Shown here: positions 1 to 58,762 of the stretch, one piece after another
Layout: the number at the start of each line of letters is the position of its first letter
Numbering within the stretch: the stretch's first letter is position 1
IMG/VR virus record: IMGVR_UViG_3300035070_002022
Location: 1 to 58,762 of that record
Source: a virus
Direction: 5' to 3' (one strand)
DNA length: 58,762 bases
Made by a program: the position numbers and the translations under genes
Notes under the pieces: model-generated
Database searches by the model: none
What the model saw: only the letters and a program-made list of their open reading frames with translations
What the model was told of the DNA's origin: nothing

Positions 1-2411
1 TATTGCGGATTAAACTGAGATAGGTCAAATCCACCTAGGTTATCATTGCCCGCGGACTCAAAGTCTTTTGGCAATCCCTGCGTTTGCCTTTGCTCTATTA
101 GCTGGCTTTGTTGTGATCCTTCTTTTTCAATTCTTTTGTCTTTACGATCTTCTATTTGTGCGTCCTTAGCTTTTATTTCTTGAGCTTTCATTTGCGCAAG
201 CTTTAAGTTGTATTGAAACTCAGTTGCCATTAACTCTTTTTTAATCTGCGCTTCGGCCTGCATTCTTTGCATTTCAAAGTTTGATTTGGCCTGTTCAATT
301 GCTACCTTTTCAGCAGTCATTGCTTGTTGCTTTTGCACCTCAGCCATTGCAGCCTTTTCAGATGCTTCCGCATTTGCTTGAGCCTGTGCTTGTATATTTT
401 GCTGAACCAGCGCTTGCTCCCTTTCCTGTTTCTTCTTACGCTTTAGCTTTAGCATTTGATTAGCTAGCTTAAGGTTTTTTATTTGATTAAGATCAATCGA
501 ATCTTCAATATCAATTTCTTTTGTTTGCAAGGCTATTTGTATATTCTTTTGCAGCTCCGCTTTTTCTTCATCGTCTGGTTCCATTTCTAGAAATATACCA
601 AAGTCATGCAGATTGAGGTTTTCAATTTCTTTTAAAGTCTCTACATTAAAAGTAGATACGCTATTCATTAAGGAGTTTTTAGTAAGAGGAAAGCTTAACA
701 CATCAGCTATTTTAAGCGAAATGTTTTCACAAGTACTTAGCGTTAATTGTATGCTAGCATCCTGTATATGCTTAGTAGCGGTGTTAGACGCATTTGCTGC
801 CATTTTCTGCAAACCAACTAAAGCATTAGGATCCGGCATTGCTCCGTCCCTGGCTTCATTCAGCCCAGTAACATCCCTAATCATTTGCATATTATAGTTG
901 TATGCGGTAATTAAAGATTGTATTTTAGATATACCAGAAGAACTTGATAGTTCCTGTATAGGAACCTTGCCTCTGTTCATATCTCCGTCCTGCGTCATTG
1001 ACCTACCAACAACTGAACCTGTTTGGAAATACATGTTTAGTGCTTCCGCCGGGTTATAATTTGTACCATTACCTAAATCAACTTCTGCTAAACCATCAAT
1101 ATCTAAAAATATTCCATCAGGAACCATTCTAGATAGCACCTGCTGTATTTTTAAATGTGTTAATTGTATTACGTCAGCAAACCCAATACATTTGCTTATA
1201 AGCGATTGTATCACTCCTTTGTACATTCTAGGAGCAGCTATAGAGTAACTCATTTCCACTCTTGTGGTGTCAGCCATTGGGCGAGTCATGTTTTCGGCTA
1301 GTTTCCATTCTAGCATAATGTCCGTGCCTACTATTTTAGCGCCTTGATACAATACTTCAATCGACCTTGATACTCTTTCAAAGTTGTCATTTGGAGGCGG
1401 ATCAAATTCGTTTGTTTTTTCAATAGCTTTTTCAAGGCCATTGTCCGTTCTTTTTATTTTAAATACCTGGTCCGTATAAGTTTTGTACTCAAAGTATAAT
1501 ACTTGTACAGTATTATAGTCGTAGTTTTCAAAGCCTCGTATCATTCTACGATTGCCTGGCATTTTTTGAATTCTTTCTAATTCCTCATCAGATATGTAAG
1601 GGAATTCTTTTTTAAGTTCAGGTATGGTGATAGATTTAACCTCTCCTACATAATATATATCGTCAAAGTTCGGATCTTCTGTATAAGACCATACGCAATA
1701 AGCCGGGTCCACATAATCAACAACTATACCTTCCGCTGGGTTGAACGACGTTTTAGTTATACCTATTCCGATGTTAACTAAATCTTGATTTACCCTAGCT
1801 CTTGTCAGGTGATACTCGTTAGTCGCTAGCACAGTGTTAATAGCTTCCTCTTCCGCTATTTCTATAGCAGGCTTGTATTTAAGCTGCATGTGTAAATCTC
1901 TTTCCTCCATGGATTCCGGAAGCTCCGCATCAGACATTCCCGATCTGCTTAGATCCGTTCCTATTACAGCAGCTGCTATAGCCCGGGTCTTCTTTGTGAG
2001 CATATCGAAAAGCATGTTTTCAGCATAATCCGTCCTTTTCTTTAAAGAATCGGGGTCTTGTGAGTAAGCTGATATGTCGTATTGCTTTTGAGTAATACCG
2101 TTAGCTACAATGTTTGAAAACTTTGATAGTATAGGTACTGGTTTCCAGTCTAAATTTAAGTAAGATAAATCGCCGTTAATAGCTAATTCATCTTTGTACT
2201 TTTGAACACTTTGCTCACCTCTAGCATATAGTCTAAGGTTATGAAAGTTATTCCAGTTAGTTAGATATCTATTTGAACCTGCTCCTCCGTAATTAAACCA
2301 CTCTTGCTCAATAGCACGAGAAACCTGTAATCCGTATTCTAGTGTTGCTTTTTCAGCATCACTTACTACCTGATCAGGAAATGGACTATTAGTATTTGTA
2401 CTTACATTCAT
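1..2411 (-). CDS. Portal protein (3' end cut by the left edge)
   Basis: The frame is open from an ATG at 2411 to the window edge, about 803 codons with no stop. The portal would form the dodecameric ring at the capsid vertex through which DNA enters and leaves. The call rests on position (the ATG follows the terminase TAG with no gap), on length, and on an N-terminal region rich in aromatic and basic residues (YLTNWNNFHNLRLYARGEQ) typical of portals of Bacteroidetes podoviruses. The last 150 or so visible residues are a long coiled coil rich in Q, K, E and A, ending in a disordered Q/G/N-rich tail. The true C-terminus is outside the window. Start spacing implies translational coupling to the terminase. 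The family assignment is from memory of related phages. Confidence 0.82.
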   Translation of the reverse strand, partial: MNVSTNTNSPFPDQVVSDAEKATLEYGLQVSRAIEQEWFNYGGAGSNRYLTNWNNFHNLRLYARGEQSVQKYKDELAINGDLSYLNLDWKPVPILSKFSNIVANGITQKQYDISAYSQDPDSLKKRTDYAENMLFDMLTKKTRAIAAAVIGTDLSRSGMSDAELPESMEERDLHMQLKYKPAIEIAEEEAINTVLATNEYHLTRARVNQDLVNIGIGITKTSFNPAEGIVVDYVDPAYCVWSYTEDPNFDDIYYVGEVKSITIPELKKEFPYISDEELERIQKMPGNRRMIRGFENYDYNTVQVLYFEYKTYTDQVFKIKRTDNGLEKAIEKTNEFDPPPNDNFERVSRSIEVLYQGAKIVGTDIMLEWKLAENMTRPMADTTRVEMSYSIAAPRMYKGVIQSLISKCIGFADVIQLTHLKIQQVLSRMVPDGIFLDIDGLAEVDLGNGTNYNPAEALNMYFQTGSVVGRSMTQDGDMNRGKVPIQELSSSSGISKIQSLITAYNYNMQMIRDVTGLNEARDGAMPDPNALVGLQKMAANASNTATKHIQDASIQLTLSTCENISLKIADVLSFPLTKNSLMNSVSTFNVETLKEIENLNLHDFGIFLEMEPDDEEKAELQKNIQIALQTKEIDIEDSIDLNQIKNLKLANQMLKLKRKKKQEREQALVQQNIQAQAQANAEASEKAAMAEVQKQQAMTAEKVAIEQAKSNFEMQRMQAEAQIKKELMATEFQYNLKLAQMKAQEIKAKDAQIEDRKDKRIEKEGSQQSQLIEQRQTQGLPKDFESAGNDNLGGFDLSQFNPQ

Positions 2412-4625
2412 CTATTGCATTATTTTTGAGGTGGTTCCTTTATTGTCGTATTTCTTAAACCCTAAGGAATATTTCTTTGTTGTAATAGCTCCTTTGGGAC
2501 TATATCTATGTTTGTTGCATGCCATTAAAGCTAAGCCGGAGCTTATTGATGCATCATGCTTTGTCCTGTTGTTTATATCAAACTTGGCCCAGTCTTCTAA
2601 TGTTCTTTGTAAATAAACATCACCGTACCCTTCTTTTGTTTGACCAACAAAATCTTCTATATAGGTTTCAATTGCCGAGGCGTGCGCCTGCTTAATATCT
2701 TCACTTGAGTTAGGTATGCCGCCTACTTCTCGTTCTGACACAGATAACTTATTGTAAGATCTATCTGGTCTATTAATACTGAAACCTCTGTATCCTCGAC
2801 GCTTTAAGTAGTAAAGCAGTCTAGGTTTGTTATTTTCACATAATATCGGCATTCCGTAAAACACCATAGCCATTAACACATCTTCAAAAAACATCTCGGC
2901 TGTTGATGGCCTAGCTATATATTCTAAAAAGAAATGATTAGGAGGTGCGTCCTCCATTGAAAATTTAGTTAATCCGTGAAGTGCTCCGTTAGAGCCACCA
3001 CCACCCACAACACCACTAATGTCGTAACTGTCACAGCCAAAAGCTCCCATGTGCTCGTTTCCTGGATATTTAATACCATTCTTTATTATTATGTTATTCT
3101 GTTGTTCTTGATTAGGAACCCAAGTAATATAAAATCTACCATCTTTGTTCGGGTAAAACATTACTTTTGTGTCTTTAATACCGTGCTCCCATTGAAAGTT
3201 TCCTTTCGTAACCATTGTATTGTTTTTTAACTCGTCGTTGTAATCTATCTGTTGATAGATCTTAGTTAAGTTAAATAACGATTGCTTAGATTCATCTCTA
3301 AAAGCGTGCTGTTCTGTTCTTGGAAATTGACGATAGTATTCGTTCAACGCATCCGGATCGTCTTTTAATCCTTCAACTTCATTTTCCCAATGATCAATGA
3401 CGCCCTCATCAATAATGTCACCTTGAGGACCAAGAATATCTTTCTTAGGTGCTTCAAAAACCGGCCAACCGTATTCATCAATGAATCCTTCATAGTTCCA
3501 CTCCATCGGTATAAAAAGCTTATACAATCCGCTTTTTGTTTGCCCATTCTTATTTCTTTTTGTAACGTCTGAATCGTTATATAATTTTTTAAAGTTTTTA
3601 CCTCCTTTGTCTAATGCATTTGAGGTTGAGCCCATCATACACTTCCCGATAATACGGCTACCTAATCTTAAGCAAGTTTTTGTAACTCGCCAGTTGTTAA
3701 GAATGTTAGTAGGCCTTTCCCACTTACCGCTTTCGTCGTGTACTAATAGCTTTAGTTTTTCTCCATCGTAAGAGTTGTCCCCGGTGTTTTTCCAGTCGAT
3801 CGTTGTGTCGAGACCTGTAATTTCCTGGAGTTTCTCGTTTGAATCGAGTTTCCTCCTTGTAAGCTTTGAGGCCGGTACTCTGTATGCAAGCTCTGTTTTC
3901 GGGCGGTCCATTCCGTCTTGTATTGGTTTAAAGAAGAATGGATAGTTAACCGATATCGGAACAACTTTGTCTGTAAACATCTTCTTTGCATCGGGTCCAG
4001 ACTTGGACAGTATGCCAAATCTAGCATCCGTAGATATTGTGCCTTGGTTAACGGTCTCTCCTGAGGCCATGAAAGAAAAGCCTGATCTTCTGTTCTTAAG
4101 GTAGCACATGCCGTAGCTTCTTCTGTCTGCTTTGCAAGCTTCCCAAAAAAGATAGAACAATCTGTTTGATTCTCTAAAGTCTGGGTGCCCAACGTCAATC
4201 TTGGACCACTGCAGGTACATGTAATGAGTACCAGTAATATAAGTAGGCTGGTCTTTGTTAATAAACCAAAAACCTTCTTCGCGCCTGTTAAACTCTGTGT
4301 CAATATATCCATACCACTTTTCTTTAAATGCAGTTGGATACTTTTCCCAATCCGCTTCGCTTTTAATTTTACTTAATTCTTTTGGGTATTCTTTTGGCAC
4401 CCACTTATTAATTCCCTTACTGAGTTTGTCCTCTAGTAAAGGTAATGCGATATGTAAATCACCAATAACATATATATCTCCTATCTTGCCTGTTCTACTT
4501 ATTACAACAAGATCGTATTCTTTGTCGTAACCATACTCCCATTTAGCGTAGCGATTCTTTTTCTTAATTGCTTGCGGCTTAACGTAGTCTTTGGCTATCC
4601 GGTATAATTCCTGTTGATATGCCAT
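2412..4625 (-). CDS. terL: Terminase large subunit, DNA-packaging ATPase and nuclease
   Basis: The 737-residue product would pump DNA into the prohead and cut the concatemer. A divergent Walker A-like segment (KNRRSGFSFMASGE) lies near residues 177-190, and a Walker B with catalytic acid (LLVHDESG) near 293-300. An RNase H-like nuclease follows with an acidic start (FGCDSYDISG) near residue 530 and a late acidic/His segment (RTKHDASISSG). The aromatic N-terminal region (about residues 100-160) is typical of this branch of phage terminases. It is translated just before the portal. The ATG at 4625 overlaps the end of the upstream gene by one base. Packaging type (headful or cohesive ends) cannot be told from the sequence. 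Confidence 0.88.
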   Translation of the reverse strand: MAYQQELYRIAKDYVKPQAIKKKNRYAKWEYGYDKEYDLVVISRTGKIGDIYVIGDLHIALPLLEDKLSKGINKWVPKEYPKELSKIKSEADWEKYPTAFKEKWYGYIDTEFNRREEGFWFINKDQPTYITGTHYMYLQWSKIDVGHPDFRESNRLFYLFWEACKADRRSYGMCYLKNRRSGFSFMASGETVNQGTISTDARFGILSKSGPDAKKMFTDKVVPISVNYPFFFKPIQDGMDRPKTELAYRVPASKLTRRKLDSNEKLQEITGLDTTIDWKNTGDNSYDGEKLKLLVHDESGKWERPTNILNNWRVTKTCLRLGSRIIGKCMMGSTSNALDKGGKNFKKLYNDSDVTKRNKNGQTKSGLYKLFIPMEWNYEGFIDEYGWPVFEAPKKDILGPQGDIIDEGVIDHWENEVEGLKDDPDALNEYYRQFPRTEQHAFRDESKQSLFNLTKIYQQIDYNDELKNNTMVTKGNFQWEHGIKDTKVMFYPNKDGRFYITWVPNQEQQNNIIIKNGIKYPGNEHMGAFGCDSYDISGVVGGGGSNGALHGLTKFSMEDAPPNHFFLEYIARPSTAEMFFEDVLMAMVFYGMPILCENNKPRLLYYLKRRGYRGFSINRPDRSYNKLSVSEREVGGIPNSSEDIKQAHASAIETYIEDFVGQTKEGYGDVYLQRTLEDWAKFDINNRTKHDASISSGLALMACNKHRYSPKGAITTKKYSLGFKKYDNKGTTSKIMQ

Positions 4626-4897
4626 TATTTAGATCTCGATTCTGCAAACCCTTTAAAAGCGGATTTAGTTGAAGCGCTTGACGATTCGTTTATCATACTT
4701 TCCTCTTCTTGAATTCTTGTAAGAATTTCAAAAGCATCAAATATACATAACTTTTTAGTAGCGGCAGCATTTTTAAGTCTGTCAGCTGAGATATCCTCTT
4801 CTGAGTCAACGATCTTTTCTTTTGCTACCTTTACTAATTCTTCAATCGCTAGTCGCCCAGCGGCTATTATATTCTTCTTCGTTTCTATCGAGTCCAT
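4625..4897 (-). CDS. Small protein before TerL; candidate small terminase
   Basis: The 90-residue product is mostly charged and helical, with a central segment (AAATKKLCIFDAFEILTRIQ) that I recall as conserved next to TerL in other marine phages. Position directly before terL makes a small terminase subunit the obvious candidate, but no helix-turn-helix can be recognised with certainty. It overlaps the preceding gene by 56 nt and ends on the terL start codon. The C-terminal third is Ser/Lys/Ala rich and probably disordered. Confidence 0.6.
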   Translation of the reverse strand: MDSIETKKNIIAAGRLAIEELVKVAKEKIVDSEEDISADRLKNAAATKKLCIFDAFEILTRIQEEESMINESSSASTKSAFKGFAESRSK

Positions 4898-5447
4898 ACT
4901 TTATAACAATATCATTTGATTTCATACAATACATAATCTGATTGTCTACAACAAATTCCCATTCGCTATTTGGTGTGAACCCAACTATGTCTCCTGGATT
5001 GATTCCAGACTCCTCTAAGGAGCTATTACCTATTTTAAGTATACCAATAAGATCAGCTACTTTATCTGTGCTTAAAAGGTCTTTACTCTTTACAGGTGCA
5101 ACAAAGCATCTATCTCCGAATGATTTCCAAGTATCCGTTCTTTTATATAAGTACACTTGATCAACCGCACAAAAAAATAAGTCGTCTTTTAAGAAAGACC
5201 TACTGTTCTTTTTGATTCCTTTCATGTCGTAAAATACCCTGAATACATTGTGATGCACCATAATCAAATCACCTTTCCTTATAGGGGTTGCAAATGCAAC
5301 TGGTGTTTCAACTACCTCAGCAATATTATTAACATGCTTAAAGCTTTCTATAGAGCTGTTTGTTATAAGGGTATGCTCTCCAACCTTTACCTCGTTATCA
5401 TACCTTTTGCCTACCGGCTTTATGATAAAGTCATATACACTCCGCAT
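4842..5447 (-). CDS. GroES-fold-like conserved phage protein (two halves)
   Basis: The 201-residue protein appears to hold two chaperonin-10-like beta barrels. The second half reads GINPGDIVGFTPNSEWEF, then VVDNQIMYCMKSNDIVIKY. This parallels the phage GroES encoded at 9765-10025 (GIKKNDVIYY, later LDRETYHVIKTQDVVFVL). The first half has a similar KGDLIMVHHNVFRVFYDMKG segment. Homologues in related phages are sometimes annotated as GroES, as far as I recall. It sits between a small conserved gene (one-base TAATG overlap) and the terminase block. Its role could be virion assembly rather than folding. The fold call is inference from pattern similarity. Confidence 0.6.
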   Translation of the reverse strand: MRSVYDFIIKPVGKRYDNEVKVGEHTLITNSSIESFKHVNNIAEVVETPVAFATPIRKGDLIMVHHNVFRVFYDMKGIKKNSRSFLKDDLFFCAVDQVYLYKRTDTWKSFGDRCFVAPVKSKDLLSTDKVADLIGILKIGNSSLEESGINPGDIVGFTPNSEWEFVVDNQIMYCMKSNDIVIKYGLDRNEEEYNSRWATSD

Positions 5448-5674
5448 TAATATTCTAAGTCATATTCAACGGATATTGCCATGTTAGAGTTAAATTTCTT
5501 CCATGGCATTATCTCGTCTACTTTTTTTATAAATATATTATAAGAATTATCAGACTCTTCAAATAGTATGTGAGAGATCTCGTGACCGCCGTAAACTGTC
5601 TGTTTAACAGAGTAATGCATTGCTTCGTTTTTATAGTCAGCCCCGATACTAATCTTTCTTATAATACTATCCAT
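5447..5674 (-). CDS. Conserved small phage protein, unknown function
   Basis: The 75-residue product shows no motif I can name. It is acidic, with alternating hydrophobic residues suggesting beta strands (KISIGADYKNEAMHYSV, GGHEISHILFEE), and a motif MPWKKF near the C-terminus. Its stop overlaps the next start (TAATG), so the two are probably co-translated. It belongs to the terminase-proximal block of small late genes. Confidence 0.6.
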   Translation of the reverse strand: MDSIIRKISIGADYKNEAMHYSVKQTVYGGHEISHILFEESDNSYNIFIKKVDEIMPWKKFNSNMAISVEYDLEY

Positions 5675-5678
5675 AATA

Positions 5679-5951
5679 TTACTCTACAACTGCTTCTGGT
5701 ACAATCTCTTCAAAAGTTCCATCTACAAGGTTAATATTAATTGGCCCGTACTTAGCCTCAATGTCTTTCTTAGCTTCGTCCATACCTTTTTCAAGTACAT
5801 TAACTTGGTATATAGCTTTAGCTTTTTGAACCTCTAACACACCTATATTAGCTAGGTACGATTGCAGTTCCCCTTGAAGTTCTTTAATGTTGCCTAATTC
5901 CTCTGCTGTAATAGCGTTTACTTTTGATTTCATTTCTTTTACTTTACTCAT
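5679..5951 (-). CDS. Small coiled-coil late protein
   Basis: The 90-residue product is almost wholly helical with heptad-like spacing between residues 15 and 70 (ELQGELQSYLANIGVLEVQK), followed by a short acidic tail with a predicted strand (ININLVDGTFEEIVPE). Similar short coiled-coil proteins are common near the packaging genes of Bacteroidetes phages, possibly scaffold-like or adaptor proteins. No function is assigned. It has no Shine-Dalgarno site; the start context is AAATCAAATG. Confidence 0.65.
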   Translation of the reverse strand: MSKVKEMKSKVNAITAEELGNIKELQGELQSYLANIGVLEVQKAKAIYQVNVLEKGMDEAKKDIEAKYGPININLVDGTFEEIVPEAVVE

Positions 5952-5976
5952 TTGATTTAATTTAATTGTTAATTAT

Positions 5977-6390
5977 TTATTTATAAACTCTAAATTTTTC
6001 GCCTCTTCTTTTGTCTTGATTACTATTTGAAAAGTCAACTATTTTATTGCTTTTGTCAAAAGCTCTACCTTTGAATCCTTTAGGAAGATTGCCGTAAGTG
6101 GAAGCACTAGCCATTGTGTTAGCATTAGTTCCGCTCGTAAGGTTTCCTTTTTTACCGCTAGTAGATTGGCTTTGTGATCCAAAATCTATTGCGTTGCCAA
6201 CTTGCTTTGACAACTTGTCCGCGGGAGCACCCGAAACCACATCTATACTAGATGTTTCCTTTGTTTCAGTATCAAAGGATTTAACTTTTTTCTTCTTCTT
6301 TTTGTCTTCTCCGTTTTGATATCCACCTGTAATTTCATCTACCATTTTATTGGTAACCGGTGCTCTTCCGAATTCTTGTTTGTATGCCAT
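5977..6390 (-). CDS. Low-complexity basic late protein
   Basis: The 137-residue product is rich in Lys, Ser, Gly, Asn and Thr, with a KKKKKK run near residue 33 and long stretches that look disordered. A C-terminal patch (FKGRAFDKSNKIVDFSNSNQ) is the most ordered part. It is expressed with its late neighbours; the start context is AAAAATTATG. It could be a minor virion or assembly protein, but nothing in the sequence decides this. Confidence 0.55.
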   Translation of the reverse strand: MAYKQEFGRAPVTNKMVDEITGGYQNGEDKKKKKKVKSFDTETKETSSIDVVSGAPADKLSKQVGNAIDFGSQSQSTSGKKGNLTSGTNANTMASASTYGNLPKGFKGRAFDKSNKIVDFSNSNQDKRRGEKFRVYK

Positions 6391-6400
6391 AATTTTTGTT

Positions 6401-6745
6401 TTAGTATAATCGCGTTAAAGCGTAAGTTCCGCGAACGTCGCCTGTGTATTTTGTAGAAATTGAATCCCTGGTTATAAGTGTGTATTCTATTGTCACTCTG
6501 TACCCGTTGTCTGGGTTATGTAGCTTTGTTATAAAACTTGTTACTCCCTCATCAAATATTTCTTCGGTTATAACATCGTATTCTTCAAAAGAGGTATTAA
6601 AACATTGTAGTACCGCGTAATCTGACGCAAGTATTGTTTTTAAGTAATTGCTTCCTTCAGTTTTCCATATTCCATTAAATGCTTCTTGAGCTGTTAATGT
6701 TAATGACGTTAAAACTAAACATAGTGTGATAAATAAATTTTTCAT
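6401..6745 (-). CDS. Exported protein with its own late promoter
   Basis: The 114-residue product starts with a clear type I signal peptide: MKN, a hydrophobic core LFITLCLVLTSLTL, then TAQE with likely cleavage after Ala near residue 19. The mature 95 residues have an alternating beta pattern (FNGIWKTEGSNYLKTIL, YRVTIEYTLITRDSISTKY) that recalls small periplasmic beta-barrel proteins. A dedicated late-type promoter lies directly upstream at 6755-6790. An exported phage protein with its own promoter could alter the envelope, help lysis or exclude superinfecting phage; these roles are inference. Confidence 0.75.
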   Translation of the reverse strand: MKNLFITLCLVLTSLTLTAQEAFNGIWKTEGSNYLKTILASDYAVLQCFNTSFEEYDVITEEIFDEGVTSFITKLHNPDNGYRVTIEYTLITRDSISTKYTGDVRGTYALTRLY

Positions 6746-6754
6746 AAGATTTGA

Positions 6755-6790
6755 TTTTATTATATAATCACACGTTTTTTTTAAAAACTT
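6755..6790 (-). promoter_or_regulatory. Late-type promoter A (exported protein)
   Basis: On the minus strand an AAGTTTTTA box precedes CGTGTGATTATATAATAAAA, ten bases before the ATG of the exported-protein gene. It aligns without gaps to the sites before GroEL (11575-11610), the fibre operon (21520-21555) and the ERF gene (29395-29430). Confidence 0.7.
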
Positions 6791-6818
6791 GTTTTATTCT
6801 TCTATTGCATTGCTCATG

Positions 6819-7112
6819 TTACTTTAGCGCTATAAGATCACCTGCACCTGCATCAGTTCCTGTTGCTAATACATAATCAACTATAACAGGCAAGATAAAT
6901 CCCGCTGGCACAGCTTTAAATGTTACCGCTTGAGCAGCTGTTGGAAAACCTCCTGCTGGATTAACTACCCCGGATAAAATTACTTTAATATCTCCGGCTA
7001 CACCTACATATAGGCAAGCCTGGTTTAAGTTAGTTGCATAAGATATTGTGTTACTAGGTGTTACAGCCGCTGCTTGCGTTCCAAAATCCGGTTGATTTCC
7101 AAATTGTCCCAT
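6819..7112 (-). CDS. Small probable virion surface or decoration protein
   Basis: The 97-residue product is small, Ala/Val/Gly rich and beta-like (ACLYVGVAGDIKVIL, VTFKAVPAGFILPVIVDYVL, ending AGDLIALK). Short proteins of this pattern, with LYVG and VTFK followed by P-V-V and a final IAL, recur in marine phages, where I recall them as structural. It is co-translated with the holin (the holin's stop overlaps its ATG). The structural call is a guess from composition. Confidence 0.55.
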   Translation of the reverse strand: MGQFGNQPDFGTQAAAVTPSNTISYATNLNQACLYVGVAGDIKVILSGVVNPAGGFPTAAQAVTFKAVPAGFILPVIVDYVLATGTDAGAGDLIALK

Positions 7113-7519
7113 TATTCTTTTATTTTGTTATTCATTATTTTTCTACTTTTTTCCCACGATCTACCTACAAAGTAAGCGCCGTAGACTGTAACTAATAGCG
7201 TTTGGAATATAGGTATATATTCTGCTGCTATTTGAAAGTGACCAATATTTCCGTCAGCAAATGCTAATACCGAAAATATAAAGGTAAGATATATTAATAC
7301 CATTGGCCTAATGTTTTTAGAAAGGAAGCTATCCGAACTCATGTCCGACTTCCACCTCGCAGTAACTTCCACTTGTGCGTTAGCCTCTGCTTTTTCAAGA
7401 ATTACTTGCAATTGTTTTTTAATCTCAAGCTTCTCTTCTTTTGTAGTCGTTAGACTATCGATCACAGATCCGACTTCTTTAATAAGCCCTCCTGTTAACC
7501 ATGAAATTATTTTGCTCAT
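7112..7519 (-). CDS. Holin, GTA-type three-TM superfamily
   Basis: The 135-residue product would form pores in the inner membrane to release the endolysin. An amphipathic N-terminal half with a coiled coil (TTTKEEKLEIKKQLQVIL) is followed by ARWKSDMSSDSFLSKNIRP, the signature before the first membrane span of this holin family. Two clear spans follow: VLIYLTFIFSVLAFAD and IFQTLLVTVYGAYFVG. The tail is basic. The gene is downstream of the terminator at 7541-7560, so it needs read-through or its own promoter. The M15 endolysin lies about 1 kb upstream. Confidence 0.8.
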   Translation of the reverse strand: MSKIISWLTGGLIKEVGSVIDSLTTTKEEKLEIKKQLQVILEKAEANAQVEVTARWKSDMSSDSFLSKNIRPMVLIYLTFIFSVLAFADGNIGHFQIAAEYIPIFQTLLVTVYGAYFVGRSWEKSRKIMNNKIKE

Positions 7520-7540
7520 ATTCTTTGTTTAATAAAAACC

Positions 7541-7560
7541 CCGCGAATTTTACTTCGCGG
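7541..7560 (-). terminator. Intrinsic terminator, leftward transcription
   Basis: CCGCGAA and TTCGCGG form a 7-bp perfect stem with a six-base loop. On the minus strand it is followed by GGTTTTTATT. It separates the 7616-7918 unit from the holin. Confidence 0.7.
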
Positions 7561-7572
7561 AGTTAATAATGA

Positions 7573-7614
7573 TTAGGCTATAGGTATGCTATCTCCTAGT
7601 CCTTTAGGCTTCAT
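7573..7614 (-). CDS. Tiny 13-codon ORF MKPKGLGDSIPIA
   Basis: An ATG one base after the stop of the 100-residue gene opens a 13-codon frame that ends just before the terminator stem. The KPKGLGD start resembles the N-terminus of a longer conserved phage protein (GLGDT...), so this could be a truncated relic or a real micropeptide. Coupled position is the only support. Confidence 0.3.
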   Translation of the reverse strand: MKPKGLGDSIPIA

Positions 7615-7615
7615 G

Positions 7616-7918
7616 TTAGCTTATTAAATCGCTAACCGTTAAAACGTTTTGTCCAACTTGAGCTTCCACTAATCTACCTCCAGGGTTTGATATTAATGCA
7701 TTGTTAATAGCTACTACTACAGAATCAGTTACGCTGGTACTAGCGCAGGTTAAAATAAAGTATTTACCTTCTGACGTATATAAGTTTATTTTGTCGTCTG
7801 TGAAGCCGTCTGGAACTGCAGAAGCGTAAAAAATATCATCCGCGTTGAATACTGCTTTTTTTACTCCGGAAGCAACCCCTGTTCCGTTTACTAAATTGAT
7901 AATTAATCTTTGTGACAT
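7616..7918 (-). CDS. Conserved phage protein, possibly structural
   Basis: The 100-residue product has an alternating beta pattern (QRLIINLVNGTG, DKINLYTSEGKYFILTCAS) and a C-terminal helix-strand (VVVAINNALISNPGG, NVLTVSDLIS). I recall similar proteins in Bacteroidetes phage late regions without a known role. The start context is AAAAAAATTATG, the usual late form. It is the last full-length gene before the terminator at 7541-7560. Confidence 0.6.
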   Translation of the reverse strand: MSQRLIINLVNGTGVASGVKKAVFNADDIFYASAVPDGFTDDKINLYTSEGKYFILTCASTSVTDSVVVAINNALISNPGGRLVEAQVGQNVLTVSDLIS

Positions 7919-7982
7919 AATTTTTTTGAGTTTTTAGTCGTTTATATTTGTTTTTGGTTTAGGTTTATACAGTCCTATTCTG

Positions 7983-8087
7983 TTATTTTTTCTTTACACA
8001 ATTATTAACGGTTTTTCCGCCTTTCTTTTTTGTGCCTTGCTTTATATATCCTCTCCAACAAGGAGTTGTTTTCTTTTTAGCTTTCAT
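7983..8087 (-). CDS. 34-residue Lys/Gly-rich conserved mini-protein
   Basis: An ATG at 8087 overlaps the previous stop as ATGA. The product starts MKAKKKTTPCWRGYIKQG and ends with a GGKTVNNC segment and basic residues. The pattern PCW-GY-K-G followed by KKKGGKTV-NC is one I recognise from many marine and Bacteroidetes phages as a conserved tiny ORF. The two Cys residues could bind metal. Function unknown. Confidence 0.65.
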   Translation of the reverse strand: MKAKKKTTPCWRGYIKQGTKKKGGKTVNNCVKKK

Positions 8088-8221
8088 CGACTGCGTGGAT
8101 TAGTTATTCTAAATACAGGCTTTGCATCCCATCCGTTTCGGCCTTTAGACCCTTTAGTTCCTGTCTGCGCAGTTTTCATATATTTGCTAAGGCACCCACA
8201 ATTGCTTTTTTTATCCTTCAT
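8084..8221 (-). CDS. Small basic late protein, unknown
   Basis: A 45-residue product starts at an ATG at 8221, four bases after the preceding stop; a longer in-frame extension would overlap the neighbour and is less likely. It carries KKSNCGCLSKYMKTAQ and a C-terminal GRNGWDAKPVFRITNPRSR segment. Net charge is strongly positive. It lies in a cluster of three short basic ORFs with 4-nt overlaps or gaps, which implies coupled translation. No family is recognised. Confidence 0.6.
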   Translation of the reverse strand: MKDKKSNCGCLSKYMKTAQTGTKGSKGRNGWDAKPVFRITNPRSR

Positions 8222-8225
8222 TCTG

Positions 8226-8492
8226 CTAGCTTTTTTTATTTGACTGGCAAAAGCTTGAAGCGGCACCCACGCTGCCAAACCCCCATTTTTTTAAAGCAAA
8301 TGCTTTTCTAGTAGGATCACCATTAGGTTTTTTCATCGGGCCTTTCATACCCGCAAATCTACACGCAAAGCTTACTCGCCTAGGGTTTTTTCCGCTAGTT
8401 AATCGTTTACCCATCCCTGGATTCTCTTTACGCATTTTACGGTTTTGTTTTTCGTAAGCAGCATTTTGCTGCGATTTAGATTTTTTTGCCAT
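8226..8492 (-). CDS. Basic DUF6321-like phage protein
   Basis: The 88-residue product is highly basic. It carries a strongly conserved-looking core: NPGMGKRLTSGKNPRRVSFA, CRFAGMKGPMK, then RKAFALKKWGFGSVGAA and SFC. I recall this pattern as a domain of unknown function (DUF6321) in phages. Three Cys residues and many Arg/Lys suggest nucleic-acid or metal binding, which is not proven. It sits directly after the endolysin gene. Confidence 0.65.
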   Translation of the reverse strand: MAKKSKSQQNAAYEKQNRKMRKENPGMGKRLTSGKNPRRVSFACRFAGMKGPMKKPNGDPTRKAFALKKWGFGSVGAASSFCQSNKKS

Positions 8493-8494
8493 AG

Positions 8495-8881
8495 CTATTT
8501 ATTTGTGTTGTCCCACCTTGTTTTTGTTCCTCGTATATCGTAATGTACAAATGTGTTATATAAACCTAACCCACCTTGCATTACATGATTGTACTCGGCT
8601 AATGTATCTAATACTTTATACAGGTCTTTTGGCGGTAAGCCTTTAACCTGCAAATCAGCTGCCTTGCCTAATATATGTTGGCTGTCAGAGACTCCACCCA
8701 CTTCTTTGTTGTGACTTCGGCATCGATATGCATTAGTTATTGTTATTGGTAATTCTATAAAGTCACGAGTATACTGCAATTGATTTGCTAGCTTTTGGAT
8801 GTTAAAAAAAACTTCCATAGGCATTTTGCAACCGCACTTGCATTCAAACTCAGACTTTTTAAAGTTACTAGTAAGATTCAT
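8495..8881 (-). CDS. M15-type peptidase endolysin
   Basis: The product is 128 residues from the ATG at 8881, chosen because it overlaps the upstream gene by only 14 nt and matches the family's N-terminus (TSNFKKSEFECKCGC). It would cut peptide cross-links in peptidoglycan at lysis. The zinc site of the M15_3 family is visible: SQHILGKAADLQV (His about 69, Asp about 76) and TFVHYDIR (His about 113). RCRSHNKEVGG precedes it as expected. It has no signal peptide, so release depends on the holin encoded at 7112-7519. Confidence 0.85.
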   Translation of the reverse strand: MNLTSNFKKSEFECKCGCKMPMEVFFNIQKLANQLQYTRDFIELPITITNAYRCRSHNKEVGGVSDSQHILGKAADLQVKGLPPKDLYKVLDTLAEYNHVMQGGLGLYNTFVHYDIRGTKTRWDNTNK

Positions 8882-9089
8882 TCGAGCGACCTTTAGCACA
8901 CTGCGTGATTGGCTTAGATTCGTAAGGCGTAGGGTATTTTAATACCTGCATGCCGTTTGCCCCTGAAGAAGATCCTTTTCCGTGAGGTCTACCCTCTTGG
9001 CTTAAAGGCCCATCCCATAATGCTGATTCTCCTATTTGTCCTTTAGCTCCACCCGTTGGGTTGGATACCATTTGTTTTTTGTAGTCCAT
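8868..9089 (-). CDS. Small Gly/Ser-rich late protein
   Basis: The 73-residue product is rich in Gly, Ser, Pro and Lys, with no strong secondary-structure pattern (SNPTGGAKGQIGESALWDG). It is adjacent to the Met/Gln-rich gene at 9095 and overlaps the endolysin start by 14 nt. It is probably a disordered virion-associated or assembly protein. No family is recognised. Confidence 0.55.
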   Translation of the reverse strand: MDYKKQMVSNPTGGAKGQIGESALWDGPLSQEGRPHGKGSSSGANGMQVLKYPTPYESKPITQCAKGRSNESY

Positions 9090-9094
9090 AGTTT

Positions 9095-9319
9095 TTATAT
9101 TAATCCTTGCATAGATTTATTTCTTGCTTCAATGTCTCCCATTACTCCGTTAGTTACAGCTGCAAAAGCAGGATTGACTCCATTTGCTTGGTAAGTAGGT
9201 TGTTGCATACCTCTGGCTTGTAATTGCGCTTGTTGTTGCGCGGCCATAGCTTGTTGCATTGCCATTTCACTTGTATCTTGTACGCCAGGCATCTGACCCA
9301 TCATGTTCATGTTTACCAT
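9095..9319 (-). CDS. Met/Gln/Ala-rich small late protein
   Basis: The 74-residue product has an N-terminal MVNMNMMGQMPGV, a central helix of Ala, Gln and Met (MAMQQAMAAQQQAQLQARGM), and an Asn/Ala-rich end. Such low-complexity proteins often scaffold or fill the virion in podoviruses. This is inference from composition only. It lies between the winged-helix-like gene and the Gly-rich gene with gaps of 2-5 nt. Confidence 0.55.
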   Translation of the reverse strand: MVNMNMMGQMPGVQDTSEMAMQQAMAAQQQAQLQARGMQQPTYQANGVNPAFAAVTNGVMGDIEARNKSMQGLI

Positions 9320-9321
9320 AA

Positions 9322-9768
9322 TTATCTTGTTTTATCTTTGTTAACTTTATCGAATGCAGCGGAATAAACTTTTGCGCTGTATGTGTTTTTTTTCATTAAA
9401 GGATTGCGTCTAGTTGAAGTAGGTATATCCTCTTCTCCTAACATTATACGATACATCTGCTGTATTAAGCATTTGCATCTAAAACTGATCTTATATATAC
9501 TATAGCTTTTATCCGACCCGTTATAACCTCGCCATTTGACGATCCAGCCCTCTTTAAGCAGCCTATTCCATCTCCTATTGTCCCAAGAGTATGTAAGGCT
9601 ACCGTCTTCAAAATCGCGCTTCCTAAACTGCCCTAAACAATCGAAGTAAATCAACAGTTCTAAATCAGCATCGGTAATACCATTTGTTTTACAAGCCCAC
9701 TTGCGTATAATCCTATAATGCTTTAACAGTCCGAGTTCTTTTAAATCACCTCCTGTTAACTTTCTCAT
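9322..9768 (-). CDS. Winged-helix-like conserved phage protein
   Basis: The 148-residue product reads like a compact DNA-binding domain: LKHYRIIRKWACKTNGITDA, DLELLIYFDCLGQFRKRDF, then WDNRRWNRLLKEGWIVKWR as recognition helix and wing, and a C-terminal IYRIMLGEED. I recall similar proteins from Bacteroidetes phages described as MarR-like. It overlaps GroES by 4 nt (ATGA). It could be a late transcription regulator or an assembly factor; location in the late operon does not decide. Confidence 0.65.
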   Translation of the reverse strand: MRKLTGGDLKELGLLKHYRIIRKWACKTNGITDADLELLIYFDCLGQFRKRDFEDGSLTYSWDNRRWNRLLKEGWIVKWRGYNGSDKSYSIYKISFRCKCLIQQMYRIMLGEEDIPTSTRRNPLMKKNTYSAKVYSAAFDKVNKDKTR

Positions 9769-10025
9769 AAAACAAAAACTACATCCTGGGTTTTTATAAC
9801 GTGGTATGTTTCCCTATCCAATTCTATTTTATGCCCCGCGTGTCTATCGTAATAAATCACATCGTTCTTTTTTATACCATCGCATTCGCTACCCGTAGAT
9901 ACAACTGTAGCCTCTACATATCTTATGTCTTCGCGGTGATTCTCAGCAAGAAGTAAACCGCCTTTTGTAGCGGTCACTCCTTCTTTTAATTTCTTTATTA
10001 TTATGTTTCTACCTATTGCGTTCAT
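9765..10025 (-). CDS. groES: Co-chaperonin GroES
   Basis: The 86-residue product is slightly shorter than bacterial GroES (about 97). It would cap the GroEL ring during folding of phage proteins. Visible features: N-terminal strand IGRNIIIKKL, mobile-loop region TKGGLLLAENHREDIRYVEA, glycine turn VVSTGSECDGIKKNDVIYYD, and C-terminal LDRETYHVIKTQDVVFVL. The mobile loop holds GGLLLAE, matching the GroEL-contact tripeptide region. The gene follows groEL by one base and has an AGAGGA-like ribosome site, rare in this genome. Confidence 0.88.
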   Translation of the reverse strand: MNAIGRNIIIKKLKEGVTATKGGLLLAENHREDIRYVEATVVSTGSECDGIKKNDVIYYDRHAGHKIELDRETYHVIKTQDVVFVL

Positions 10026-10026
10026 A

Positions 10027-11565
10027 TTATCCTCTTACGTTAGACATAACACAGTTAGTTGACAATATAGTCGAAGCAACTGATGCAGCATTCTTTAAAG
10101 CTGATTTTGTAACCAATACAGGATCTATAATTCCTGCTTTAAACATATTAACCGTTTTACCGTTTTCTACATTAACACCGTGATTCTTTTTACCGATGTT
10201 CCTGTATTCAATTCCTGCGTTTTTCATTATAGTTTTACACGGGTAATACAGCGCCTCTAAAACCAATTCTTCCTCAGAAGACTTTGCTTTTATACTAGTA
10301 GCCGCATTGATCAGGGCTATGCCGCCTCCAGCAACCACACCTTCTTTTATAGCGGCCTTGGTTGCACATATTGCATCCTCCACCCTGTCTTTCTTCTCGT
10401 TTAGCTCTACCTCTGAGTTACCACCTACTTTTACTATTGCTAGTTTAGCAGCAAGCATTGCTAATCGTTTTTCAAGTTTAATTATCTTACCTGGATTAGA
10501 CTCCGTAAGTAATTCTTCTTTAATGTTGCTGATGATCGCTTGTACTTCTTCAGACTGTTCTTCGTCTATCTGAAACACCGTGTCTTTAAATGTAGACACT
10601 GCTTTTACGCAAGTACCCAAGCAAGATAAATCAATTAAGTCTAGATCATCTCCTAAGTTTTCACTTATAACCGTAGCACCAGTTAGTAAAGCTAAATCAT
10701 CAAATATTTCTTTTCTATTTACACCGTGTGTAGGTGCGGGAATCACATTTACTTTAATAGATCCCTTGTTTTTATTCATTGCTAAAGCGGCTGCAACTTT
10801 TGCGTCAACATCACCCACAATTAGTAATGGCATGTTGTTTTTAATCACATGCTCTAATATTGTTTGTATTTGCCTAATAGTATCTACTGCTGAATCAACT
10901 AGTAATATTTTAGGATTAACCAGCTCAGCTGTGTTAGCTGCGTGATTTGTTACGAAATGATTATTAGTAAATCCTTTTTCGTATTGTACACCCTCAACTA
11001 CCTCTATGCTTGTATTGCCGTCGTGTGATGTTTCCATCATAACAACACCTGTTAAATCTACAGCTCTATATGCATCCGCAATGAGTTTACCTAATTCTAT
11101 ATCGTTGTTTGTAGATATAGTAGCTACTTCATCAATCATACTGCCGTTAACTGGCTTTGCTTGCTTGTCCAAGTGGTCTAATACTTTATCAACTACTTTA
11201 TTGATGGCATCGCGTTTTTCACGACTTGTAAACTTGTCTTCTGATTTATCAAATTCCTTTAGTATTGCATGTGCTAATACCGTGGAAGTCGTTGTACCAT
11301 CACCCGCTTCAGCCACCGTTCTTCTAGCAGCCTGTTTTACTAAAGATGCACCCATATTTTCTACGGGATCTAATAATACAGATAATTCCGCTACCGTTAC
11401 ACCATCTTTTGTTATTACAGGTACACCTTGTGCATCCTCGAATATAACGCACTCACCCCCGCCCCCAAGGGTAGAAGCTACAGCTTCGGTTAGGGTTTCA
11501 ATACCCTTAAATACTTTTTCTCTACCTTTGTCGCCAAAGCTAAATTGTTTTACTATTTGATTCAT
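10027..11565 (-). CDS. groEL: Chaperonin GroEL
   Basis: The 512-residue product belongs to the ring-forming ATPase that folds proteins. Nucleotide-binding motifs are intact: LGGGGECVIFED with VITKDGVTVA near residues 33-60, AGDGTTTSTVLA near 87-98, and EKKDRVEDA near 385-394, which contains the catalytic Asp equivalent to E. coli D398. GVVAGGGIALINA follows. The apical domain is divergent. The C-terminal Gly-Gly-Met tail of bacterial GroEL is missing; the chain ends CVMSNVRG. It has its own late promoter (11575-11610) and is co-transcribed with groES. Likely clients are the very large virion proteins encoded nearby (inference). Confidence 0.93.
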   Translation of the reverse strand: MNQIVKQFSFGDKGREKVFKGIETLTEAVASTLGGGGECVIFEDAQGVPVITKDGVTVAELSVLLDPVENMGASLVKQAARRTVAEAGDGTTTSTVLAHAILKEFDKSEDKFTSREKRDAINKVVDKVLDHLDKQAKPVNGSMIDEVATISTNNDIELGKLIADAYRAVDLTGVVMMETSHDGNTSIEVVEGVQYEKGFTNNHFVTNHAANTAELVNPKILLVDSAVDTIRQIQTILEHVIKNNMPLLIVGDVDAKVAAALAMNKNKGSIKVNVIPAPTHGVNRKEIFDDLALLTGATVISENLGDDLDLIDLSCLGTCVKAVSTFKDTVFQIDEEQSEEVQAIISNIKEELLTESNPGKIIKLEKRLAMLAAKLAIVKVGGNSEVELNEKKDRVEDAICATKAAIKEGVVAGGGIALINAATSIKAKSSEEELVLEALYYPCKTIMKNAGIEYRNIGKKNHGVNVENGKTVNMFKAGIIDPVLVTKSALKNAASVASTILSTNCVMSNVRG

Positions 11566-11574
11566 TTAATTAGA

Positions 11575-11610
11575 TTTTATTATATAATCACGCGTAATTT
11601 AAAAAAACTA
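11575..11610 (-). promoter_or_regulatory. Late-type promoter B (groEL)
   Basis: Read on the minus strand, TAGTTTTTTTAAATTACG is followed by CGTGATTATATAATAAAA, nine bases before the groEL ATG. It shares the same gapless layout as sites A, C and D. Confidence 0.75.
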
Positions 11611-11630
11611 CGCGCAATTTTTATTTATTG

Positions 11631-11990
11631 TTACTCTACAGGAGGAACAGGCTCACCAATAGTAAGTGTTATTGATACTGGGTTTATCTCCAGGTTGATA
11701 GCGTTAGCTATGTTTGTTTCTATTGCTGTAACTTGCTCTGCTCCCATTGCACCTTGTGTCCAAGCTACAACTTCATCATTAGTAAGCTCGTCAAATGGTA
11801 TAAAATTTGTTATGTCGTCAATATTCAGAACCTGTGTTCCTATATTTGTAGCGGAGTAAGGGTTTCCTGCAGAATCTACTTGATCTGAGATTCCTGTAAC
11901 TATCCAGTGCACATTGTACACTACATCGTCATTTCCTGCTTCTTCCACGTAAGCATCTACTGTTTTGCAATTCCAATTGTAAGTAATCAT
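11631..11990 (-). CDS. Conserved tail-region protein (DUF7936-like)
   Basis: The 119-residue product starts MITYNWNCKTVDAYVEE, followed by DVVYNVHWIVTGISDQ, a LNIDDITNFIPFDELTNDEV segment, and an acidic helix ending LEINPVSITLTIGEP. I recall this pattern as a widespread phage domain (DUF7936) found near tail fibre genes. It is probably virion-associated. It is the last gene of the fibre block before groEL. Confidence 0.65.
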   Translation of the reverse strand: MITYNWNCKTVDAYVEEAGNDDVVYNVHWIVTGISDQVDSAGNPYSATNIGTQVLNIDDITNFIPFDELTNDEVVAWTQGAMGAEQVTAIETNIANAINLEINPVSITLTIGEPVPPVE

Positions 11991-12028
11991 AATTTTTGTT
12001 TGTTTATTTATTTATTAATGTATTTTTA

Positions 12029-14128
12029 TTACCATTGCGCTATAGCAACTCTTTTCCATGAATTTGTGGCATAACATACATATATGTAATCCGCAGTTAT
12101 TCTTATTTCTCCCAGCGTTCCTGTGTCACCTCTACTAGACGGGGCAGTCTGCATTGCTGAGACCCTGTATCCAGTAGCTGAAATATTTGACAAGGAGGTT
12201 ATGTGACAACCTGCGGCAAGAGTTGTTGTTCCAACTCCAATACCAGCACCTTGTGTATATATCTTACTGTCTTGTAGCCCAAGAGTACCTGATTTACTAT
12301 AAGGTACATACCCGTCATTCAGATCAGTAGCTATTAATGTTTCTGCCTTTACATTGCCTGAGACATCTAGCTTAGCACTAGGATTATTCGTTCCAATACC
12401 AATGTTGCCAGCAGAGGTGATACGCATTCTTTCTGTATTACCTCCGCCAGCGGGTTGAGTATCAAACGTTAGGGCCCCCGCATCGTTAGCACCATCCCTG
12501 TCTACATTAACCGCAGCTACAGTATCACTTCCAGCTGTATTATAAAAGGCAATTCCAGCAAATCTAACATCAGTTGTAGCATTACCTCTTATTCTTATAT
12601 CGGAAAGAGTTCCATCATCTAGGTCTAAAATAGTGGCTGGACTAGTCGTACCGATGCCTACGTTGCCTGATGGCAGTAAAAGTAAATCAGCCGTGGCATT
12701 AACCTTAAGGTCAATACCATCTGTAGTTATGCTTCCTCTAGATGTTTCAGAACCTACTGCTCCATATTTAAAGTTCATAAATCCAGTACCTGCAGTGTTT
12801 ACTGTAATGTCCCCACCTGTTACATCTAGCTTGGAATCAGGAGTAGTCGTACCGATCCCGACGCTGCCTGTTGAGGCAATACGCATTCTTTCTGTACCGT
12901 TGGTGAAAAATGTTTGTGTAGTTAGTCCTGCTCCTGCTGCCCCGTGTTTAAGTTCACCGCTTACAAATTGTAATGAATTTCTTGCATCCCCATTAGCGTC
13001 ATGAAAAGAGATTATTCCACTATTAGGTAAAGTTAATGTACCACTAATACTTGATGTTACCCCGATACCTACGTTACCTGAGGAGGTGATGCGCATTCTT
13101 TCAGAATTGTTAGTTTTAAATCCTAACGCGTCTGTATTTGGTGTAGATACATACTTGGCTCCAGCTCCATTACCTTTTAATGTTAAACCTGCAAATCTGT
13201 CTAACTCAGCGTAATTTACATTTCCAGAATCTCTTGAAGTTATAGTGCCGTCTCTAACATCTAGCTTTTGTCCAGGACTAGTCGTTCCGATACCTACGTT
13301 GCCAGTAGAGGTTATTCGCATTTTTTCAGTAGCTGCAGCGCTTACGGCATTAGTGCTAAATGATAGGTCGTGATTATTCCCCGTTCCCATTTTATGGGCA
13401 GTGATTATTGCGCTTCTTGTCGAACCATGTCCTATTTCTAGAACCGCATCTTCTCCTAGAGCACCCCCACTATTATATAACCCTAGCAGTCTTTTTGCGC
13501 CATCTCCAGTATTAGAAGTATGCTTAACCTCTAGCTTACTACCTGGACTAGTCGTTCCGATACCTACGTTACCCGCCGTTGGATTGAAAACTAAATCATA
13601 ATAATTATCTCCAGGTTTTACAGATTGAAACCAAATGTAGTCTTGGTCAACTGCTCCTATTTTTAATTTAAAGTCTGTATTGATTCCAGTTCCTCCTCCT
13701 ATTTCTATGATTTCATCGCTTGATGAATAGCTTCCAACTACACTTAAAGGTGATCCTGGACTAGTAGTCCCGATGCCAACGTTGCCGCTCGACGTGATGC
13801 GCATTTTTTCAGAACCGTTTGTATCAAATCTAACAATAGGTCCGTTAATATTTATATAACCGTAATAACCTCCACCTCTTATATAATAATCACTATTAGC
13901 TGTTCCAAATTGCAGTTTACCTAAGTTAGAAGATGTAGCTAAATACAAATCTCCAGTCAAAGGAAACCCTGACCCAGCTGAAAGCGGTAAGTAAGGACCA
14001 CCTATAATACTCGAACCTGAGCCGTCTACCCAGTCAATACCTGCAGCAGTTGAAACCAATACTTGATTAGCTGAACCCGTAGATCCGTTAGTGTCTTCTA
14101 AAAAATTTGTTGTATATTTCTTACTCAT
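12029..14128 (-). CDS. Tail fibre or receptor-binding protein with GIGTTSP repeats
   Basis: The 699-residue product is a beta-rich fibre carrying about seven copies of a module ending GNVGIGTTSP followed by a short coil such as SKLEV. The shaft modules between them differ. The C-terminal part (SAMQTAPSSRGDTGTLGEI, then YIYVCYATNSWKRVAIAQW) is a compact tip found at the end of other phage fibres. No S74 self-cleaving chaperone is present. The gene directly follows the 1510-residue paralogue, so the pair probably makes a composite fibre. It would bind the host surface. Confidence 0.8.
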   Translation of the reverse strand: MSKKYTTNFLEDTNGSTGSANQVLVSTAAGIDWVDGSGSSIIGGPYLPLSAGSGFPLTGDLYLATSSNLGKLQFGTANSDYYIRGGGYYGYININGPIVRFDTNGSEKMRITSSGNVGIGTTSPGSPLSVVGSYSSSDEIIEIGGGTGINTDFKLKIGAVDQDYIWFQSVKPGDNYYDLVFNPTAGNVGIGTTSPGSKLEVKHTSNTGDGAKRLLGLYNSGGALGEDAVLEIGHGSTRSAIITAHKMGTGNNHDLSFSTNAVSAAATEKMRITSTGNVGIGTTSPGQKLDVRDGTITSRDSGNVNYAELDRFAGLTLKGNGAGAKYVSTPNTDALGFKTNNSERMRITSSGNVGIGVTSSISGTLTLPNSGIISFHDANGDARNSLQFVSGELKHGAAGAGLTTQTFFTNGTERMRIASTGSVGIGTTTPDSKLDVTGGDITVNTAGTGFMNFKYGAVGSETSRGSITTDGIDLKVNATADLLLLPSGNVGIGTTSPATILDLDDGTLSDIRIRGNATTDVRFAGIAFYNTAGSDTVAAVNVDRDGANDAGALTFDTQPAGGGNTERMRITSAGNIGIGTNNPSAKLDVSGNVKAETLIATDLNDGYVPYSKSGTLGLQDSKIYTQGAGIGVGTTTLAAGCHITSLSNISATGYRVSAMQTAPSSRGDTGTLGEIRITADYIYVCYATNSWKRVAIAQW

Positions 14129-17100
14129 TTACCAATTGTTTTGTACTACATTAATCCATGCGTATGTTGTAGCCCCTGTCTGCATACACATATCCACATA
14201 GCTATTATTTCCTGAAGTCCTATACCTTAATGTTCCTACTTTGTTAGCTCCCGCGGTATCTGTGTCATCTGCAACTTTTATTCCTCCGGCTACATCTAAC
14301 TTAGCTCTTGGTGTCGTTACCCCAATTCCTGTGTCTCCTGTACCTTTGATTATAAATAAGTCTGTGCCGCCCGTATTTTCTATAAGCATAGAAGTATCTA
14401 CGCTATTTGTTCCTGCTCTTACACGTAAACCATAACTTTGACCTACAGTTGCTGAGCCATCTAATCTTGAAGCATAAACATTATTATTTCCTTGAACTTG
14501 AAATATGTCCCCAGTAGATGAAGTTTTATTAACAAGAAGATGTCCTGCTGAGGTGATACGCATACGCTCAGTATTCCCTGAAGTTGAGAAAAACCTTAAT
14601 GCTCCTGAAGAGACGCCATTGTCATAGTCAATTCTACCATTAGTTTGAGCTAAAATGATATCATCACTAATTTTCATTTTACCAACTACGTCTAGCTTTT
14701 CGCTAGGACTAGCAGTTCCTATACCTACGTTACCGCTATTCTTTATAATCATTTTAGTGGTAGGTGAGGGCTCAGAAGTATTAGCTCCTCCTCCAAACTG
14801 AAACTGAATATCCCCGCTAGTGCCTGTACTTCCGTAAGAAGTAGACCTTAATATAGTGCCTGAGCTACTTGTTGATAAAAAAGTAGATTTTCCGTTGGAG
14901 CTTGCTGTGTCTTGTTGTTGCACCTCTAGACCACCTACATTGCTGTCCATTAAGCCCCTGTTCCCTCTGTTGATTGCAATAGTTCCGCCAATTCCGCCGT
15001 TAAAATAAAGCTTCTTAATATTGTCACTTAATCTTATTGAGTTTCCATTAGTTGCCCCTGTAGTACCTGAAATATCTAATATATCTCCCGTAGACTTAAA
15101 TGTTATGTTAGGCCCCTGTTGACTTTGTAGAATTAAAGATCCGTCTGTTCCTTGTCTGTCCCCTATTTTTATTGTGTCATCCACGTGAAGTGGGTAATCA
15201 GGACTAGTAGTCCCGATGCCTACGTTGCCGTTTGCTAAAAACGTAGTAGACACAGTGGCGCCCGGCCTCATTGTTATATATCCACTGCTTTGGACCCTAA
15301 GTTCGCCGTTGTTACCTGTTAAATAGTGGTTGTCCCCACTGGTGGCATCTTGGAGTCTTATTGTTGGGGCGTCTGCATTTATATGAAGTGGTGTGCTCGG
15401 GGCGGTCGTCCCTATACCTACGTTGCCTGCGCCATCAATACGCATTCTTTCTGTTAGCGCATTTGAAGCGTTACTTGTATATAATTGTAAATTACCTCCA
15501 TTGCTATTAGTTGCCCAAGGGCTAGAATGAATTTTTGCTTGGTCTGTTTGAGTACCTGATGATGTGGTACCGTAAAATAACATCCCATAACTATTCGCAC
15601 TATTGCCTGTGCCTATGCTTGATAGTTTTATATTTCCTGAGACTTCTAGTTTTTCACTTGGAATAGTTGTATCTATACCAAAATTACCTACAACGTACCC
15701 TCCTCCATTAGCGTTAATTCTAAATTTGGTGCCTGCAGTGGTTACAAATTGCAATGAACCTCCGTTTTGCAATTGGGAAGTCCCGTATGATAGCACTGCT
15801 CCTACAGCATTACTAAGTCTTAAGCTCGGGGTTGTAGTATCTCCGTAGATGTAACCTCCTGTTCCAAGCTCTATATTTCCTTCAACCGTAAGTTTCTGGC
15901 TAGGGCTAGTCGTCCCGATCCCTACGTTGCCGTTGTTTATTATCATCTTAGCAACTCCTCCTTGCAGGAATTGCGTTCTAATATTTGTTCCTGAGTCAAA
16001 AATTAATCCCCCTCCTGAAATGTAGCCTCCTGTGCCGTCCATTATAATAGACCCTGTGTACGTTGTGCTTTTTAGATCAAGCTTGGAGTAATGAACTGTA
16101 TTCTCAATAGTCATATACCCGCTTCCTGCTGACGTGCTTTTTACATGTAAGGAGGTAATTGGGCTAGTCGTTCCGATTCCTACGTTGCCGCTTGAGGTTA
16201 TTCGCATACGTTCGGCTTGGTTAGGAACTGTCGTAGATGAAGATGTAAATCTAATTCCTCCAAAACCTCCTACTACTAAATCATTAGCAACTCTTTTTAT
16301 ACCTACGTTTTGATTGGTTATATAAAAACCGTTATTTACACCTACTCTTATGTTACCCTCGACATCTAGTTTTTCGCTAGGACTAGTAGCCCCGATACCT
16401 ACGTTACCGTTACTATCAATCAAAACATCTCTATCGCCATTGGCCCCACCTAAACCAAGAGGGCCAGTAGTGTTTTGAAGATAACCATAACTTGCGCCTT
16501 CTAAAAGAACAAGAGAGTCACCTGTGTCCGCTCTTTTTAGTCTTATCCCAGCACCTGATGAGGCGTTTTCAATATCTAAGTTATAGTTTGGACTAGTCGT
16601 TCCAATACCTACGTTGCCGCCGTTGAAGTATGAGATACCATTACTCTGTATGTTAACGTTAGTGTTACCTGAGTTTCTTAATTGTAAGGTTCCCGAGGTA
16701 CTTAGTACGCTAGAGTCGCTAGCTCCGCCGTATGCTGTAATATTGCCCGTTGCAAGTATATTTCCACTAACCTGCAACTTCTGGCCAGGACTAGCAGTTC
16801 CTATACCTACGTTACCTCCTTCCAATATAGTCATCTTAGCATCAGCTGTTGTCACTACAGCTCCAGTCATCTGGTCGTTTAAAGCAAACTGCATTGATGA
16901 AGACCTACCATACCCGGTTGTGTAAGTAGTAAATATACCAGCTTTATGTTGTCCTGAATTATCAGTGTGGGAAAGGTATAGTGATGAAACTCCGGTGTTA
17001 AAACCAGAATTAACAACCAATTCTCCCATAACTTCCAGCTTTTTAGTAGGACTAGTCGTCCCGATACCTACGTTGCCTGCTACATATAAACCTCCTGTAG

Positions 17101-18661
17101 GTGGGGCAGCATTAACAGTACCCACCGATAAGCCTCCGCTAAATCTAGCATCAGTAGCCCCCATAGCTCTAAAAAAAGTAGTGCCATCATAGTCTAAGGC
17201 AAAAGCAGTAGATGAGTATCCTGGTTCCCCTCCTTGTATATCCCAATTATGAGCTATAGTTGATAACCTTACTGTAGAGTCATAAGCGCTAGAGGATTTT
17301 ACTTCTAACAACTTGGTAGGACTAGTAGTCCCGATACCCATTCTACCATTTGGCTCGTCTAAAAAAACTGTATCAGATACTATAGTATTTCCATCACCAA
17401 CCCATATCTTACCAGTCGGCAAGTTGGGCACATCGTTGGTACGCATAATAGATGAAACAGTGATAGACCCAGCGTTTCCGCCAGATACCTTACCAATAAG
17501 ACCTAAGTTTTGAATACCATTTTCTGCACCTGTTGGTTTTGTGAGTGTTAATCCACCTCCTGATTTTAAGAATACTTTATCGCCTGTAGTTGGTGTTACT
17601 CCATCAATAGGGTCTGTAGTGAAGTTTAAGAATTCACCAGTTATTACAACTTTACCAAAACCATTGTTATTTAATGTTGTTTGTAGTAAACCAATAGCTG
17701 GTTGACTACCTGAAGATATCAATGCGTCCGCAGGAGCAATCTCTATAACGTCTGTTGCACCAACCGTTCCGGTTTGATAAACAGGCGTCCCTTTAGCTAT
17801 AGTAGCGCCAGAAGTGTTCTTACATTCAATAACAACTAGTGTAGCAGCTTCAGCTGTTATCGTACTTGGGTCTACCCAGGCGACACCCGTAGCTGTGGAA
17901 GTCAAAACCTGGTCTAAAGTTCCAGGTGCGTTATTACTATCGTAGTAGGCTCCTGTAACTCTTAAGTTACCGTCTACATGGAGTTTTTCACTAGGACTAT
18001 CCGTCCCAATACCGATATTGCTTTTTAATCCAACGCCTTGTCCAACAATATTTAAACCGCTTGACTCGTGAGTCCCTGAATCAGCTAAAGTGCTTATAGA
18101 TATTTTGCTAGTGTAATTCCTAGTTTGTTTTATTATAGTGTCGTCGTTTCCGCTTCTTAAAATATAAAAAGCGTTTGATGCTCCGTGTTGCAACGTTATT
18201 CCGTCTCCATCATTGGCGCTTACTTGCAATTTACTACTAGGACTAGTAGTCCCGATTCCTATGCGTTGAGTACTGGTATCTGAATATAATATGGCATTAC
18301 CTGAATTATCAGTAATCGAAACGTCATTACCCGCCGATGCTGGCTTAATTTGAAAAGTATTAGCGTTAAGCGCTCCTACCCTAAATCTTTCATCTCCACC
18401 TGTTTTAAACTGCAACACAGAATCAAAGCTACTATGTACACTATCAATAAAAGCAAGAGCATCCCCTCCACTATAAGATATTCCTAAAGACACTGGATTA
18501 AGAGCATGGAACAATTCCATTGCTATAGTATTGTTTGTTGTCCTAGACCCTATTTTTAGCGCATTAGAAGCGACTCCCCCGCCACTACCACCTATATAAT
18601 AATCTGTGGTAGTGCCTGGTAGAGTTATACTTTCAATAGAATTTAAAAACTTAATAGCCAT
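14129..18661 (-). CDS. Giant tail fibre with about 14 GIGTTSP repeats
   Basis: The 1510-residue product starts MAIKFLNSIESITLPG, similar to the MAINFLNNVD start of the next fibre protein, so both may dock to the same partner. About 14 modules share GNVGIGTTSPSEKLDV or near copies, separated by 50-120 residues of variable beta-rich sequence. The segment around residues 270-400 is different and reads like a small beta domain (VVIECKNTSGATIAKGTPVY). The C-terminus (YVDMCMQTGATTYAWINVV) resembles the tip of the 699-residue paralogue. Repeat DNA is nearly identical between copies. Confidence 0.82.
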   Translation of the reverse strand: MAIKFLNSIESITLPGTTTDYYIGGSGGGVASNALKIGSRTTNNTIAMELFHALNPVSLGISYSGGDALAFIDSVHSSFDSVLQFKTGGDERFRVGALNANTFQIKPASAGNDVSITDNSGNAILYSDTSTQRIGIGTTSPSSKLQVSANDGDGITLQHGASNAFYILRSGNDDTIIKQTRNYTSKISISTLADSGTHESSGLNIVGQGVGLKSNIGIGTDSPSEKLHVDGNLRVTGAYYDSNNAPGTLDQVLTSTATGVAWVDPSTITAEAATLVVIECKNTSGATIAKGTPVYQTGTVGATDVIEIAPADALISSGSQPAIGLLQTTLNNNGFGKVVITGEFLNFTTDPIDGVTPTTGDKVFLKSGGGLTLTKPTGAENGIQNLGLIGKVSGGNAGSITVSSIMRTNDVPNLPTGKIWVGDGNTIVSDTVFLDEPNGRMGIGTTSPTKLLEVKSSSAYDSTVRLSTIAHNWDIQGGEPGYSSTAFALDYDGTTFFRAMGATDARFSGGLSVGTVNAAPPTGGLYVAGNVGIGTTSPTKKLEVMGELVVNSGFNTGVSSLYLSHTDNSGQHKAGIFTTYTTGYGRSSSMQFALNDQMTGAVVTTADAKMTILEGGNVGIGTASPGQKLQVSGNILATGNITAYGGASDSSVLSTSGTLQLRNSGNTNVNIQSNGISYFNGGNVGIGTTSPNYNLDIENASSGAGIRLKRADTGDSLVLLEGASYGYLQNTTGPLGLGGANGDRDVLIDSNGNVGIGATSPSEKLDVEGNIRVGVNNGFYITNQNVGIKRVANDLVVGGFGGIRFTSSSTTVPNQAERMRITSSGNVGIGTTSPITSLHVKSTSAGSGYMTIENTVHYSKLDLKSTTYTGSIIMDGTGGYISGGGLIFDSGTNIRTQFLQGGVAKMIINNGNVGIGTTSPSQKLTVEGNIELGTGGYIYGDTTTPSLRLSNAVGAVLSYGTSQLQNGGSLQFVTTAGTKFRINANGGGYVVGNFGIDTTIPSEKLEVSGNIKLSSIGTGNSANSYGMLFYGTTSSGTQTDQAKIHSSPWATNSNGGNLQLYTSNASNALTERMRIDGAGNVGIGTTAPSTPLHINADAPTIRLQDATSGDNHYLTGNNGELRVQSSGYITMRPGATVSTTFLANGNVGIGTTSPDYPLHVDDTIKIGDRQGTDGSLILQSQQGPNITFKSTGDILDISGTTGATNGNSIRLSDNIKKLYFNGGIGGTIAINRGNRGLMDSNVGGLEVQQQDTASSNGKSTFLSTSSSGTILRSTSYGSTGTSGDIQFQFGGGANTSEPSPTTKMIIKNSGNVGIGTASPSEKLDVVGKMKISDDIILAQTNGRIDYDNGVSSGALRFFSTSGNTERMRITSAGHLLVNKTSSTGDIFQVQGNNNVYASRLDGSATVGQSYGLRVRAGTNSVDTSMLIENTGGTDLFIIKGTGDTGIGVTTPRAKLDVAGGIKVADDTDTAGANKVGTLRYRTSGNNSYVDMCMQTGATTYAWINVVQNNW

Positions 18662-18684
18662 ATATTGGATTTTATTTTATTAGT

Positions 18685-20514
18685 TTATACGTAACTTAAT
18701 AAAGTGGCGTAAGCACTGTTTGCAACGGATCCTTTGAACTCAAATACTATAGTTCCACCACTTCTTGATATTCCAGCATATACTGTTTCGTAATCCCCTG
18801 AATTTTCTGTTACTTCTGCCTTAGTGTTTTGCCCTACCGCTCCAGCTCCAAATAACGATGCATCCGACACAGTTACCGTAAAGGTAGTTAATCCACCAGC
18901 TTCAACTCTTGTAACATAAGATAGGGCTGAATTTAATACAACTCTTGCTGCATTAGCATTTGATTGAGGCTTTAATTGAACCCATCCGTTAGATGATACA
19001 GTAAAGTGATCGCTGTCAAATCCAGAAACACCTTTTTGTGTTGCCCCATCTGATGCCCCAGCACCTGCTACGTTATCATCTGCTTGTACAACCGTATAGT
19101 TGCTCAATGTAGGAGAAGTTCCAGCCGCTATGTCATTATTAGCAAATATGAAATCCCCTGGCTCAAGTGCTTCCCCTAAGAAAGTACCTGACACTGAAAC
19201 TACGAAGTAATCCCCTGTATTAAGTGCAATGTTACTTGCTCCCTCTAAAGCTGGAACATTTGTAGCCGCATTGTAAGACCCTTGAAATATACCAACGCCA
19301 GCAATAAGTAATTCTACTTGAGCTAAGTTAGGCGCGCTTGTTCCCGTGTTTGCTGTTGGAACAGTTACCTGCCCAGTGAATAACCCTGTACCTGTTACGC
19401 TTAAGTTACCCCCTGTTAAAGTTACATTGTCTCCAACGGTTAGATCCGACGATATTGTTACGTCCGCCGGTAATCCTACGATAACCGTTCCGTTTGCTCC
19501 CGTGGTTTCTGATACTCTAATTTCATCTGCTGTCCCAGAAAAAGTAACACTTCCTCCTCCGCCACCAGAACCTCCTGGAGTCAATGTAACAACCGCGGTA
19601 TTCGCTGCTCCTGCCGATGTAGGCAATGTGTACGTAGTATTCGTATCATCCGCTGCTGGTAATGTAATTGTTTTTAAGTTTAAAGCAGTTACATGCCCCG
19701 TAGAATTAGATGTCACACTGTCTACCGCTGTAAAAGTGCCCCCATATCCTGGAGACGTAGCTGAAGTTGTATCTGTTCTACTTGTTGAATCGTGATTAAC
19801 CGTAGGCACTGGCCCAGATGGATTTGTTACGGTTATATAGGTCCCCCCATTTACTCCCGTCACGTCTCCTTGCGGTATTGCTGGGAAGGTTACTAAATCC
19901 CCCGCACCATCTACATACTGCGCTGCTGTACCTGCCCAAGTAAATGCTAATGCCGGCGTAGTAGTCGCAGATGTTACTGCCACATCTAAAGCGTCTCCTG
20001 TTGTTGTTGCTGAAACACTGGTTACCGTACCAACAAACTGGTCAGTTGAATTTATAGTTATAGTATTACCAGATCTAGCTGTTGTAACATTTGTTCCACC
20101 AGCTATATCAATAGTAGTACCAGAAGCTACTGTTAACGTGCCCCCGGTATCTCCTTGTATAGACCAAGTGTATGCGGCTGGCAAAGCAGCCCATGAATTG
20201 TCTCCTCTTAAATAGGTAGTCGCTCCAGGCGTTCCAGTGGCTGATAACGATGCAGTTAATATAGGGTCTGCCGCAGTGCCCGTGTCTACTAAGTTTACAA
20301 AGGTAGTAGAATTGGCTACTAAAGTTTCAACCCCTCCCCCTACTGATGTCCAGGCACCTCCGGCCCACACTTTTAATACGTCTAATGTAGTATCAAAATA
20401 TAATTGACCTTCCACACCCGTTCCTGCAGCCGTGTTATTAACTTGGCTTTCTATAGCCGCTTTGATTAGTTGATTTTGGTTTAAATCGACATTGTTTAAA
20501 AAATTTATTGCCAT
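18685..20514 (-). CDS. Tail fibre protein
   Basis: The 609-residue product is low in Cys and rich in Thr, Ala, Val and Gly. An N-terminal adaptor (MAINFLNNVDLNQNQLIKAA, then LYFDTTLDVLKVWAGGAW) is typical of phage tail fibres. Shaft strands with repeated T-V-T-S-V motifs follow. The C-terminal third (GVGIFQGSYNAATNVPALEG, later GVSGFDSDHFTVSSNGWVQL) reads like a knob domain. It is expressed with the neighbouring fibre genes from promoter C. Short gaps (2-23 nt) indicate one operon. Confidence 0.78.
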   Translation of the reverse strand: MAINFLNNVDLNQNQLIKAAIESQVNNTAAGTGVEGQLYFDTTLDVLKVWAGGAWTSVGGGVETLVANSTTFVNLVDTGTAADPILTASLSATGTPGATTYLRGDNSWAALPAAYTWSIQGDTGGTLTVASGTTIDIAGGTNVTTARSGNTITINSTDQFVGTVTSVSATTTGDALDVAVTSATTTPALAFTWAGTAAQYVDGAGDLVTFPAIPQGDVTGVNGGTYITVTNPSGPVPTVNHDSTSRTDTTSATSPGYGGTFTAVDSVTSNSTGHVTALNLKTITLPAADDTNTTYTLPTSAGAANTAVVTLTPGGSGGGGGSVTFSGTADEIRVSETTGANGTVIVGLPADVTISSDLTVGDNVTLTGGNLSVTGTGLFTGQVTVPTANTGTSAPNLAQVELLIAGVGIFQGSYNAATNVPALEGASNIALNTGDYFVVSVSGTFLGEALEPGDFIFANNDIAAGTSPTLSNYTVVQADDNVAGAGASDGATQKGVSGFDSDHFTVSSNGWVQLKPQSNANAARVVLNSALSYVTRVEAGGLTTFTVTVSDASLFGAGAVGQNTKAEVTENSGDYETVYAGISRSGGTIVFEFKGSVANSAYATLLSYV

Positions 20515-20516
20515 AT

Positions 20517-21212
20517 CTAGTTTAAGTATGCTTTCCCGGTGAATGCCGCAGAAAAGGTTATTGTTAAGTTATTGTTATCTATATATTCTACCTGCCCATT
20601 TACAATAATATCATTATTGTTAATAACAGACACCGAAGGAAATTTTTCAAGGTTATGCTGGACATTCCATACAGTAGCCGGGGCACCCTGGGTAAACGTA
20701 AATGTTTTATCCCCTGCGCCACTAGCTAATATGAAATTAGATACATTATAAAAAAGATCCGAAGTCATTTGTCCTTGGCCTCCATTATAGGTTACCTGCA
20801 TATTATAGTATCCCACAGCTGCTTGTGTATATGAGTCTACGGTATAGTGCCCGAAAGAGGAAATGTTCTTTTGTTCACTTATTAATATATCAGACCCAAC
20901 TAAGTAATTTAAAAACGCAGTGGTTTCTTGCCCACTTCGATCGTTGCTACTAAAAGTTAGCTCAGTTACGGTATTATACGGAACAGTAGATCCCTCGGAC
21001 GTTAAAGCAAAGTTACCAATCCCCGAATAGGGTACAGCTAGGAACTTATACACCATCTGTGCGCCAATAGATATTTTACCCTGTATATTAAGGTAATTAG
21101 CTATCGCCTGAGCTGTATACTGCTTTGTTTGCCTAGAGGATTCCTCAGACCCTATCCACGCATCACCATCTTGGATGTTATTATCATATTGATAGGATAT
21201 TATTCTAGACAT
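20517..21212 (-). CDS. Virion surface or fibre-associated protein
   Basis: The 231-residue product has an N-terminal helix (SSRQTKQYTAQAIANYLN) then beta-rich sequence. It ends with a domain PATVWNVQHNLEKFPSVSVI, later VNGQVEYIDNNNLTITFSAA, which resembles the terminal module found in many phage tail fibres (a W-N-HNL-K-PSV motif). It is probably a short fibre or fibre adaptor. It lies between the basic protein and the 609-residue fibre. Confidence 0.7.
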   Translation of the reverse strand: MSRIISYQYDNNIQDGDAWIGSEESSRQTKQYTAQAIANYLNIQGKISIGAQMVYKFLAVPYSGIGNFALTSEGSTVPYNTVTELTFSSNDRSGQETTAFLNYLVGSDILISEQKNISSFGHYTVDSYTQAAVGYYNMQVTYNGGQGQMTSDLFYNVSNFILASGAGDKTFTFTQGAPATVWNVQHNLEKFPSVSVINNNDIIVNGQVEYIDNNNLTITFSAAFTGKAYLN

Positions 21213-21215
21213 ATT

Positions 21216-21500
21216 CTATTTTTTACTTTTAGTTTTACGTTTTGGTACCTTGTACCTTTTTTTACCCTCACGTTTAGTACCTTCTCCGTCATTTGCGCGA
21301 TTTCTAGCAACAGTTTCCCATCTTCCGTCCTTGTGATCCCAATCTTTACCTTTAACATTGACACCATTCCTCTTTGCTTTGCGTCTTTCTCTCTGGGCAT
21401 GGGCTTTTTTAGCCTTTCTGTCCGCAGTTTTAGCATAAGCTAGGTCTCTAGCAGCTTTACGCTTCTTCGCCGCAGGCGATAATTTTTGTTTTGAGGCCAT
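21216..21500 (-). CDS. Highly basic protein, first gene of the late leftward operon
   Basis: The 94-residue product is nearly half Lys and Arg: KLSPAAKKRKAARDLAYAKT, then RKAKKAHAQRERRKAKRNG, and a conserved-looking GKDWDHKDGRWETVARNRAN with GEGTKREG. I recall the pattern D-H-K-D-G-R-F with N-R-G-N-D-G from other Bacteroidetes phages. It should bind nucleic acid and may be packaged or act on DNA or RNA. Promoter C is immediately upstream, so it is the first translated late product. Confidence 0.65.
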   Translation of the reverse strand: MASKQKLSPAAKKRKAARDLAYAKTADRKAKKAHAQRERRKAKRNGVNVKGKDWDHKDGRWETVARNRANDGEGTKREGKKRYKVPKRKTKSKK

Positions 21501-21519
21501 TTATTAACATTTTAGTACT

Positions 21520-21555
21520 ATAATATATATTATCACACGAATTATCAAAAAGCTA
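21520..21555 (-). promoter_or_regulatory. Late-type promoter C (fibre operon)
   Basis: On the minus strand TAGCTTTTTGATAATTCG precedes TGTGATAATATATATTAT, 19 bases before the ATG at 21500. It aligns gaplessly with promoters A and B and keeps the GATWATATA core. Confidence 0.7.
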
Positions 21556-21664
21556 CGGGCTGTAAAAATTTTTTGTTGCATAATTATGGGTATAGGGCTA
21601 TATATTATTTTTGAAAATGTTTTTCATTACGGAAATCGATTTCATTTTGCCCACCCCCCCTTGG

Positions 21665-21726
21665 TTTTTAGGGATTAGGGTTTAGGGTTTGCCTTTAGCC
21701 GCGGGTTTACGCCCAGGGTTTAGGGG
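21665..21726 (+). repeat. Telomere-like TTTAGGG cluster with six GGG tracts
   Basis: The plus strand reads TTTTAGGGATTAGGG then TTTAGGGTTTGCC, followed by CGGGTTTACGCCCAGGG and TTTAGGGG. Six runs of three or more G occur within 60 bases, enough for a G-quadruplex with short loops. Confidence 0.7.
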
Positions 21727-21767
21727 TACTAGCTAGGCCTTAGCCAAGGTGCTTGCACGCATCGCGT

Positions 21768-21787
21768 GTATAGCAACGCGTATAGCA
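21768..21787 (+). repeat. GTATAGCA direct-repeat element, copy 1
   Basis: GTATAGCAACGCGTATAGCA is two GTATAGCA octamers at a 12-nt period. Identical copies occur at 22557-22576 and 23307-23326, each a few bases before an early promoter. It is probably an operator or activator site. Confidence 0.6.
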
Positions 21788-21789
21788 TT

Positions 21790-21824
21790 TTGCAGACGGT
21801 TTACGTAGTGTTTTAGATAATATA
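21790..21824 (+). promoter_or_regulatory. Early promoter P1
   Basis: TTGCAGACGGTTTACG, ten bases, then GATAATATA. It shares the exact 35-nt layout with ten other sites. It lies 36 nt before the ATG of the first early gene. Confidence 0.8.
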
Positions 21825-21860
21825 GGTGTAAGATAATAATAATAATAAATAATAATAACT

Positions 21861-21932
21861 ATGATAATATTCTTGATCGCAATACCAATGGCTTTAATAG
21901 CAACCTTCCTAAGATGTAACTGGGATGATTAA
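21861..21932 (+). CDS. 23-residue membrane peptide, first early gene
   Basis: An ATG in the usual AATAACTATG context opens a 23-codon frame. MIIFLIAIPMALIATFLR is a single hydrophobic span, followed by CNWDD. A paralogue with the same span is encoded at 22667-22798, and the 25 bases after both stops are also alike, so the frame is conserved after duplication. It is likely inserted in the host inner membrane as an early takeover or exclusion factor (inference). Confidence 0.6.
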   Translation: MIIFLIAIPMALIATFLRCNWDD

Positions 21933-21965
21933 CCTCAGCCTGTCCTTGACACCAGGGCGGATCCT

Positions 21966-22000
21966 TCGCAGACAAACCACGTCTACTATAAGATAATATA
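21966..22000 (+). promoter_or_regulatory. Early promoter P2
   Basis: TCGCAGACAAACCACG, ten bases, GATAATATA. One change (C for T) in the first box. It lies 26 nt before the next ATG. Confidence 0.75.
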
Positions 22001-22026
22001 AATGTAAGTAACTAAATATAATAACT

Positions 22027-22206
22027 ATGACAAAGATTCTATTCAATACAGTCTACAAGACTATCAACCAGATTACCAACAGTAACAAACTAAACAGACC
22101 AGTCCATATAATATACGGCGGACTGATGGCTGACAACAGTGACATCGAAACAATAACTAAGATACTCGACCGAGAAGTAATAAAGTATAAACTAAAATTC
22201 ATATAA
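22027..22206 (+). CDS. Early protein, 59 residues, unknown
   Basis: The product starts MTKILFNTVYKTINQIT and has a second helix near the end (NSDIETITKILDREVIKYKL). It is basic and probably alpha/beta; no family is recognised. The start is in the AATAACTATG context typical of this block. It is followed two bases after its stop by the next early gene, so the three genes behind P2 form one operon. Confidence 0.65.
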   Translation: MTKILFNTVYKTINQITNSNKLNRPVHIIYGGLMADNSDIETITKILDREVIKYKLKFI

Positions 22207-22208
22207 CT

Positions 22209-22355
22209 ATGAGAATGAAACTAACTGAACAAGAGCAACGAATGTATGACCACTGGGATAGCCTTAGCCTACACACGAACTCATACCAGATCCAACAAGA
22301 ACGACACAATATGTGGATCAATACAATACTTAATAACCGAACTAAAACCAAATAA
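22209..22355 (+). CDS. Early protein, 48 residues, unknown
   Basis: The product is hydrophilic and Gln/Asn rich (KLTEQEQRMYDHWDS, then SYQIQQERHNMWINTILNN), with two probable helices. It starts in ATATAACTATG and ends one base before the next ATG. No family is recognised. The middle gene of the P2 operon. Confidence 0.6.
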   Translation: MRMKLTEQEQRMYDHWDSLSLHTNSYQIQQERHNMWINTILNNRTKTK

Positions 22356-22356
22356 T

Positions 22357-22524
22357 ATGTATCAAACAAATCAACAAGCATGGGACGAAGTAACCCGTGA
22401 ATACCAAGACTCACTCAGAAGAACTGAGGTGTGCCAAAGAATGTTCGGACAGGATAACCTGATCGGCTTAACGGAAGAACAAAAGTTTACGTTCTGGAAT
22501 GAATGCTGGAAGGAGATCTTCTAA
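22357..22524 (+). CDS. Early protein, 55 residues, unknown
   Basis: The start is placed at the ATG at 22357 rather than at an upstream non-ATG codon at 22246, because the latter would run through the previous gene. The product is helical: QTNQQAWDEVTREYQDSLRR, then LIGLTEEQKFTFWNECWKEI. The second helix, with Trp and Cys at its end, suggests a compact two- or three-helix fold. No family is recognised. It is the last gene of the P2 operon. Confidence 0.65.
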   Translation: MYQTNQQAWDEVTREYQDSLRRTEVCQRMFGQDNLIGLTEEQKFTFWNECWKEIF

Positions 22525-22556
22525 GCACAGCGCAGCGGCGGCAACGCCGGAGGCGT

Positions 22557-22576
22557 GTATAGCAACGCGTATAGCA
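22557..22576 (+). repeat. GTATAGCA direct-repeat element, copy 2
   Basis: Identical to the 20-nt element at 21768. It ends ten bases before early promoter P3. A short GGCG/CGCC hairpin lies just upstream (22537-22548). Confidence 0.6.
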
Positions 22577-22586
22577 AATGGAGAAC

Positions 22587-22621
22587 TTGCAGACGAATTA
22601 CGTTGTATTTTAGATAATATA
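22587..22621 (+). promoter_or_regulatory. Early promoter P3
   Basis: TTGCAGACGAATTACG, ten bases, GATAATATA. It serves the second membrane-peptide gene 45 nt downstream. Confidence 0.8.
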
Positions 22622-22666
22622 TGTGAATAAAGAAATTAATAATAATAACTAATAAATAAAATAAAT

Positions 22667-22798
22667 ATGATTTTAATCGCAATCGCAATTCCAGTAGCAT
22701 TAGCAGCAACGTTCTTAAGAACTAACAACAACACACAAACCTTTAAGGAGATCCTTGAGGACCTTGGACGCGGAGCCGGGCATGCCATGAGAAATTAA
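22667..22798 (+). CDS. 43-residue membrane peptide, paralogue of the first early gene
   Basis: The product has the same hydrophobic span as the 21861 peptide (MILIAIAIPVALAATFLR), then a cytoplasm-like tail (TQTFKEILEDLGRGAGHAMR) that the shorter copy lacks. Preceding leader, promoter, repeat element and following 25 nt are all related to the first copy, which marks a cassette duplication. The tail may bind a host partner. Function unknown. Confidence 0.65.
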   Translation: MILIAIAIPVALAATFLRTNNNTQTFKEILEDLGRGAGHAMRN

Positions 22799-22831
22799 CC
22801 TCAACATGTCCTTGATACCGAGGAGAGAATT

Positions 22832-22866
22832 TTGCAGACAAACTACGACTATAAATAGATAATATA
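22832..22866 (+). promoter_or_regulatory. Early promoter P4
   Basis: TTGCAGACAAACTACG, ten bases, GATAATATA. It lies 37 nt before the ATG at 22904. Confidence 0.8.
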
Positions 22867-22903
22867 ACTGAATACTAATAATAATAACTAAACACTAATA
22901 ACT

Positions 22904-23221
22904 ATGAATACAAATGAAATTTTATCAAACGCACTAAAAACTATGTCAAACGAAGAAAAAGCTAAAATCTTCCCACCGATCGAAAGAAAGAACTTCGTAG
23001 TCCGTGAAAGCTGGATGAACCGAAATCAAATCATAACCTTTGTGAATAACAAAAATCAAAAAGTTACTTACAATCATGATGAGGTGTTGAATGCAATGCT
23101 ACCTAAGTTACAGTTCCAAGCTTGCTGGCTCAAGCGAAAGTACTGGTCACAAAGTACTAACTTGCCAACGAATGTACGCCACCTGGCTACGATCGAAGAG
23201 CTCGAGTCTACTGAAAAGTAG
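22904..23221 (+). CDS. Early protein, 105 residues, unknown
   Basis: The product starts NEILSNALKTMSNEEKAKIF, a helical acidic segment, then a central stretch (RESWMNRNQIITFVNNKNQK) and a helical C-terminal half (LNAMLPKLQFQACWLKRKYW). It could be a small DNA- or protein-binding factor; nothing in the sequence names it. It is a single-gene unit behind P4. Confidence 0.65.
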   Translation: MNTNEILSNALKTMSNEEKAKIFPPIERKNFVVRESWMNRNQIITFVNNKNQKVTYNHDEVLNAMLPKLQFQACWLKRKYWSQSTNLPTNVRHLATIEELESTEK

Positions 23222-23306
23222 GCTTAAGCTTTGGCTAGTAACTTAACACACCGCAAAGTGTGTATAGCATAGGTATGTTCCGACCTCAACGGCCGGTGCA
23301 AGCGGT

Positions 23307-23326
23307 GTATAGCAACGCGTATAGCA
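23307..23326 (+). repeat. GTATAGCA direct-repeat element, copy 3
   Basis: Identical to copies 1 and 2 and 17 bases before promoter P5. A partial copy (GTGTGTATAGCA) lies at 23258-23269. Confidence 0.6.
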
Positions 23327-23343
23327 CGGTAAAAGCGGTCACC

Positions 23344-23378
23344 TTGCAGACGAATTACGCTCACCTAAAGATAATATA
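23344..23378 (+). promoter_or_regulatory. Early promoter P5
   Basis: TTGCAGACGAATTACG, ten bases, GATAATATA. It lies 22 nt before the ATG at 23401. Confidence 0.8.
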
Positions 23379-23400
23379 TGTGAATACAAAATAACACACT

Positions 23401-23556
23401 ATGGAAAAAGAATTTAAAGATTGGATGGAAGACGGTAATGTAGAAAAGATCGGTGAAGATACCTATATTGAGCAGACTACTCAGTGGAGAAAGAAATTTA
23501 CGATGTCCGAGTTAATCGGGTTTTACAACCGAGAGTACCGATTGAGTCAGTTTTAA
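23401..23556 (+). CDS. Early protein, 51 residues, unknown
   Basis: The product is acidic at the N-terminus (KEFKDWMEDGNVEKIGED) and ends with FTMSELIGFYNREYRLSQF, which could be a helix-turn. No family is recognised. It is a single-gene unit, followed by the largest non-coding stretch of the early block. Confidence 0.6.
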   Translation: MEKEFKDWMEDGNVEKIGEDTYIEQTTQWRKKFTMSELIGFYNREYRLSQF

Positions 23557-23828
23557 GAGTCGATGTAGAAAAAAACGGATCTCACTGAGCTAACTTAGTG
23601 AATAACTAAGCTTTTGGTAATAAATACTAGAGTAGTGTAGTCAGAGACTAACTATTAGACTAGAGTACTAATTTACTCATGGTAATAAAAGTACACTTAA
23701 AGAACTAGTATTTAATTAAATTAATATAATTACATGTTTAGGGGTGAAAGCTACAGTAAATATGGGATTATTTTAAGGAATAAGTGGTATTAAGTGCTTG
23801 CAAGTGGCTACGGTAATGGTTGTCATGG
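23557..23828 (+). other. Non-coding AT-rich stretch inside the early block
   Basis: There is no convincing ORF for 340 nt up to the next gene. It holds a CTTAG/CTAAG hairpin near 23593-23609, two ACTAGAGTA repeats (near 23627 and 23660), two GGTAATAAA copies, an unbroken A/T-rich core at 23709-23739, and a TTTAGGGGT box at 23737-23745 also present at 21719 and inverted at 28307. Candidates are an origin or an untranslated RNA. Confidence 0.45.
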
Positions 23829-23863
23829 TTGCAGACTAATTACGAACACCTTTTGATAATATA
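23829..23863 (+). promoter_or_regulatory. Early promoter P6
   Basis: TTGCAGACTAATTACG, ten bases, GATAATATA. It heads a four-gene operon starting at 23899. Confidence 0.8.
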
Positions 23864-23898
23864 AATGTAACTAAAAATAACTAATAAAACTATAAAAT

Positions 23899-24051
23899 AT
23901 GTGGAGTAACTGTTGTGGCGCTGAAGCCAGCTATTTAAGCGATGAATTATGTGGTGATTGCCTAGAGCACGCTGTATTTGATGATGAAGACGAAGATATG
24001 GGTGACACCTGTAGAAACGGAAAAGAATGGAATAAATGTAACTGTTGTTAA
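23899..24051 (+). CDS. Cys-rich early mini-protein, zinc-ribbon-like
   Basis: The 50-residue product has an N-terminal SNCCGAEAS and LCGDCLEHA, i.e. a CxxC-like pair then CxxC, the usual spacing of a small zinc ribbon. A very acidic middle (FDDEDEDMG) and a Cys-rich end (KCNCC) follow. It probably binds zinc. It could be an adaptor to host RNA polymerase or another protein, but this is inference. The next gene begins two bases after its stop. Confidence 0.65.
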   Translation: MWSNCCGAEASYLSDELCGDCLEHAVFDDEDEDMGDTCRNGKEWNKCNCC

Positions 24052-24053
24052 CT

Positions 24054-24245
24054 ATGATACTAGATATGCAATTAACCGACGAAGAAATAAAAGAAATAGC
24101 GGATCGTATGGACGACCTAATGTGGGAGGGATTCCACGATATAGTAGACGATGTGTACCGCCAACGTGAAGATTCCTCGTATGACTACGAGATTTGGGAC
24201 GAAGATATAATTAAAGTAAGAAAAGAATTAAGAAAATATATATAA
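24054..24245 (+). CDS. Acidic helical early protein, 63 residues
   Basis: The start at the ATG at 24054 (AACTATG context) is chosen over an upstream TTG at 24045. The product is strongly acidic with long helices (MQLTDEEIKEIADRMDDLM, then YDYEIWDEDIIKVRKELR). Small acidic early proteins often mimic DNA or inhibit host enzymes; this is only a possibility here. No family is recognised. Confidence 0.65.
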   Translation: MILDMQLTDEEIKEIADRMDDLMWEGFHDIVDDVYRQREDSSYDYEIWDEDIIKVRKELRKYI

Positions 24246-24247
24246 CT

Positions 24248-24424
24248 ATGGAATTTAATGTAACACTAACTAACACTGAACACAATGTACTAATGGTTGC
24301 GCTCGACCACATGTACGAACACCTAGACGATCTGCGAGGTGAGTGGGATGACGAAGATGCAGAAATTATTAATGTAAAAAGAATGGCGGACGTTAGGTTA
24401 CTACAAAAACTATTTAAACAATAA
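24248..24424 (+). CDS. Acidic helical early protein, 58 residues
   Basis: The product MEFNVTLTNTEHNVLMVAL continues to HMYEHLDDLRGEWDDEDAE and ends in a basic helix (VRLLQKLFKQ). It looks like a helical bundle. It starts two bases after the previous stop in the same AACTATG context. No family is recognised. Confidence 0.62.
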   Translation: MEFNVTLTNTEHNVLMVALDHMYEHLDDLRGEWDDEDAEIINVKRMADVRLLQKLFKQ

Positions 24425-24428
24425 AACT

Positions 24429-24644
24429 ATGAAAAATAACGAATACGTATACCTATGGGTACTAGATTTTAATGACGGACAAGTATATAAATATAACATA
24501 GACAAAGCAATATACAACGATTACCCCGATCACTGCGAAGATTACATGCAAAAAGTAGGTCACGAAATTAATAACGTACAGTGGATGGTATCCCCTTACG
24601 ATGAAGTGCTAGACGAAAATAACGGGTGGAACGTTGCAGACTAA
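24429..24644 (+). CDS. Early protein, 71 residues, unknown
   Basis: The product opens with a strand-rich region (YVYLWVLDFNDGQVYKYNI) and ends VQWMVSPYDEVLDENNGW then NVAD. Its last codons lie inside promoter P7: the VAD-stop codons are the GTTGCAGACTAA of the promoter box. It may be a small beta protein. No family is recognised. Last gene of the P6 operon. Confidence 0.65.
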   Translation: MKNNEYVYLWVLDFNDGQVYKYNIDKAIYNDYPDHCEDYMQKVGHEINNVQWMVSPYDEVLDENNGWNVAD

Positions 24645-24668
24645 ATACGTACACCGATCGATAATAAC
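24634..24668 (+). promoter_or_regulatory. Early promoter P7
   Basis: TTGCAGACTAAATACG, ten bases, GATAATAAC (last bases differ). It overlaps the 3' end of the previous gene and lies 27 nt before the ATG at 24696. Confidence 0.75.
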
Positions 24669-24695
24669 AATGTAACTAACCAACAATATATAACT

Positions 24696-24851
24696 ATGAC
24701 TAAAGAATTATCACCCTTACAACGTTCGTTCGATCGAATCAACGAATTAATACCAGACAACAGCGACGTAATGCTCCGATGTAGCTTATACGAAATGTGC
24801 GCTGAATTAACTAACGAATCCTTCGCTGAAGGAATTAACGCTAAATACTAA
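24696..24851 (+). CDS. Early protein, 51 residues, unknown
   Basis: A helical product: PLQRSFDRINELIPDNSD, then RCSLYEMCAELTNESFAEG. Two Cys residues are present, with no clear metal site. First gene of the P7 operon. It starts in ATATAACTATG. No family is recognised. Confidence 0.6.
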   Translation: MTKELSPLQRSFDRINELIPDNSDVMLRCSLYEMCAELTNESFAEGINAKY

Positions 24852-24856
24852 TAACT

Positions 24857-25189
24857 ATGAATTACAAAGTAAAAATTAACGACCGAAGCTTAAGTATAAA
24901 CCTAATGCACAACAGTGTTATCGATCTCGGTATATTCACTGTAAAAGCTACAACTCACACATTCTTGTTTGAAGCTAAAGACACTGATTGGGGTGCGGAT
25001 ATAAATGAAACGGAACTTGAGTTCTACGTCAACAACAAACGATGCAAGTATGTAGGGTTCAAAGAATTGTACACTCAATTATACGGTAACTCCTTTAAAA
25101 CCTTTGAAGCCGATATAATAAGGCAAACCGAAGAAGTGGTTGCAAAACAAATTGTTAAAGAATATCCAGGAACTGATGTAAACTATTAA
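24857..25189 (+). CDS. Early protein, 110 residues, unknown
   Basis: The product is beta-rich at first (YKVKINDRSLSINLMHN, IDLGIFTVKATTHTFLFEAK) and then has a helical segment with charged residues (KELYTQLYGNSFKTFEADII). This could be a small binding protein with a beta sheet followed by helices. No family is recognised. It lies in the P7 operon with a 5-nt gap upstream and 11 nt downstream. Confidence 0.65.
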   Translation: MNYKVKINDRSLSINLMHNSVIDLGIFTVKATTHTFLFEAKDTDWGADINETELEFYVNNKRCKYVGFKELYTQLYGNSFKTFEADIIRQTEEVVAKQIVKEYPGTDVNY

Positions 25190-25200
25190 ATATAACAACT

Positions 25201-25401
25201 ATGAAAAATGTAAATACCTTTATCGAAAAAGAATTAACGAACCTAAATCGCGGCATCATAGCTACGCCTAGCGAAGATTACCTCGATCAATTTACCGATG
25301 CTAACCACGGAACCAACGATTTTTTACTAATGCAAATGTCAAAGCAGTACGGCTACAAGCTAGCGTTACTTGCTATACGCGAACAACTAAAAACCAAATA
25401 A
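25201..25401 (+). CDS. Early protein, 66 residues, unknown
   Basis: The product has an N-terminal helix (NTFIEKELTNLNRGII), a loop with DQFTDANHGTNDF, and a second helix (QMSKQYGYKLALLAIREQL). It is probably a small helical domain. No family is recognised. Middle of the P7 operon, two bases before the next gene. Confidence 0.62.
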   Translation: MKNVNTFIEKELTNLNRGIIATPSEDYLDQFTDANHGTNDFLLMQMSKQYGYKLALLAIREQLKTK

Positions 25402-25403
25402 CT

Positions 25404-25607
25404 ATGAATACAATTAAATTTAACAGAGTAACTAAAAATATTATATTAAACGGTGTAGGCTATCGACCATACGCTGTCGGCGAACTACCTAACTCATTCG
25501 GTTTCTTATCGAATGAAGACAGCGAGCAAGACGGTATATCTAAGTGGTTCAACCTCAACGGCTTAACCTATGTCAAAGATGATAGACCTAAAAACAAAAG
25601 GTATTAG
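25404..25607 (+). CDS. Early protein, 67 residues, unknown
   Basis: The product is basic and beta-like: TIKFNRVTKNIILNGVGYRP, then FGFLSNEDSEQDGISKWFN. The last gene of the P7 operon, it stops three bases before promoter P8. No family is recognised. Confidence 0.62.
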   Translation: MNTIKFNRVTKNIILNGVGYRPYAVGELPNSFGFLSNEDSEQDGISKWFNLNGLTYVKDDRPKNKRY

Positions 25608-25609
25608 CG

Positions 25610-25644
25610 TTGCAGACAAAGCACGCTTACCGATCGATAATATA
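25610..25644 (+). promoter_or_regulatory. Early promoter P8
   Basis: TTGCAGACAAAGCACG, ten bases, GATAATATA. It lies 23 nt before the ATG at 25668. Confidence 0.8.
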
Positions 25645-25667
25645 TATGAATTTAAAACCAAACTATT

Positions 25668-25733
25668 ATGACTAAATTAAAAAAATTATTTACTAACCTA
25701 GCCATCGGCGCTGCCTATGCTATACGCAATTAA
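25668..25733 (+). CDS. 21-residue early peptide
   Basis: A 21-codon frame: MTKLKKLFTNLAIGAAYAIR ending in Asn. It is basic then hydrophobic, so it could be amphipathic and lie on the membrane. Support comes from the proper distance to P8, the two-base spacing to the next ATG, and similarity in style to the other membrane peptides of this block. Confidence 0.5.
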   Translation: MTKLKKLFTNLAIGAAYAIRN

Positions 25734-25735
25734 CT

Positions 25736-25930
25736 ATGACACTAACTGAACACCAAAAAAACGAACTCAATACTGTAGCAGACTCTATTGCGTACTATAT
25801 TGAAGACCATTTACGTGAAACTATATCATGGCAAATGCCGGATAGCTTAGTAGATGATTTGCAAGAAGAACAATTCATGGACGCTATGGGATATGCGTAC
25901 GAAAAAGTATTACAATTACTAACAGAATAA
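25736..25930 (+). CDS. Acidic helical early protein, 64 residues
   Basis: The product is acidic and helical (EHQKNELNTVADSIAYYIED, then SLVDDLQEEQFMDAMGYAYE). It may form a three-helix fold. No family is recognised. The stop overlaps the 5' edge of the structured RNA candidate that follows (25931-26098). Confidence 0.65.
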   Translation: MTLTEHQKNELNTVADSIAYYIEDHLRETISWQMPDSLVDDLQEEQFMDAMGYAYEKVLQLLTE

Positions 25931-26098
25931 GTAGTATCACGAATGACAGCGTAATTAACTGAAAGCACGGTGCAAGTCCGATCCTGCAAAGGAAGATAAC
26001 TACTAGGCGAAAGATACGATTCATGATCACGTAATAGCCGCTAACCGCGAAAGGAACGCCACTTAGCTAGTGAAGGAGTTCGAATCTCCTTGCGGTTA
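25931..26098 (+). ncRNA. Structured RNA candidate with a tRNA-like 3' end
   Basis: A gene-free 170-nt stretch inside an operon. The 3' part folds as a tRNA lacking a D-arm: AACCGCG (26043-26049) pairs with TGCGGTT (26091-26097), AGGAG and CTCCT enclose a TTCGAAT T-loop (26074-26090), and CACT/AGTG closes a small central hairpin. The 5' part has AGTAGT (25930-25935) pairing with ACTACT (25999-26004) and holds CGGTGCAAGTCCG (25968-25980), a core seen both in tRNA T-arms and in cobalamin riboswitches. The length between acceptor and T-arm (24 nt) is too short for a normal tRNA. It may be a tRNA-like RNA, a riboswitch variant or an attachment-site remnant. Confidence 0.45.
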
Positions 26099-26116
26099 CT
26101 AATTTTAAACTAAACT

Positions 26117-26476
26117 ATGGGAAGACTAATTGAAATATCACCACAACAAGATGTTGTTAATAAAATTAATGCGAAAGCAGATTTTACTCACAACATAAAC
26201 CAAACAAGACTAGAGCGCTACACTGTTAGCATAAAAAATGTGTTTACAGGTAAAAACCCATCGCTATTTCTTAAAGATACATGGAAAGTGGTAGACGATG
26301 CATTTAATAGCGATCAAGAACTGCTTGGCGGTTGGCTAAGTGAAGATGATATATATTTTCTTGACTATGGATTAAGCGTAACCGATCTTAAAAAAGCTAT
26401 GAAAATAGCTAAATTTAACAAACAATTAGCAATATACGACAATGTGTCGCAAAAAGTAATACCAGTTGCAGACTAA
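26117..26476 (+). CDS. Early protein, 119 residues, unknown
   Basis: The product carries an N-terminal segment (ISPQQDVVNKINAKADFTHN), a basic beta region (RYTVSIKNVFTGKNPSLF) and a C-terminal helix (SVTDLKKAMKIAKFNKQLAI). It ends PVAD: the codons sit inside promoter P9. It lies 18 nt after the structured RNA candidate, so it is the gene most likely controlled by it. No family is recognised. Confidence 0.62.
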   Translation: MGRLIEISPQQDVVNKINAKADFTHNINQTRLERYTVSIKNVFTGKNPSLFLKDTWKVVDDAFNSDQELLGGWLSEDDIYFLDYGLSVTDLKKAMKIAKFNKQLAIYDNVSQKVIPVAD

Positions 26477-26500
26477 TCACGTCTACCTAATGATAATATA
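26466..26500 (+). promoter_or_regulatory. Early promoter P9
   Basis: TTGCAGACTAATCACG, ten bases, GATAATATA. It overlaps the end of the previous gene and lies 23 nt before the ATG at 26524. Confidence 0.8.
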
Positions 26501-26523
26501 ACTGAATACAAAATCTAATAACT

Positions 26524-27006
26524 ATGAATATATTTTATTTACATAGCGATCCAGTTATCGCTGCCGAAAAACAATACAATAAACACGTTGTCAAGATGAT
26601 ACTTGAGTCAGCACAGCTACTGTGTTCAGCTCATCACATGCTAGATAGTGAGATAGATGTCCCCTACAAACTAACACACAAAAACCATCCGAGTGCTGTG
26701 TGGACCAGACAATCTAGACAAAACTACGCATGGCTGTATTTTCACATGTTAGCTCTTGGCGACGAATATACTAAGCGCTACGGAAAAAAGCACCTGACCA
26801 TAACTAAGTGCGAAGACGTGCTGTCTAAAACACCTGGTCCGATCTTTAATACCGGCTTGACTGAAATGCCACAATGTATGCCAGACGAGTATAAAGTTTC
26901 AGGCGATTCCGTAGCCGCTTATCGTAATTACTACATCAAAGCAAAATCACACTGCGCAAACCCTGCTAAAGAATTGCTATACGTTAAACCCGAACAATTC
27001 GACTAA
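26524..27006 (+). CDS. Conserved phage protein, possibly DNA-glycosylase-like
   Basis: The 160-residue product starts MNIFYLHSDPVIAAEKQYNK, then HVVKMILESAQLLCSAHHML, THKNHPSAVWTRQSRQNYAW and LALGDEYTKRYGKKH. I recall this pattern as a widespread phage protein; the order of helices with His, Arg and Tyr resembles the T4 pyrimidine-dimer glycosylase group only loosely. It is probably enzymatic or DNA-binding. It is the largest gene of the early block and leads the P9 operon. Confidence 0.65.
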   Translation: MNIFYLHSDPVIAAEKQYNKHVVKMILESAQLLCSAHHMLDSEIDVPYKLTHKNHPSAVWTRQSRQNYAWLYFHMLALGDEYTKRYGKKHLTITKCEDVLSKTPGPIFNTGLTEMPQCMPDEYKVSGDSVAAYRNYYIKAKSHCANPAKELLYVKPEQFD

Positions 27007-27009
27007 ATT

Positions 27010-27159
27010 ATGAGTAAATTCATGATATACAATGCAGATGAAGTAACCTTCATACTAGCAAAAACCCTAGACGAAGCTAGACAATGGGCAATAATGTATT
27101 GCGATCATTCATACGAAATAATAGTAAGAGAAATAAGTGATATTAAATATAAATACTAA
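27010..27159 (+). CDS. Early protein, 49 residues, unknown
   Basis: A compact alpha/beta product: KFMIYNADEVTFILAKTLDE, then ARQWAIMYCDHSYEIIVREI. The pattern strand-helix-strand resembles a small ferredoxin-like half-domain. No family is recognised. It starts three bases after the previous stop. Confidence 0.6.
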   Translation: MSKFMIYNADEVTFILAKTLDEARQWAIMYCDHSYEIIVREISDIKYKY

Positions 27160-27164
27160 AAACT

Positions 27165-27392
27165 ATGAGTAAAGTAACTAAAGAAATCCTGATCGTAGAA
27201 TCAGAAGCGGTGATCTATGCACAGTATAAACACCGAGAAGAAGAACTAATGGTAATGTTTAATCGCGGTGCGACTTACACTTACTTCGATGTACCAACCC
27301 ACGTATGGCGTGGATTACAGACTGCACATTCAGTTGGCAGCTTTGTAAGTAAACACGTACGAATGAAGTTTGAATTTAAACTTACAGACTAA
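27165..27392 (+). CDS. KTSC-domain protein
   Basis: The 75-residue product matches the KTSC domain: EAVIYAQYKHREEELMVMF, then GATYTYFDVPTHVWRGLQTA and HSVGSFVSKHVRMKFEFKL. The domain is common in phages and often fused to lysyl-tRNA-synthetase-related or RNA-binding proteins; its role here is unknown. The last codons (LTD-stop) lie inside promoter P10. Confidence 0.8.
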   Translation: MSKVTKEILIVESEAVIYAQYKHREEELMVMFNRGATYTYFDVPTHVWRGLQTAHSVGSFVSKHVRMKFEFKLTD

Positions 27393-27416
27393 ACACGATT
27401 AATAATAGATAATACA
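27382..27416 (+). promoter_or_regulatory. Early promoter P10
   Basis: TTACAGACTAAACACG, ten bases, GATAATACA. Two positions differ from the consensus. It lies 27 nt before the ATG at 27444. Confidence 0.75.
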
Positions 27417-27443
27417 ATTGAATAATAACTAAATAAATATAAT

Positions 27444-27809
27444 ATGGAAATGACTAAAGAAGAATTACAAAGAAAAGTAGATGAGTTAACACAATCGCTA
27501 GACTCGTTCAGCAAAAACACTGAGATGCTAAAGCAAGATCTTAAAGACGCCGAACATAAACTAAGTGTAGTTAACCGTCCTAAAATTACTAAAAAGTTTT
27601 TAGATGAGCTAAGTGATACTATCGAGGAGGCTGTAGGCAACATAGATTTTACTGATACCAATGCGTACGATTTTGATTTTGAAATAGACTACGATAACAG
27701 AATTGCGTTGAGTAATATAGAATACAATGGCGCGCACGAAATAGGTGATGAAATTTTCTGCAGAGTAGAAGATATGTTTAACGTAACACCGGATGAAGAT
27801 GAGAACTAG
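27444..27809 (+). CDS. Acidic coiled-coil early protein
   Basis: The 121-residue product has a coiled coil at residues 3-45 (KEELQRKVDELTQSLDSF, NTEMLKQDLKDAEHKL), then an acidic C-terminal domain with many Asp/Glu and a beta pattern (FDFEIDYDNRIALSNIEY). It is a candidate for protein-protein contact or DNA mimicry. No family is recognised. It overlaps the next gene by 11-17 nt. Confidence 0.65.
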   Translation: MEMTKEELQRKVDELTQSLDSFSKNTEMLKQDLKDAEHKLSVVNRPKITKKFLDELSDTIEEAVGNIDFTDTNAYDFDFEIDYDNRIALSNIEYNGAHEIGDEIFCRVEDMFNVTPDEDEN

Positions 27810-28068
27810 AGTAAGACAAATGTACACAAGGGGTGGTAATCTTGCCCCTAACCAATTTTTGCTATACACACCTGACGGCACGTACTTCCAAAGTTATAAC
27901 AGTACAATCGCTTTTCGTGATCACAACGGCAAAATACAACTCGACGAAAACACCTGGGATTATTCACGCACTACTGGCAAGTATCGTAACGAATTCTTAG
28001 GTGAATATAAAGAACTAACTAAAGATAAAATATTATCTGGTGAATACCAGTTAACTAACTTAAATTAG
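27793..28068 (+). CDS. Early protein with a GEYxLTNLN end
   Basis: The 91-residue product starts MKMRTRVRQMYTRGGN (the second Met at 27799 is equally possible), then LYTPDGTYFQSYNSTIAFRD, TWDYSRTTGKYRNEFLGEYK and LSGEYQLTNLN. The segment FLG-KE--I-SGEY-LTNLN recurs in Bacteroidetes phage and host proteins I recall without function. It is basic, unlike its neighbours. It overlaps the upstream gene. Confidence 0.65.
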   Translation: MKMRTRVRQMYTRGGNLAPNQFLLYTPDGTYFQSYNSTIAFRDHNGKIQLDENTWDYSRTTGKYRNEFLGEYKELTKDKILSGEYQLTNLN

Positions 28069-28071
28069 AGT

Positions 28072-28302
28072 ATGACAGAAGAAGAGATCCAAAAGATCGT
28101 AGATATGATCGTAGAAGAATTGTTTAAACGTATGGATGCTGAGGCTAGGGCAATGAATGAAGAATTTATTCATGAGCTACCCAGTGACGAAGAGCAAATT
28201 AAAGAGCTAGGATTGTTGCTTAAGTATTACGAGAAGATAGAAGATTATGCTCACGCTGCAAATGTTTTTGCAAATATAAAACGGTTACAAAATAATAAAT
28301 AA
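28072..28302 (+). CDS. Acidic helical early protein, 76 residues
   Basis: The product is helical and acidic at first (TEEEIQKIVDMIVEELFKRM, then EFIHELPSDEEQIKELGLLL) and ends with a basic helix (HAANVFANIKRLQNNK). It is a plausible helical bundle. No family is recognised. It is the last gene before the 160-nt gap that holds a long hairpin. Confidence 0.65.
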   Translation: MTEEEIQKIVDMIVEELFKRMDAEARAMNEEFIHELPSDEEQIKELGLLLKYYEKIEDYAHAANVFANIKRLQNNK

Positions 28303-28334
28303 AGCTACCCCTAAATTATTGTGGATATTTAAAC

Positions 28335-28377
28335 TAGTAGTTATTATTTTTGATTAAAAATAAATATTAAACTACTA
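28335..28377 (+). other. Long A/T hairpin before the sigma operon
   Basis: TAGTAGTT pairs with AACTACTA and TTATTTTT pairs with AAAAATAA around a GATT loop, with a small internal loop between. It has 16 base pairs, almost no GC and no U-run, so it is not a classic terminator. It may be a processing, attenuation or protein-binding site. Confidence 0.6.
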
Positions 28378-28390
28378 TTAAAATTGTTTA

Positions 28391-28420
28391 AGTATACATA
28401 TATAATCACGTGTTTTTATG
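28391..28420 (-). promoter_or_regulatory. Late-type promoter-like site E (leftward, uncertain)
   Basis: On the minus strand CATAAAAACACGTGATTATATATG resembles the late family (ACGTGATTATATA core) but lacks a good AGTTTTTTT box. If active it would make antisense RNA against the early block. It may instead be a forward A/T-rich promoter for the sigma operon. Confidence 0.35.
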
Positions 28421-28463
28421 ACAAACATGCGCGGTATTATGCTAAAGTTTAAAGAAATAATAT

Positions 28464-28616
28464 ATGAATTCAAATGATAAATTAAACGAAGACATCGAGT
28501 ATCCTACTACAGCTAGTAAGTTTGATGCGTGGATGCGTAAAATAAATAATCAGTATTACTCTAATCATCAAGCTATGACAGAGGCATACAAAAAAATGCA
28601 GAATGAAAAAATATAA
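28464..28616 (+). CDS. Small protein before the sigma factor
   Basis: A 50-residue product: MNSNDKLNEDIEYPTTASKF, then DAWMRKINNQYYSNHQAMTE. It is hydrophilic and helical. It overlaps the sigma gene by 14 nt, so it is translated with it; an anti-sigma or sigma-loading partner is a possibility with no direct evidence. Start context AATATATG. Confidence 0.6.
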   Translation: MNSNDKLNEDIEYPTTASKFDAWMRKINNQYYSNHQAMTEAYKKMQNEKI

Positions 28617-29373
28617 TATAAGTAACTACGTTAGATACCAAAAAGATCTTAAACGTACATTAAATAATTTACCTGGTTTATTTTGGGAGGAGTATACCAG
28701 AGATCAACTTATAACTAAGTTCATGCCTTTAACGGAAAACTTAGCAAGAAAATTTGCTACATCACATCAAGCAATTGGTGTGCTAACTATAAATGATCTG
28801 ATACAGTCAGGACATGTAGGTTTAATCAATGCTATCGATAAAATAGATTGGGTAGTGCTAAATGAATCTAAAAATGTAGAACAAACTTTAAAATCTTTTC
28901 TATCAAAAAGAATTAAGGGTACTATTCGAAGATATATTAATCACAACATGGGTGATATCAAAATACCTGAGTGGAAGATCACAGAAATACGTAAGCAACC
29001 AAATAACCCAGCAGTTAGTAATTTGCTAAGCAAATCTAAATCCTTATATATGAGTGATTTTACCGCAAACAATGATAGTGAATCTAATTACGAACTTGAG
29101 ATAGCTGACGATGCACCAGATTACAATGTTACATTTATGAACGAGTATCTTTTAGCATTAATTAAAAAGCATTTAACCGATCGTGAAAGAGAAGTTATAA
29201 GGCTAAGTTATGGTCTTGATTGTGATAAGCATGATGCTGTTGAAATCTGTGAGATACTGGGTATCGAGGGATCTTACAAGAAGAAAGGTGTACGTATATC
29301 AGAGATAAAACGCAAGGCTATTGACAAGCTGATTGACCGTACAAATGATGCACAACTACCTGATTTACTTTAA
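28603..29373 (+). CDS. Phage sigma-70-family factor
   Basis: The 256-residue product has region 2-like sequence near residues 30-75 (LITKFMPLTENLARKFA, LTINDLIQSGHVGLINAIDK) and a region 4 helix-turn-helix near 190-245: LTDREREVIRLSYGLD, then AVEICEILG and RISEIKRKAIDKLIDR. A region 3-like linker lies between. It would redirect host RNA polymerase to phage promoters. Candidates are the late family at 6755, 11575, 21520 and 29395, or the early family. No early-type promoter precedes it. Confidence 0.85.
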   Translation: MKKYNISNYVRYQKDLKRTLNNLPGLFWEEYTRDQLITKFMPLTENLARKFATSHQAIGVLTINDLIQSGHVGLINAIDKIDWVVLNESKNVEQTLKSFLSKRIKGTIRRYINHNMGDIKIPEWKITEIRKQPNNPAVSNLLSKSKSLYMSDFTANNDSESNYELEIADDAPDYNVTFMNEYLLALIKKHLTDREREVIRLSYGLDCDKHDAVEICEILGIEGSYKKKGVRISEIKRKAIDKLIDRTNDAQLPDLL

Positions 29374-29394
29374 TTTATAATTAAAAATAAAGCG

Positions 29395-29430
29395 TAGTTT
29401 ATTTAAAAAATGTGTAATTATATATATAAC
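29395..29430 (+). promoter_or_regulatory. Late-type promoter D (recombination operon)
   Basis: TAGTTTATTTAAAAAATG then TGTAATTATATATATAAC, the only plus-strand member of the late family with a full upstream box. It lies 33 nt before the ERF gene. Confidence 0.65.
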
Positions 29431-29463
29431 ACCAAAGTATTTAAACCAATAAAAACTATATAA

Positions 29464-30036
29464 ATGAAATCAAATTTAAAAATTAAATTAGCCAATATTC
29501 AGGTTAATCTTAAAGCTAAAAAATCCAGATACAATGGGTTTGGTAAATATAATTACCGTGCTGCAGAAGATATACTTGAGGCTATAAAGCCGTTCTTGAA
29601 TCATGAGAAGTGTACGGTTACCATTAATGAAGAATTAATATCTATTGACCCACCAATATTAAAATCAACGGCTAGTATTCATGATGCTGAATCCGACGAT
29701 GCTATACACTCCGACGCTATTGTCGGTGTTGATCTGCTATCTAAAGGTATGTCTATGCCACAAAAATATGGTGCAGCCTCATCTTATGCTAAAAAATATG
29801 CGTTAGGTAACTTATTACTTATTGATGATACGGCAGATGCAGATGCATCTAATGATCACAGTGGTAAGAAAGCTCAGGAAGAGATTACATCAAAAAAATC
29901 TGCACTATATGCTAAAGCATTAAAGTTTGTGCAAGGGGGCGGAGATTTAGAAGCTATATCTAAAAAGTACAAAATGACAGCGGCAGTTAAGAAGGGTCTT
30001 GAAGAAGCAATACCAACTAAAACCGAAACTCTATAA
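29464..30036 (+). CDS. ERF-family single-strand annealing protein
   Basis: The 190-residue product would anneal complementary single strands for recombination. Family signature: KAKKSRYNGFGKYNYRAAED near residues 18-37 then ILEAIKPFL, and MSMPQKYGAASSYAKKYALG near 97-116 followed by NLLLIDDTADADA. The C-terminus is a charged linker with a helix. It is co-translated with the exonuclease downstream (1-nt overlap), the usual two-part recombination system. Driven by promoter D. Confidence 0.88.
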   Translation: MKSNLKIKLANIQVNLKAKKSRYNGFGKYNYRAAEDILEAIKPFLNHEKCTVTINEELISIDPPILKSTASIHDAESDDAIHSDAIVGVDLLSKGMSMPQKYGAASSYAKKYALGNLLLIDDTADADASNDHSGKKAQEEITSKKSALYAKALKFVQGGGDLEAISKKYKMTAAVKKGLEEAIPTKTETL

Positions 30037-30788
30037 TGACGGACGCAAAACAAAAAGAAGTAATTGAATTACTTAGAAGCGACGAAGAGTATTATGACGG
30101 TATAGGTAGACAGTATAGATCAAACTCTGATATATACAAGTTACTTAATGATCCTGAGCAATTTGGAAAGCCAACTGAACAGAACATAAACTTTATAATA
30201 GGTGGTTACATACACACTGCAATACTTGAACCCGATAAACTAGAAGCTAACTATCTTATATCAGAAGCAACAAGCAGAGTAACTAAAGTTTACAAACAAG
30301 ATGTCGCGGACAACGGCGGTAAGATGATGATCTTACGAAAAGAAGTTGAAAAATGCGACATAATGATTAATAAAATAAAAAACAATTCAGTATGTCAATC
30401 TTTATTAGAAGGAGAGCAGGTTATATACGAAGAACCTGGTATCAAAAAAATAAATGATACTTGGTGGAAAGGTAAAGCCGATTGTATCAACAAAGACCAA
30501 GGCTTAATAGTAGATATAAAAACTACTGGCGATATAAATAGATTTAAAAAGAGTGCTAACATATATAACTATGACAGTCAAGCGTACATATATAAAGAGA
30601 TATTTGGATACGATTTAGTGTTCCTCGTAATATGCAAAAAGACACATCAGATAGCTATATACGATTGCTCTGAAGAATTCTATAGTAGAGGCCGTCAGAA
30701 AGTTAAAGCTGCCGTAGAAGCGTACGAAACGCTAATAAACGATCCTTTGTTTGATCTTAAGGACTATGTGAAGACAGATACATTATAG
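30036..30788 (+). CDS. PD-(D/E)XK exonuclease, RecB/YqaJ-like
   Basis: The 250-residue product is the nuclease partner of the annealing protein and would resect double-strand ends. Visible motifs: HTAILEPDKLEANYLI near residues 60-75, WKGKADCINKDQGLIVDIKT near 147-166 (catalytic Asp and the D-x-K), and YDSQAYIYKEIFGYDLVF (motif with Gln and Tyr) near 180-198. The fold is the lambda-exonuclease-like group. Its stop is directly followed by promoter P11. Confidence 0.85.
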   Translation: MTDAKQKEVIELLRSDEEYYDGIGRQYRSNSDIYKLLNDPEQFGKPTEQNINFIIGGYIHTAILEPDKLEANYLISEATSRVTKVYKQDVADNGGKMMILRKEVEKCDIMINKIKNNSVCQSLLEGEQVIYEEPGIKKINDTWWKGKADCINKDQGLIVDIKTTGDINRFKKSANIYNYDSQAYIYKEIFGYDLVFLVICKKTHQIAIYDCSEEFYSRGRQKVKAAVEAYETLINDPLFDLKDYVKTDTL

Positions 30789-30823
30789 TTGCAGACTAAA
30801 TACGATCAACAAAAGATAATACA
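30789..30823 (+). promoter_or_regulatory. Early promoter P11, outside the early block
   Basis: TTGCAGACTAAATACG, ten bases, GATAATACA. It is the only early-type site after the sigma gene. It lies 25 nt before the ATG at 30849. Confidence 0.75.
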
Positions 30824-30848
30824 CATGAATCTAATTAAATTTTTTAAA

Positions 30849-31016
30849 ATGAAACGAACACCAAAACAAACCTGCTCTGTGACAGGTATAAAAACCGCAG
30901 CGAATAATTTTTATAATAACCAAACTCATGTAAAAGCCGTTGACAACATTCGACGAAACACGGGCGCGACAAAAGAACAATTAACTAGAATGTTTAACCA
31001 ATTACAAACGTATTAA
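30849..31016 (+). CDS. Small basic protein before the SSB-like gene
   Basis: The start at 30849 is chosen because an upstream in-frame ATG at 30825 lies one base after the promoter -10 box and could not be leadered; all other early promoters have leaders of 22-45 nt. The 55-residue product starts MKRTPKQTCSVTGIKTAAN and has a helix near the end (NTGATKEQLTRMFNQLQ). It is basic and may bind DNA. No family is recognised. Confidence 0.6.
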   Translation: MKRTPKQTCSVTGIKTAANNFYNNQTHVKAVDNIRRNTGATKEQLTRMFNQLQTY

Positions 31017-31019
31017 ATT

Positions 31020-31331
31020 ATGGCAAGTATTATGAAGGCAAACATAGATCTAAGTAAAATCCCAAAGGATAAGATCTATAAAGGAAAGAAAGGTAGTTAC
31101 CTACCTATTACAATTACAATTAACGATGAGCTTGGAAATTATGGCGACAATGGCCCTATAATAGTAGAGCAAACAAAAGACGAGCGTGACGCTAAAGCAG
31201 ACAAAGTTTACCTAGGTAATGTAAAAGTTGTTTGGACTAACGGCACAAACGTAGATGCAGCGCCCAGAGAGGGTGGCGGTCAACAAGCTGCTCCAGCTCC
31301 GGCTGCGGTAGAAGATGATTTACCTTTCTAA
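31020..31331 (+). CDS. SSB-like single-stranded DNA-binding protein
   Basis: The 103-residue product has a basic start (MASIMKANIDLSKIPKDKIY, KGKKGSYLPITITIND), a strand-rich middle (KVYLGNVKVVWTNGT), a linker rich in Ala, Pro, Gly and Gln, and ends AVEDDLPF. The DDLPF tip copies the acidic C-terminal hook (DDDIPF) of bacterial SSB that recruits other replication proteins. The core does not match a standard OB fold by eye. It sits in the replication block between recombination genes and the primase-helicase. Confidence 0.75.
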   Translation: MASIMKANIDLSKIPKDKIYKGKKGSYLPITITINDELGNYGDNGPIIVEQTKDERDAKADKVYLGNVKVVWTNGTNVDAAPREGGGQQAAPAPAAVEDDLPF

Positions 31332-31423
31332 TGGCAGAGCAATGCGAAATGTGCGGCGAGGTCATGACTAAGTGTGACTTTGAATATTGCGACATCTGTC
31401 CAGAATGCTTAGAAGGAAATTAA
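31331..31423 (+). CDS. 30-residue zinc-ribbon mini-protein
   Basis: The frame starts on the last base of the SSB-like stop codon (TAATG) and reads MAEQCEMCGEVMTKCDFEYC, then DICPECLEGN. Six Cys residues in CxxC pairs fit a small zinc ribbon. It would be translated with the SSB-like protein. Role unknown. Confidence 0.6.
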   Translation: MAEQCEMCGEVMTKCDFEYCDICPECLEGN

Positions 31424-31439
31424 TCTAATTAAATTTATC

Positions 31440-31471
31440 GGGAGTATATAGAAATGTATGCTCCCTTTTTT
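31440..31471 (+). terminator. Intrinsic terminator or attenuator
   Basis: GGGAGTATA pairs with TATGCTCCC (one G-T pair) around an eight-base loop, followed by six T. It separates the SSB unit from the primase unit without a visible new promoter, so it may act as an attenuator with partial read-through. Confidence 0.7.
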
Positions 31472-31485
31472 AACCCTTATATATT

Positions 31486-31647
31486 ATGATAGAACAATGG
31501 TATCAACAAACTATAGGACAACTGATAAATGAAAAAGCAGAGTTAGAAGTAGAGAACACAGATCTAGTAGGATACATACATGCATTACTACAAGGAGATT
31601 GTCCAGAAGAATTAAAAGAACAAATTAAAGAAAAAGTATTTAGATAA
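31486..31647 (+). CDS. Small helical protein before the primase-helicase
   Basis: The 53-residue product is a single long acidic helix with a kink: QWYQQTIGQLINEKAELEVE, then DLVGYIHALLQGDCPEELKE. It overlaps the primase-helicase start by one base (TAATG). It could be a coiled-coil partner of the helicase. No family is recognised. Confidence 0.6.
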   Translation: MIEQWYQQTIGQLINEKAELEVENTDLVGYIHALLQGDCPEELKEQIKEKVFR

Positions 31648-33353
31648 TGGTAACTGAAATTAACGGCTTTGTTATTGACGAGTACAATGTACATAAGCTA
31701 GAAGAGAAGACACAAGGTATATGTCCTATGTGCTCTCACGATCGTAAGCCTAAGAATCAAAAAGCTAAATGCGCTTCTTATGATTGGAAAAGAGGTATTG
31801 GCACGTGTCACAACTGCAATAAACCTTTTCAACTGCACACCTTCAAACGCAAGGGTAAAGCAGAGAAAGTATATGAAAAACCTAAACCTTTTGTTGATAC
31901 AGAAGTATCATCTAAAGTAGTTGAGTGGTTTGAGTCAAGAGGAATAAGTAAAGAAACACTTAAAGATGTAAGAGTAACTGAAGGCCAAACGTATATGCCA
32001 CAGACTCAGAAGAATGAAAATGCTATACATTTCAATTACTTCATGGGCGGACAGTTAACAAATATCAAGTATCGTGATGCTCGCAAAAACTTTAAGCTTG
32101 TATCTGGAGCAGAAAAAGTATTCTATAACATAGATGCTACTGTTGGCTTTGAATATTGTATAATAGTTGAAGGCGAGATGGACGTATTAGCGTTACATGA
32201 AGCAGGTATAACTAATGCAATATCAGTACCAAATGGCGCAACATTAAATAATAACAACCTTGATTATCTTGATAATTGTATTGATTATTTTGAAGACAAA
32301 GAAAAGATCATATTAGCTGTTGACACAGATGATGCTGGATTAGCATTACAAACTGAGTTAATACGTAGATTAGGATCAGAAGTTTGTTACATTACAACGT
32401 TTGAAGATTGTAAGGATGCTAATGAATATTTACAAAAGTATGGAAAAGAAAAATTATCAGAGCGTATTACGGGAGCAAACCCTGTACCAATGGAGAATGT
32501 TACGACGTTTAGGGATATCGAAGACGAAGTTACCGACTTTGTACGCAATGGCTTTACACCAGGATTTCAGATTGGGCTTGAAGACTTTGATAATATCTTT
32601 TCAACTTATACCGGTCAATTTATTACTGTCACTGGTATTCCTTCTTCCGGAAAGAGTGATTTTGTGGACCAAATGGTTGTGGGATATAACAAACGTTACA
32701 ATTGGAAGACAGCGTATGCTTCGCCTGAAAATGTACCGACCTTTTTACACGCCCACAAATTAATGCGTAAGCACTGGGAAGGCATGCCTACTAAAGCAGA
32801 TATTGGTGGAGACAAGTGGAATCAAATAGCTGATCACTGTAATGCTAACTACTTTCACATTGATATGGAAAGGTATTCATTAGAAGCTGTGCTTAGAAAA
32901 GGTGCAGAGCTTGTTAAGCGCAAAGGTATTAAATGTTTAGTAATAGATCCATTTAATAAAGTGCGTGACACAAATGCAGCAAGTGATGATGTTAACCGAT
33001 ATACTATGGATTACTTAACGAAGATAGAGGTTTTTGCTAAAAAGTACGACGTACTTGTATTCGTAGTTGCTCACCCTACTAAAATGTACAAGAATCAAAA
33101 GACAGGCGAAATTGATGAGCCTACAATGTATTCTATTAAAGGCGGAGGAGAATGGTATGATGCTAGTTATCACGGGCTACTAGTACACAGAGACTATGAG
33201 GCTAACACTGTTAAAGTAAAAGTACTTAAGTGTAAGTTTCAAAACCTTGGTACTAACGGAGCTGAAACACATTTCACCTGGGAAAAGAATAGTGGCTGCT
33301 ACATACCACTAAACAAGCCAGAAGAAATTGTAATGCCCTGGGAGAATGCCTAA
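31647..33353 (+). CDS. DNA primase-helicase (T7 gp4 / Twinkle-like)
   Basis: The 568-residue bifunctional enzyme makes primers and unwinds DNA at the fork. Domains in order: a zinc-binding domain with CPMC at 26-29 and CHNC at 54-57; a TOPRIM primase domain with EGEMD at 175-179 and DTDDAG at 226-231; a DnaB-type helicase domain with Walker A GIPSSGKSD at 330-338, Walker B LVIDPF near 431-436, and a downstream VVAHPTK motif. The zinc, TOPRIM and Walker residues are all present. It overlaps the next gene by 8 nt. No DNA polymerase gene accompanies it in the window. Confidence 0.92.
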   Translation: MVTEINGFVIDEYNVHKLEEKTQGICPMCSHDRKPKNQKAKCASYDWKRGIGTCHNCNKPFQLHTFKRKGKAEKVYEKPKPFVDTEVSSKVVEWFESRGISKETLKDVRVTEGQTYMPQTQKNENAIHFNYFMGGQLTNIKYRDARKNFKLVSGAEKVFYNIDATVGFEYCIIVEGEMDVLALHEAGITNAISVPNGATLNNNNLDYLDNCIDYFEDKEKIILAVDTDDAGLALQTELIRRLGSEVCYITTFEDCKDANEYLQKYGKEKLSERITGANPVPMENVTTFRDIEDEVTDFVRNGFTPGFQIGLEDFDNIFSTYTGQFITVTGIPSSGKSDFVDQMVVGYNKRYNWKTAYASPENVPTFLHAHKLMRKHWEGMPTKADIGGDKWNQIADHCNANYFHIDMERYSLEAVLRKGAELVKRKGIKCLVIDPFNKVRDTNAASDDVNRYTMDYLTKIEVFAKKYDVLVFVVAHPTKMYKNQKTGEIDEPTMYSIKGGGEWYDASYHGLLVHRDYEANTVKVKVLKCKFQNLGTNGAETHFTWEKNSGCYIPLNKPEEIVMPWENA

Positions 33354-33600
33354 GGTAAAAGCTAGCATGATGGGTAAGCACAACCCAAGCGAAGAAGAAG
33401 AAGCTGCAAGACGTTGGTGTATTAATAACAACATAAGAATATCACCCTCGGCAGTAGGCGCTGGAACACCTACAAGATGGATATTAGTATTAGATCTTAA
33501 TGGTAAAATAGTTAACGGCCCTGATCAACTTGCTAAGAACGAAGTGTGGATTAAAATGTATGAGTATTATATGTATTATTATAAAAAATCAAATCAATGA
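33346..33600 (+). CDS. Conserved small protein after the primase-helicase
   Basis: The 84-residue product starts MPKVKASMMGKHNPSEEEEA, then ARRWCINNNIRISPSAVGAG, a strand pair (RWILVLDLNGKIVNG) and a Tyr-rich helical end. It overlaps the helicase by 8 nt and the next gene by 4 nt (ATGA). No family is recognised; co-translation suggests a replication role. Confidence 0.65.
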   Translation: MPKVKASMMGKHNPSEEEEAARRWCINNNIRISPSAVGAGTPTRWILVLDLNGKIVNGPDQLAKNEVWIKMYEYYMYYYKKSNQ

Positions 33601-33809
33601 AAACAAAAGAAGTAACATTTAGAGACCCTATAATTGAGAAAGTATGTGATCAATTAGTAAACAGATCCGATGTAGGATATAAAAAGTATGGTGTAACTTT
33701 AAACGAAGACGTACCGGACTTACAGAAGTGGTTGCAACACTTACAAGAAGAACTACTAGACGCGGCTAATTATGTAGAAAAACTAAAAAGTGTATTAAGC
33801 AATGATTAA
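33597..33809 (+). CDS. Small all-alpha NTP-pyrophosphohydrolase-like protein
   Basis: The 70-residue product carries RSDVGYKKYGVTLNEDVPDL, then QKWLQHLQEELLDAANYVEK. The pattern R---GYKKYG followed by W-QH-QEELLDA-NY is that of short phage proteins related to MazG/dATP-pyrophosphohydrolase domains. It may help remove or balance nucleotides. It overlaps ThyA by 8 nt. Confidence 0.7.
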   Translation: MKTKEVTFRDPIIEKVCDQLVNRSDVGYKKYGVTLNEDVPDLQKWLQHLQEELLDAANYVEKLKSVLSND

Positions 33810-34626
33810 TATAGAAAGAGAATATAGAAAACTTATGTACGATATCCTTGCCACTGGCAAAGATAAGTCAGATAGAACAGGTACAGGCACAAAGTCTGTG
33901 TTTGGTAGAACTATAAAACACGATATGAGCGAAGGATTCCCTATGTTAACATCTAAGAAAGTTAGCTTTAATGCCGCAAGAACTGAATTGCTTTGGATAT
34001 TGCAAGGTAGAACAGATCTAAAGTATTTAGAAGATAACGGCGTAAATTACTGGAGACCTGATTATGAGCGCTCAGGAAGAACAGATGAAACGCTGGGTCC
34101 TGTATACGGCAAGCAATGGAGAGATTTTGATGGTGTTGACCAGCTTTACAACCTTATCGATGCTATACACAATAATCCTGATAGCCGCCGCATGATGGTT
34201 TCAGCATGGAATGTTAGCGAGCTAAGTGAAATGGCTTTACCACCGTGTCATTACGGCTTTCAAGTCTACGTAAATAACGGTGTTCTGGATTTAATGTGGC
34301 AACAAAGGTCTGCTGATGTTTTTCTTGGTCTGCCGTACGATATTGCAATGTATGGCTTACTACTCGAGATGCTGGCTAAAGGCTGTGATTTGATCCCTGG
34401 ACAGCTAATAGGACAGCTTGGAGACTGTCATTTGTATAACAATCATTTAGATCAAGCTAAGGAATTTTTAAGTAGACCAATACGAGTTACTCCTTCGCTG
34501 AAATTGCATGATGGTTTAGCTATTAGCTATGACGGCCGTGTATATATTCCAGATGCTAAAGATATTGAATTAATCGGATATAATCCATTACCTGCTATAA
34601 AAGCACCACTAAGCGTAGGTAACTAA
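33802..34626 (+). CDS. thyA: Thymidylate synthase ThyA
   Basis: The 274-residue product makes dTMP from dUMP using methylene-tetrahydrofolate. Conserved motifs: DRTGTGTKSVFG near 24-35, GPVYGKQWRDF near 99-109, RRMMVSAWN near 129-137, the catalytic Cys in ALPPCHYGFQ at 149, QQRSADVFLGLPYDIA near 167-182, and GDCHLYNNHL near 213-222. Length matches the bacterial family (about 264). It sits in a nucleotide-metabolism cluster with the MazG fusion and ribonucleotide reductase. Confidence 0.95.
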   Translation: MINIEREYRKLMYDILATGKDKSDRTGTGTKSVFGRTIKHDMSEGFPMLTSKKVSFNAARTELLWILQGRTDLKYLEDNGVNYWRPDYERSGRTDETLGPVYGKQWRDFDGVDQLYNLIDAIHNNPDSRRMMVSAWNVSELSEMALPPCHYGFQVYVNNGVLDLMWQQRSADVFLGLPYDIAMYGLLLEMLAKGCDLIPGQLIGQLGDCHLYNNHLDQAKEFLSRPIRVTPSLKLHDGLAISYDGRVYIPDAKDIELIGYNPLPAIKAPLSVGN

Positions 34627-34637
34627 ACAATTAAATT

Positions 34638-35483
34638 ATGAAAGAAAAAAGGTATTATGTTTACCACGTTTTTGGTAAGAAAATAGGAATGACTAGCAAC
34701 ATACAAAGACGTGTTATTGAAGAGCAAGGTTATGTAGATTCAGAATTTGAAATACTACTATCTAGCGCAAGCATGGACGTTGCATCAAATTACGAACAAC
34801 AGTTTCAAAAACAATATGGTTATCCGGAAGACAGGCAAACATATAAGCAATTAATGAAATTAAATGATATGAAAAACGAACAAAGAATAAACGTAACAAA
34901 TCAAACGACTACATTTCCTTGTCCATTACACAGTTTAAAAAGGTATATTACGCATAAAATACCTTTATCTATAGATGTAGATGGCAAACCCGTGGAAATA
35001 ACTTTAGATAATTTAGAAGAAGTTATTGTTAGTGCTAAGGTTTCAATGTATAACCCAGAACGAACTTATATATATAATAATAAGTTAGTACAGGTAGCAG
35101 GCACAGGATCAAACGACTTTAAGAGTATTACTGTTAACGATCCTACTTATGCTTACGATTACAAACCTACAGCAGCTTGTGGTAAATGTGTATTTCCTAA
35201 AATACGTGAATGGGCCAAACAGCGTGGTATATTTGACAAAGGTGATGTTAAAACACAATATGTTAAGTTAATGGAAGAAGCTGGTGAAGTTGCTAAAGCT
35301 TTGCTAACTAATGACAAGGCTGAGATAAAAGATGGTATTGGTGATATGGTTGTTGTTTTAACTAACCTAGCACATTTATCAGGCTTTACTATAGAAGAAT
35401 GTATTGACGAAGCTTACGATGTTATAAGCAAGCGCCAAGGCAATATGATTAACGGAACTTTTGTAAAGAATGAAACGCTTTAA
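34638..35483 (+). CDS. Fusion: GIY-like N-terminus with a MazG-type C-terminus
   Basis: The 281-residue product has an N-terminal part (KRYYVYHVFGKKIGMTSNIQ, then RRVIEEQGY) that resembles GIY-YIG-type phage domains (Y-YH---GKKIGMT-N---R). A middle region (about 85-200) is unrecognised; it holds a Cys-Pro-Leu segment and a CGKC. The C-terminus (about 205-275) is MazG-like: KLMEEAGEVAKALL and IKDGIGDMVVVLTNLAHLSG carry the EExxE and D metal ligands for hydrolysing non-canonical or signalling nucleotides. The combination is unusual. It follows thyA. Confidence 0.72.
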   Translation: MKEKRYYVYHVFGKKIGMTSNIQRRVIEEQGYVDSEFEILLSSASMDVASNYEQQFQKQYGYPEDRQTYKQLMKLNDMKNEQRINVTNQTTTFPCPLHSLKRYITHKIPLSIDVDGKPVEITLDNLEEVIVSAKVSMYNPERTYIYNNKLVQVAGTGSNDFKSITVNDPTYAYDYKPTAACGKCVFPKIREWAKQRGIFDKGDVKTQYVKLMEEAGEVAKALLTNDKAEIKDGIGDMVVVLTNLAHLSGFTIEECIDEAYDVISKRQGNMINGTFVKNETL

Positions 35484-35919
35484 AAAGTCAAAAAAGAAAG
35501 GTCCTGTCCGCGCTAAAAAAGTTAGCGCCGATGGGATCCAATTCAGATCAGGACTTGAAAAGCATACTTACTTAGCACTAAAAGAAGCTAGCCTATTTGA
35601 ATTGTACGAAGACGAAGTATTTAAAACCCTGGAAGGTTTCACATTCCCTAACGAATCTATTGAAAAGCAATCTAATGGCAAGGGAGAGTTTAAAAACCGA
35701 GGCGCTAAAAAAATACTTGGCATTAAATACACACCGGATTTTACTGGTTATGATTACATAATCGAATGCAAAGGAAGAGCTAACGAGCAATTTCCTTTAC
35801 GTTGGAAACTATTTAAAAGATGGTGTGTTAATAATGGAGAGACAAGAACACTATATAAACCTCAGAACCAAACAGATGTTGCGGAGATGATAAAACTTAT
35901 ACTAGATGGAAGAAAATAA
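35470..35919 (+). CDS. PD-(D/E)XK endonuclease, T7 endonuclease I-like
   Basis: The 149-residue product starts with a very basic tail (KRFKKSKKKGPVRAKKVSA), then FRSGLEKHTYLALKEASLFE, and a nuclease core: KYTPDFTGYDYIIECKGRAN with Asp and E-x-K, followed by FPLRWKLFKRWCVNN. It would cut branched DNA or Holliday junctions before packaging, or degrade host DNA. It overlaps the preceding gene by 14 nt. Confidence 0.8.
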   Translation: MKRFKKSKKKGPVRAKKVSADGIQFRSGLEKHTYLALKEASLFELYEDEVFKTLEGFTFPNESIEKQSNGKGEFKNRGAKKILGIKYTPDFTGYDYIIECKGRANEQFPLRWKLFKRWCVNNGETRTLYKPQNQTDVAEMIKLILDGRK

Positions 35920-36061
35920 ATATAACAAATACTTAGCTAAAAAAGCGTATGGAGAAAGACAAATAAACAAATGGGTTAAATGGTCGTGGAACAACACTGG
36001 CCGTATATCATGGAAAGAGTTAGTAAAAAAACAAAATGAATTTAACATAAAGATTTATTAA
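35906..36061 (+). CDS. Small basic protein before NrdB
   Basis: A 51-residue product starting inside the end of the endonuclease gene (14-nt overlap): EENKYNKYLAKKAYGERQIN, then KWVKWSWNNTGRISWKELVK. Rich in Lys and Trp. It ends two bases before nrdB. No family is recognised. Confidence 0.6.
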   Translation: MEENKYNKYLAKKAYGERQINKWVKWSWNNTGRISWKELVKKQNEFNIKIY

Positions 36062-36063
36062 GA

Positions 36064-37032
36064 ATGGGATTATTTGATGAAAGAATAGCGTATAAACCTT
36101 TTGAGTATCCAGAATACTATACTGAAGGTTGGCTAAAACAAGCGCAGGCTTTTTGGTTACACACTGAAATATCAATGCAAAGCGATATCAAGGATTGGAA
36201 CGAGAAGCTTACTGAAAAAGAAAAGCACCTGGTAGGAAATATACTATTAGGTTTTGCACAAACAGAGTGTGCAGTGTCTGATTACTGGACGCAAAAAGTT
36301 GTAGGCTGGTTTCCAAAACATGAGATACAACAAATGGCTATGATGTTCGGGTCACAAGAGACAATACATGCAGTAGCATATAGTTATTTGAATGAAACAC
36401 TAAAACTAGAAGACTATGAAGCCTTTTTACATGAGCCTGCTACGGCAGATAGATTTGATAACTTGGTGGCATACAGCGGCGATTCTCATGTTGGTATTGC
36501 GAAGTCGCTGGCAGTATTTAGTGCCTTTGCGGAAGGTGTTAGTTTGTATTCTGCTTTTGCTGTCTTGTATTCTTTTCAGTTACGGAATTTACTTAAAGGG
36601 ATAGGACAACAAATGAAATGGTCAGTAAGAGATGAATCATTGCACAGTAAGATGGGATGCAGATTATTTCAACACATGTGTGAAGAAAACAATCAATTAC
36701 TGAATCTTTGTAGAGAAGATATAATAACGGCTGCCGAAACAATGGTTAAGCTAGAAGTAAAGTATATAGATAAAATGTTTGAGATGGGTGATATAGAAGG
36801 TATATCGTCTAATGATCTTAAACACTTCATTAAAAAAAGAGCGAATGAAAAACTTGTGGAACTTGGCTACGTCGACCTGGGCAACTATTTTGCGTATGAC
36901 AAACAAGCAGCGGGTAATTTGGATTGGTTTTATCATCTTACCGGGGGGGTTACTCACACTGACTTTTTTGCGACTAGGCCAACTGATTACTCGAAAGCAA
37001 ACGAGGGAGAAGACTTTGAAGATATTTGGTAA
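36064..37032 (+). CDS. nrdB: Ribonucleotide reductase small subunit NrdB
   Basis: The 322-residue product holds the metal and radical of class I ribonucleotide reductase. Likely ligands are Glu68 (QTECAVSDYW), Glu99 and His102 (QETIHAVAY), Glu157 (AFAEGVSLY), Glu191 and His194 (RDESLHSK). The radical Tyr four residues after His102 (Tyr106) is kept. Glu rather than Asp at the first ligand is also seen in some other R2 proteins. The C-terminus EGEDFEDIW is the acidic tail that docks to the large subunit. It is followed by nrdA after 24 nt. Confidence 0.93.
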   Translation: MGLFDERIAYKPFEYPEYYTEGWLKQAQAFWLHTEISMQSDIKDWNEKLTEKEKHLVGNILLGFAQTECAVSDYWTQKVVGWFPKHEIQQMAMMFGSQETIHAVAYSYLNETLKLEDYEAFLHEPATADRFDNLVAYSGDSHVGIAKSLAVFSAFAEGVSLYSAFAVLYSFQLRNLLKGIGQQMKWSVRDESLHSKMGCRLFQHMCEENNQLLNLCREDIITAAETMVKLEVKYIDKMFEMGDIEGISSNDLKHFIKKRANEKLVELGYVDLGNYFAYDKQAAGNLDWFYHLTGGVTHTDFFATRPTDYSKANEGEDFEDIW

Positions 37033-37056
37033 TAATAAAATAAATAAATAAATAAT

Positions 37057-38778
37057 ATGTGGAATGAAAATTGGGAAAAAAACAAAGATTACCCTGCGTG
37101 GGGTGATAACGACGTCTACAAGAAGACTATATCCGGGGGATATCTATTCGACGGAGAAACGCCGAAAGAAGCTTACGTACGCGTTGCTAAAACGGTTGCT
37201 CGTAGATTATATAAACCGGAAATGGCCGAAACGTTCTTCCAGTACATCTGGAATGGTTGGCTTTGCCTCGCTTCGCCAGTACTATCTAACACAGGTACTG
37301 ATAGGGGCTTGCCTATTAGTTGCTTTGGGATTGATGTTGCTGATAGTATACAGGACATAGGACAGAAGAATTTAGAAATGATGCTACTCGCTAAGCACGG
37401 CGGTGGAGTTGGTGTCGGAATTAATATGATTAGACCCGCTGGCGCTAAAATTACAGGAAATGGAACATCAGACGGAGTCGTACCTTTTTGCAAAATCTAT
37501 GATAGCACAATCCTCGCTACCAATCAAGGATCTGTCAGAAGAGGAGCTGCGTCCGTTAACATTAATATTGAGCATGACGATTTCGAAGAGTGGTTGGAAA
37601 TTAGAGAGCCTAAAGGGGATGTTAACAGACAGTCGCTTAATCTACATCAGTGCGCAATTATTGGTGATAAGTTTATGCGTAAACTTGAACAAGGAGATGC
37701 AGAAGCAAGGACTAGATGGAGTAAACTACTTAGAAAACGTAAGGCAACTGGAGAGCCGTATATTATGTTTAAAGGAAACGTTAATAAAGCGAATCCACCA
37801 GCATATAAAGATAATGGATTAAAAGTTCACATGACTAATATATGTAGTGAAATAACATTACACACGGATGAAAGCCACAGCTTTGTTTGTTGCTTGTCAT
37901 CATTAAATCTAGCTAAATATGAAGAATGGAAAGACACTAACCTTATATATGACGCCACGCTCTTTCTTGACGGTGTTATGGAAGAATTTATTCAAAAAGC
38001 GAAGGGACTACGTGGTTTCGAAAATGCTGTTCGATCTGCGCAAAAGGGGAGAGCATTGGGCTTGGGAGTACTCGGATGGCATACATATCTCCAAGAGAAA
38101 GGTATTCCTTTCGAAGGCTTATTATCTCAGTTTGAAACTAGGAAAATATTTTCACAGATTAAAATTGAAAGTGAGAGAGCGTCTAGGGATTTGGCTGAGA
38201 TTTATGGCGAACCATTGTGGTGTGCTGGAACAGGTATGCGTAACACTCATCTGCGTGCTGTCGCTCCTACCGTTTCTAATAGTAAATTATCTGGCAATGT
38301 TTCTCCTGGGATAGAACCTTGGGCCGCCAATGTATTTACTGAACAAAGTGCTAAAGGTACTTTCATTAGAAAGAATCCAACGTTAGAAAAAGTATTAACT
38401 AAACATAATTTAAACAATGAAGAAACGTGGAATAAAATACTGGCTGACTATGGTTCAATTCAGAATATTGACGGGCTGGATAATATTACCGTGGGTGATC
38501 ATGACATACCTGCCAAAGAAGTTTTTAAAACATTTAAGGAGATCAATCAGCTGGAACTCGTTGCCCAGGCCGGATTAAGACAACAGTATATAGATCAGTC
38601 CGTTAGTTTAAATTTAGCATTTCCTGCGGTAGCAACCCCTAAATGGCTTAACAAAGTTCATATAGAAGCATGGAAGAAAGGTGTTAAAACTTTATACTAT
38701 ACACGTACTGAATCTGTTTTGCGTGGTGATCTTGCTGCTAAAGCGATGGATGAAGACTGTTTAGCTTGTGATGGCTAA
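37057..38778 (+). CDS. nrdA: Ribonucleotide reductase large subunit NrdA, short form
   Basis: The 573-residue product reduces ribonucleotides to deoxyribonucleotides. Active-site features: LPISCFG (Cys89), the radical site NICSEI with Asn261, Cys263 and Glu265, the second redox Cys in FVCCLSSLNL (278-279), a YYTRTES radical-transfer Tyr pair near 545, and a C-terminal redox pair CLAC (568-571). The usual N-terminal ATP-cone of bacterial NrdA is absent, so allosteric shut-off by dATP is probably lost. A phage-type short enzyme. Last gene before the bidirectional terminator. Confidence 0.93.
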   Translation: MWNENWEKNKDYPAWGDNDVYKKTISGGYLFDGETPKEAYVRVAKTVARRLYKPEMAETFFQYIWNGWLCLASPVLSNTGTDRGLPISCFGIDVADSIQDIGQKNLEMMLLAKHGGGVGVGINMIRPAGAKITGNGTSDGVVPFCKIYDSTILATNQGSVRRGAASVNINIEHDDFEEWLEIREPKGDVNRQSLNLHQCAIIGDKFMRKLEQGDAEARTRWSKLLRKRKATGEPYIMFKGNVNKANPPAYKDNGLKVHMTNICSEITLHTDESHSFVCCLSSLNLAKYEEWKDTNLIYDATLFLDGVMEEFIQKAKGLRGFENAVRSAQKGRALGLGVLGWHTYLQEKGIPFEGLLSQFETRKIFSQIKIESERASRDLAEIYGEPLWCAGTGMRNTHLRAVAPTVSNSKLSGNVSPGIEPWAANVFTEQSAKGTFIRKNPTLEKVLTKHNLNNEETWNKILADYGSIQNIDGLDNITVGDHDIPAKEVFKTFKEINQLELVAQAGLRQQYIDQSVSLNLAFPAVATPKWLNKVHIEAWKKGVKTLYYTRTESVLRGDLAAKAMDEDCLACDG

Positions 38779-38851
38779 AGGCTAAAATTTATGACTTTTT
38801 TATACATACAATAACTAATGCGTATAAAAAATTGAATAATCTATACATATC

Positions 38852-38884
38852 AAAAAAGGGCTCTCGTAATGAGGGCCCTTTTTT
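38852..38884. terminator. Bidirectional terminator between converging blocks
   Basis: GGGCTCTC pairs with GAGGGCCC (one G-T) around GTAAT, flanked by A6 and T6, so it works in both directions. It separates the rightward nrdA operon from the leftward virion operon. Confidence 0.88.
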
Positions 38885-38924
38885 ATTATAGAATTTTCGA
38901 GGTGTGGTTGCCTGTTGTGTAATT

Positions 38925-39005
38925 CTATTTTGTTCTGTTCTTAAACATCAAGTAATATAAGAACGAGTTCCATTCGTGTTTTAGTTTTGCTATAAGTTTT
39001 TTCAT
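38925..39005 (-). CDS. 26-residue late mini-protein
   Basis: The frame starts in an ATGA overlap with the gene before it and reads MKKLIAKLKHEWNSFLYYLM then FKNRTK. It is basic and amphipathic, probably membrane-associated. I recall near-identical tiny ORFs at the ends of virion operons in marine phages. Role unknown. Confidence 0.6.
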   Translation of the reverse strand: MKKLIAKLKHEWNSFLYYLMFKNRTK

Positions 39006-39163
39006 TTTTTGTTTTTGTTTTTAGTTAATAACCACCACTTATGCATGGTATATCCGATACTCACCGCTAGCAGAGTAAGTTTAAGAATCATGTCTATCTG
39101 CGACATTGATATCGCGAGTGTGCCTATGTTTAATAAATAAATTTTCAAATCTGATATAGTCAT
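39002..39163 (-). CDS. Small membrane protein, holin-like
   Basis: The 53-residue product starts MTISDLKIYLLNIGTLAIS, which continues with MSQIDMILKLTLLAVSIGYT, two hydrophobic helices, and ends in a basic tail (NKNKK). The MTISDLK-Y-LNIGT start is one I recognise from small TM proteins of marine phages. It could be a second holin or an accessory lysis protein. It follows the 3210-residue gene by ten bases. Confidence 0.65.
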   Translation of the reverse strand: MTISDLKIYLLNIGTLAISMSQIDMILKLTLLAVSIGYTMHKWWLLTKNKNKK

Positions 39164-39173
39164 TTTAGGGGAT

Positions 39174-42100
39174 TTATTTTAAAGAATTTTTTCTTTTTTT
39201 ATTTTGTAACTCTATTATTTTAAGTATCCTACTTTCTTCTGAACTTAAACCACGTAATTGAGTTTTAGTTACGCCTGCATTCCATAAAAAATCAACTTGC
39301 TCTGCTTTGCTTAGATCTTTTAAAACCTTCATTCTCGCTTGCATTGCTTTGCTATACTTGTTTTTTTCTTTTTTAGGTTTTTCAATTTTAACAGGCTCAC
39401 CTATTTCTTCTCCTCGGCTAATAGCCTCCATATCCTTGTCAAATTGCTTTTTGTTTTGAATGTCCATTAGCCTATCAATCCTGTCGGCTTCTTTAGTAAG
39501 ACTTTTCAATTCTGTTTTAGTAACACCCGCATTCCATAACATATCTACTTGCTCTTTCTTGCTTAAGTCTTTTAGCGCCTTCCTTCTTTTTTCAGTAGGA
39601 TCAAGCTTGTCATATTCTTTATCCTCTTTAAGCCCCTTGAATCTTTCCTTAGCCTCTTCTCTTTCAGCCTTAGTATCTTCTTCCGACATCAATTGCCACT
39701 TAGGCCAACCTAAAGCAATTAAAGGTTTCATCCATGTTTCAGTTTCATCGCTAGCTATATCAACAGCATCTATAGCCATGCCTTGCGCACGATCCAACGG
39801 CAAACCAGTTAGAGCAGCAACCGTATTCGTAGCAGCTGTAACGTATGGATGCTTTAAGGACATTTCGTCAAACTCTATTTCTTTCTTACCCCATTCAAAA
39901 GCATTACCAACTTTACCCGCTTTGCTTAGCTTACTAGATATAGGCGGAGATATTTTCATCACCTCATCCTTAATTGTTGCTGCTAGGTTTTGATTCCTGG
40001 TTTTTTGACTTCTTTCATAAAGCTTTATAGCTAAATTCTTAGCTACAGATACAACAGCCCCGGCTACACCAATACCCCTTAGTATACCATCGGTCATTGA
40101 GTTAGCCACTTTAATAGCCTTTTTAGTTTTGCTAGCACTTTTAGCTGCAGTGTCTTCTTCGCTTTCGTCTTCGTCGTCTCCCATCATTGCCGCAAACATC
40201 GCTTGCTGTAAAAAGTTAAATACAACGTTCTGAAGAACACCATAATAAACTATTCTGGATAGATGCGTCTTAGCATCTCCTCGGCCATTCTTAAGATCCT
40301 GAGCGGCTCTTTTTATTATCCTAGCATATTGCGACGGCGTGTTAGCAAAAGCTAATATAATGCGCCCTATTGGCTCCGCTTGTTGTTTAGATATCTTACT
40401 TGGATCACTTGACTGCTGAGATACTTCGGCAGTAGCTATGAAATCTTCCATTGCTTGTTTCTCAGCTTGCTCTAACGTATACCCAGTACCATTAATAGTT
40501 TTCTCGTTTAAGTAAGTGTTAACTCTATTTCTATAGAAAGACGCACCCCCTGTTGCAATAGCGGCACTATCCGCCATCTTAGTTGGTATAAATCCTACTT
40601 GCAAAATCTTTGCTAATACACCTTGAAATCCGTTTTCTTTGGCTGTTGTAGCAATATCTGCTTCGTTTACATTGATTTTCAAACCATCTCGCCTGTCAAC
40701 CAGGTAATCGGAATTCATAAGATATACCCAGTCTTTCCAATATTGCGGTTGATTAGCAAACGCTTTACCAGCTTGATAAAGATTATTCCCTTCAAAGTTT
40801 ATAAAGTTAGTAAAAGATATTAGCTGTAGTACAGCGGATCTTCTATTAAGGAACATGATATTACCCACCGCAGCATTTAGCCATCTAACAATACCATCTG
40901 TAACACCGTTATTGGTTGGCGTTGAGTTTCTACCCGTTCGCATTCTTCTTAAAGAATCTTTTAATGCAGTTACATAAGGCTTACCATAAGCAGCTTCTAA
41001 TTTGTTTAAATTAGTAGCTGTGAATATAGCGTCAACGTTCTGCTGCCATACTTCTAGTAATTGCTTTCTGCCGTCGGTGTTCAATGTATTAAGTAAATCC
41101 GACGTTATAGTACCCGCTGGCCAACTTTCTGTAGGAGCTTTTGGATCAACATTTTTGTTAAGACCCAATAACTTGTCCGCAAAAGCTTTCAAATCAGGGT
41201 TGGAATTTACATAGTTAACTAATATAGGCAAATCAACATTAGATAAACCAGGTATGTCAAGCCCCTGCGCATCCCAAGTATACACTCTGATAGCATCTTC
41301 TTTGGTAAACAAGCTTTCCTTCATGTTACCGTTCTCGTCTTCATACTTAAAATTCCTCTTAAGAGTTCTAGGTACAATACCTAGCTCTTTTTTAAGCGCC
41401 TTATAGTTTTTAGCTATAGTTATTCTACCGGTTCTTAAACCTGTAACCGCTTTTCCGTAAGGATCCAACAAATGCTCTTTATAAAAAGCCATAGCTGATT
41501 CACCCTTCTTGCCTTTAGGTAATGTAGTATACAACAAACCTAAGAAATCTTCAGCAGATGGTGGAACAAAGAATTTAAACTTACCTTTTTTAGCACCCTT
41601 TTTAGCTGCTTTAACAGATTGATATTCCTTAAAAGCTTCTATTCCAGATTCTTCTTCAATTATTTCGTTGAATCTTTTACTAAGCTGTAGGCTGCTTTTA
41701 ACTCTCGCTTGTTGCACTTTACTCTTAACATCGAGTACAGACAGAACTTCTTTAACAGCTTTAACGTTGCCTATGTGATCATCCGCAAAGTAAAAATCAT
41801 TGTACCCCTCCGCAAATTTACTAAGCACCCAATTAGCTTTTGCCTGCGGGTCTGAGTTAGCAAGACCAGTAATATTAGCTAACGGAATGTCAAGGCCAAT
41901 ACCTTTAAGAAATTCGTGTATAGCAAGAGCACTGTTAGCGGGTCTAGCGGTTAATATGAATACGTTTTCGTTACCAAATTTTTTGTTTCTAGCCATAGCC
42001 TTTTCAAAAAACGGTCCCTTAGCCCCTTTAACAACCTTGCTAAATTCACTAAAATCAAATTCAGCACCACTGGCCAGCATAGCGTCGCCCTCTTTAGCGA

Positions 42101-45100
42101 ACTGGGCGGCATCGATTTTACCGGTAGTGCCGTCAGGCATTGTATATAACACGTTGCTTTTAGTGGTTGCTAATGTATCATCAAAATCCCAAACGCTAAT
42201 ACCTCTGTTTTCTTGATCTAAGCTATTACCTAAAGCTATTGCTTTATCAAAGTTTTCTGCTTGTTTTATAGACTCATCTATACTAAGTCCATCAACACGT
42301 AAATTTTTAGGTAGCTTAAGACTATTTTTGTTTGCCACTTCTTTTCTTTGAGCAGCGTAGTCTATTACAAATGTACCTTTCTTGTTAATAAGTTTTTTAA
42401 CTTCTTTAGTGTTCATTCTTTCAACGCCCCCTACTTTAGGCAAAACTTTATCAAGTTTTTTAGAAATAACATTCACGTAGGCTTCTTTTAAGAATTTTTC
42501 TAATTTATTTTTAGCTGCTGTAGTGCCTCCTTCATTAATGTACTGCTGATAAGCATCGTATATAAACACAGCTGCTGTCTCATGTTCAAGTATAAACTTA
42601 GTGTCTTGAGGGGACAATCTAATAAACTTACCTAATAAAGAAACTTTACGTATCAAAGCATTCGTACCCAGCTTCATTACTGCTAATTTTTCAGAAGCCC
42701 CTGTTTTGTCACCTGATTTTATTAAAGGATCTATTTCTGAAAGAATGAGCTCTTGCGCTGTTTTAGCATCCTCTTCTAATGTTATACCCGCTGCATTAAC
42801 TTTATTAATATTACCGGTTGTCACTTGCCTTTTAATATAGTCTGTGCCTGTTACTTTTTTTATAGGCTTTTTATTTAATTCTATAAATACATTAGTTTGT
42901 TCTTTTTTTGTTTTAGGATTTATACCGGGTTTTGCGGACAAAGTAAAACCTAATTTATTTAATCCCTTTTTGCCTAGCCCGGTAGTTTTAGCTAATTCAT
43001 TAAATAAATCAGCATTAGTGGTCATATCTAAAAACTTTTCATTTGTAAAAGTTCTTCCGTATATTTTTAAAAAAGATTCAATTTTTTTAATTTTAGCATC
43101 ATCACTGAGTTTTTCTAATGAATCTTTAGATAAGCTAGTCCATATTTTATTCATACCAACATTTTGTAGTATGTTTTTGTACGCGGTGCCATAAGCGTTG
43201 CCTATTGCTTTACTTATTACTTCCGCTAATTCGTTGGCTGTAACTTCGTCAGATTTTTTTAATTGTTCTACATATTCATAAGTAAACGTTCTTGCAGCGT
43301 TTAAGTTAATTTCTTTTAAATCTTTGTAAATAAAATCTACCACATCAGCTAGGCTTGCAACTTTTTTGTCTTGCCAGTTTGGTCCAAACCTTGCATTAAT
43401 TTTATTATTCAAATCGGCTACTAAATCGTTGTTTCCTTCTATAATAAAGTTCTTAGTTAGCGCTTTAGAGTACATGTTAGGGTTTTTACCCATTTCTAAA
43501 TCCATTATAGTCATAGGATCTAAATCGCCTTCCGTCCGGCTTAACTCATTTGTGGTCATTCTACCAAACAAGTTTATTAAACCTAGTAGTGTTTGTCCTT
43601 CTTTATCTCTACCACTAACTTCTGGCTTTTTGACTATAGTCCCGTCTTCGGTTTTTCTAGCGCCTATAGCTTCAAGTACTTCGTCCATCGTAAGCTTTTG
43701 CTCAATTCTTTCCACATTACCTATACCAGTTGTTTTTCTGCTTTCAACTTTATAGGCTAGATTCATTAAGTTTTTAGGTAGACCCGTTGATTTACCAGAA
43801 AATCTTCCCTTACGGCCACTTGCATACTTATAATCCCCCGCACTTGTTTGAGGTAAAAATCTAAATAAAGCCTCGGCTATGGATTCATTAGCTTCTCTTT
43901 TGTAAGAAAAGTCTGGATTGGATGCTCGTTGCTCATTCAGACTATCTTGAAAAGCACCAACCTCATCCAAAGGAACTCTTGCTTCTCTAGTGGTATCACC
44001 TTCCTTTATTGTAAATACCGCTTGCTGTTTAGTAAACGCTTCTACTGCATTGGTATAATCTTGTTTGTTTAAATTTCCTGATCTAGCAGTTAAAGTACCT
44101 TGCGTAACACCAAACATTTCCGAAAGAATATTATTAATAAGGTTAGGTAACTTTTTAAAGTTTTCAACTTTTGTGTTACCTTCGTTCTCTATCCAAAATT
44201 CTTTAACTTGCTGCTTAGCCTGTTCTGTTCTTGTGTCACTGGCTAGCAAAGCTGAAACTTTTCTTAGCGATTGCTCTGTTATAGATTCAATTGCAGTATC
44301 AGAAAACATTTCAGTAGAAGTATCTGCTATTTTAGTTAGAGCATCAGCTCCCCTTGATATCCCTTGTTCTTTGCTTATAACACCTAATCTTTGAGCCAGG
44401 TTTCTAAGACGAAGCCCCCCTCTTTGAAATATAATATCTTCGATGTCATTAATAACCTCCTCCCCAGATCTGTTTATAGTTTCAGGTTTAAACTCATTAA
44501 TGGTAAGGCTTGTTATTTCTGCTTTAGCCGATTGCATAAACTCTTCACGTGTTACTGCAGCTGTTGCATTTTTAGCAATTTTATCGTAATAAAGTTTAGT
44601 AAATAAATTTACTGCTTTGTTTATAGGAGTTTCCAGCGCAGCCGTTATTTCTTTTTCTATTTTGTTAAGAGCAAGCGGTTTATCTACAGCTAATGGTTTG
44701 TTTTTAAGATCAGCTATTCTTTTTTCTCGACTTGTTCTGCTTTCAACTTTATCATCAATAGCTTCAATCGCCGCAATAGCATCGGCGTTTAATTTCTTTT
44801 CTTTAGCTATTAGCTCTTTATTTAGTTTTTGAGCCTCCGCTATCTTAGGCTCTATTTCTTTTTTAACATCCTTATCTAACGAATATTTTCTTTTGGACTT
44901 ATCAGCCTTAGGTCTAACTATTGCCTCCTTAGGAGCTTCCTGAATAGCCCCTGTTGTAGGTGTAGCCTCTGTAGCCGGAGCAGCGAGTGCCGCATCAAGT
45001 GCATCACCAGCTTTTTCCATTTTTTCGTATAAAGCTAAATTGTTTGGATCTTCTGCAGCTTGATCTTGTAAATCAAAGTAAGCTTCTTCCAAAGCCTCAA

Positions 45101-48100
45101 TTGACATAGACGCTTTTGTTTTAGGCTCTTGCTTTTTAGCGGGCTTTTTTGTTTGTACTTTAGGAACAACAGAAGATAATCTTTGTATTTCACTAAAGCT
45201 TAAATCTCCGTTTTTTATTTTAGTACCAATAGACGCGGCAAACGCAGCGAAATCTTCTGCTCCTTTAAAGTTAAAGTTATAGCTATTGGCAGCTATTTCC
45301 TGCATGTTATAGGCTAACGTGCTGGCAAACGTAGTGTTTTCTTTTGATGTTAAGTTTATTTTATTATCACCTATCATTTCAAAAAACGCCATTAATGTTT
45401 CTTCGGCTATCTCCGCTTCTGGCCTATTAGCTTGTTTATAAGGATTTATATTAAGCTGCATCTTAGCATCTAAAGAAGGGCTATTTTGTTTTAACCATAG
45501 CCTAATTTGATTTGCAAAAACAATCATTGATTCAGGATTGTTCTTAAATATTTTTGAAACAATGGGGTGGCCTACCTCATGAATACTTACACTAGTTTTT
45601 CCTTCTTCTAGTTGGCTTTCTACAACAGCAATAGGTATTGTTGTTCCATCTGTCAAGGGAATTGCTACCCCAGCTCCGCCATCCATAATATTTTTTTCAG
45701 CTGCTGCGGAATTTTCAGGCGTTACCTTATCTCCTAGCTCCAGAATAATATACTCTATAGCCTCATCTTTTGTTTTAAAAGACTGAAAATTTTTGTCTAC
45801 TTTTTTAGCAGCAGTATTATTTTCTTCAATGCGTTCTGTATTATAAAGCTTTATAGCTTCATCTATAACAGCTTTGTCTTTGCCGTTTTCTTTACCTGTA
45901 TTTATTTTAGCCTCATTAATTAATCTATCATAAGTATTGCGATCATTAGCTTCTAAAAGATAAAAGTTTTCGCCAAAAGTAGTTTCATCTAAAAAGTTTT
46001 TTCTTGCGTTCATGTGATTTTCAAAATCACCTTCTAACTTAGTAAGCATTTCCCTTTTATTTTCTGGGGTAAGATTAGGGTTATTCACTATATCAGAAGC
46101 TTTTTGTCTAGCCCCGTTAATAAAGTTCATTACGCCTTGAAAGCCTGCGCTTCCTTGTCTATCTATTTTTGTACTTATGTTTTTTTCTAATTTATCAATC
46201 GTAGCTTCATTTACAGCTTGCAACTCTAAAATAGTATTTTCAATATCTTTTCTTGCGGGATCTTTTGCGTCGAGCATAGCCCAATTTTGTTGAAGACGTA
46301 CTATTTGTTTCATTCTACTATCCATAGCTAATTGAGTATCCGATGTAGAATAATACCTTGCTGCCGCTCCTTTAATAAATGGAACTGTAGAAAATGCAAA
46401 CCCAAAACCTAAACTACTTAAAGCTACGTGGTCCGCATTTTCAAATATAGGCCTTCCGTCTATAGCGTTTTCTACAACATTAGTAGCTAATTCACCTGAA
46501 AGCTCTAGTATATTATCACCAACAATAGCCCTTTTCCAGTTTTGAGTTATGTAGTCCTTACTATTAAGCAGAAATTCTTTGCCAAAGCCCGCATTTTTAT
46601 AGGTTTTTATACCTCTTTGTAATATTGGGTTTGTAGTCAATGAAGTAAATACGCCATTTGCTAAACCAAAGCCAATCATTTTAGCGGTTTTTTCAACACC
46701 ACCTGTTTTTTTGCCAGTTATACTGTCTTCGTAAGTTATATCTAAGCCTTTTTGCCCAGCAGTCCAAGCTCCTACAACATAAGGTGCTAAAGTTCCTCCT
46801 GATGCAGTCATAGCTAAAAGCACGGGTGCTTGAGTAGTTATTTCCTGCATTACAAACTTAGAAAAGTTTCCAATACTACTAAAAGCATCGCCTACCGCTA
46901 CGTCTGAAACAAAGCTGGACCTAATGTCATTTGTAGCTGTTTTGTATTTAATTGCTAGTTCGTCAACGGCTATATCCATTGCTTTGCCAGCAGTAGGAAT
47001 AACCGAAGGAGCTGAATATTTAACAAGAGTGTTTGCGGCATATAACAAACCTGTTGCAATATCCGCAACACCTAAGCCAAAACTCGTGGCGTATTTTTCG
47101 GTTAAATTATAATCTAATTGAGCAGCCTCTAATGCAGGCTGTAATTTTTCGTATTGACCACCAAGCTCTGTGCCCCTTTCATATAGTTTGTCTAATGCTG
47201 TTGAGCTAGCATTTAGTAAGGCATTTTCTAATTGTATCTTGCTTAGCTGGTTCTCGGTAATTTTTACACCGGCTTTGGATACTAGCATTTGGCTTCCATC
47301 TTGAACTCCAAGTTTAAGAACAGAGCCATCAGAAAGCATTATATCTGTTTGATTAATTTTTTTACCTTCTAAATAATCCTTAGCAATTCTAACTGAGTTG
47401 GATGTTTTTTCAGCTGTATCTAATTCCGTGCAAAACACTACACTATTTACTTTAGACTCTTTAGATATTTTTGATTGTTTAGTAAACAACCCGCTAAGTA
47501 ATGCGCTTTGTGTTTTCTTTTCAATTCCTGCTTTTAAATAACGAACACTTCCTACAGCATTTGGCCTAGTTGACTCTATAAGATTTTCTGTTTTCTTTTT
47601 AGTTAGCTCAACTCTTTTGTTTGCTATTATATTAGCATAAGCCATTTGAGTACTTTGATCAAAAAGTTCTTCAGGAGATATATCAGGGTTTTCTTTTTGT
47701 ATAATTTCTCTTGCAGCTTGCAATTCGTCTTTATATGGGAACACTGTTTTCTTTACCATAACTCCACCTGTCCTGTTTCCCTGGAACTCTGATACCTCTT
47801 TTGGCTTAAATATAGTAGTAACATCCTCCGGTAGTTCAGCTTTTATAGCCTCGTCTGAAACATAAAGAGGACCACCTGGTTTTGCTAAATTAATAACCGC
47901 GCTAGCTTGCCCCGTTATTTTTGCGGCAGCATTGTAGCTCATATATTTATCACCAAAATCTGATAATATTTTAGCTGTTTCTTTCCCTGGAGTATTTTCA
48001 TTAATTCGCACAGAAGATTTTTCTTGCGTATCAGGGTTCGTGTAAGTTAATATAGCGTTTTTACTTCGATCTTTTGATTGTGTTTGTTGAACACCTTTTT

Positions 48101-48806
48101 TGTCGTATTCTATTGTAATATTAGGATCAACACTAAATATATTTTCAAATAAATTTTTTTGTTCGTCCCAGTCTGTGCCTTCTAAGCTTTCGCCATAACT
48201 TTCAATATCTTGTATAATGCTCTGCCCTTCTTGCCCCGCAGTAACATCAGTTGAAAGAACTACCTCATCTAAAGATCCACCGCCAAAACCATCTTCTATT
48301 CTAGCGTTTGGGAATTTACCTATGTAGGCATTAAGCAATGTTTCATCAGTAATACCTTCTTTTATGCCTTTGTTTTCGCCATTGCTCCACTGATATATTT
48401 CAGAGCTTATATCACCACTAAGTTTTATATCGCCGTTTCTAATAGACGACACAACGGTAGCGGCATCGTATGATTGGTCCCCTATTACTACACTTTTGTT
48501 TACTAAATCCTTATCGATTATAGGTAAATCCGAAGAAGTATCTTCCAACGGTAATACCGTATCTTCTTGTGCTGCATTTTCCGACACTGCATCCGCACTC
48601 TTTGCAGGGTCTGTTGTAAAATCTTCTTGCAAATCTTCGGGTACATTGCCTTGGATTACTTCGCTAAATGCGCTTTCAGGAGCAGCCTCTTCAGGAGCCA
48701 TCATTTGCACAAAATAGCCCATTTCATCCGCTTTCGCTAAGCCGGCGTCTCTTTCAATTTCATTTTTAAAAACTACAGTTTTTCCGTTTATTTGGTATCT
48801 AAACAT
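39174..48806 (-). CDS. 3210-residue polyvalent virion protein with peptidase and HAD motifs
   Basis: The product is very large and probably packed in the head and injected. Features in order: a short N-terminal domain; TM-like or amphipathic hydrophobic stretches near residues 570-600 and 640-790; a zinc-peptidase motif HEVGH at 1076-1080; a disordered Pro/Ala/Lys linker near 1220-1310; a HAD phosphatase domain with DFDDT at 2207-2211, TARP at 2286-2289 and a DD pair near 2342; membrane-like segments near 2855 and 2905; and two 45-residue repeats at the C-terminus (about 3072-3110 and 3156-3203, DLSK-EQVD-LWNAGVTKT). It matches the polyvalent-protein style of phages. Confidence in individual enzyme functions is moderate. 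Confidence 0.8.
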   Translation of the reverse strand: MFRYQINGKTVVFKNEIERDAGLAKADEMGYFVQMMAPEEAAPESAFSEVIQGNVPEDLQEDFTTDPAKSADAVSENAAQEDTVLPLEDTSSDLPIIDKDLVNKSVVIGDQSYDAATVVSSIRNGDIKLSGDISSEIYQWSNGENKGIKEGITDETLLNAYIGKFPNARIEDGFGGGSLDEVVLSTDVTAGQEGQSIIQDIESYGESLEGTDWDEQKNLFENIFSVDPNITIEYDKKGVQQTQSKDRSKNAILTYTNPDTQEKSSVRINENTPGKETAKILSDFGDKYMSYNAAAKITGQASAVINLAKPGGPLYVSDEAIKAELPEDVTTIFKPKEVSEFQGNRTGGVMVKKTVFPYKDELQAAREIIQKENPDISPEELFDQSTQMAYANIIANKRVELTKKKTENLIESTRPNAVGSVRYLKAGIEKKTQSALLSGLFTKQSKISKESKVNSVVFCTELDTAEKTSNSVRIAKDYLEGKKINQTDIMLSDGSVLKLGVQDGSQMLVSKAGVKITENQLSKIQLENALLNASSTALDKLYERGTELGGQYEKLQPALEAAQLDYNLTEKYATSFGLGVADIATGLLYAANTLVKYSAPSVIPTAGKAMDIAVDELAIKYKTATNDIRSSFVSDVAVGDAFSSIGNFSKFVMQEITTQAPVLLAMTASGGTLAPYVVGAWTAGQKGLDITYEDSITGKKTGGVEKTAKMIGFGLANGVFTSLTTNPILQRGIKTYKNAGFGKEFLLNSKDYITQNWKRAIVGDNILELSGELATNVVENAIDGRPIFENADHVALSSLGFGFAFSTVPFIKGAAARYYSTSDTQLAMDSRMKQIVRLQQNWAMLDAKDPARKDIENTILELQAVNEATIDKLEKNISTKIDRQGSAGFQGVMNFINGARQKASDIVNNPNLTPENKREMLTKLEGDFENHMNARKNFLDETTFGENFYLLEANDRNTYDRLINEAKINTGKENGKDKAVIDEAIKLYNTERIEENNTAAKKVDKNFQSFKTKDEAIEYIILELGDKVTPENSAAAEKNIMDGGAGVAIPLTDGTTIPIAVVESQLEEGKTSVSIHEVGHPIVSKIFKNNPESMIVFANQIRLWLKQNSPSLDAKMQLNINPYKQANRPEAEIAEETLMAFFEMIGDNKINLTSKENTTFASTLAYNMQEIAANSYNFNFKGAEDFAAFAASIGTKIKNGDLSFSEIQRLSSVVPKVQTKKPAKKQEPKTKASMSIEALEEAYFDLQDQAAEDPNNLALYEKMEKAGDALDAALAAPATEATPTTGAIQEAPKEAIVRPKADKSKRKYSLDKDVKKEIEPKIAEAQKLNKELIAKEKKLNADAIAAIEAIDDKVESRTSREKRIADLKNKPLAVDKPLALNKIEKEITAALETPINKAVNLFTKLYYDKIAKNATAAVTREEFMQSAKAEITSLTINEFKPETINRSGEEVINDIEDIIFQRGGLRLRNLAQRLGVISKEQGISRGADALTKIADTSTEMFSDTAIESITEQSLRKVSALLASDTRTEQAKQQVKEFWIENEGNTKVENFKKLPNLINNILSEMFGVTQGTLTARSGNLNKQDYTNAVEAFTKQQAVFTIKEGDTTREARVPLDEVGAFQDSLNEQRASNPDFSYKREANESIAEALFRFLPQTSAGDYKYASGRKGRFSGKSTGLPKNLMNLAYKVESRKTTGIGNVERIEQKLTMDEVLEAIGARKTEDGTIVKKPEVSGRDKEGQTLLGLINLFGRMTTNELSRTEGDLDPMTIMDLEMGKNPNMYSKALTKNFIIEGNNDLVADLNNKINARFGPNWQDKKVASLADVVDFIYKDLKEINLNAARTFTYEYVEQLKKSDEVTANELAEVISKAIGNAYGTAYKNILQNVGMNKIWTSLSKDSLEKLSDDAKIKKIESFLKIYGRTFTNEKFLDMTTNADLFNELAKTTGLGKKGLNKLGFTLSAKPGINPKTKKEQTNVFIELNKKPIKKVTGTDYIKRQVTTGNINKVNAAGITLEEDAKTAQELILSEIDPLIKSGDKTGASEKLAVMKLGTNALIRKVSLLGKFIRLSPQDTKFILEHETAAVFIYDAYQQYINEGGTTAAKNKLEKFLKEAYVNVISKKLDKVLPKVGGVERMNTKEVKKLINKKGTFVIDYAAQRKEVANKNSLKLPKNLRVDGLSIDESIKQAENFDKAIALGNSLDQENRGISVWDFDDTLATTKSNVLYTMPDGTTGKIDAAQFAKEGDAMLASGAEFDFSEFSKVVKGAKGPFFEKAMARNKKFGNENVFILTARPANSALAIHEFLKGIGLDIPLANITGLANSDPQAKANWVLSKFAEGYNDFYFADDHIGNVKAVKEVLSVLDVKSKVQQARVKSSLQLSKRFNEIIEEESGIEAFKEYQSVKAAKKGAKKGKFKFFVPPSAEDFLGLLYTTLPKGKKGESAMAFYKEHLLDPYGKAVTGLRTGRITIAKNYKALKKELGIVPRTLKRNFKYEDENGNMKESLFTKEDAIRVYTWDAQGLDIPGLSNVDLPILVNYVNSNPDLKAFADKLLGLNKNVDPKAPTESWPAGTITSDLLNTLNTDGRKQLLEVWQQNVDAIFTATNLNKLEAAYGKPYVTALKDSLRRMRTGRNSTPTNNGVTDGIVRWLNAAVGNIMFLNRRSAVLQLISFTNFINFEGNNLYQAGKAFANQPQYWKDWVYLMNSDYLVDRRDGLKINVNEADIATTAKENGFQGVLAKILQVGFIPTKMADSAAIATGGASFYRNRVNTYLNEKTINGTGYTLEQAEKQAMEDFIATAEVSQQSSDPSKISKQQAEPIGRIILAFANTPSQYARIIKRAAQDLKNGRGDAKTHLSRIVYYGVLQNVVFNFLQQAMFAAMMGDDEDESEEDTAAKSASKTKKAIKVANSMTDGILRGIGVAGAVVSVAKNLAIKLYERSQKTRNQNLAATIKDEVMKISPPISSKLSKAGKVGNAFEWGKKEIEFDEMSLKHPYVTAATNTVAALTGLPLDRAQGMAIDAVDIASDETETWMKPLIALGWPKWQLMSEEDTKAEREEAKERFKGLKEDKEYDKLDPTEKRRKALKDLSKKEQVDMLWNAGVTKTELKSLTKEADRIDRLMDIQNKKQFDKDMEAISRGEEIGEPVKIEKPKKEKNKYSKAMQARMKVLKDLSKAEQVDFLWNAGVTKTQLRGLSSEESRILKIIELQNKKRKNSLK

Positions 48807-48831
48807 ATATCTTTATTTAATTCTTTTATTA

Positions 48832-50409
48832 CTAATTTACTAGTGTAGCTAATTGCTGTGACATTTCTCTAGCTTGCAGTTCTTTCATTGGATTTACTAA
48901 TCTAATGAAATTATAGCGTTGCTCAGGTATTTTTAAATCGTAAGTTCTTTTGTCTGTATCAGGCGAAGTAGTGGATTCTTTTTTAGGATTACCTGTAGCG
49001 GTAATGCTTACTACCCCGTTTTCTATAGTTGCACTGTAGGCTTCTACATATCCAGTTTTGTGTCTGATTCTAAGGCCTTTGTCTATGTTAAATAAACTTT
49101 TAGCCACACTACTTAAATCACCTCCTGCGGCCACGGCTGTATCAAAGTCTTTTTTGTATACATTGTAAAGCTGCTCTGATTTTTGAACTGAAACCTTTTT
49201 GTCCGGAGCATATTCCACCGATGATTTACCATCTATTGTAAACCTATACTGAGGAGTTTCTCCTTCTATAGACATATCTTGCACTGACATTCCAAAAGCT
49301 CCAGCTGCAGCTTGATTAATAGCTAGGTTAACTGTTCCCGCCGCATTTTTATACGCTTCTATTTTTTCGTCTGTAGCATTAGGGTCGTTTGCAGGGTTGC
49401 CCTCTCTAAAAATGTTTGCAGTATCATTGTCTACGCTTAGCTGATTTTTCATCATATCAAGGTAGTCCTCCTGTCCGAACATACCGCCAACATTAGCCGT
49501 AATTTCTGCAACTGAAGTGTCCACCAGTGCCTTGCCCTCAGGGGTGATCGTCTGCTTTTTTGTAGCAGTATAATCCCCTGTCCAACTGCCGTCTTCGTTC
49601 ATTACTTTTACTTTGTCTGTAACTATTTGCATGTTTTGTGTATACTTGGGATCCACCGCATTGCCTTTCATTAGCTGGGCTCCTGCTTGAGCAGTACCCT
49701 GTTTTACCGTTTGGGTTATGGGATTACTAGCGCGGAAATCGTCCGAAATAAATGTATCCATGCTTACGCTATACGTGTTTTGCTTTCCGCCATCGTTATA
49801 AGTAGAATTTATGCTTACGTTTCCGTCGTAGCCTACAGACATAAGAAGCGTCGTATCCGGGGCATTATTGTACGAGCTCATTACTCCTTGAGTATTAGGG
49901 CTCTCAGCAACCCCACTTTGAGAAGGTAGGGTCGCCCAGGACTCTGTGTAACCTATTATCGTACTACCGTCTTTCATTAGCCGCTGGCCTTCTTGCCCCA
50001 TCTGGGGAATTTTTGGAGCTGCAACGTTTATATTATTCAGCTGCTTTACGGCATTAGCTTGCGCCTTTAATAATTCCGCCTTTCTTTCTGGTGTTTGGGG
50101 CTTTAGCAATTCCTTCGCAGTGTCCGCTTGCACTTGGTTAAAATAGTCCTGGGTATTTCTTACACTTTCTCGAAAAGCCTCTCCCCCTTTTACTTGAAGT
50201 TTGTAGGAATCGTCTGTTCTTTTTGCATACGCTTTATCAATTGCGATACCGCCATTAATTAACCTTTGCTTTTCTATGTCATTTTTTTTCCTTGTAGCTG
50301 CTAAGTTAGCACTCCACCCTTTGGATATCTGCGCACCTATATTTGCAATTGCATTGGGGATTATTAGTCCTGACTTATCGTCTATTATTTTTGGATCTCT
50401 ATAACTCAT
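48832..50409 (-). CDS. Internal virion protein (T7 gp15-like position)
   Basis: The 525-residue product has an N-terminal part resembling the 245-residue neighbour's context (IIPNAIANIGAQISKGWSAN), a coiled coil (about 35-130), then a long region rich in Asn, Asp and Gly with beta features. It lies between the small internal protein and the giant virion protein. By position it equals a second internal virion protein of T7-like phages; no sequence motif confirms this. Confidence 0.6.
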   Translation of the reverse strand: MSYRDPKIIDDKSGLIIPNAIANIGAQISKGWSANLAATRKKNDIEKQRLINGGIAIDKAYAKRTDDSYKLQVKGGEAFRESVRNTQDYFNQVQADTAKELLKPQTPERKAELLKAQANAVKQLNNINVAAPKIPQMGQEGQRLMKDGSTIIGYTESWATLPSQSGVAESPNTQGVMSSYNNAPDTTLLMSVGYDGNVSINSTYNDGGKQNTYSVSMDTFISDDFRASNPITQTVKQGTAQAGAQLMKGNAVDPKYTQNMQIVTDKVKVMNEDGSWTGDYTATKKQTITPEGKALVDTSVAEITANVGGMFGQEDYLDMMKNQLSVDNDTANIFREGNPANDPNATDEKIEAYKNAAGTVNLAINQAAAGAFGMSVQDMSIEGETPQYRFTIDGKSSVEYAPDKKVSVQKSEQLYNVYKKDFDTAVAAGGDLSSVAKSLFNIDKGLRIRHKTGYVEAYSATIENGVVSITATGNPKKESTTSPDTDKRTYDLKIPEQRYNFIRLVNPMKELQAREMSQQLATLVN

Positions 50410-50419
50410 ATTTTATTTT

Positions 50420-51157
50420 TTAATTGGGGTTCCATGCTCCTCCTTCGTCAGTGGCTCCTCCGCTAAGCCCAGCGGCTGCGACGCTTGTTATACTACTCAT
50501 GACCCCCGCTGTAGCAGCTGCGCTTGCTGCGTTCGCGTTGGCTATATCTTGTCTAGCTTGAGACTCTTGCCCTGACATTCTATCTAATGTTGCCATATCT
50601 CTTGCTTCTTGAGCACCAAACATAAACTGCTTTCCTGCAGCCTCAGCTTGTTGTATTCTAGCTTCTTCACTCATTTCCATTTGCGTAAGTTGCATTTCTT
50701 TGTCTTGCAGCGCTTGTTCCCCTTGAGCTCTTAGCTTTTCGTTAGCGGCTTCTTGTTGTTCTATGTTAGCTGAAACTTCTTTCTTACTTTGCTTAGCTGC
50801 TTGGGCTAATGCTGTGGCACCCCCGGCGCTCGCTCCCGTTGCTTGCAATGTGTCTAATGTATTTGCTAATGCGATATCTGTTTGTTCCATCTGGATCTCC
50901 GCAGCACCTGTAGCCACTCCTAGGGTAGCAAACGGGTTAGTCAGACTATCCCTCATTTCTTCAATCATACCTGCGTTGGACGTTACATCCGAATAAGGAT
51001 TAATAACCGCTTGCCTGTTGTTTTCAAATTGCTGCATTTGCAACTGTATGCGCTGCTTTTCTTTTTGCGCTCGCCTTTCCGCATCCCTTGCTTTGTTGCC
51101 GCTGATTAGTCCTCCTACTACAGAGACCGCGGCTGTTCCTGCTGCTATCCAACTCAT
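50420..51157 (-). CDS. Small internal virion protein (T7 gp14-like)
   Basis: The 245-residue product has an N-terminal membrane segment (MSWIAAGTAAVSVVGGLISG), a long helical coiled-coil region rich in Gln, Glu and Ala (KARDAERRAQKEKQRIQLQM and following), and a second hydrophobic part (AATAGVMSSITSVAAAGLSG) at the C-terminus. This membrane-coil-membrane layout is typical of gp14-like proteins that help form the ejection channel. It overlaps the cupin gene by 4 nt. Confidence 0.72.
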   Translation of the reverse strand: MSWIAAGTAAVSVVGGLISGNKARDAERRAQKEKQRIQLQMQQFENNRQAVINPYSDVTSNAGMIEEMRDSLTNPFATLGVATGAAEIQMEQTDIALANTLDTLQATGASAGGATALAQAAKQSKKEVSANIEQQEAANEKLRAQGEQALQDKEMQLTQMEMSEEARIQQAEAAGKQFMFGAQEARDMATLDRMSGQESQARQDIANANAASAAATAGVMSSITSVAAAGLSGGATDEGGAWNPN

Positions 51158-51609
51158 ATCGTTATGTTTTTAATTAATTTTTTTTTGTATTCAAGGTATT
51201 TTGTTTTAGTCTTAACAACGGTGCGTTGCTCAATTACATCGAGATCTTCGGAGTTGTCCTTGTTTTCGTGTATGGTGGTCCATATAGTGTCCGTTACTGC
51301 ATACCCTATTCTTTGTGTTCCTTCTTCCGAAACTATCATTAAAGGAGCCTGTAATAGCTCTACGCCGTTTGTTTCAGTTAACACTATGATAGAACCTTTC
51401 ATTAGAAAGTTGTGGTGTCTATGTTTGTGTATCTTGCCTATTAAAAGAGTGCCCGCTGGTATTTCCATTTCCCTAGCGTATACCCCTGGAGCAAAAGAAT
51501 GTTTCAAAGGCAGTTCTGTTTGTTCCGTAGTAGGGTCCATTAAGAAATTTTTAATTTCTTCCATTCCTTCTACAACGGTTTTTTCTTTATTAGCTATTTT
51601 TAATTCCAT
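51154..51609 (-). CDS. Cupin-like virion-block protein
   Basis: The 151-residue product has a jelly-roll pattern: APGVYAREMEIPAGTLLIGK, then IHKHRHHNFLMKGSIIVLTE (three His as in cupin metal sites), NGVELLQAPLMIVSEEGTQR and IGYAVTDTIWTTIHEN. A basic coiled tail follows. I recall this protein family in the tail blocks of marine podoviruses. Metal-binding is likely; its role (assembly or enzyme) is unknown. Confidence 0.72.
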   Translation of the reverse strand: MELKIANKEKTVVEGMEEIKNFLMDPTTEQTELPLKHSFAPGVYAREMEIPAGTLLIGKIHKHRHHNFLMKGSIIVLTETNGVELLQAPLMIVSEEGTQRIGYAVTDTIWTTIHENKDNSEDLDVIEQRTVVKTKTKYLEYKKKLIKNITI

Positions 51610-51613
51610 TTAA

Positions 51614-53200
51614 TTAAGATGATTTTACAAATCCTGTGCTTACGGCAAACAGTTCTTTTTTGCCTGCGCCGCTGTTATTTATTGACATTGTTACTTCTCC
51701 GAAGAATCCTTTTACTCCTGATGATGAGCTACCCCATACAACCTCGCCGTTTTGCGAAGGCGTACCGTTAACTAAATCGGCGTAGTACTTATCTTCTTTT
51801 AACTTAAACCTGTTTATTAATAACGAGTTTTGCATTTGTTCCAATGTAGTGACAAAAACCGAACTTGTTATAGGTAAGGTTAAATCCGTGTTAGTTTTAA
51901 AGCTGTCCATTCTCCATCCAGAATCTCCTTCATAATTTATTGTTTGAAAGTTTTTAATCATAGATGGCGCTCCGTTAAATACAAGGGTTACATTGGAATT
52001 ATTTTGATTCCCATAAAACACTCCTCTGGCCTGCGTATTCGGCGCTAATGTGTAGTGTCTGTATATTTTTCCTGTGTAAGCGGTAAAGTACTCATTGTTA
52101 AGACTAATAATTTGATTAGGTGCATAGTCAAAAAAGCTAGTCCACCCTTTAGATATTTCGTCAAATGCTAGTGTTTCGTATTTTTTCGGCTCTCCTAGTA
52201 TGCTAGGTTGAGGTATCGACAATGTATACTGTTTATTGTGAGCATCCCATCCACCTATTATATTATCCGTTGCTGTAGATAGCTTATCTCTAAAAAAGTC
52301 GGTCATACCGTAAGCAGATATAACAGTAATACCATCCATAGACAACCTGCAAACAACGTTTTGATCCCTATCGGTAAAGTATTTTCTATATCCGTTTACA
52401 GCAAATGATTCTGGATCGGTACTTATTCCGTATTCTCCAGCGTAGGCCACATTCTGCCCTATAACTAAATTACGACTAGTAACACTTGCATTACCCTCTG
52501 CGGAATATATTGCATCTTTATCGATTAAAGATTTGCTCACTTTATTTTCTTGGAAAATAATTAGGTTAGTATCTTCTGCATATAATCTTTGTATTGAGCC
52601 GTTAGCGGGATCAATTGTTCTAGTTATGTCCTCTGCAACTGAAAACTGGTTAGTTTGGTTAATGCCCGTCCTGGAATTAAATATGCCGGAGTGAATAAGG
52701 GAACTCGATCTATGCAACTGATTTGGCTCGTCCTCTACTAAATAGGCTTTTACTCCGAAATCCACTGACACATTGTTGTATCCTCCTCTAATTCTAGATT
52801 CTTCAATTAACCAATCATCATCCGCATCTGTAATACTAACAGGATATCCTTGAGGAATATTATCAAAGTTTATTATTTTACCTAAAACAACATTTTGCGG
52901 CAAAGAAGGAGTAGACGGCGGGTCTGTACCTAATACAAATTGCGTACCTAAAGCATTTCTAGAAACTATGTAGCTTCTGTAAATAACTGCGGGGTTTCCC
53001 CAAATAATAGTGGTTTCTTGACCTACATTCATGTCCGTAGCGGATTGAGCACTATTCATGGTAATCGTGCGAGTACCTGCGTCGTAAGAATCTACTTGAG
53101 GGGTGACTCCGCTAATAAGTGTAGGCTCTACGTCAGTTATTTTTTTGATCTTTTTTAACCAAAAAGTATTAAAATATTTTAATTCTATTAATGCCGCCAT
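51614..53200 (-). CDS. Tail tube or nozzle protein
   Basis: The 528-residue product carries DEPNQLHRSSSLIHSGIFNS, then EDITRTIDPANGSIQRLYAE and FQENKVSKSLIDKDAIYSAE, and a beta-rich middle (GGWDAHNKQYTLSIPQPSIL). These segments, with a later IVFNGAPSM-like region, resemble the tail-tube/nozzle proteins of short-tailed phages. It lies next to the 1558-residue partner. Assignment by position and general pattern. Confidence 0.68.
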   Translation of the reverse strand: MAALIELKYFNTFWLKKIKKITDVEPTLISGVTPQVDSYDAGTRTITMNSAQSATDMNVGQETTIIWGNPAVIYRSYIVSRNALGTQFVLGTDPPSTPSLPQNVVLGKIINFDNIPQGYPVSITDADDDWLIEESRIRGGYNNVSVDFGVKAYLVEDEPNQLHRSSSLIHSGIFNSRTGINQTNQFSVAEDITRTIDPANGSIQRLYAEDTNLIIFQENKVSKSLIDKDAIYSAEGNASVTSRNLVIGQNVAYAGEYGISTDPESFAVNGYRKYFTDRDQNVVCRLSMDGITVISAYGMTDFFRDKLSTATDNIIGGWDAHNKQYTLSIPQPSILGEPKKYETLAFDEISKGWTSFFDYAPNQIISLNNEYFTAYTGKIYRHYTLAPNTQARGVFYGNQNNSNVTLVFNGAPSMIKNFQTINYEGDSGWRMDSFKTNTDLTLPITSSVFVTTLEQMQNSLLINRFKLKEDKYYADLVNGTPSQNGEVVWGSSSSGVKGFFGEVTMSINNSGAGKKELFAVSTGFVKSS

Positions 53201-53205
53201 CGGTT

Positions 53206-56200
53206 TTAGTTTTTAGATATCCTTAAAGTTCCACGCCCAGGGCTAAAGCCTTGTTCATTTGTTGTTTGTATTGCGCTAACTCCTGACGTTATGCCACTGT
53301 TTACTATTTTATTCCCGGAAGTTTCATCGTATCCGGCAACCCATTGTAGATTTACCGGCGTAGAAGCGGGAGGGGGATTCCCTGGCAAAGGCTTATTAGT
53401 CCAAGGCAGCAGCGTTGATACCGGCATTGCTCTATCTATTTTAAAATTTATATAGTTGCTTCCAGCCGCAGGCTTAAAGGGAACATATCCGGTTTGCGAA
53501 GTATAAAATTGGTTTACGTAATCTCCATAAGGAGTTTCCGCCCAAACGTAATCTGTGCTTGAGGATAGGTCTGTGTAGCTTGTTGAATTGCCTCCGCCTG
53601 TTGATCTAAAGTACTTGTAATAAGGGTATGTAGCTCCAGGATTACCTCCGTTAGCTTCAACTGCGTTAGTACCCTGCCAAGGAACGCAGGTGGGATAATG
53701 TAAATCGTCTACCCCTAGCCATACCATAGCCGTATTTGAGTTATTAGTTGCTCCAGCTGTTTGTCTTAGCCCCTCAACAAATATTGCGTATTCTATCTTA
53801 GGGGGTGTTTCAGTTCCTAGGGCGCTTGCTGCAGACCCTAAACTAACGGATCTAATTCCTTGAGCCCACACAGGATCCGGTCCATAGTTAAACACGTACC
53901 CATCTGTAAGTTCTAGGCTAGGAGCGTCGTACGTCGGAAAAGTCATAAAATTGTTGTAACCCACTCGGTTGCCTTCCATTGATCTAGGCAACTTTAGCCA
54001 TTCTGAGGTGCCCTCTTCTCTATAATAAAAATACGTTCTTGGAACACGAGCAGAAGCGCCCTGTCCGGGGACATTAAAAGGCATGTAGAAATTTACCGTA
54101 AAAGCGATACTTCCTTTATAGTGTCCGCCTGTTCCTATTTTGTAGTAGTATAAATTGTCCGTGTCGGTTGCTGGCTGTATTCCGTTTCCAAAAAAGAAAG
54201 CGGGCTCGTCTCCAGTTGCGGGAGTGGTTTCTGTTATGTAATATATTACAGAGGTGCTAGTTCCGTTGTTTGTCGGGACATTTGTGCGCAACACTCCATT
54301 GCTTACGTTGTTATTTCCGGGAGAAGTTGGGGTTATAATGCAGGTATCATTCCACAAAGCTTCCGGATTTACTGCAGGATAAGCAAGTCTTATAGTTATA
54401 TCTTGAGAGGCCGAAAAAGATGTGTAAGGATTGCTTGTGTTTGCGGGCGACTCAGCGTTAACGTCAGTTAACTTAATAGTTACGTTATACGTTCCTATTG
54501 GATTTCCTTCAAAAATGTTTTCTCCAGCTGTTGAAGTACTTTCTCCCGGAACAAATTGTGTTAGTTTTCCGCTATTAGGATCCATTGCCCAGTTGGCTGG
54601 CAACTGCTCGCCAGATGTACCTGAAAAGCTATATATTAGCTGCTGTTTTGCAGGAATTCCAGTTAACGATGTACCATTTACCGCACTGTCCCATAAAGCC
54701 GGGGCCATAAGTACTCTGTCCGATTGGCTCTTTACTATATTGCTGATTGCGTCAAAGCTAGGAGTTATGTTTTGTAGTGCTCCAAATCCTTCTGGCTCAC
54801 CTTGCAAAACTACATCTGTGGTAATTCCCTCTAAAGTGGTGCATCGTATAACAAAAGAGTACACATCTATAATGTTACTTCCTTGTGTAAATACAATACC
54901 GCTTCCGCTATATATTATTTTAAATTCGCCTTCATTCGCTCCGCCAACAGCTCCTGATTCCAACTCAAAAAACCCTACTTCATTTCCGTTTCCGTTAGTT
55001 GCGGAAATTAAAGAAGCCGTAACAAGATTTGTAAATGGAAGCCCTTGATTGTCAATCGGGCTAAACCATGCAGTAGTAACCGCTGTGTTCGTGGCAATAT
55101 CTTCTTTAAAATCCCATGTTAAGCCTTGAAATCCTGTTACTCCTGTGTTGCTAGAAGCAATTGCGGCGTTTAAGTCCACAATTAAGCCCTCTGACGAAGT
55201 TTCCCAATACAAGTCAAGGTTAGATTCAAACGGAGCTGTTTCATATATTGCAAGATAAGGCAGCATATTGAAAGGCGCTCCTGTTCCTGTAGTAATATTT
55301 GGCTGGCCAATTGACTTTTCTGTAGTTGATATTCTGGCTATTAATGGATTCGTGTCTATTTGATAAAAAACCTTGTTTCCAAAGTCACCTCCCACAGTAG
55401 TACCTCCTGACTCAGAAAGCTCTTGAAATGACATGTCGAATTCATCGGCTGTGGCTATCGCTATAGCTGTGTGGTCAATAGCATTCTTACCTGTAGAAGA
55501 CAGCCTAGGATAGTATTGGTAGTTACTAGCCTCGGAGGTAGACAACATTGTATTAGACACTCTTCCATATAATACAACAGAACTTCTAAATTGCTTGTCT
55601 TGTTCGCCTACTTCTTTTAAGTCCCTAGGTACTTTATTTATGTTGTCATTAAATAAAACCGTATGAGCTGTTAAACCAACTTCGTTGGCAGGAAAGTTCC
55701 CCCCCACTTCTTGGCCAGCTTTACTTTGCCCAGGATATCCGTTTAAAATACCAGGTAGGTAAACATTGTAGTAATCTTGTTCTGTTTGCTTAACCACAAT
55801 CTTATAGCTATACCACCCTAAATCGTTTATGGTATATGCAAATTTTAAATCCGGCTGGCTTGGAGGCAAATCGTTCTCTCTTAAATATAAGTCGTTTACT
55901 TTGCCAGACGTGGTAACTAAGTAGGTAGATCCAACAGTGTTAACTACTGTTTTAACCTTAACAAAGTCTTCGTAAGCCCCTCTTAAATAATCGTTTTGTT
56001 GAGGTATATTCTGGTTGTTTGGATAAGTGGTGTCTGCAGTAAACGTCCAGGTGGTATCGGTTATAGGGGATTCTCCCCCTACGGCAAAAGCATCCGTAAT
56101 AGCGAAGCCTTCCCCGGTTGATGCGGCTTGCTGTTTTAAAGCATAAAGCCCTGGAGTCCCAGCAGCTAAATCCATTGTAGAAGATATCGGCTGATTAACA

Positions 56201-57882
56201 AGAACCTGTATTGCATCTCCCATCCAAGAAAGAACGTTTGTGTCAGTAGAGTTTAAATCATAAGGAGCATATATTGTTGATCCAGAATAAAATAAGTTGT
56301 CTTTAGTAGCGCCTGCGTCCGCGGAAGAAAGTATAACAGGTGACTGCCTTCCAAACTTGTCTGCTAAAACAAATCCTACTTGGTAGTTTCTATTTCTTTT
56401 AACCGAATGGTTAGGATATTCTACCCAATTGTTAAAGGCCCCTGTTGAAGACTTAGGCTCTACCCTACAATTGTAATTTATGGTTTTAGGGGGCGTATGT
56501 TGATCTCTATAGTTTCCGTATATAATTCTATTTCCAGCAACCTCTTGAGATAAGGCTCTTACCGGAACTTTGTCATAAACTCTTACAGTTTGTGCCTCTG
56601 GCAGTGTTCTATAAGGCTTTCTGGATTGATATTCATAAGTGTAATAATTACTTGACCCGCTATCCCCAGCTATTGTTCCAGCCGCAATAGTAGTTAAAAC
56701 TTTCACAGCTAATGCATCGCTTTCCCTGAATAGTATTTCTAAGTCTTTTATTTTGTAATCTGAAACTATTTTGTTTCCTAAAGTAGGCAGTGGCACAACT
56801 AAATTCACATTTTGAACTAAGTTTTCCATAAAGCCTACAATAGTGGATTGATAAGCAGCGTTTTCGTCTCCGTTGATAAAAAATCCCTTTTGCTTGGGTA
56901 TATAAGCTATTTGCGTGAAAGGAGCCATTAGCGAATATTCATTGTCATCAAATTTAAACCTATAGCTAAATCTAACAAATTTGTCTTCAAGAAAATCTGG
57001 ATCTCCTGGCCAGGTGTCATCATCGCTTTTATTGCTCATGGTAGAGCTTATTAGCGATACGTATTGCCCAGCTGTAGGCGCTATTGCCATGGCAGGAGAT
57101 ACGGTTATTGTCGTAGGCCCTGAAGTTCCTATTGCTAAAACGCTTGTAACCGTAACATAATCTGTTCCTTGAGTAGGGGGAGTTGATTCAGAACAAACAA
57201 CTGTAGCTCCTATATAAGCAGATAATTCTACGCTCCTATCTCCCGCCACCTGAAAAGAAGTGACAGAAGCGCCTGATATAACCTGCAAGTCAGCTCTGTT
57301 ATAAAGCTGAATAACCGGGTACGGATTATACTTAGCTACAGATATTTGGTGCTCTTGCGTATAATAATCTACACCCGTAGATATTTGAGTAGGGTCAAAT
57401 GCCTCTGCTAAATTAACGTTTATTTTTCTAGGCTGATTTCTATTATCTGTCCAAAACAATAGATTTTCAAGCAGGTTGATACCTACTATCCTGTTTGTTA
57501 TTGAAAAGTTTAAAAACTCTCCTTGCACTAATCTTTTATAGGATCCCGTGGAATTGTTGTAAGAGTATATATAATGCTTTGAAGTAGATGGAGCATTAGT
57601 GGGGTTGGCTATATCGGGATCTTCATAGTCCGTTAAAAACACAAATAATCTATCTGTAGAGTTATCCGTCTCAATGCCTATTATAGTCAAGCCATTGCCT
57701 ATATCGGTTCCGGTAACCAAATCGTTACCAATTATGTTTTCTAAGGCACCTACATCGTTATCTTCGGATCTACCAACTGATATATTCCGAGCATCTCTAT
57801 ATTCGCCGTTAGGCAATATTCTATCATCAAGATCTTTATTCATCTTGGATTTTAGAAATGTGTTTTTGATTTCTTGTGCCAT
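53206..57882 (-). CDS. Large tail or stabilisation protein
   Basis: The 1558-residue product starts IKNTFLKSKMNKDLDDRILP, then NGEYRDARNISVGRSEDNDV and GALENIIGNDLV, a start shared by tail proteins of many marine podoviruses, as I recall. Long beta-rich regions follow, with Ig-like stretches near residues 950-1200 (YNVTIKLTDVNAESPANTSN). It probably forms the outer tail or the stopper below the connector. Its start has the AATTTAATG late context and no Shine-Dalgarno site. Confidence 0.75.
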   Translation of the reverse strand: MAQEIKNTFLKSKMNKDLDDRILPNGEYRDARNISVGRSEDNDVGALENIIGNDLVTGTDIGNGLTIIGIETDNSTDRLFVFLTDYEDPDIANPTNAPSTSKHYIYSYNNSTGSYKRLVQGEFLNFSITNRIVGINLLENLLFWTDNRNQPRKINVNLAEAFDPTQISTGVDYYTQEHQISVAKYNPYPVIQLYNRADLQVISGASVTSFQVAGDRSVELSAYIGATVVCSESTPPTQGTDYVTVTSVLAIGTSGPTTITVSPAMAIAPTAGQYVSLISSTMSNKSDDDTWPGDPDFLEDKFVRFSYRFKFDDNEYSLMAPFTQIAYIPKQKGFFINGDENAAYQSTIVGFMENLVQNVNLVVPLPTLGNKIVSDYKIKDLEILFRESDALAVKVLTTIAAGTIAGDSGSSNYYTYEYQSRKPYRTLPEAQTVRVYDKVPVRALSQEVAGNRIIYGNYRDQHTPPKTINYNCRVEPKSSTGAFNNWVEYPNHSVKRNRNYQVGFVLADKFGRQSPVILSSADAGATKDNLFYSGSTIYAPYDLNSTDTNVLSWMGDAIQVLVNQPISSTMDLAAGTPGLYALKQQAASTGEGFAITDAFAVGGESPITDTTWTFTADTTYPNNQNIPQQNDYLRGAYEDFVKVKTVVNTVGSTYLVTTSGKVNDLYLRENDLPPSQPDLKFAYTINDLGWYSYKIVVKQTEQDYYNVYLPGILNGYPGQSKAGQEVGGNFPANEVGLTAHTVLFNDNINKVPRDLKEVGEQDKQFRSSVVLYGRVSNTMLSTSEASNYQYYPRLSSTGKNAIDHTAIAIATADEFDMSFQELSESGGTTVGGDFGNKVFYQIDTNPLIARISTTEKSIGQPNITTGTGAPFNMLPYLAIYETAPFESNLDLYWETSSEGLIVDLNAAIASSNTGVTGFQGLTWDFKEDIATNTAVTTAWFSPIDNQGLPFTNLVTASLISATNGNGNEVGFFELESGAVGGANEGEFKIIYSGSGIVFTQGSNIIDVYSFVIRCTTLEGITTDVVLQGEPEGFGALQNITPSFDAISNIVKSQSDRVLMAPALWDSAVNGTSLTGIPAKQQLIYSFSGTSGEQLPANWAMDPNSGKLTQFVPGESTSTAGENIFEGNPIGTYNVTIKLTDVNAESPANTSNPYTSFSASQDITIRLAYPAVNPEALWNDTCIITPTSPGNNNVSNGVLRTNVPTNNGTSTSVIYYITETTPATGDEPAFFFGNGIQPATDTDNLYYYKIGTGGHYKGSIAFTVNFYMPFNVPGQGASARVPRTYFYYREEGTSEWLKLPRSMEGNRVGYNNFMTFPTYDAPSLELTDGYVFNYGPDPVWAQGIRSVSLGSAASALGTETPPKIEYAIFVEGLRQTAGATNNSNTAMVWLGVDDLHYPTCVPWQGTNAVEANGGNPGATYPYYKYFRSTGGGNSTSYTDLSSSTDYVWAETPYGDYVNQFYTSQTGYVPFKPAAGSNYINFKIDRAMPVSTLLPWTNKPLPGNPPPASTPVNLQWVAGYDETSGNKIVNSGITSGVSAIQTTNEQGFSPGRGTLRISKN

Positions 57883-57886
57883 TAAA

Positions 57887-58762
57887 TTATGATTTTATCC
57901 ATTTAGATTTACCTCTCATTACTTGTACTATCTCTGATAGTTTAATGTTAGATAATCTTATTTTAGCATTTCTTAGCTTAGCAGATCTGTCTTTCTTCAA
58001 ACGCTGTATAACGTACTCTGGTTGATTAATTCTTCCCGCTAATATAGAATATAGTATGTGCGCATATAATGCATCCTCGGCCATCTTAGGTATCCTAGAA
58101 TCCAAGTCATACGCTAATCCGTCTGATATGTAGTCAAGTATTATTAATCTGTCTTTCAGGTTAGAAGAAAAAGCTATTGTGCCGTCTCTTTCATTCATAT
58201 TAAACCAGCCATTTCTTTGTGCATTTTGTGGATCGTTGCCATATCTTTGCCCGTAAAATGGATTGCCTGTTAAGTAATTACCGTAAGACCAGTAATCCTC
58301 AAATGTTATATTGCCATTTAATAATCTATCATTAGCTTCCCCCCATCTTTCGTTTGTAATAGAAGTACCTTCCAAAAGATCGCCAGTATTATCCATAGTG
58401 TAATCCCCTACCTCATCCTGCAGCGGCACTTCGTAGGGGCTGCTGGTTAAATTGTTTGCTGGATATATTGGGTGTCTTACACCTAATTGATCTATATAAG
58501 CTAAGCTAACGTAGTTTACGTAGTCTTGTGGTATTGTAACGCCTAGGCTAGGAGGAATAGTTATTTCTTGAGACTTAACACTTTTTAAAGTATCGTAACT
58601 AAATTCTTGCAATCCTCTTTTAGCATGGAATATTACGTCTGTTCTTTTAACATCCCCTATTAATTTATGCTCACCAACGTAGGTTGCAATAAATCCGTTA
58701 ATAACATCGTTTAAAGAAGTGTAAGCGTAGCTTCCGTAGTTTTCTTGTACTGTATCTCCAAA
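57887..58762 (-). CDS. Head-tail connector (5' end cut by the right edge)
   Basis: The frame is open to the window edge: it does not begin at the TTG at 58612, since in-frame sequence upstream continues NYGSYAYTSLNDVINGFIAT and HKLIGDVKRTDVIFHAKRGL. About 291 residues are visible. Later segments include IPQDYVNYVSLAYIDQLGVR and a C-terminal helix (KKDRSAKLRNAKIRLSNIKL, ending RGKSKWIKS). The family adapts the portal to the tail. It is followed by the large tail gene after four bases. The true start lies outside the window. Confidence 0.78.
   Translation of the reverse strand, partial: FGDTVQENYGSYAYTSLNDVINGFIATYVGEHKLIGDVKRTDVIFHAKRGLQEFSYDTLKSVKSQEITIPPSLGVTIPQDYVNYVSLAYIDQLGVRHPIYPANNLTSSPYEVPLQDEVGDYTMDNTGDLLEGTSITNERWGEANDRLLNGNITFEDYWSYGNYLTGNPFYGQRYGNDPQNAQRNGWFNMNERDGTIAFSSNLKDRLIILDYISDGLAYDLDSRIPKMAEDALYAHILYSILAGRINQPEYVIQRLKKDRSAKLRNAKIRLSNIKLSEIVQVMRGKSKWIKS

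What the first reader, a model, noticed from the sequence alone, without database searches (positions are those of the whole stretch)
21790..30823. Eleven copies of a rigid 35-nt early promoter
TTGCAGACNAANYACG, exactly ten variable bases, then GATAATATA and usually TGAA two bases later, occurs at 21790, 21966, 22587, 22832, 23344, 23829, 24634, 25610, 26466, 27382 and 30789. The 26-base distance between box starts never varies. Each copy sits 22-45 nt before an ATG. The 16-base upstream box is far longer than a -35 hexamer, so it may bind a regulator or be read by an unusual sigma region. I know of no described promoter with this form.
Basis: seen in the sequence. Interest (0 to 1): 0.9.

Follow-up and report, generated by a model that had tools for sequence, protein, structure and literature searches.

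The report
Rigid early promoters of flavobacterial phages
This uncultured phage starts eleven of its small early genes from near-identical two-part promoter switches that follow neither the known promoter code of its likely bacterial hosts nor any described phage promoter I could find, and hundreds of copies in related phages show it is a widespread, unstudied way of taking over a cell's transcription.

Summary
All 11 copies are present, on one strand, in one arm of the genome (0 expected by chance). In related uncultured phages I found about 600 further copies, with the 10-bp gap between the boxes essentially never changing (117 of 117, then 505 of 507). Broader consensus: TTRCARAC-NAA-YACG-N10-GATAATATA-NN-TGWA, one copy just upstream of each small early gene. 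"Early promoter" is the best reading, but no transcript data exist. It is not the Bacteroidota sigma-A promoter (TAnnTTTG) and not a general host promoter. I also found a second rigid class, KTAR-N16-GTRATNATA, at exactly three places in the window: behind the phage's sigma-factor gene, before the late operon and before groEL. Both classes put a purine where sigma70 wants T (-12). The phage sigma replaces the two sigma70 residues that read that base. Sigma gene and motif occur together and are both absent from four sigma-less relatives. Favoured mechanism: host core RNA polymerase redirected by a phage-supplied factor, probably this sigma, perhaps with a partner on the 16-bp box. The main objection is that the sigma gene often lies behind a class I site with no other visible promoter, so a host or virion-borne reader remains open.

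The parts
21790..21824 (+). class I promoter copy 1 (before 23-aa membrane-type peptide at 21861)
21966..22000 (+). class I copy 2 (before ORF 22027)
22587..22621 (+). class I copy 3 (before 43-aa peptide at 22667, similar to the one after copy 1)
22832..22866 (+). class I copy 4 (before the conserved 105-aa gene)
23344..23378 (+). class I copy 5
23829..23863 (+). class I copy 6
24634..24668 (+). class I copy 7; its TAA is the stop codon of ORF 24429-24644
25610..25644 (+). class I copy 8
26466..26500 (+). class I copy 9; its TAA is the stop codon of ORF 26117-26476
27382..27416 (+). class I copy 10; its TAA is the stop codon of ORF 27165-27392
30789..30823 (+). class I copy 11 (before ORF 30825, behind the recombination genes)
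28603..29373 (+). phage sigma-70-family factor, 256 aa, regions 2, 3.0 and 4
   Evidence: PHROG 351 E=1.4e-19; profile to PDB SigA E=6e-12 and FliA E=1e-11; fold match to sigma factors
22904..23221 (+). 105-aa early protein, in 18 of 21 motif-bearing records; no family, no fold match
29394..29422 (+). class II promoter: GTAGTTTATTTAAAAAATGTGTAATTATA, between sigma gene and ERF recombinase gene
21528..21556 (-). class II promoter of the late operon (first late gene 21216-21500): GTAGCTTTTTGATAATTCGTGTGATAATA
11583..11611 (-). class II promoter before groEL (10027-11565): GTAGTTTTTTTAAATTACGCGTGATTATA

Best explanation
The eleven sites are early phage promoters ('class I'). Host core RNA polymerase starts transcription a few bases after GATAAT (-10 hexamer, -12G A T A A T-7, so the start falls near the conserved TGWA). 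The 16-bp upstream box lies at about -38 to -23 and takes the place of a normal -35. The specificity factor is supplied by the phage: most likely its own sigma factor (28603-29373), whose region 2 reads the purine-12 hexamer found in both class I and class II. At class I either sigma region 4 plus extra contacts, or a second phage DNA-binding protein seated on the 16-bp box, holds the polymerase in one fixed register. Class II (KTAR-N16-GTRATNATA) is the plain -35/-10 promoter of the same factor for recombination/replication, late and chaperonin genes. Shown: the motif, its rigidity, its position, its lineage distribution, class II and its position, and the sigma family membership. Inferred: promoter activity, early timing, start point, which factor reads which class, any partner protein.
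For: 11 sites versus 0 expected. Spacing invariant in 117 of 117 and 505 of 507 sites. 524 of 591 unique sites have an ORF start within 120 nt, median 24.5 nt after GATAATA, against 213 of 566 random positions. Behind the box alone, with no constraint, the next hexamer is GATAAT in 495 of 596 sites and TATAAT in only 2. Class II: 3 sites in the window versus 0.20 expected, each before a gene start on the coding strand; third-position purine 96 of 102, unconstrained; 16-bp gap in 45 of 48. Sigma: G106 and R109 invariant in 39 homologues, aligned to the sigma70 Q and T that read -12 (residue roles from general knowledge). Sigma found in 28 of 30 motif-bearing records, the two without being 52 kb and 27 kb. 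Motif and sigma both missing from elemo, phi38:1, Panino and from MW202828, whose terminase is 63% identical. Host sigma-A is TAnnTTTG (PMC9723704); TAnnTTTG is not enriched here.
Against: In most relatives the sigma gene sits 2-3 kb behind the last class I site, often with no non-coding gap above 60 nt, and in three records a class I site lies 38-177 nt before it. A promoter that needs sigma cannot make the first sigma unless sigma or its message arrives otherwise. By analogy with other sigma-encoding phages, sigma would drive class II only. A 16-bp box exceeds what region 4 alone reads, and no partner protein was identified. Co-occurrence of sigma and motif may be plain shared ancestry. No RNA data.
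Confidence: 0.42

Rival explanations
1. Class I sites are immediate-early promoters read by host RNA polymerase with a pre-existing host factor (an alternative sigma, or sigma-A with a host activator on the 16-bp box). The phage sigma, itself made from class I transcripts, reads only class II, giving a classical early to middle/late cascade.
For: Gene order: class I sites precede the sigma gene, and class II begins right behind it in many relatives and at the late operon. Six exact or near-exact class I sites lie in Flavobacteriaceae genomes, at promoter distance before ORFs, some outside any recognisable phage.
Against: No host regulon: 12 stretches in 84,980 genomes, about half of them phage contigs; 10 of 400 Flavobacteriaceae genomes at up to 3 mismatches, no better than the reversed control. 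None of the six TSS-derived motifs of F. psychrophilum, as described, resembles it. Other flavobacterial phages examined do not use it.
Confidence: 0.25
2. Class I promoters are read by a factor delivered with the virion: an injected RNA polymerase, sigma or activator hidden in one of the large virion proteins (for example the 3210-aa protein), as in N4, crAss-like phi14:2 or Thermus phage P23-45.
For: Solves the start-up problem and the lineage restriction together; precedent of a virion RNA polymerase fused to a tape-measure protein in P23-45 (PMC10770324, abstract). The 3210-aa protein has no Pfam or PDB match.
Against: No polymerase domain found in the large ORFs by Pfam, PHROGs or PDB sequence search; no DxDGD motif in this protein family, only in adhesin-like proteins; no promoter hairpin. 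About 4 kb of capsid genes is missing from the window.
Confidence: 0.2
3. The motif is not a promoter but a repeated protein-binding or processing site (operator, replication or silencing element).
For: It is long and partly overlaps the ends of coding regions; the closest named relative has a 14-copy palindrome GTGTCGTTAACGACAC in the same region, which looks like an operator.
Against: Strict orientation, one per transcription unit, fixed place before ORF starts, a -10-like hexamer, and no palindrome or hairpin.
Confidence: 0.07

Closest known systems
T4 middle promoters (MotA box plus sigma70 -10; sigma appropriation by AsiA/MotA)
   Same: A phage-type box centred near -30 replaces the -35, a strict -10 hexamer is kept, and spacing is tight (12 +/- 1 bp; PMC2988021). 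Here the box spans about -38 to -23.
   Different: Box sequence, length (16 bp against 9-10) and gap (10 bp, invariant) differ; -12 is G, not T; no MotA or AsiA homologue was seen; the phage has its own sigma with region 4; T4 middle promoters are not the first to be used.
Phage sigma-factor cascades (T4 gp55, SPO1 gp28; from general knowledge)
   Same: A phage-encoded sigma-70-family protein with a distinct promoter class for middle/late genes fits class II.
   Different: Class I does not fit such a sigma's usual regulon because it precedes the sigma gene.
Bacteroidota sigma-A promoter (TTTG / TAnnTTTG)
   Same: Bipartite; serves the presumed hosts.
   Different: No TAnnTTTG box; GATAAT instead; spacing does not fit.
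crAss-like phi14:2 / N4 virion RNA polymerase early promoters
   Same: Multi-copy early promoters not read by host sigma.
   Different: No polymerase gene found; no hairpin.

Membership tests
Bacteroidota sigma-A promoter | -7 box TAnnTTTG | tested here: not met
   definition from PMC9723704
Bacteroidota sigma-A promoter | host genomes carry the motif as a regulon | tested here: not met
T4-type middle promoter (MotA/AsiA) | box centred near -30 at fixed distance from a strict -10 | tested here: met
   distance 10 bp rather than 12 +/- 1
T4-type middle promoter (MotA/AsiA) | MotA box sequence wwwTGCTTtA | tested here: not met
   box is TTRCARACNAANYACG
T4-type middle promoter (MotA/AsiA) | -10 element TAtaaT with T at -12 | tested here: not met
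   GATAAT in 495 of 596, TATAAT in 2
T4-type middle promoter (MotA/AsiA) | MotA and AsiA proteins encoded | tested here: inconclusive
   none among the ORFs scanned; most tiny ORFs not scanned
N4-type virion RNAP promoter | promoter hairpin | tested here: not met
Phage-encoded RNA polymerase promoter (T7, crAss-like or N4) | polymerase gene in the phage | tested here: not met
   no match in large ORFs; no DxDGD motif in this protein family except adhesin-like proteins; about 4 kb of genome missing
Sigma-70 family (the 256-aa protein) | regions 2, 3.0 and 4 aligning to SigA/FliA | tested here: met
Promoter of the phage sigma factor | transcribed by core RNAP plus this sigma | not testable with these tools
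   needs in vitro transcription

The most novel reading that the evidence does not exclude
Class I is read only when a phage factor is present, and some Flavobacteriaceae genomic islands carry the same promoter in front of their own genes (secreted FEGLW-type proteins, MORN-repeat proteins; G053, G054 twice, G055, G056, G057, G140). Those genes would then be silent until infection and switched on by the phage's own transcription factor: a built-in phage alarm or satellite response, comparable to virophage genes carrying giant-virus promoters.
Probability: 0.1. Interest if true: 0.85.

Novelty: new variant of a known kind. Interest (0 to 1): 0.6.

Why it matters
It defines two sequence-exact promoter classes shared by a large, uncultured lineage of flavobacterial phages, gives a candidate reader with a residue-level prediction, and lets early, middle and late genes be assigned from sequence alone. 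Because the lineage appears to lack its own RNA polymerase and does not use the host sigma-A code in the early region, how its first transcripts are made becomes a clear, testable question.

Tried and rejected
Host sigma-A promoter (TAnnTTTG at chance level). General host promoter class. Virion or T7-like RNA polymerase. Hairpin promoter. A 206-aa HTH protein found just before sigma in 7 of 12 genomes: rejected as the box reader because it is missing from the window's own clade. The 105-aa protein as partner: conserved and lineage-specific, but no fold or family match, so left open. Correlating box variants with sigma region 4: no clean pattern by eye. A conserved host-type promoter in the divergent intergenic region: not found. 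Rfam on the window: no match. CACTATCA repeats in phi38:1 and Panino look like translation-start leaders, not promoters.
Full report
OBSERVATION. The motif search returns exactly the eleven listed sites on the + strand between 21790 and 30823 and no other site in 58,762 bases; dinucleotide shuffles give none. The box-to-box distance is constant. The trailing element is TGAA (7) or TGTA (4). The first ATG of an open frame follows 22-45 nt after the box in ten copies; the copy at 30789 has an ATG after 1 nt and another about 25 nt on. Three copies overlap the stop codon of the upstream gene, the TAA inside the box being the stop.

WHERE IT IS. The window is a virus record: a fragment of a tailed phage with terminase, portal (running off the left end), a crAss-type muzzle domain, GroEL/GroES, tail fibres, a 3210-aa late protein, primase-helicase, ERF, RNR, ThyA and a sigma factor. 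By gene order against elemo, roughly 4 kb of capsid genes is missing between the ends. Named relatives by terminase and muzzle infect Flavobacterium, Cellulophaga, Maribacter and Tenacibaculum. One arm (21790-38778, +) holds the motif cluster and the DNA-metabolism genes; the other (minus strand, 21500 down to 1 and 58612 down to 39174) is the late, structural arm. All eleven copies are on the early arm.

RELATIVES. A scan of IMG/VR with the core pattern found 28 stretches in 22 records; a TTACAAAC variant found at least 119 stretches, limited by rows. In the first set (window included) there are 117 sites, all with a 10-bp gap and none at 4-9 or 11-19. In the broader set 505 sites have 10 bp, 2 have 9 bp, none another of 5-15. 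The conserved positions are TTRCARAC, AA, YACG, GATAATA, TA, TG.A and an A-rich leader. Within each record the sites point the same way, apart from one stray 3-mismatch hit and one locus. Of 591 unique sites, 524 have an ORF of at least 35 codons starting within 120 nt, median 24.5 nt after the box; random positions do so in 213 of 566. This anatomy is that of a promoter. With GATAAT as -12 to -7, the start point would fall at the conserved TGWA.

NOT THE HOST CODE. The flavobacterial primary sigma reads TAnnTTTG; F. psychrophilum has three variants of that, a sigma54 motif, TAnnTTGY and an ECF-type motif, none like this one as described (PMC9723704). TAnnTTTG is at chance level in the window. 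A scan of 84,980 genomes found 12 stretches, about half in phage contigs that carry the sigma gene, the 105-aa gene or many copies. In 400 Flavobacteriaceae genomes only 10 had a site with up to three mismatches, about the level of the reversed control.

A SECOND PROMOTER CLASS. Looking for the late promoter I found a conserved element before the first late gene, KTA.-N16-GTAATNATA. In the window the pattern KTAR-N16-GTRATNATA occurs three times against 0.20 expected: 29394-29422 (+) in the gap behind the sigma gene, 21556-21528 (-) before the late operon, and 11611-11583 (-) just before groEL. Behind the sigma gene it is present in 20 of 38 loci with the strict spacing, and GTAATNATA-like sequence is visible in most of the rest. 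Its spacing is also rigid: 45 sites at 16 bp, 3 at 17, 0 at the other spacings tested. Read as sigma70-type hexamers, class I is GATAAT (495 of 596 unconstrained, TATAAT in 2) and class II is mostly AATTAT, AATAAT, GATTAT and AATCAT, with a purine at the third position in 96 of 102. Both therefore keep A-11 and T-7 and have a purine at -12.

THE CANDIDATE READER. The 256-aa protein at 28603-29373 is a sigma-70-family factor with regions 2, 3.0 and 4 (PHROG 351; SigA E=6e-12 and FliA E=1e-11; Foldseek to sigma factors). It was found in 28 of 30 motif-bearing records, the two without being 52 kb and 27 kb long. Motif and sigma are both missing from elemo, phi38:1, Panino and from MW202828, whose terminase is 63% identical to the window's. 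Region 2.4/3.0 reads KRIKGAIRRAIDINRGDIRIPEHK; G106 and R109, invariant in 39 sequences, align with sigma70 Q437 and T440 (that these read -12 is general knowledge). That matches a non-T at -12 in both classes. The conserved, lineage-specific 105-aa protein (22904-23221) folds confidently (pLDDT 88.5) but has no PDB sequence or fold match; it is a possible partner or a host-takeover protein.

THE DIFFICULTY. In many relatives the sigma gene lies 2-3 kb behind the last class I site in a gene-packed unit without a gap above 60 nt; in L253, L072 and L047 a class I site is 38, 135 and 177 nt before it. If class I needed sigma, the first sigma must come from elsewhere (virion, read-through, or a host promoter not recognised here). 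The classical alternative is that class I is read by host polymerase with a pre-existing factor, and sigma reads class II only. I therefore give 0.42 to the sigma-centred model, 0.25 to a host factor and 0.2 to a virion-borne factor.

COMPARISON. In logic class I is closest to T4 middle promoters, where a phage protein's box centred near -30 replaces the -35 while a strict -10 is kept (PMC2988021). It fails membership on box sequence, -12 base and known proteins, so it may work like one but is not filed as one. Literature searches within the held library found no description of this promoter; subscription journals are mostly not covered.

HOST COPIES. A few exact or near-exact sites exist on Flavobacteriaceae contigs: before a secreted-protein gene family (G053, G054 twice, G140, with a truncated signal-peptide ORF in G055), before MORN-repeat genes (G056), and directly after a tRNA (G057). 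In G054 one lies in a region with a recombinase-like gene beside tRNA-Met (gene identity by eye). Whether these are phage-responsive genes, satellites or ordinary host promoters is open.

Noticed in passing
L093 (MW202828) 43747-51770 and 55156: The closest named relative carries 14 copies of the palindrome GTGTCGTTAACGACAC, many 15-45 nt before early gene starts, and lacks the class I motif and the sigma gene: probably an unrelated operator or promoter system in the same place.
   Followed up: partly
L295, L296, L300, L298, L297, L301, L294, L303: Flavobacteriaceae genomic islands carry class I-type promoters before their own small genes, some near tRNA or recombinase-like genes.
   Followed up: partly
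window 21500-21790 and equivalents (L101, L118, L124, L083 and others): The divergent intergenic region contains strongly conserved blocks: an inverted repeat GTGAC..TAG..TATATATAATA..GTCAC in many relatives, and a G/C-rich leader ending in GTATAGCAT just before the first class I site; possibly a regulatory, origin or packaging element.
   Followed up: no
window 21764-21787, 22553-22576, 23303-23326: A 24-nt repeat GCGTGTATAGCAACGCGTATAGCA directly upstream of three class I copies.
   Followed up: no
window 26035-26105 (+): tRNA-like sequence with a T-arm-like hairpin (GGAGTTCGAATCTCC) between early genes; ARAGORN and Rfam do not call it and the fold energy is not unusual.
   Followed up: partly
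window 39174-48806 (-): 3210-aa late protein with no Pfam or PDB sequence match and only a weak PHROG match to polynucleotide kinase (residues 2197-2399).
   Followed up: partly
L319 7826-8047: A Polaribacter genomic-island ORF resembles the phage 105-aa early protein (by eye), near MORN genes with a class I-like promoter.
   Followed up: no

Follow-up and report, generated by a model that had tools for sequence, protein, structure and literature searches.

In the stretch of viral DNA analyzed here (the window, 58,762 nt, an IMG/VR virus record), an intergenic gap in an early-type operon had been proposed to encode a structured RNA that ends 3′ in a tRNA-like fold without a D-arm and has a cobalamin riboswitch-like core, and we asked whether a conserved RNA is present, what it resembles, and what it might do. 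All of the sequence features named in this original prediction are present in the window, and comparison of homologues makes it near certain that the segment at positions 25930–26098 encodes a structured RNA that has been conserved. The RNA runs in the direction of the operon and lies between a 64-aa ORF, with the last base of its stop codon being the first base of the RNA, and a 119-aa ORF directly downstream which, as had been noted, is of unassigned function. We favor, with a probability of roughly 0.45, the reading that it is a modular phage noncoding RNA that is excised by the host and acts in trans as a putative tRNA or tmRNA mimic; its parts are a 5′ domain (M1), a linker hairpin, and a tRNA-like structure (TLS; Table 1). 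The window terminase shares 63% identity with that of an uncultured Manatee Spring podovirus and ~43% with those of Flavobacterium phages in the genus Elemovirus, and other matches include Cellulophaga, Tenacibaculum, and Maribacter phages; these matches make a Bacteroidota host likely, and the virus is probably a flavobacterial-type podovirus of marine bacteria.

Table 1. Positions of the RNA, its parts, and its neighbors in the window, and of tag-less tmRNAs at related loci
Feature	Position	Strand	Remarks
Upstream ORF, 64 aa	25736–25930	+	no family match
M1, four-way-junction RNA domain, 75 nt	25930–26004	+	16 distinct homologues, covariation
M1 P1, AGTAGT/ACTACT	25930–25935/25999–26004	+	
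M1 P1 extension, three pairs past bulged A25998	25936–25938/25995–25997	+	
M1 P2, loop with GTAATTA	25944–25949/25959–25964	+	
M1 P3, T-loop hairpin CGG-TGCAAGT-CCG (CGGTGCAAGTCCG)	25968–25980	+	same stem in 16/16 copies
M1 P4, GCAA loop	25983–25985/25990–25992	+	
Linker hairpin, GGC-GAAAGATACGATTCATGATCACGTAATA-GCC	26006–26039	+	directly 5′ of AAC-type TLSs
D-armless TLS, AAC class	26043–26098	+	covariation among 18 variants
TLS acceptor, 7 bp, AACCGCG/TGCGGTT	26043–26049/26091–26097	+	
TLS D-loop remnant, AAAGGAACGC	GG at 26053–26054	+	
TLS small hairpin, CACT-TAGCT-AGTG	26060–26072	+	
TLS T-stem, 5 bp, AGGAG/CTCCT	26074–26078/26086–26090	+	
TLS T-loop, TTCGAAT	26079–26085	+	
TLS discriminator, A73	26098	+	
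A/T-rich short leader, CTAATTTTAAACTAAACT, TLS end to next ATG	26099–26116	+	CTAA usual 3′ of A73 in these TLSs
Downstream ORF, 119 aa (phrog_17808)	26117–26476	+	function unassigned; ATG at 26117
Tag-less tmRNA	L110:2465–2545	+	RF00023, 65.7 bits
Tag-less tmRNA	L109:1356–1438	−	RF00023, 59.0 bits
Tag-less tmRNA	L048:5432–5513	+	RF00023, 48.8 bits

Using the downstream gene together with a pattern search, we found three close relatives (L002, L003, and L004), and alignment of the neighboring sigma-factor gene gave 80 viral loci. A pattern built on the M1 core matched 20 IMG/VR stretches and had no matches in 84,980 bacterial and archaeal genomes; M1 is phage-restricted. Its P1 stem encloses CGGTGCAAGTCCG, as originally described, and continues into a three-pair extension that the prediction did not include, in which C-G is replaced by U-A in three M1 copies; P2 of the window copy keeps only three contiguous pairs and one outer pair. 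In 16 distinct copies from viral contigs, 93.5% of the pair cells are formed and 13 of the 21 pairs have double-sided changes, with P1 itself varying among phages (AGTAGT/ACTACT, CGTAGT/ACTACG, TACAGT/ACTGTA, and AACAGC/GCTGTT). None of 500 shuffles scored as high for cells paired, double changes, or covariation, and slid control versions of the structure are 21–48% paired; for further pair types, the count does not exceed that of the shuffles. Because MAFFT misaligned the variable P4, the P4 interiors were removed before these pairs were counted. The P3 loop is TGCAAGT or TGGAAGT across the 16 copies; because the search pattern fixed the P3 stretch, its invariance in the copies found later partly reflects the search itself. 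The single-sequence fold energy of the window RNA is unremarkable (z = −0.06), and we accept the structure as real despite this because the comparison of homologues is decisive. The lengths of M1 in homologues (75, 126, 75, 101, and 74 nt) do not differ by whole codons, and thus no conserved ORF runs across the RNA.

The shared CGGTGCAAGTCCG is a UGNAA-type T-loop hairpin, an element also found in cobalamin riboswitches. M1 lies upstream of a gene and combines a compact junction with this invariant hairpin; it could conceivably be a cis-regulatory riboswitch, either cobalamin-like or new, that controls the downstream gene. We regard this as very improbable. A search of positions 25850–26200 with RF00174 gave no match even at E ≤ 10, and no other Rfam riboswitch matches the window RNA. 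The GCCACT that had been likened to a cobalamin riboswitch motif is indeed present (positions 26058–26063), but it falls in a variable, covarying TLS hairpin and is not conserved (GCCGTG in L010), and the RNA has no conserved B12-box-like element (GCCACTG). In most of the contexts that we read, a TLS of the window (AAC) type, the alanine type, or the tmRNA type follows M1 and so stands between it and the gene; the genes beyond vary among phages and do not belong to one regulated pathway, and no expression switch (a terminator or a sequestered start) was identified. A T-loop hairpin with GGTGNAAGTCC is what the two RNAs have in common, and we rejected the cobalamin riboswitch on the lack of a model match, the loss of GCCACT, and the lack of pathway association. 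An FMN match in L002 is weak, at 18.4 bits (E 3.6), and we took it as chance.

The 3′ end fared better: it folds, as proposed, into an acceptor stem, one small hairpin, and a T-arm, and with just 24 nt from the 5′ acceptor strand to the T-stem, there is no space for a D-arm. We assign it to an AAC class, defined by an acceptor that starts with AAC and ends with GTT-A, and comprising at least 18 variants. Across 18 variants the structure is 97% paired, and there are 68 double-change cells compared to 22.6 in shuffles (0/1,000), with compensatory changes reaching the acceptor, the hairpin, and the T-stem. Covariation is therefore strong in both M1 and the TLS, and the compensatory changes in the two outer stems that had been suggested as support were found. 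Most AAC members have a middle hairpin with a GACG loop (TACC-GACG-GGTA, TATC-GACG-GATA, or CACT-GACG-GGTG), and the window's own CACTTAGCTAGTG hairpin is also found in the AAC TLS of the distant contig L109. Pair 3 of the window TLS is C3:G70, without the alanine identity pair G3:U70, and the tmRNA D-loop sequence (TGGTTTTGAC) is absent.

Standard tools do not recognize this RNA. ARAGORN gave no match, and neither did Rfam, including RF00005 and RF00023, at gathering thresholds or at E ≤ 10, where the sole match was a 10-bit Xist match on the opposite strand that we attribute to chance. A blastn search of the region against cultured phages matched the downstream genes only and not the RNA. 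Group I and II introns and known self-cleaving ribozymes were dismissed by eye and have no Rfam support.

The linker hairpin has the consensus GGC-GAAAGATACGATT.ATGATCAC.TAATA-GCC, and its strong matches in the loci are all directly 5′ of an AAC-type TLS; two relatives have gained a G-U in the GGC/GCC stem, and the L041 linker is cut down to GGC-GAAA-GCC. The closest relatives differ both in the place of the RNA and in its partner modules: it precedes the 119-aa gene in L003, follows a phrog_624 gene in L004, and is found further on in L002, and the junction that it occupies in the window has no RNA at all in L002 and another structured linker in L004. Because place and partners vary in this way, the RNA is not essential at the window site. 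The same small insert hairpins occur within M1 P4, in alanine-type TLSs, and in another module, and M1 itself stands ahead of two tag-less tmRNAs (L109 and L110) and several alanine-type TLSs; judging from their sequences, these RNAs are built from exchangeable, nested parts. At L101:1039–1140, L103, and L111, M1 is closed by another stem, AAACAGC/GCTGTTT, and in these three no TLS was recognized directly 3′ of M1. More conserved structured modules lie 5′ of TLSs at L057:2945–3690, L053:5140–5595, L064:4865–5220, and L052:5045–5380; they have the motifs GCTAGACGAGTAGCTTAATTAG...ACATAAGTGAATAGCTAGC, CCCAGCGAATAAATAAC...AATGTCTGGG, and TATAAGTCAGGG...AAATGACGTGCA, and share and nest small hairpin inserts.

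This variability raises the question of whether the elements are functionless, either as decayed tRNA genes or as selfish inserts between genes, and the changing position among relatives, the nested insert modules, and the T-stem mismatch in some TLSs (such as L009) are all features that such remnants could have. We consider this very unlikely, as it is at odds with the compensatory changes in M1 and in the TLS acceptor, hairpin, and T-stem, and with the conservation of the GG, the T-loop, G3:U70, and A73.

A scan of the relatives for a 7-bp acceptor with a 5-bp T-arm gave 75 matches on the coding (+) strand and two on the − strand, compared to nine on both strands together in a reversed-sequence control. 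The non-tRNA matches overlap ORFs in 7 of 54 instances, compared with 78% of random control placements, and at least 34 of the 58 loci with >5.5 kb upstream of the sigma gene carry a match, an underestimate because identical copies were merged. True tRNAs, mostly Met-CAT, are also present in the relatives; TLSs adjoin them with spacers of ~5–6 nt (L025 and L053), as in processed tRNA arrays, and sit among, and swap with, real tRNA-Met and tRNA-Gln genes. The window TLS resembles phage tRNAs in its T-arm, acceptor stem, and A73, but we rejected a tRNA identity because it has no D-stem, no anticodon arm, and no match to ARAGORN or RF00005. Of 64 TLSs, 40 have G:U as pair 3, compared with 0–5 for any other pair; these counts are not independent because many copies are related. 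Alanine-type TLSs have the form GGGCGTG-AAATGGTTAG-...-CACGTCC-A, and among 59 distinct examples, from a search that admitted C70 as well as U70, U70 is present in 57 and A73 in 55. This alanine-identity family (G3:U70 and A73) is large, with a variable helix replacing the lower half of the tRNA (for example, L064:5145–5218, L086:5151–5218, and L030:379–484), and GGGCGTGAAATGGTTAG is present in 37 IMG/VR stretches. In L016 (5418–5641) there is a 224-nt tRNA-like element, GGGTGTG...CACACCC, with a GTAGG-TTCGACT-CCTAC T-arm, G-C at pair 3, and a 193-nt insert with a short open frame.

The arrangement of these elements bears on the strongest rival to the mimic reading, namely that the TLS is a cis-acting processing signal ("tRNA punctuation") that only marks RNase P and RNase Z cuts, with no further role for the RNA; the cuts would set the stability and translation of the flanking genes. 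TLSs lie on the coding strand and end shortly 5′ of a start codon, with a constant CTAA-rich leader: CTAA is the usual sequence 3′ of A73 (44 of 59 alanine-type TLSs), the first ATG is mostly ~10–25 nt beyond it, and in five TLSs the ATG is two nucleotides past the discriminator. Moreover, both tmRNA and tRNA are RNase P substrates (PMC3985003). Punctuation leaves unexplained the conserved M1, G3:U70, the full tmRNA-like D-loops, and the exchange of upstream modules, as well as the lack of any RNA at the orthologous gene junction in L002, and we think it somewhat unlikely as the whole account; it could nonetheless hold together with the mimic reading.

Probably the most interesting single result is the presence of tag-less tmRNAs in sister phages. 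These are ~82 nt long, score above the curated RF00023 cut-off of 47 bits, and have the model positions of the mRNA-like domain deleted; an apparent tmRNA-type 5′ end in one bacterial genome (L151) has no surrounding tmRNA and is a match by chance. In tmRNA, a deformed D-arm contacts SmpB, and a G-U at the third pair (G3:U70, the alanine identity pair) is conserved (PMC3985003). The tmRNA of mycobacteriophage DS6A is little more than a tRNA-like domain (TLD), and a DS6A-like TLD molecule is a strong inhibitor of tmRNA whether or not it can be charged with alanine, perhaps because it titrates SmpB (PMC4131195). We see this as the best precedent, and by analogy it fits a window element that has no G3:U70 and keeps the tRNA-like upper half. 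Like the tmRNA TLD (RF00023, including DS6A), the window element has an acceptor and a T-arm, a GG-bearing D-loop remnant without a D-stem, and a short helix substituting for the lower half, and the DS6A copy is phage-borne as well. Unlike tmRNA, it has C3:G70, no tmRNA D-loop sequence, no Rfam match, and no mRNA-like domain with a tag frame between acceptor and T-stem, and it adds a 5′ M1; these phages also hold several different TLSs in tandem. We thus rejected a full tmRNA identity on the lack of a tag frame, G3:U70, and a model match, and the tie of the window TLS to tmRNA rests on shared architecture and on linkage in relatives.

For the favored reading, that of a trans-acting mimic, we propose that host RNase P and RNase Z would cut the RNA from a polycistronic transcript at ~26042/26043 and 26098/26099, leaving the RNA in stable form and the next gene on an mRNA with a short leader. 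Once released, the RNA would act in trans by occupying tRNA-handling factors. Its most likely target would be trans-translation (SmpB, EF-Tu, and stalled ribosomes) because the sister elements are tag-less tmRNAs or alanine-identity TLSs, and the window copy, without G3:U70, would be a nonalanylated member. M1 may serve as a binding or stabilizing platform that is swapped between these RNAs. The early-operon location, the tRNA-like form, and the fast exchange of modules among close phages could also suit a decoy or spare tRNA-like substrate that is directed against tRNA-cutting host defense nucleases and is unlinked to trans-translation. However, most tRNA-cutting defense enzymes target the anticodon arm, which the window TLS does not have, and we consider a decoy improbable. 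YrlA (bacterial Y RNA-like) RNAs, likened here by description only, are also modular noncoding RNAs with a tRNA-like module, but they differ in module order, and no such family has an Rfam match in the window.

Beyond genuine tRNAs and a small number of phage tmRNAs, there is little documentation of tRNA mimicry among DNA phages. The clade of environmental podoviruses described here has dozens of tRNA-like tails that covary; some of them are exactly a tmRNA minus its message, and the tails are linked to new structured modules. We tentatively suggest that these may constitute an undescribed class of phage RNAs, in which swappable modules are joined to D-armless tails of several identities, tag-less tmRNAs included, that would act together during infection to reprogram or block ribosome rescue and tRNA metabolism in the host. 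Our literature searches, which reached few subscription papers and only those preprints deposited in PubMed Central, turned up no account of such elements other than the DS6A TLD-only tmRNA, and an earlier description may exist. As the standard tools miss them completely, window-type elements have probably been overlooked elsewhere. With this clade, sabotage or reuse of bacterial ribosome rescue by phages through RNA alone becomes directly testable.

The window also contains ~10 copies of a 40-nt promoter-like block (TTGCAGAC..A..ACG...GATAATATA..TGA) located 5′ of early genes, at positions 21790, 21968, 22589, 22833, 23345, 23829, 24634, 25611, 26466, and 27388. These are probably early promoters and likely correspond to what the original prediction had numbered P1–P8. 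A segment of ~270 nt without an evident gene (positions 23557–23830) contains TTAGTGAATAACTAAG and other inverted-looking sequence, and may hold a further structured RNA.
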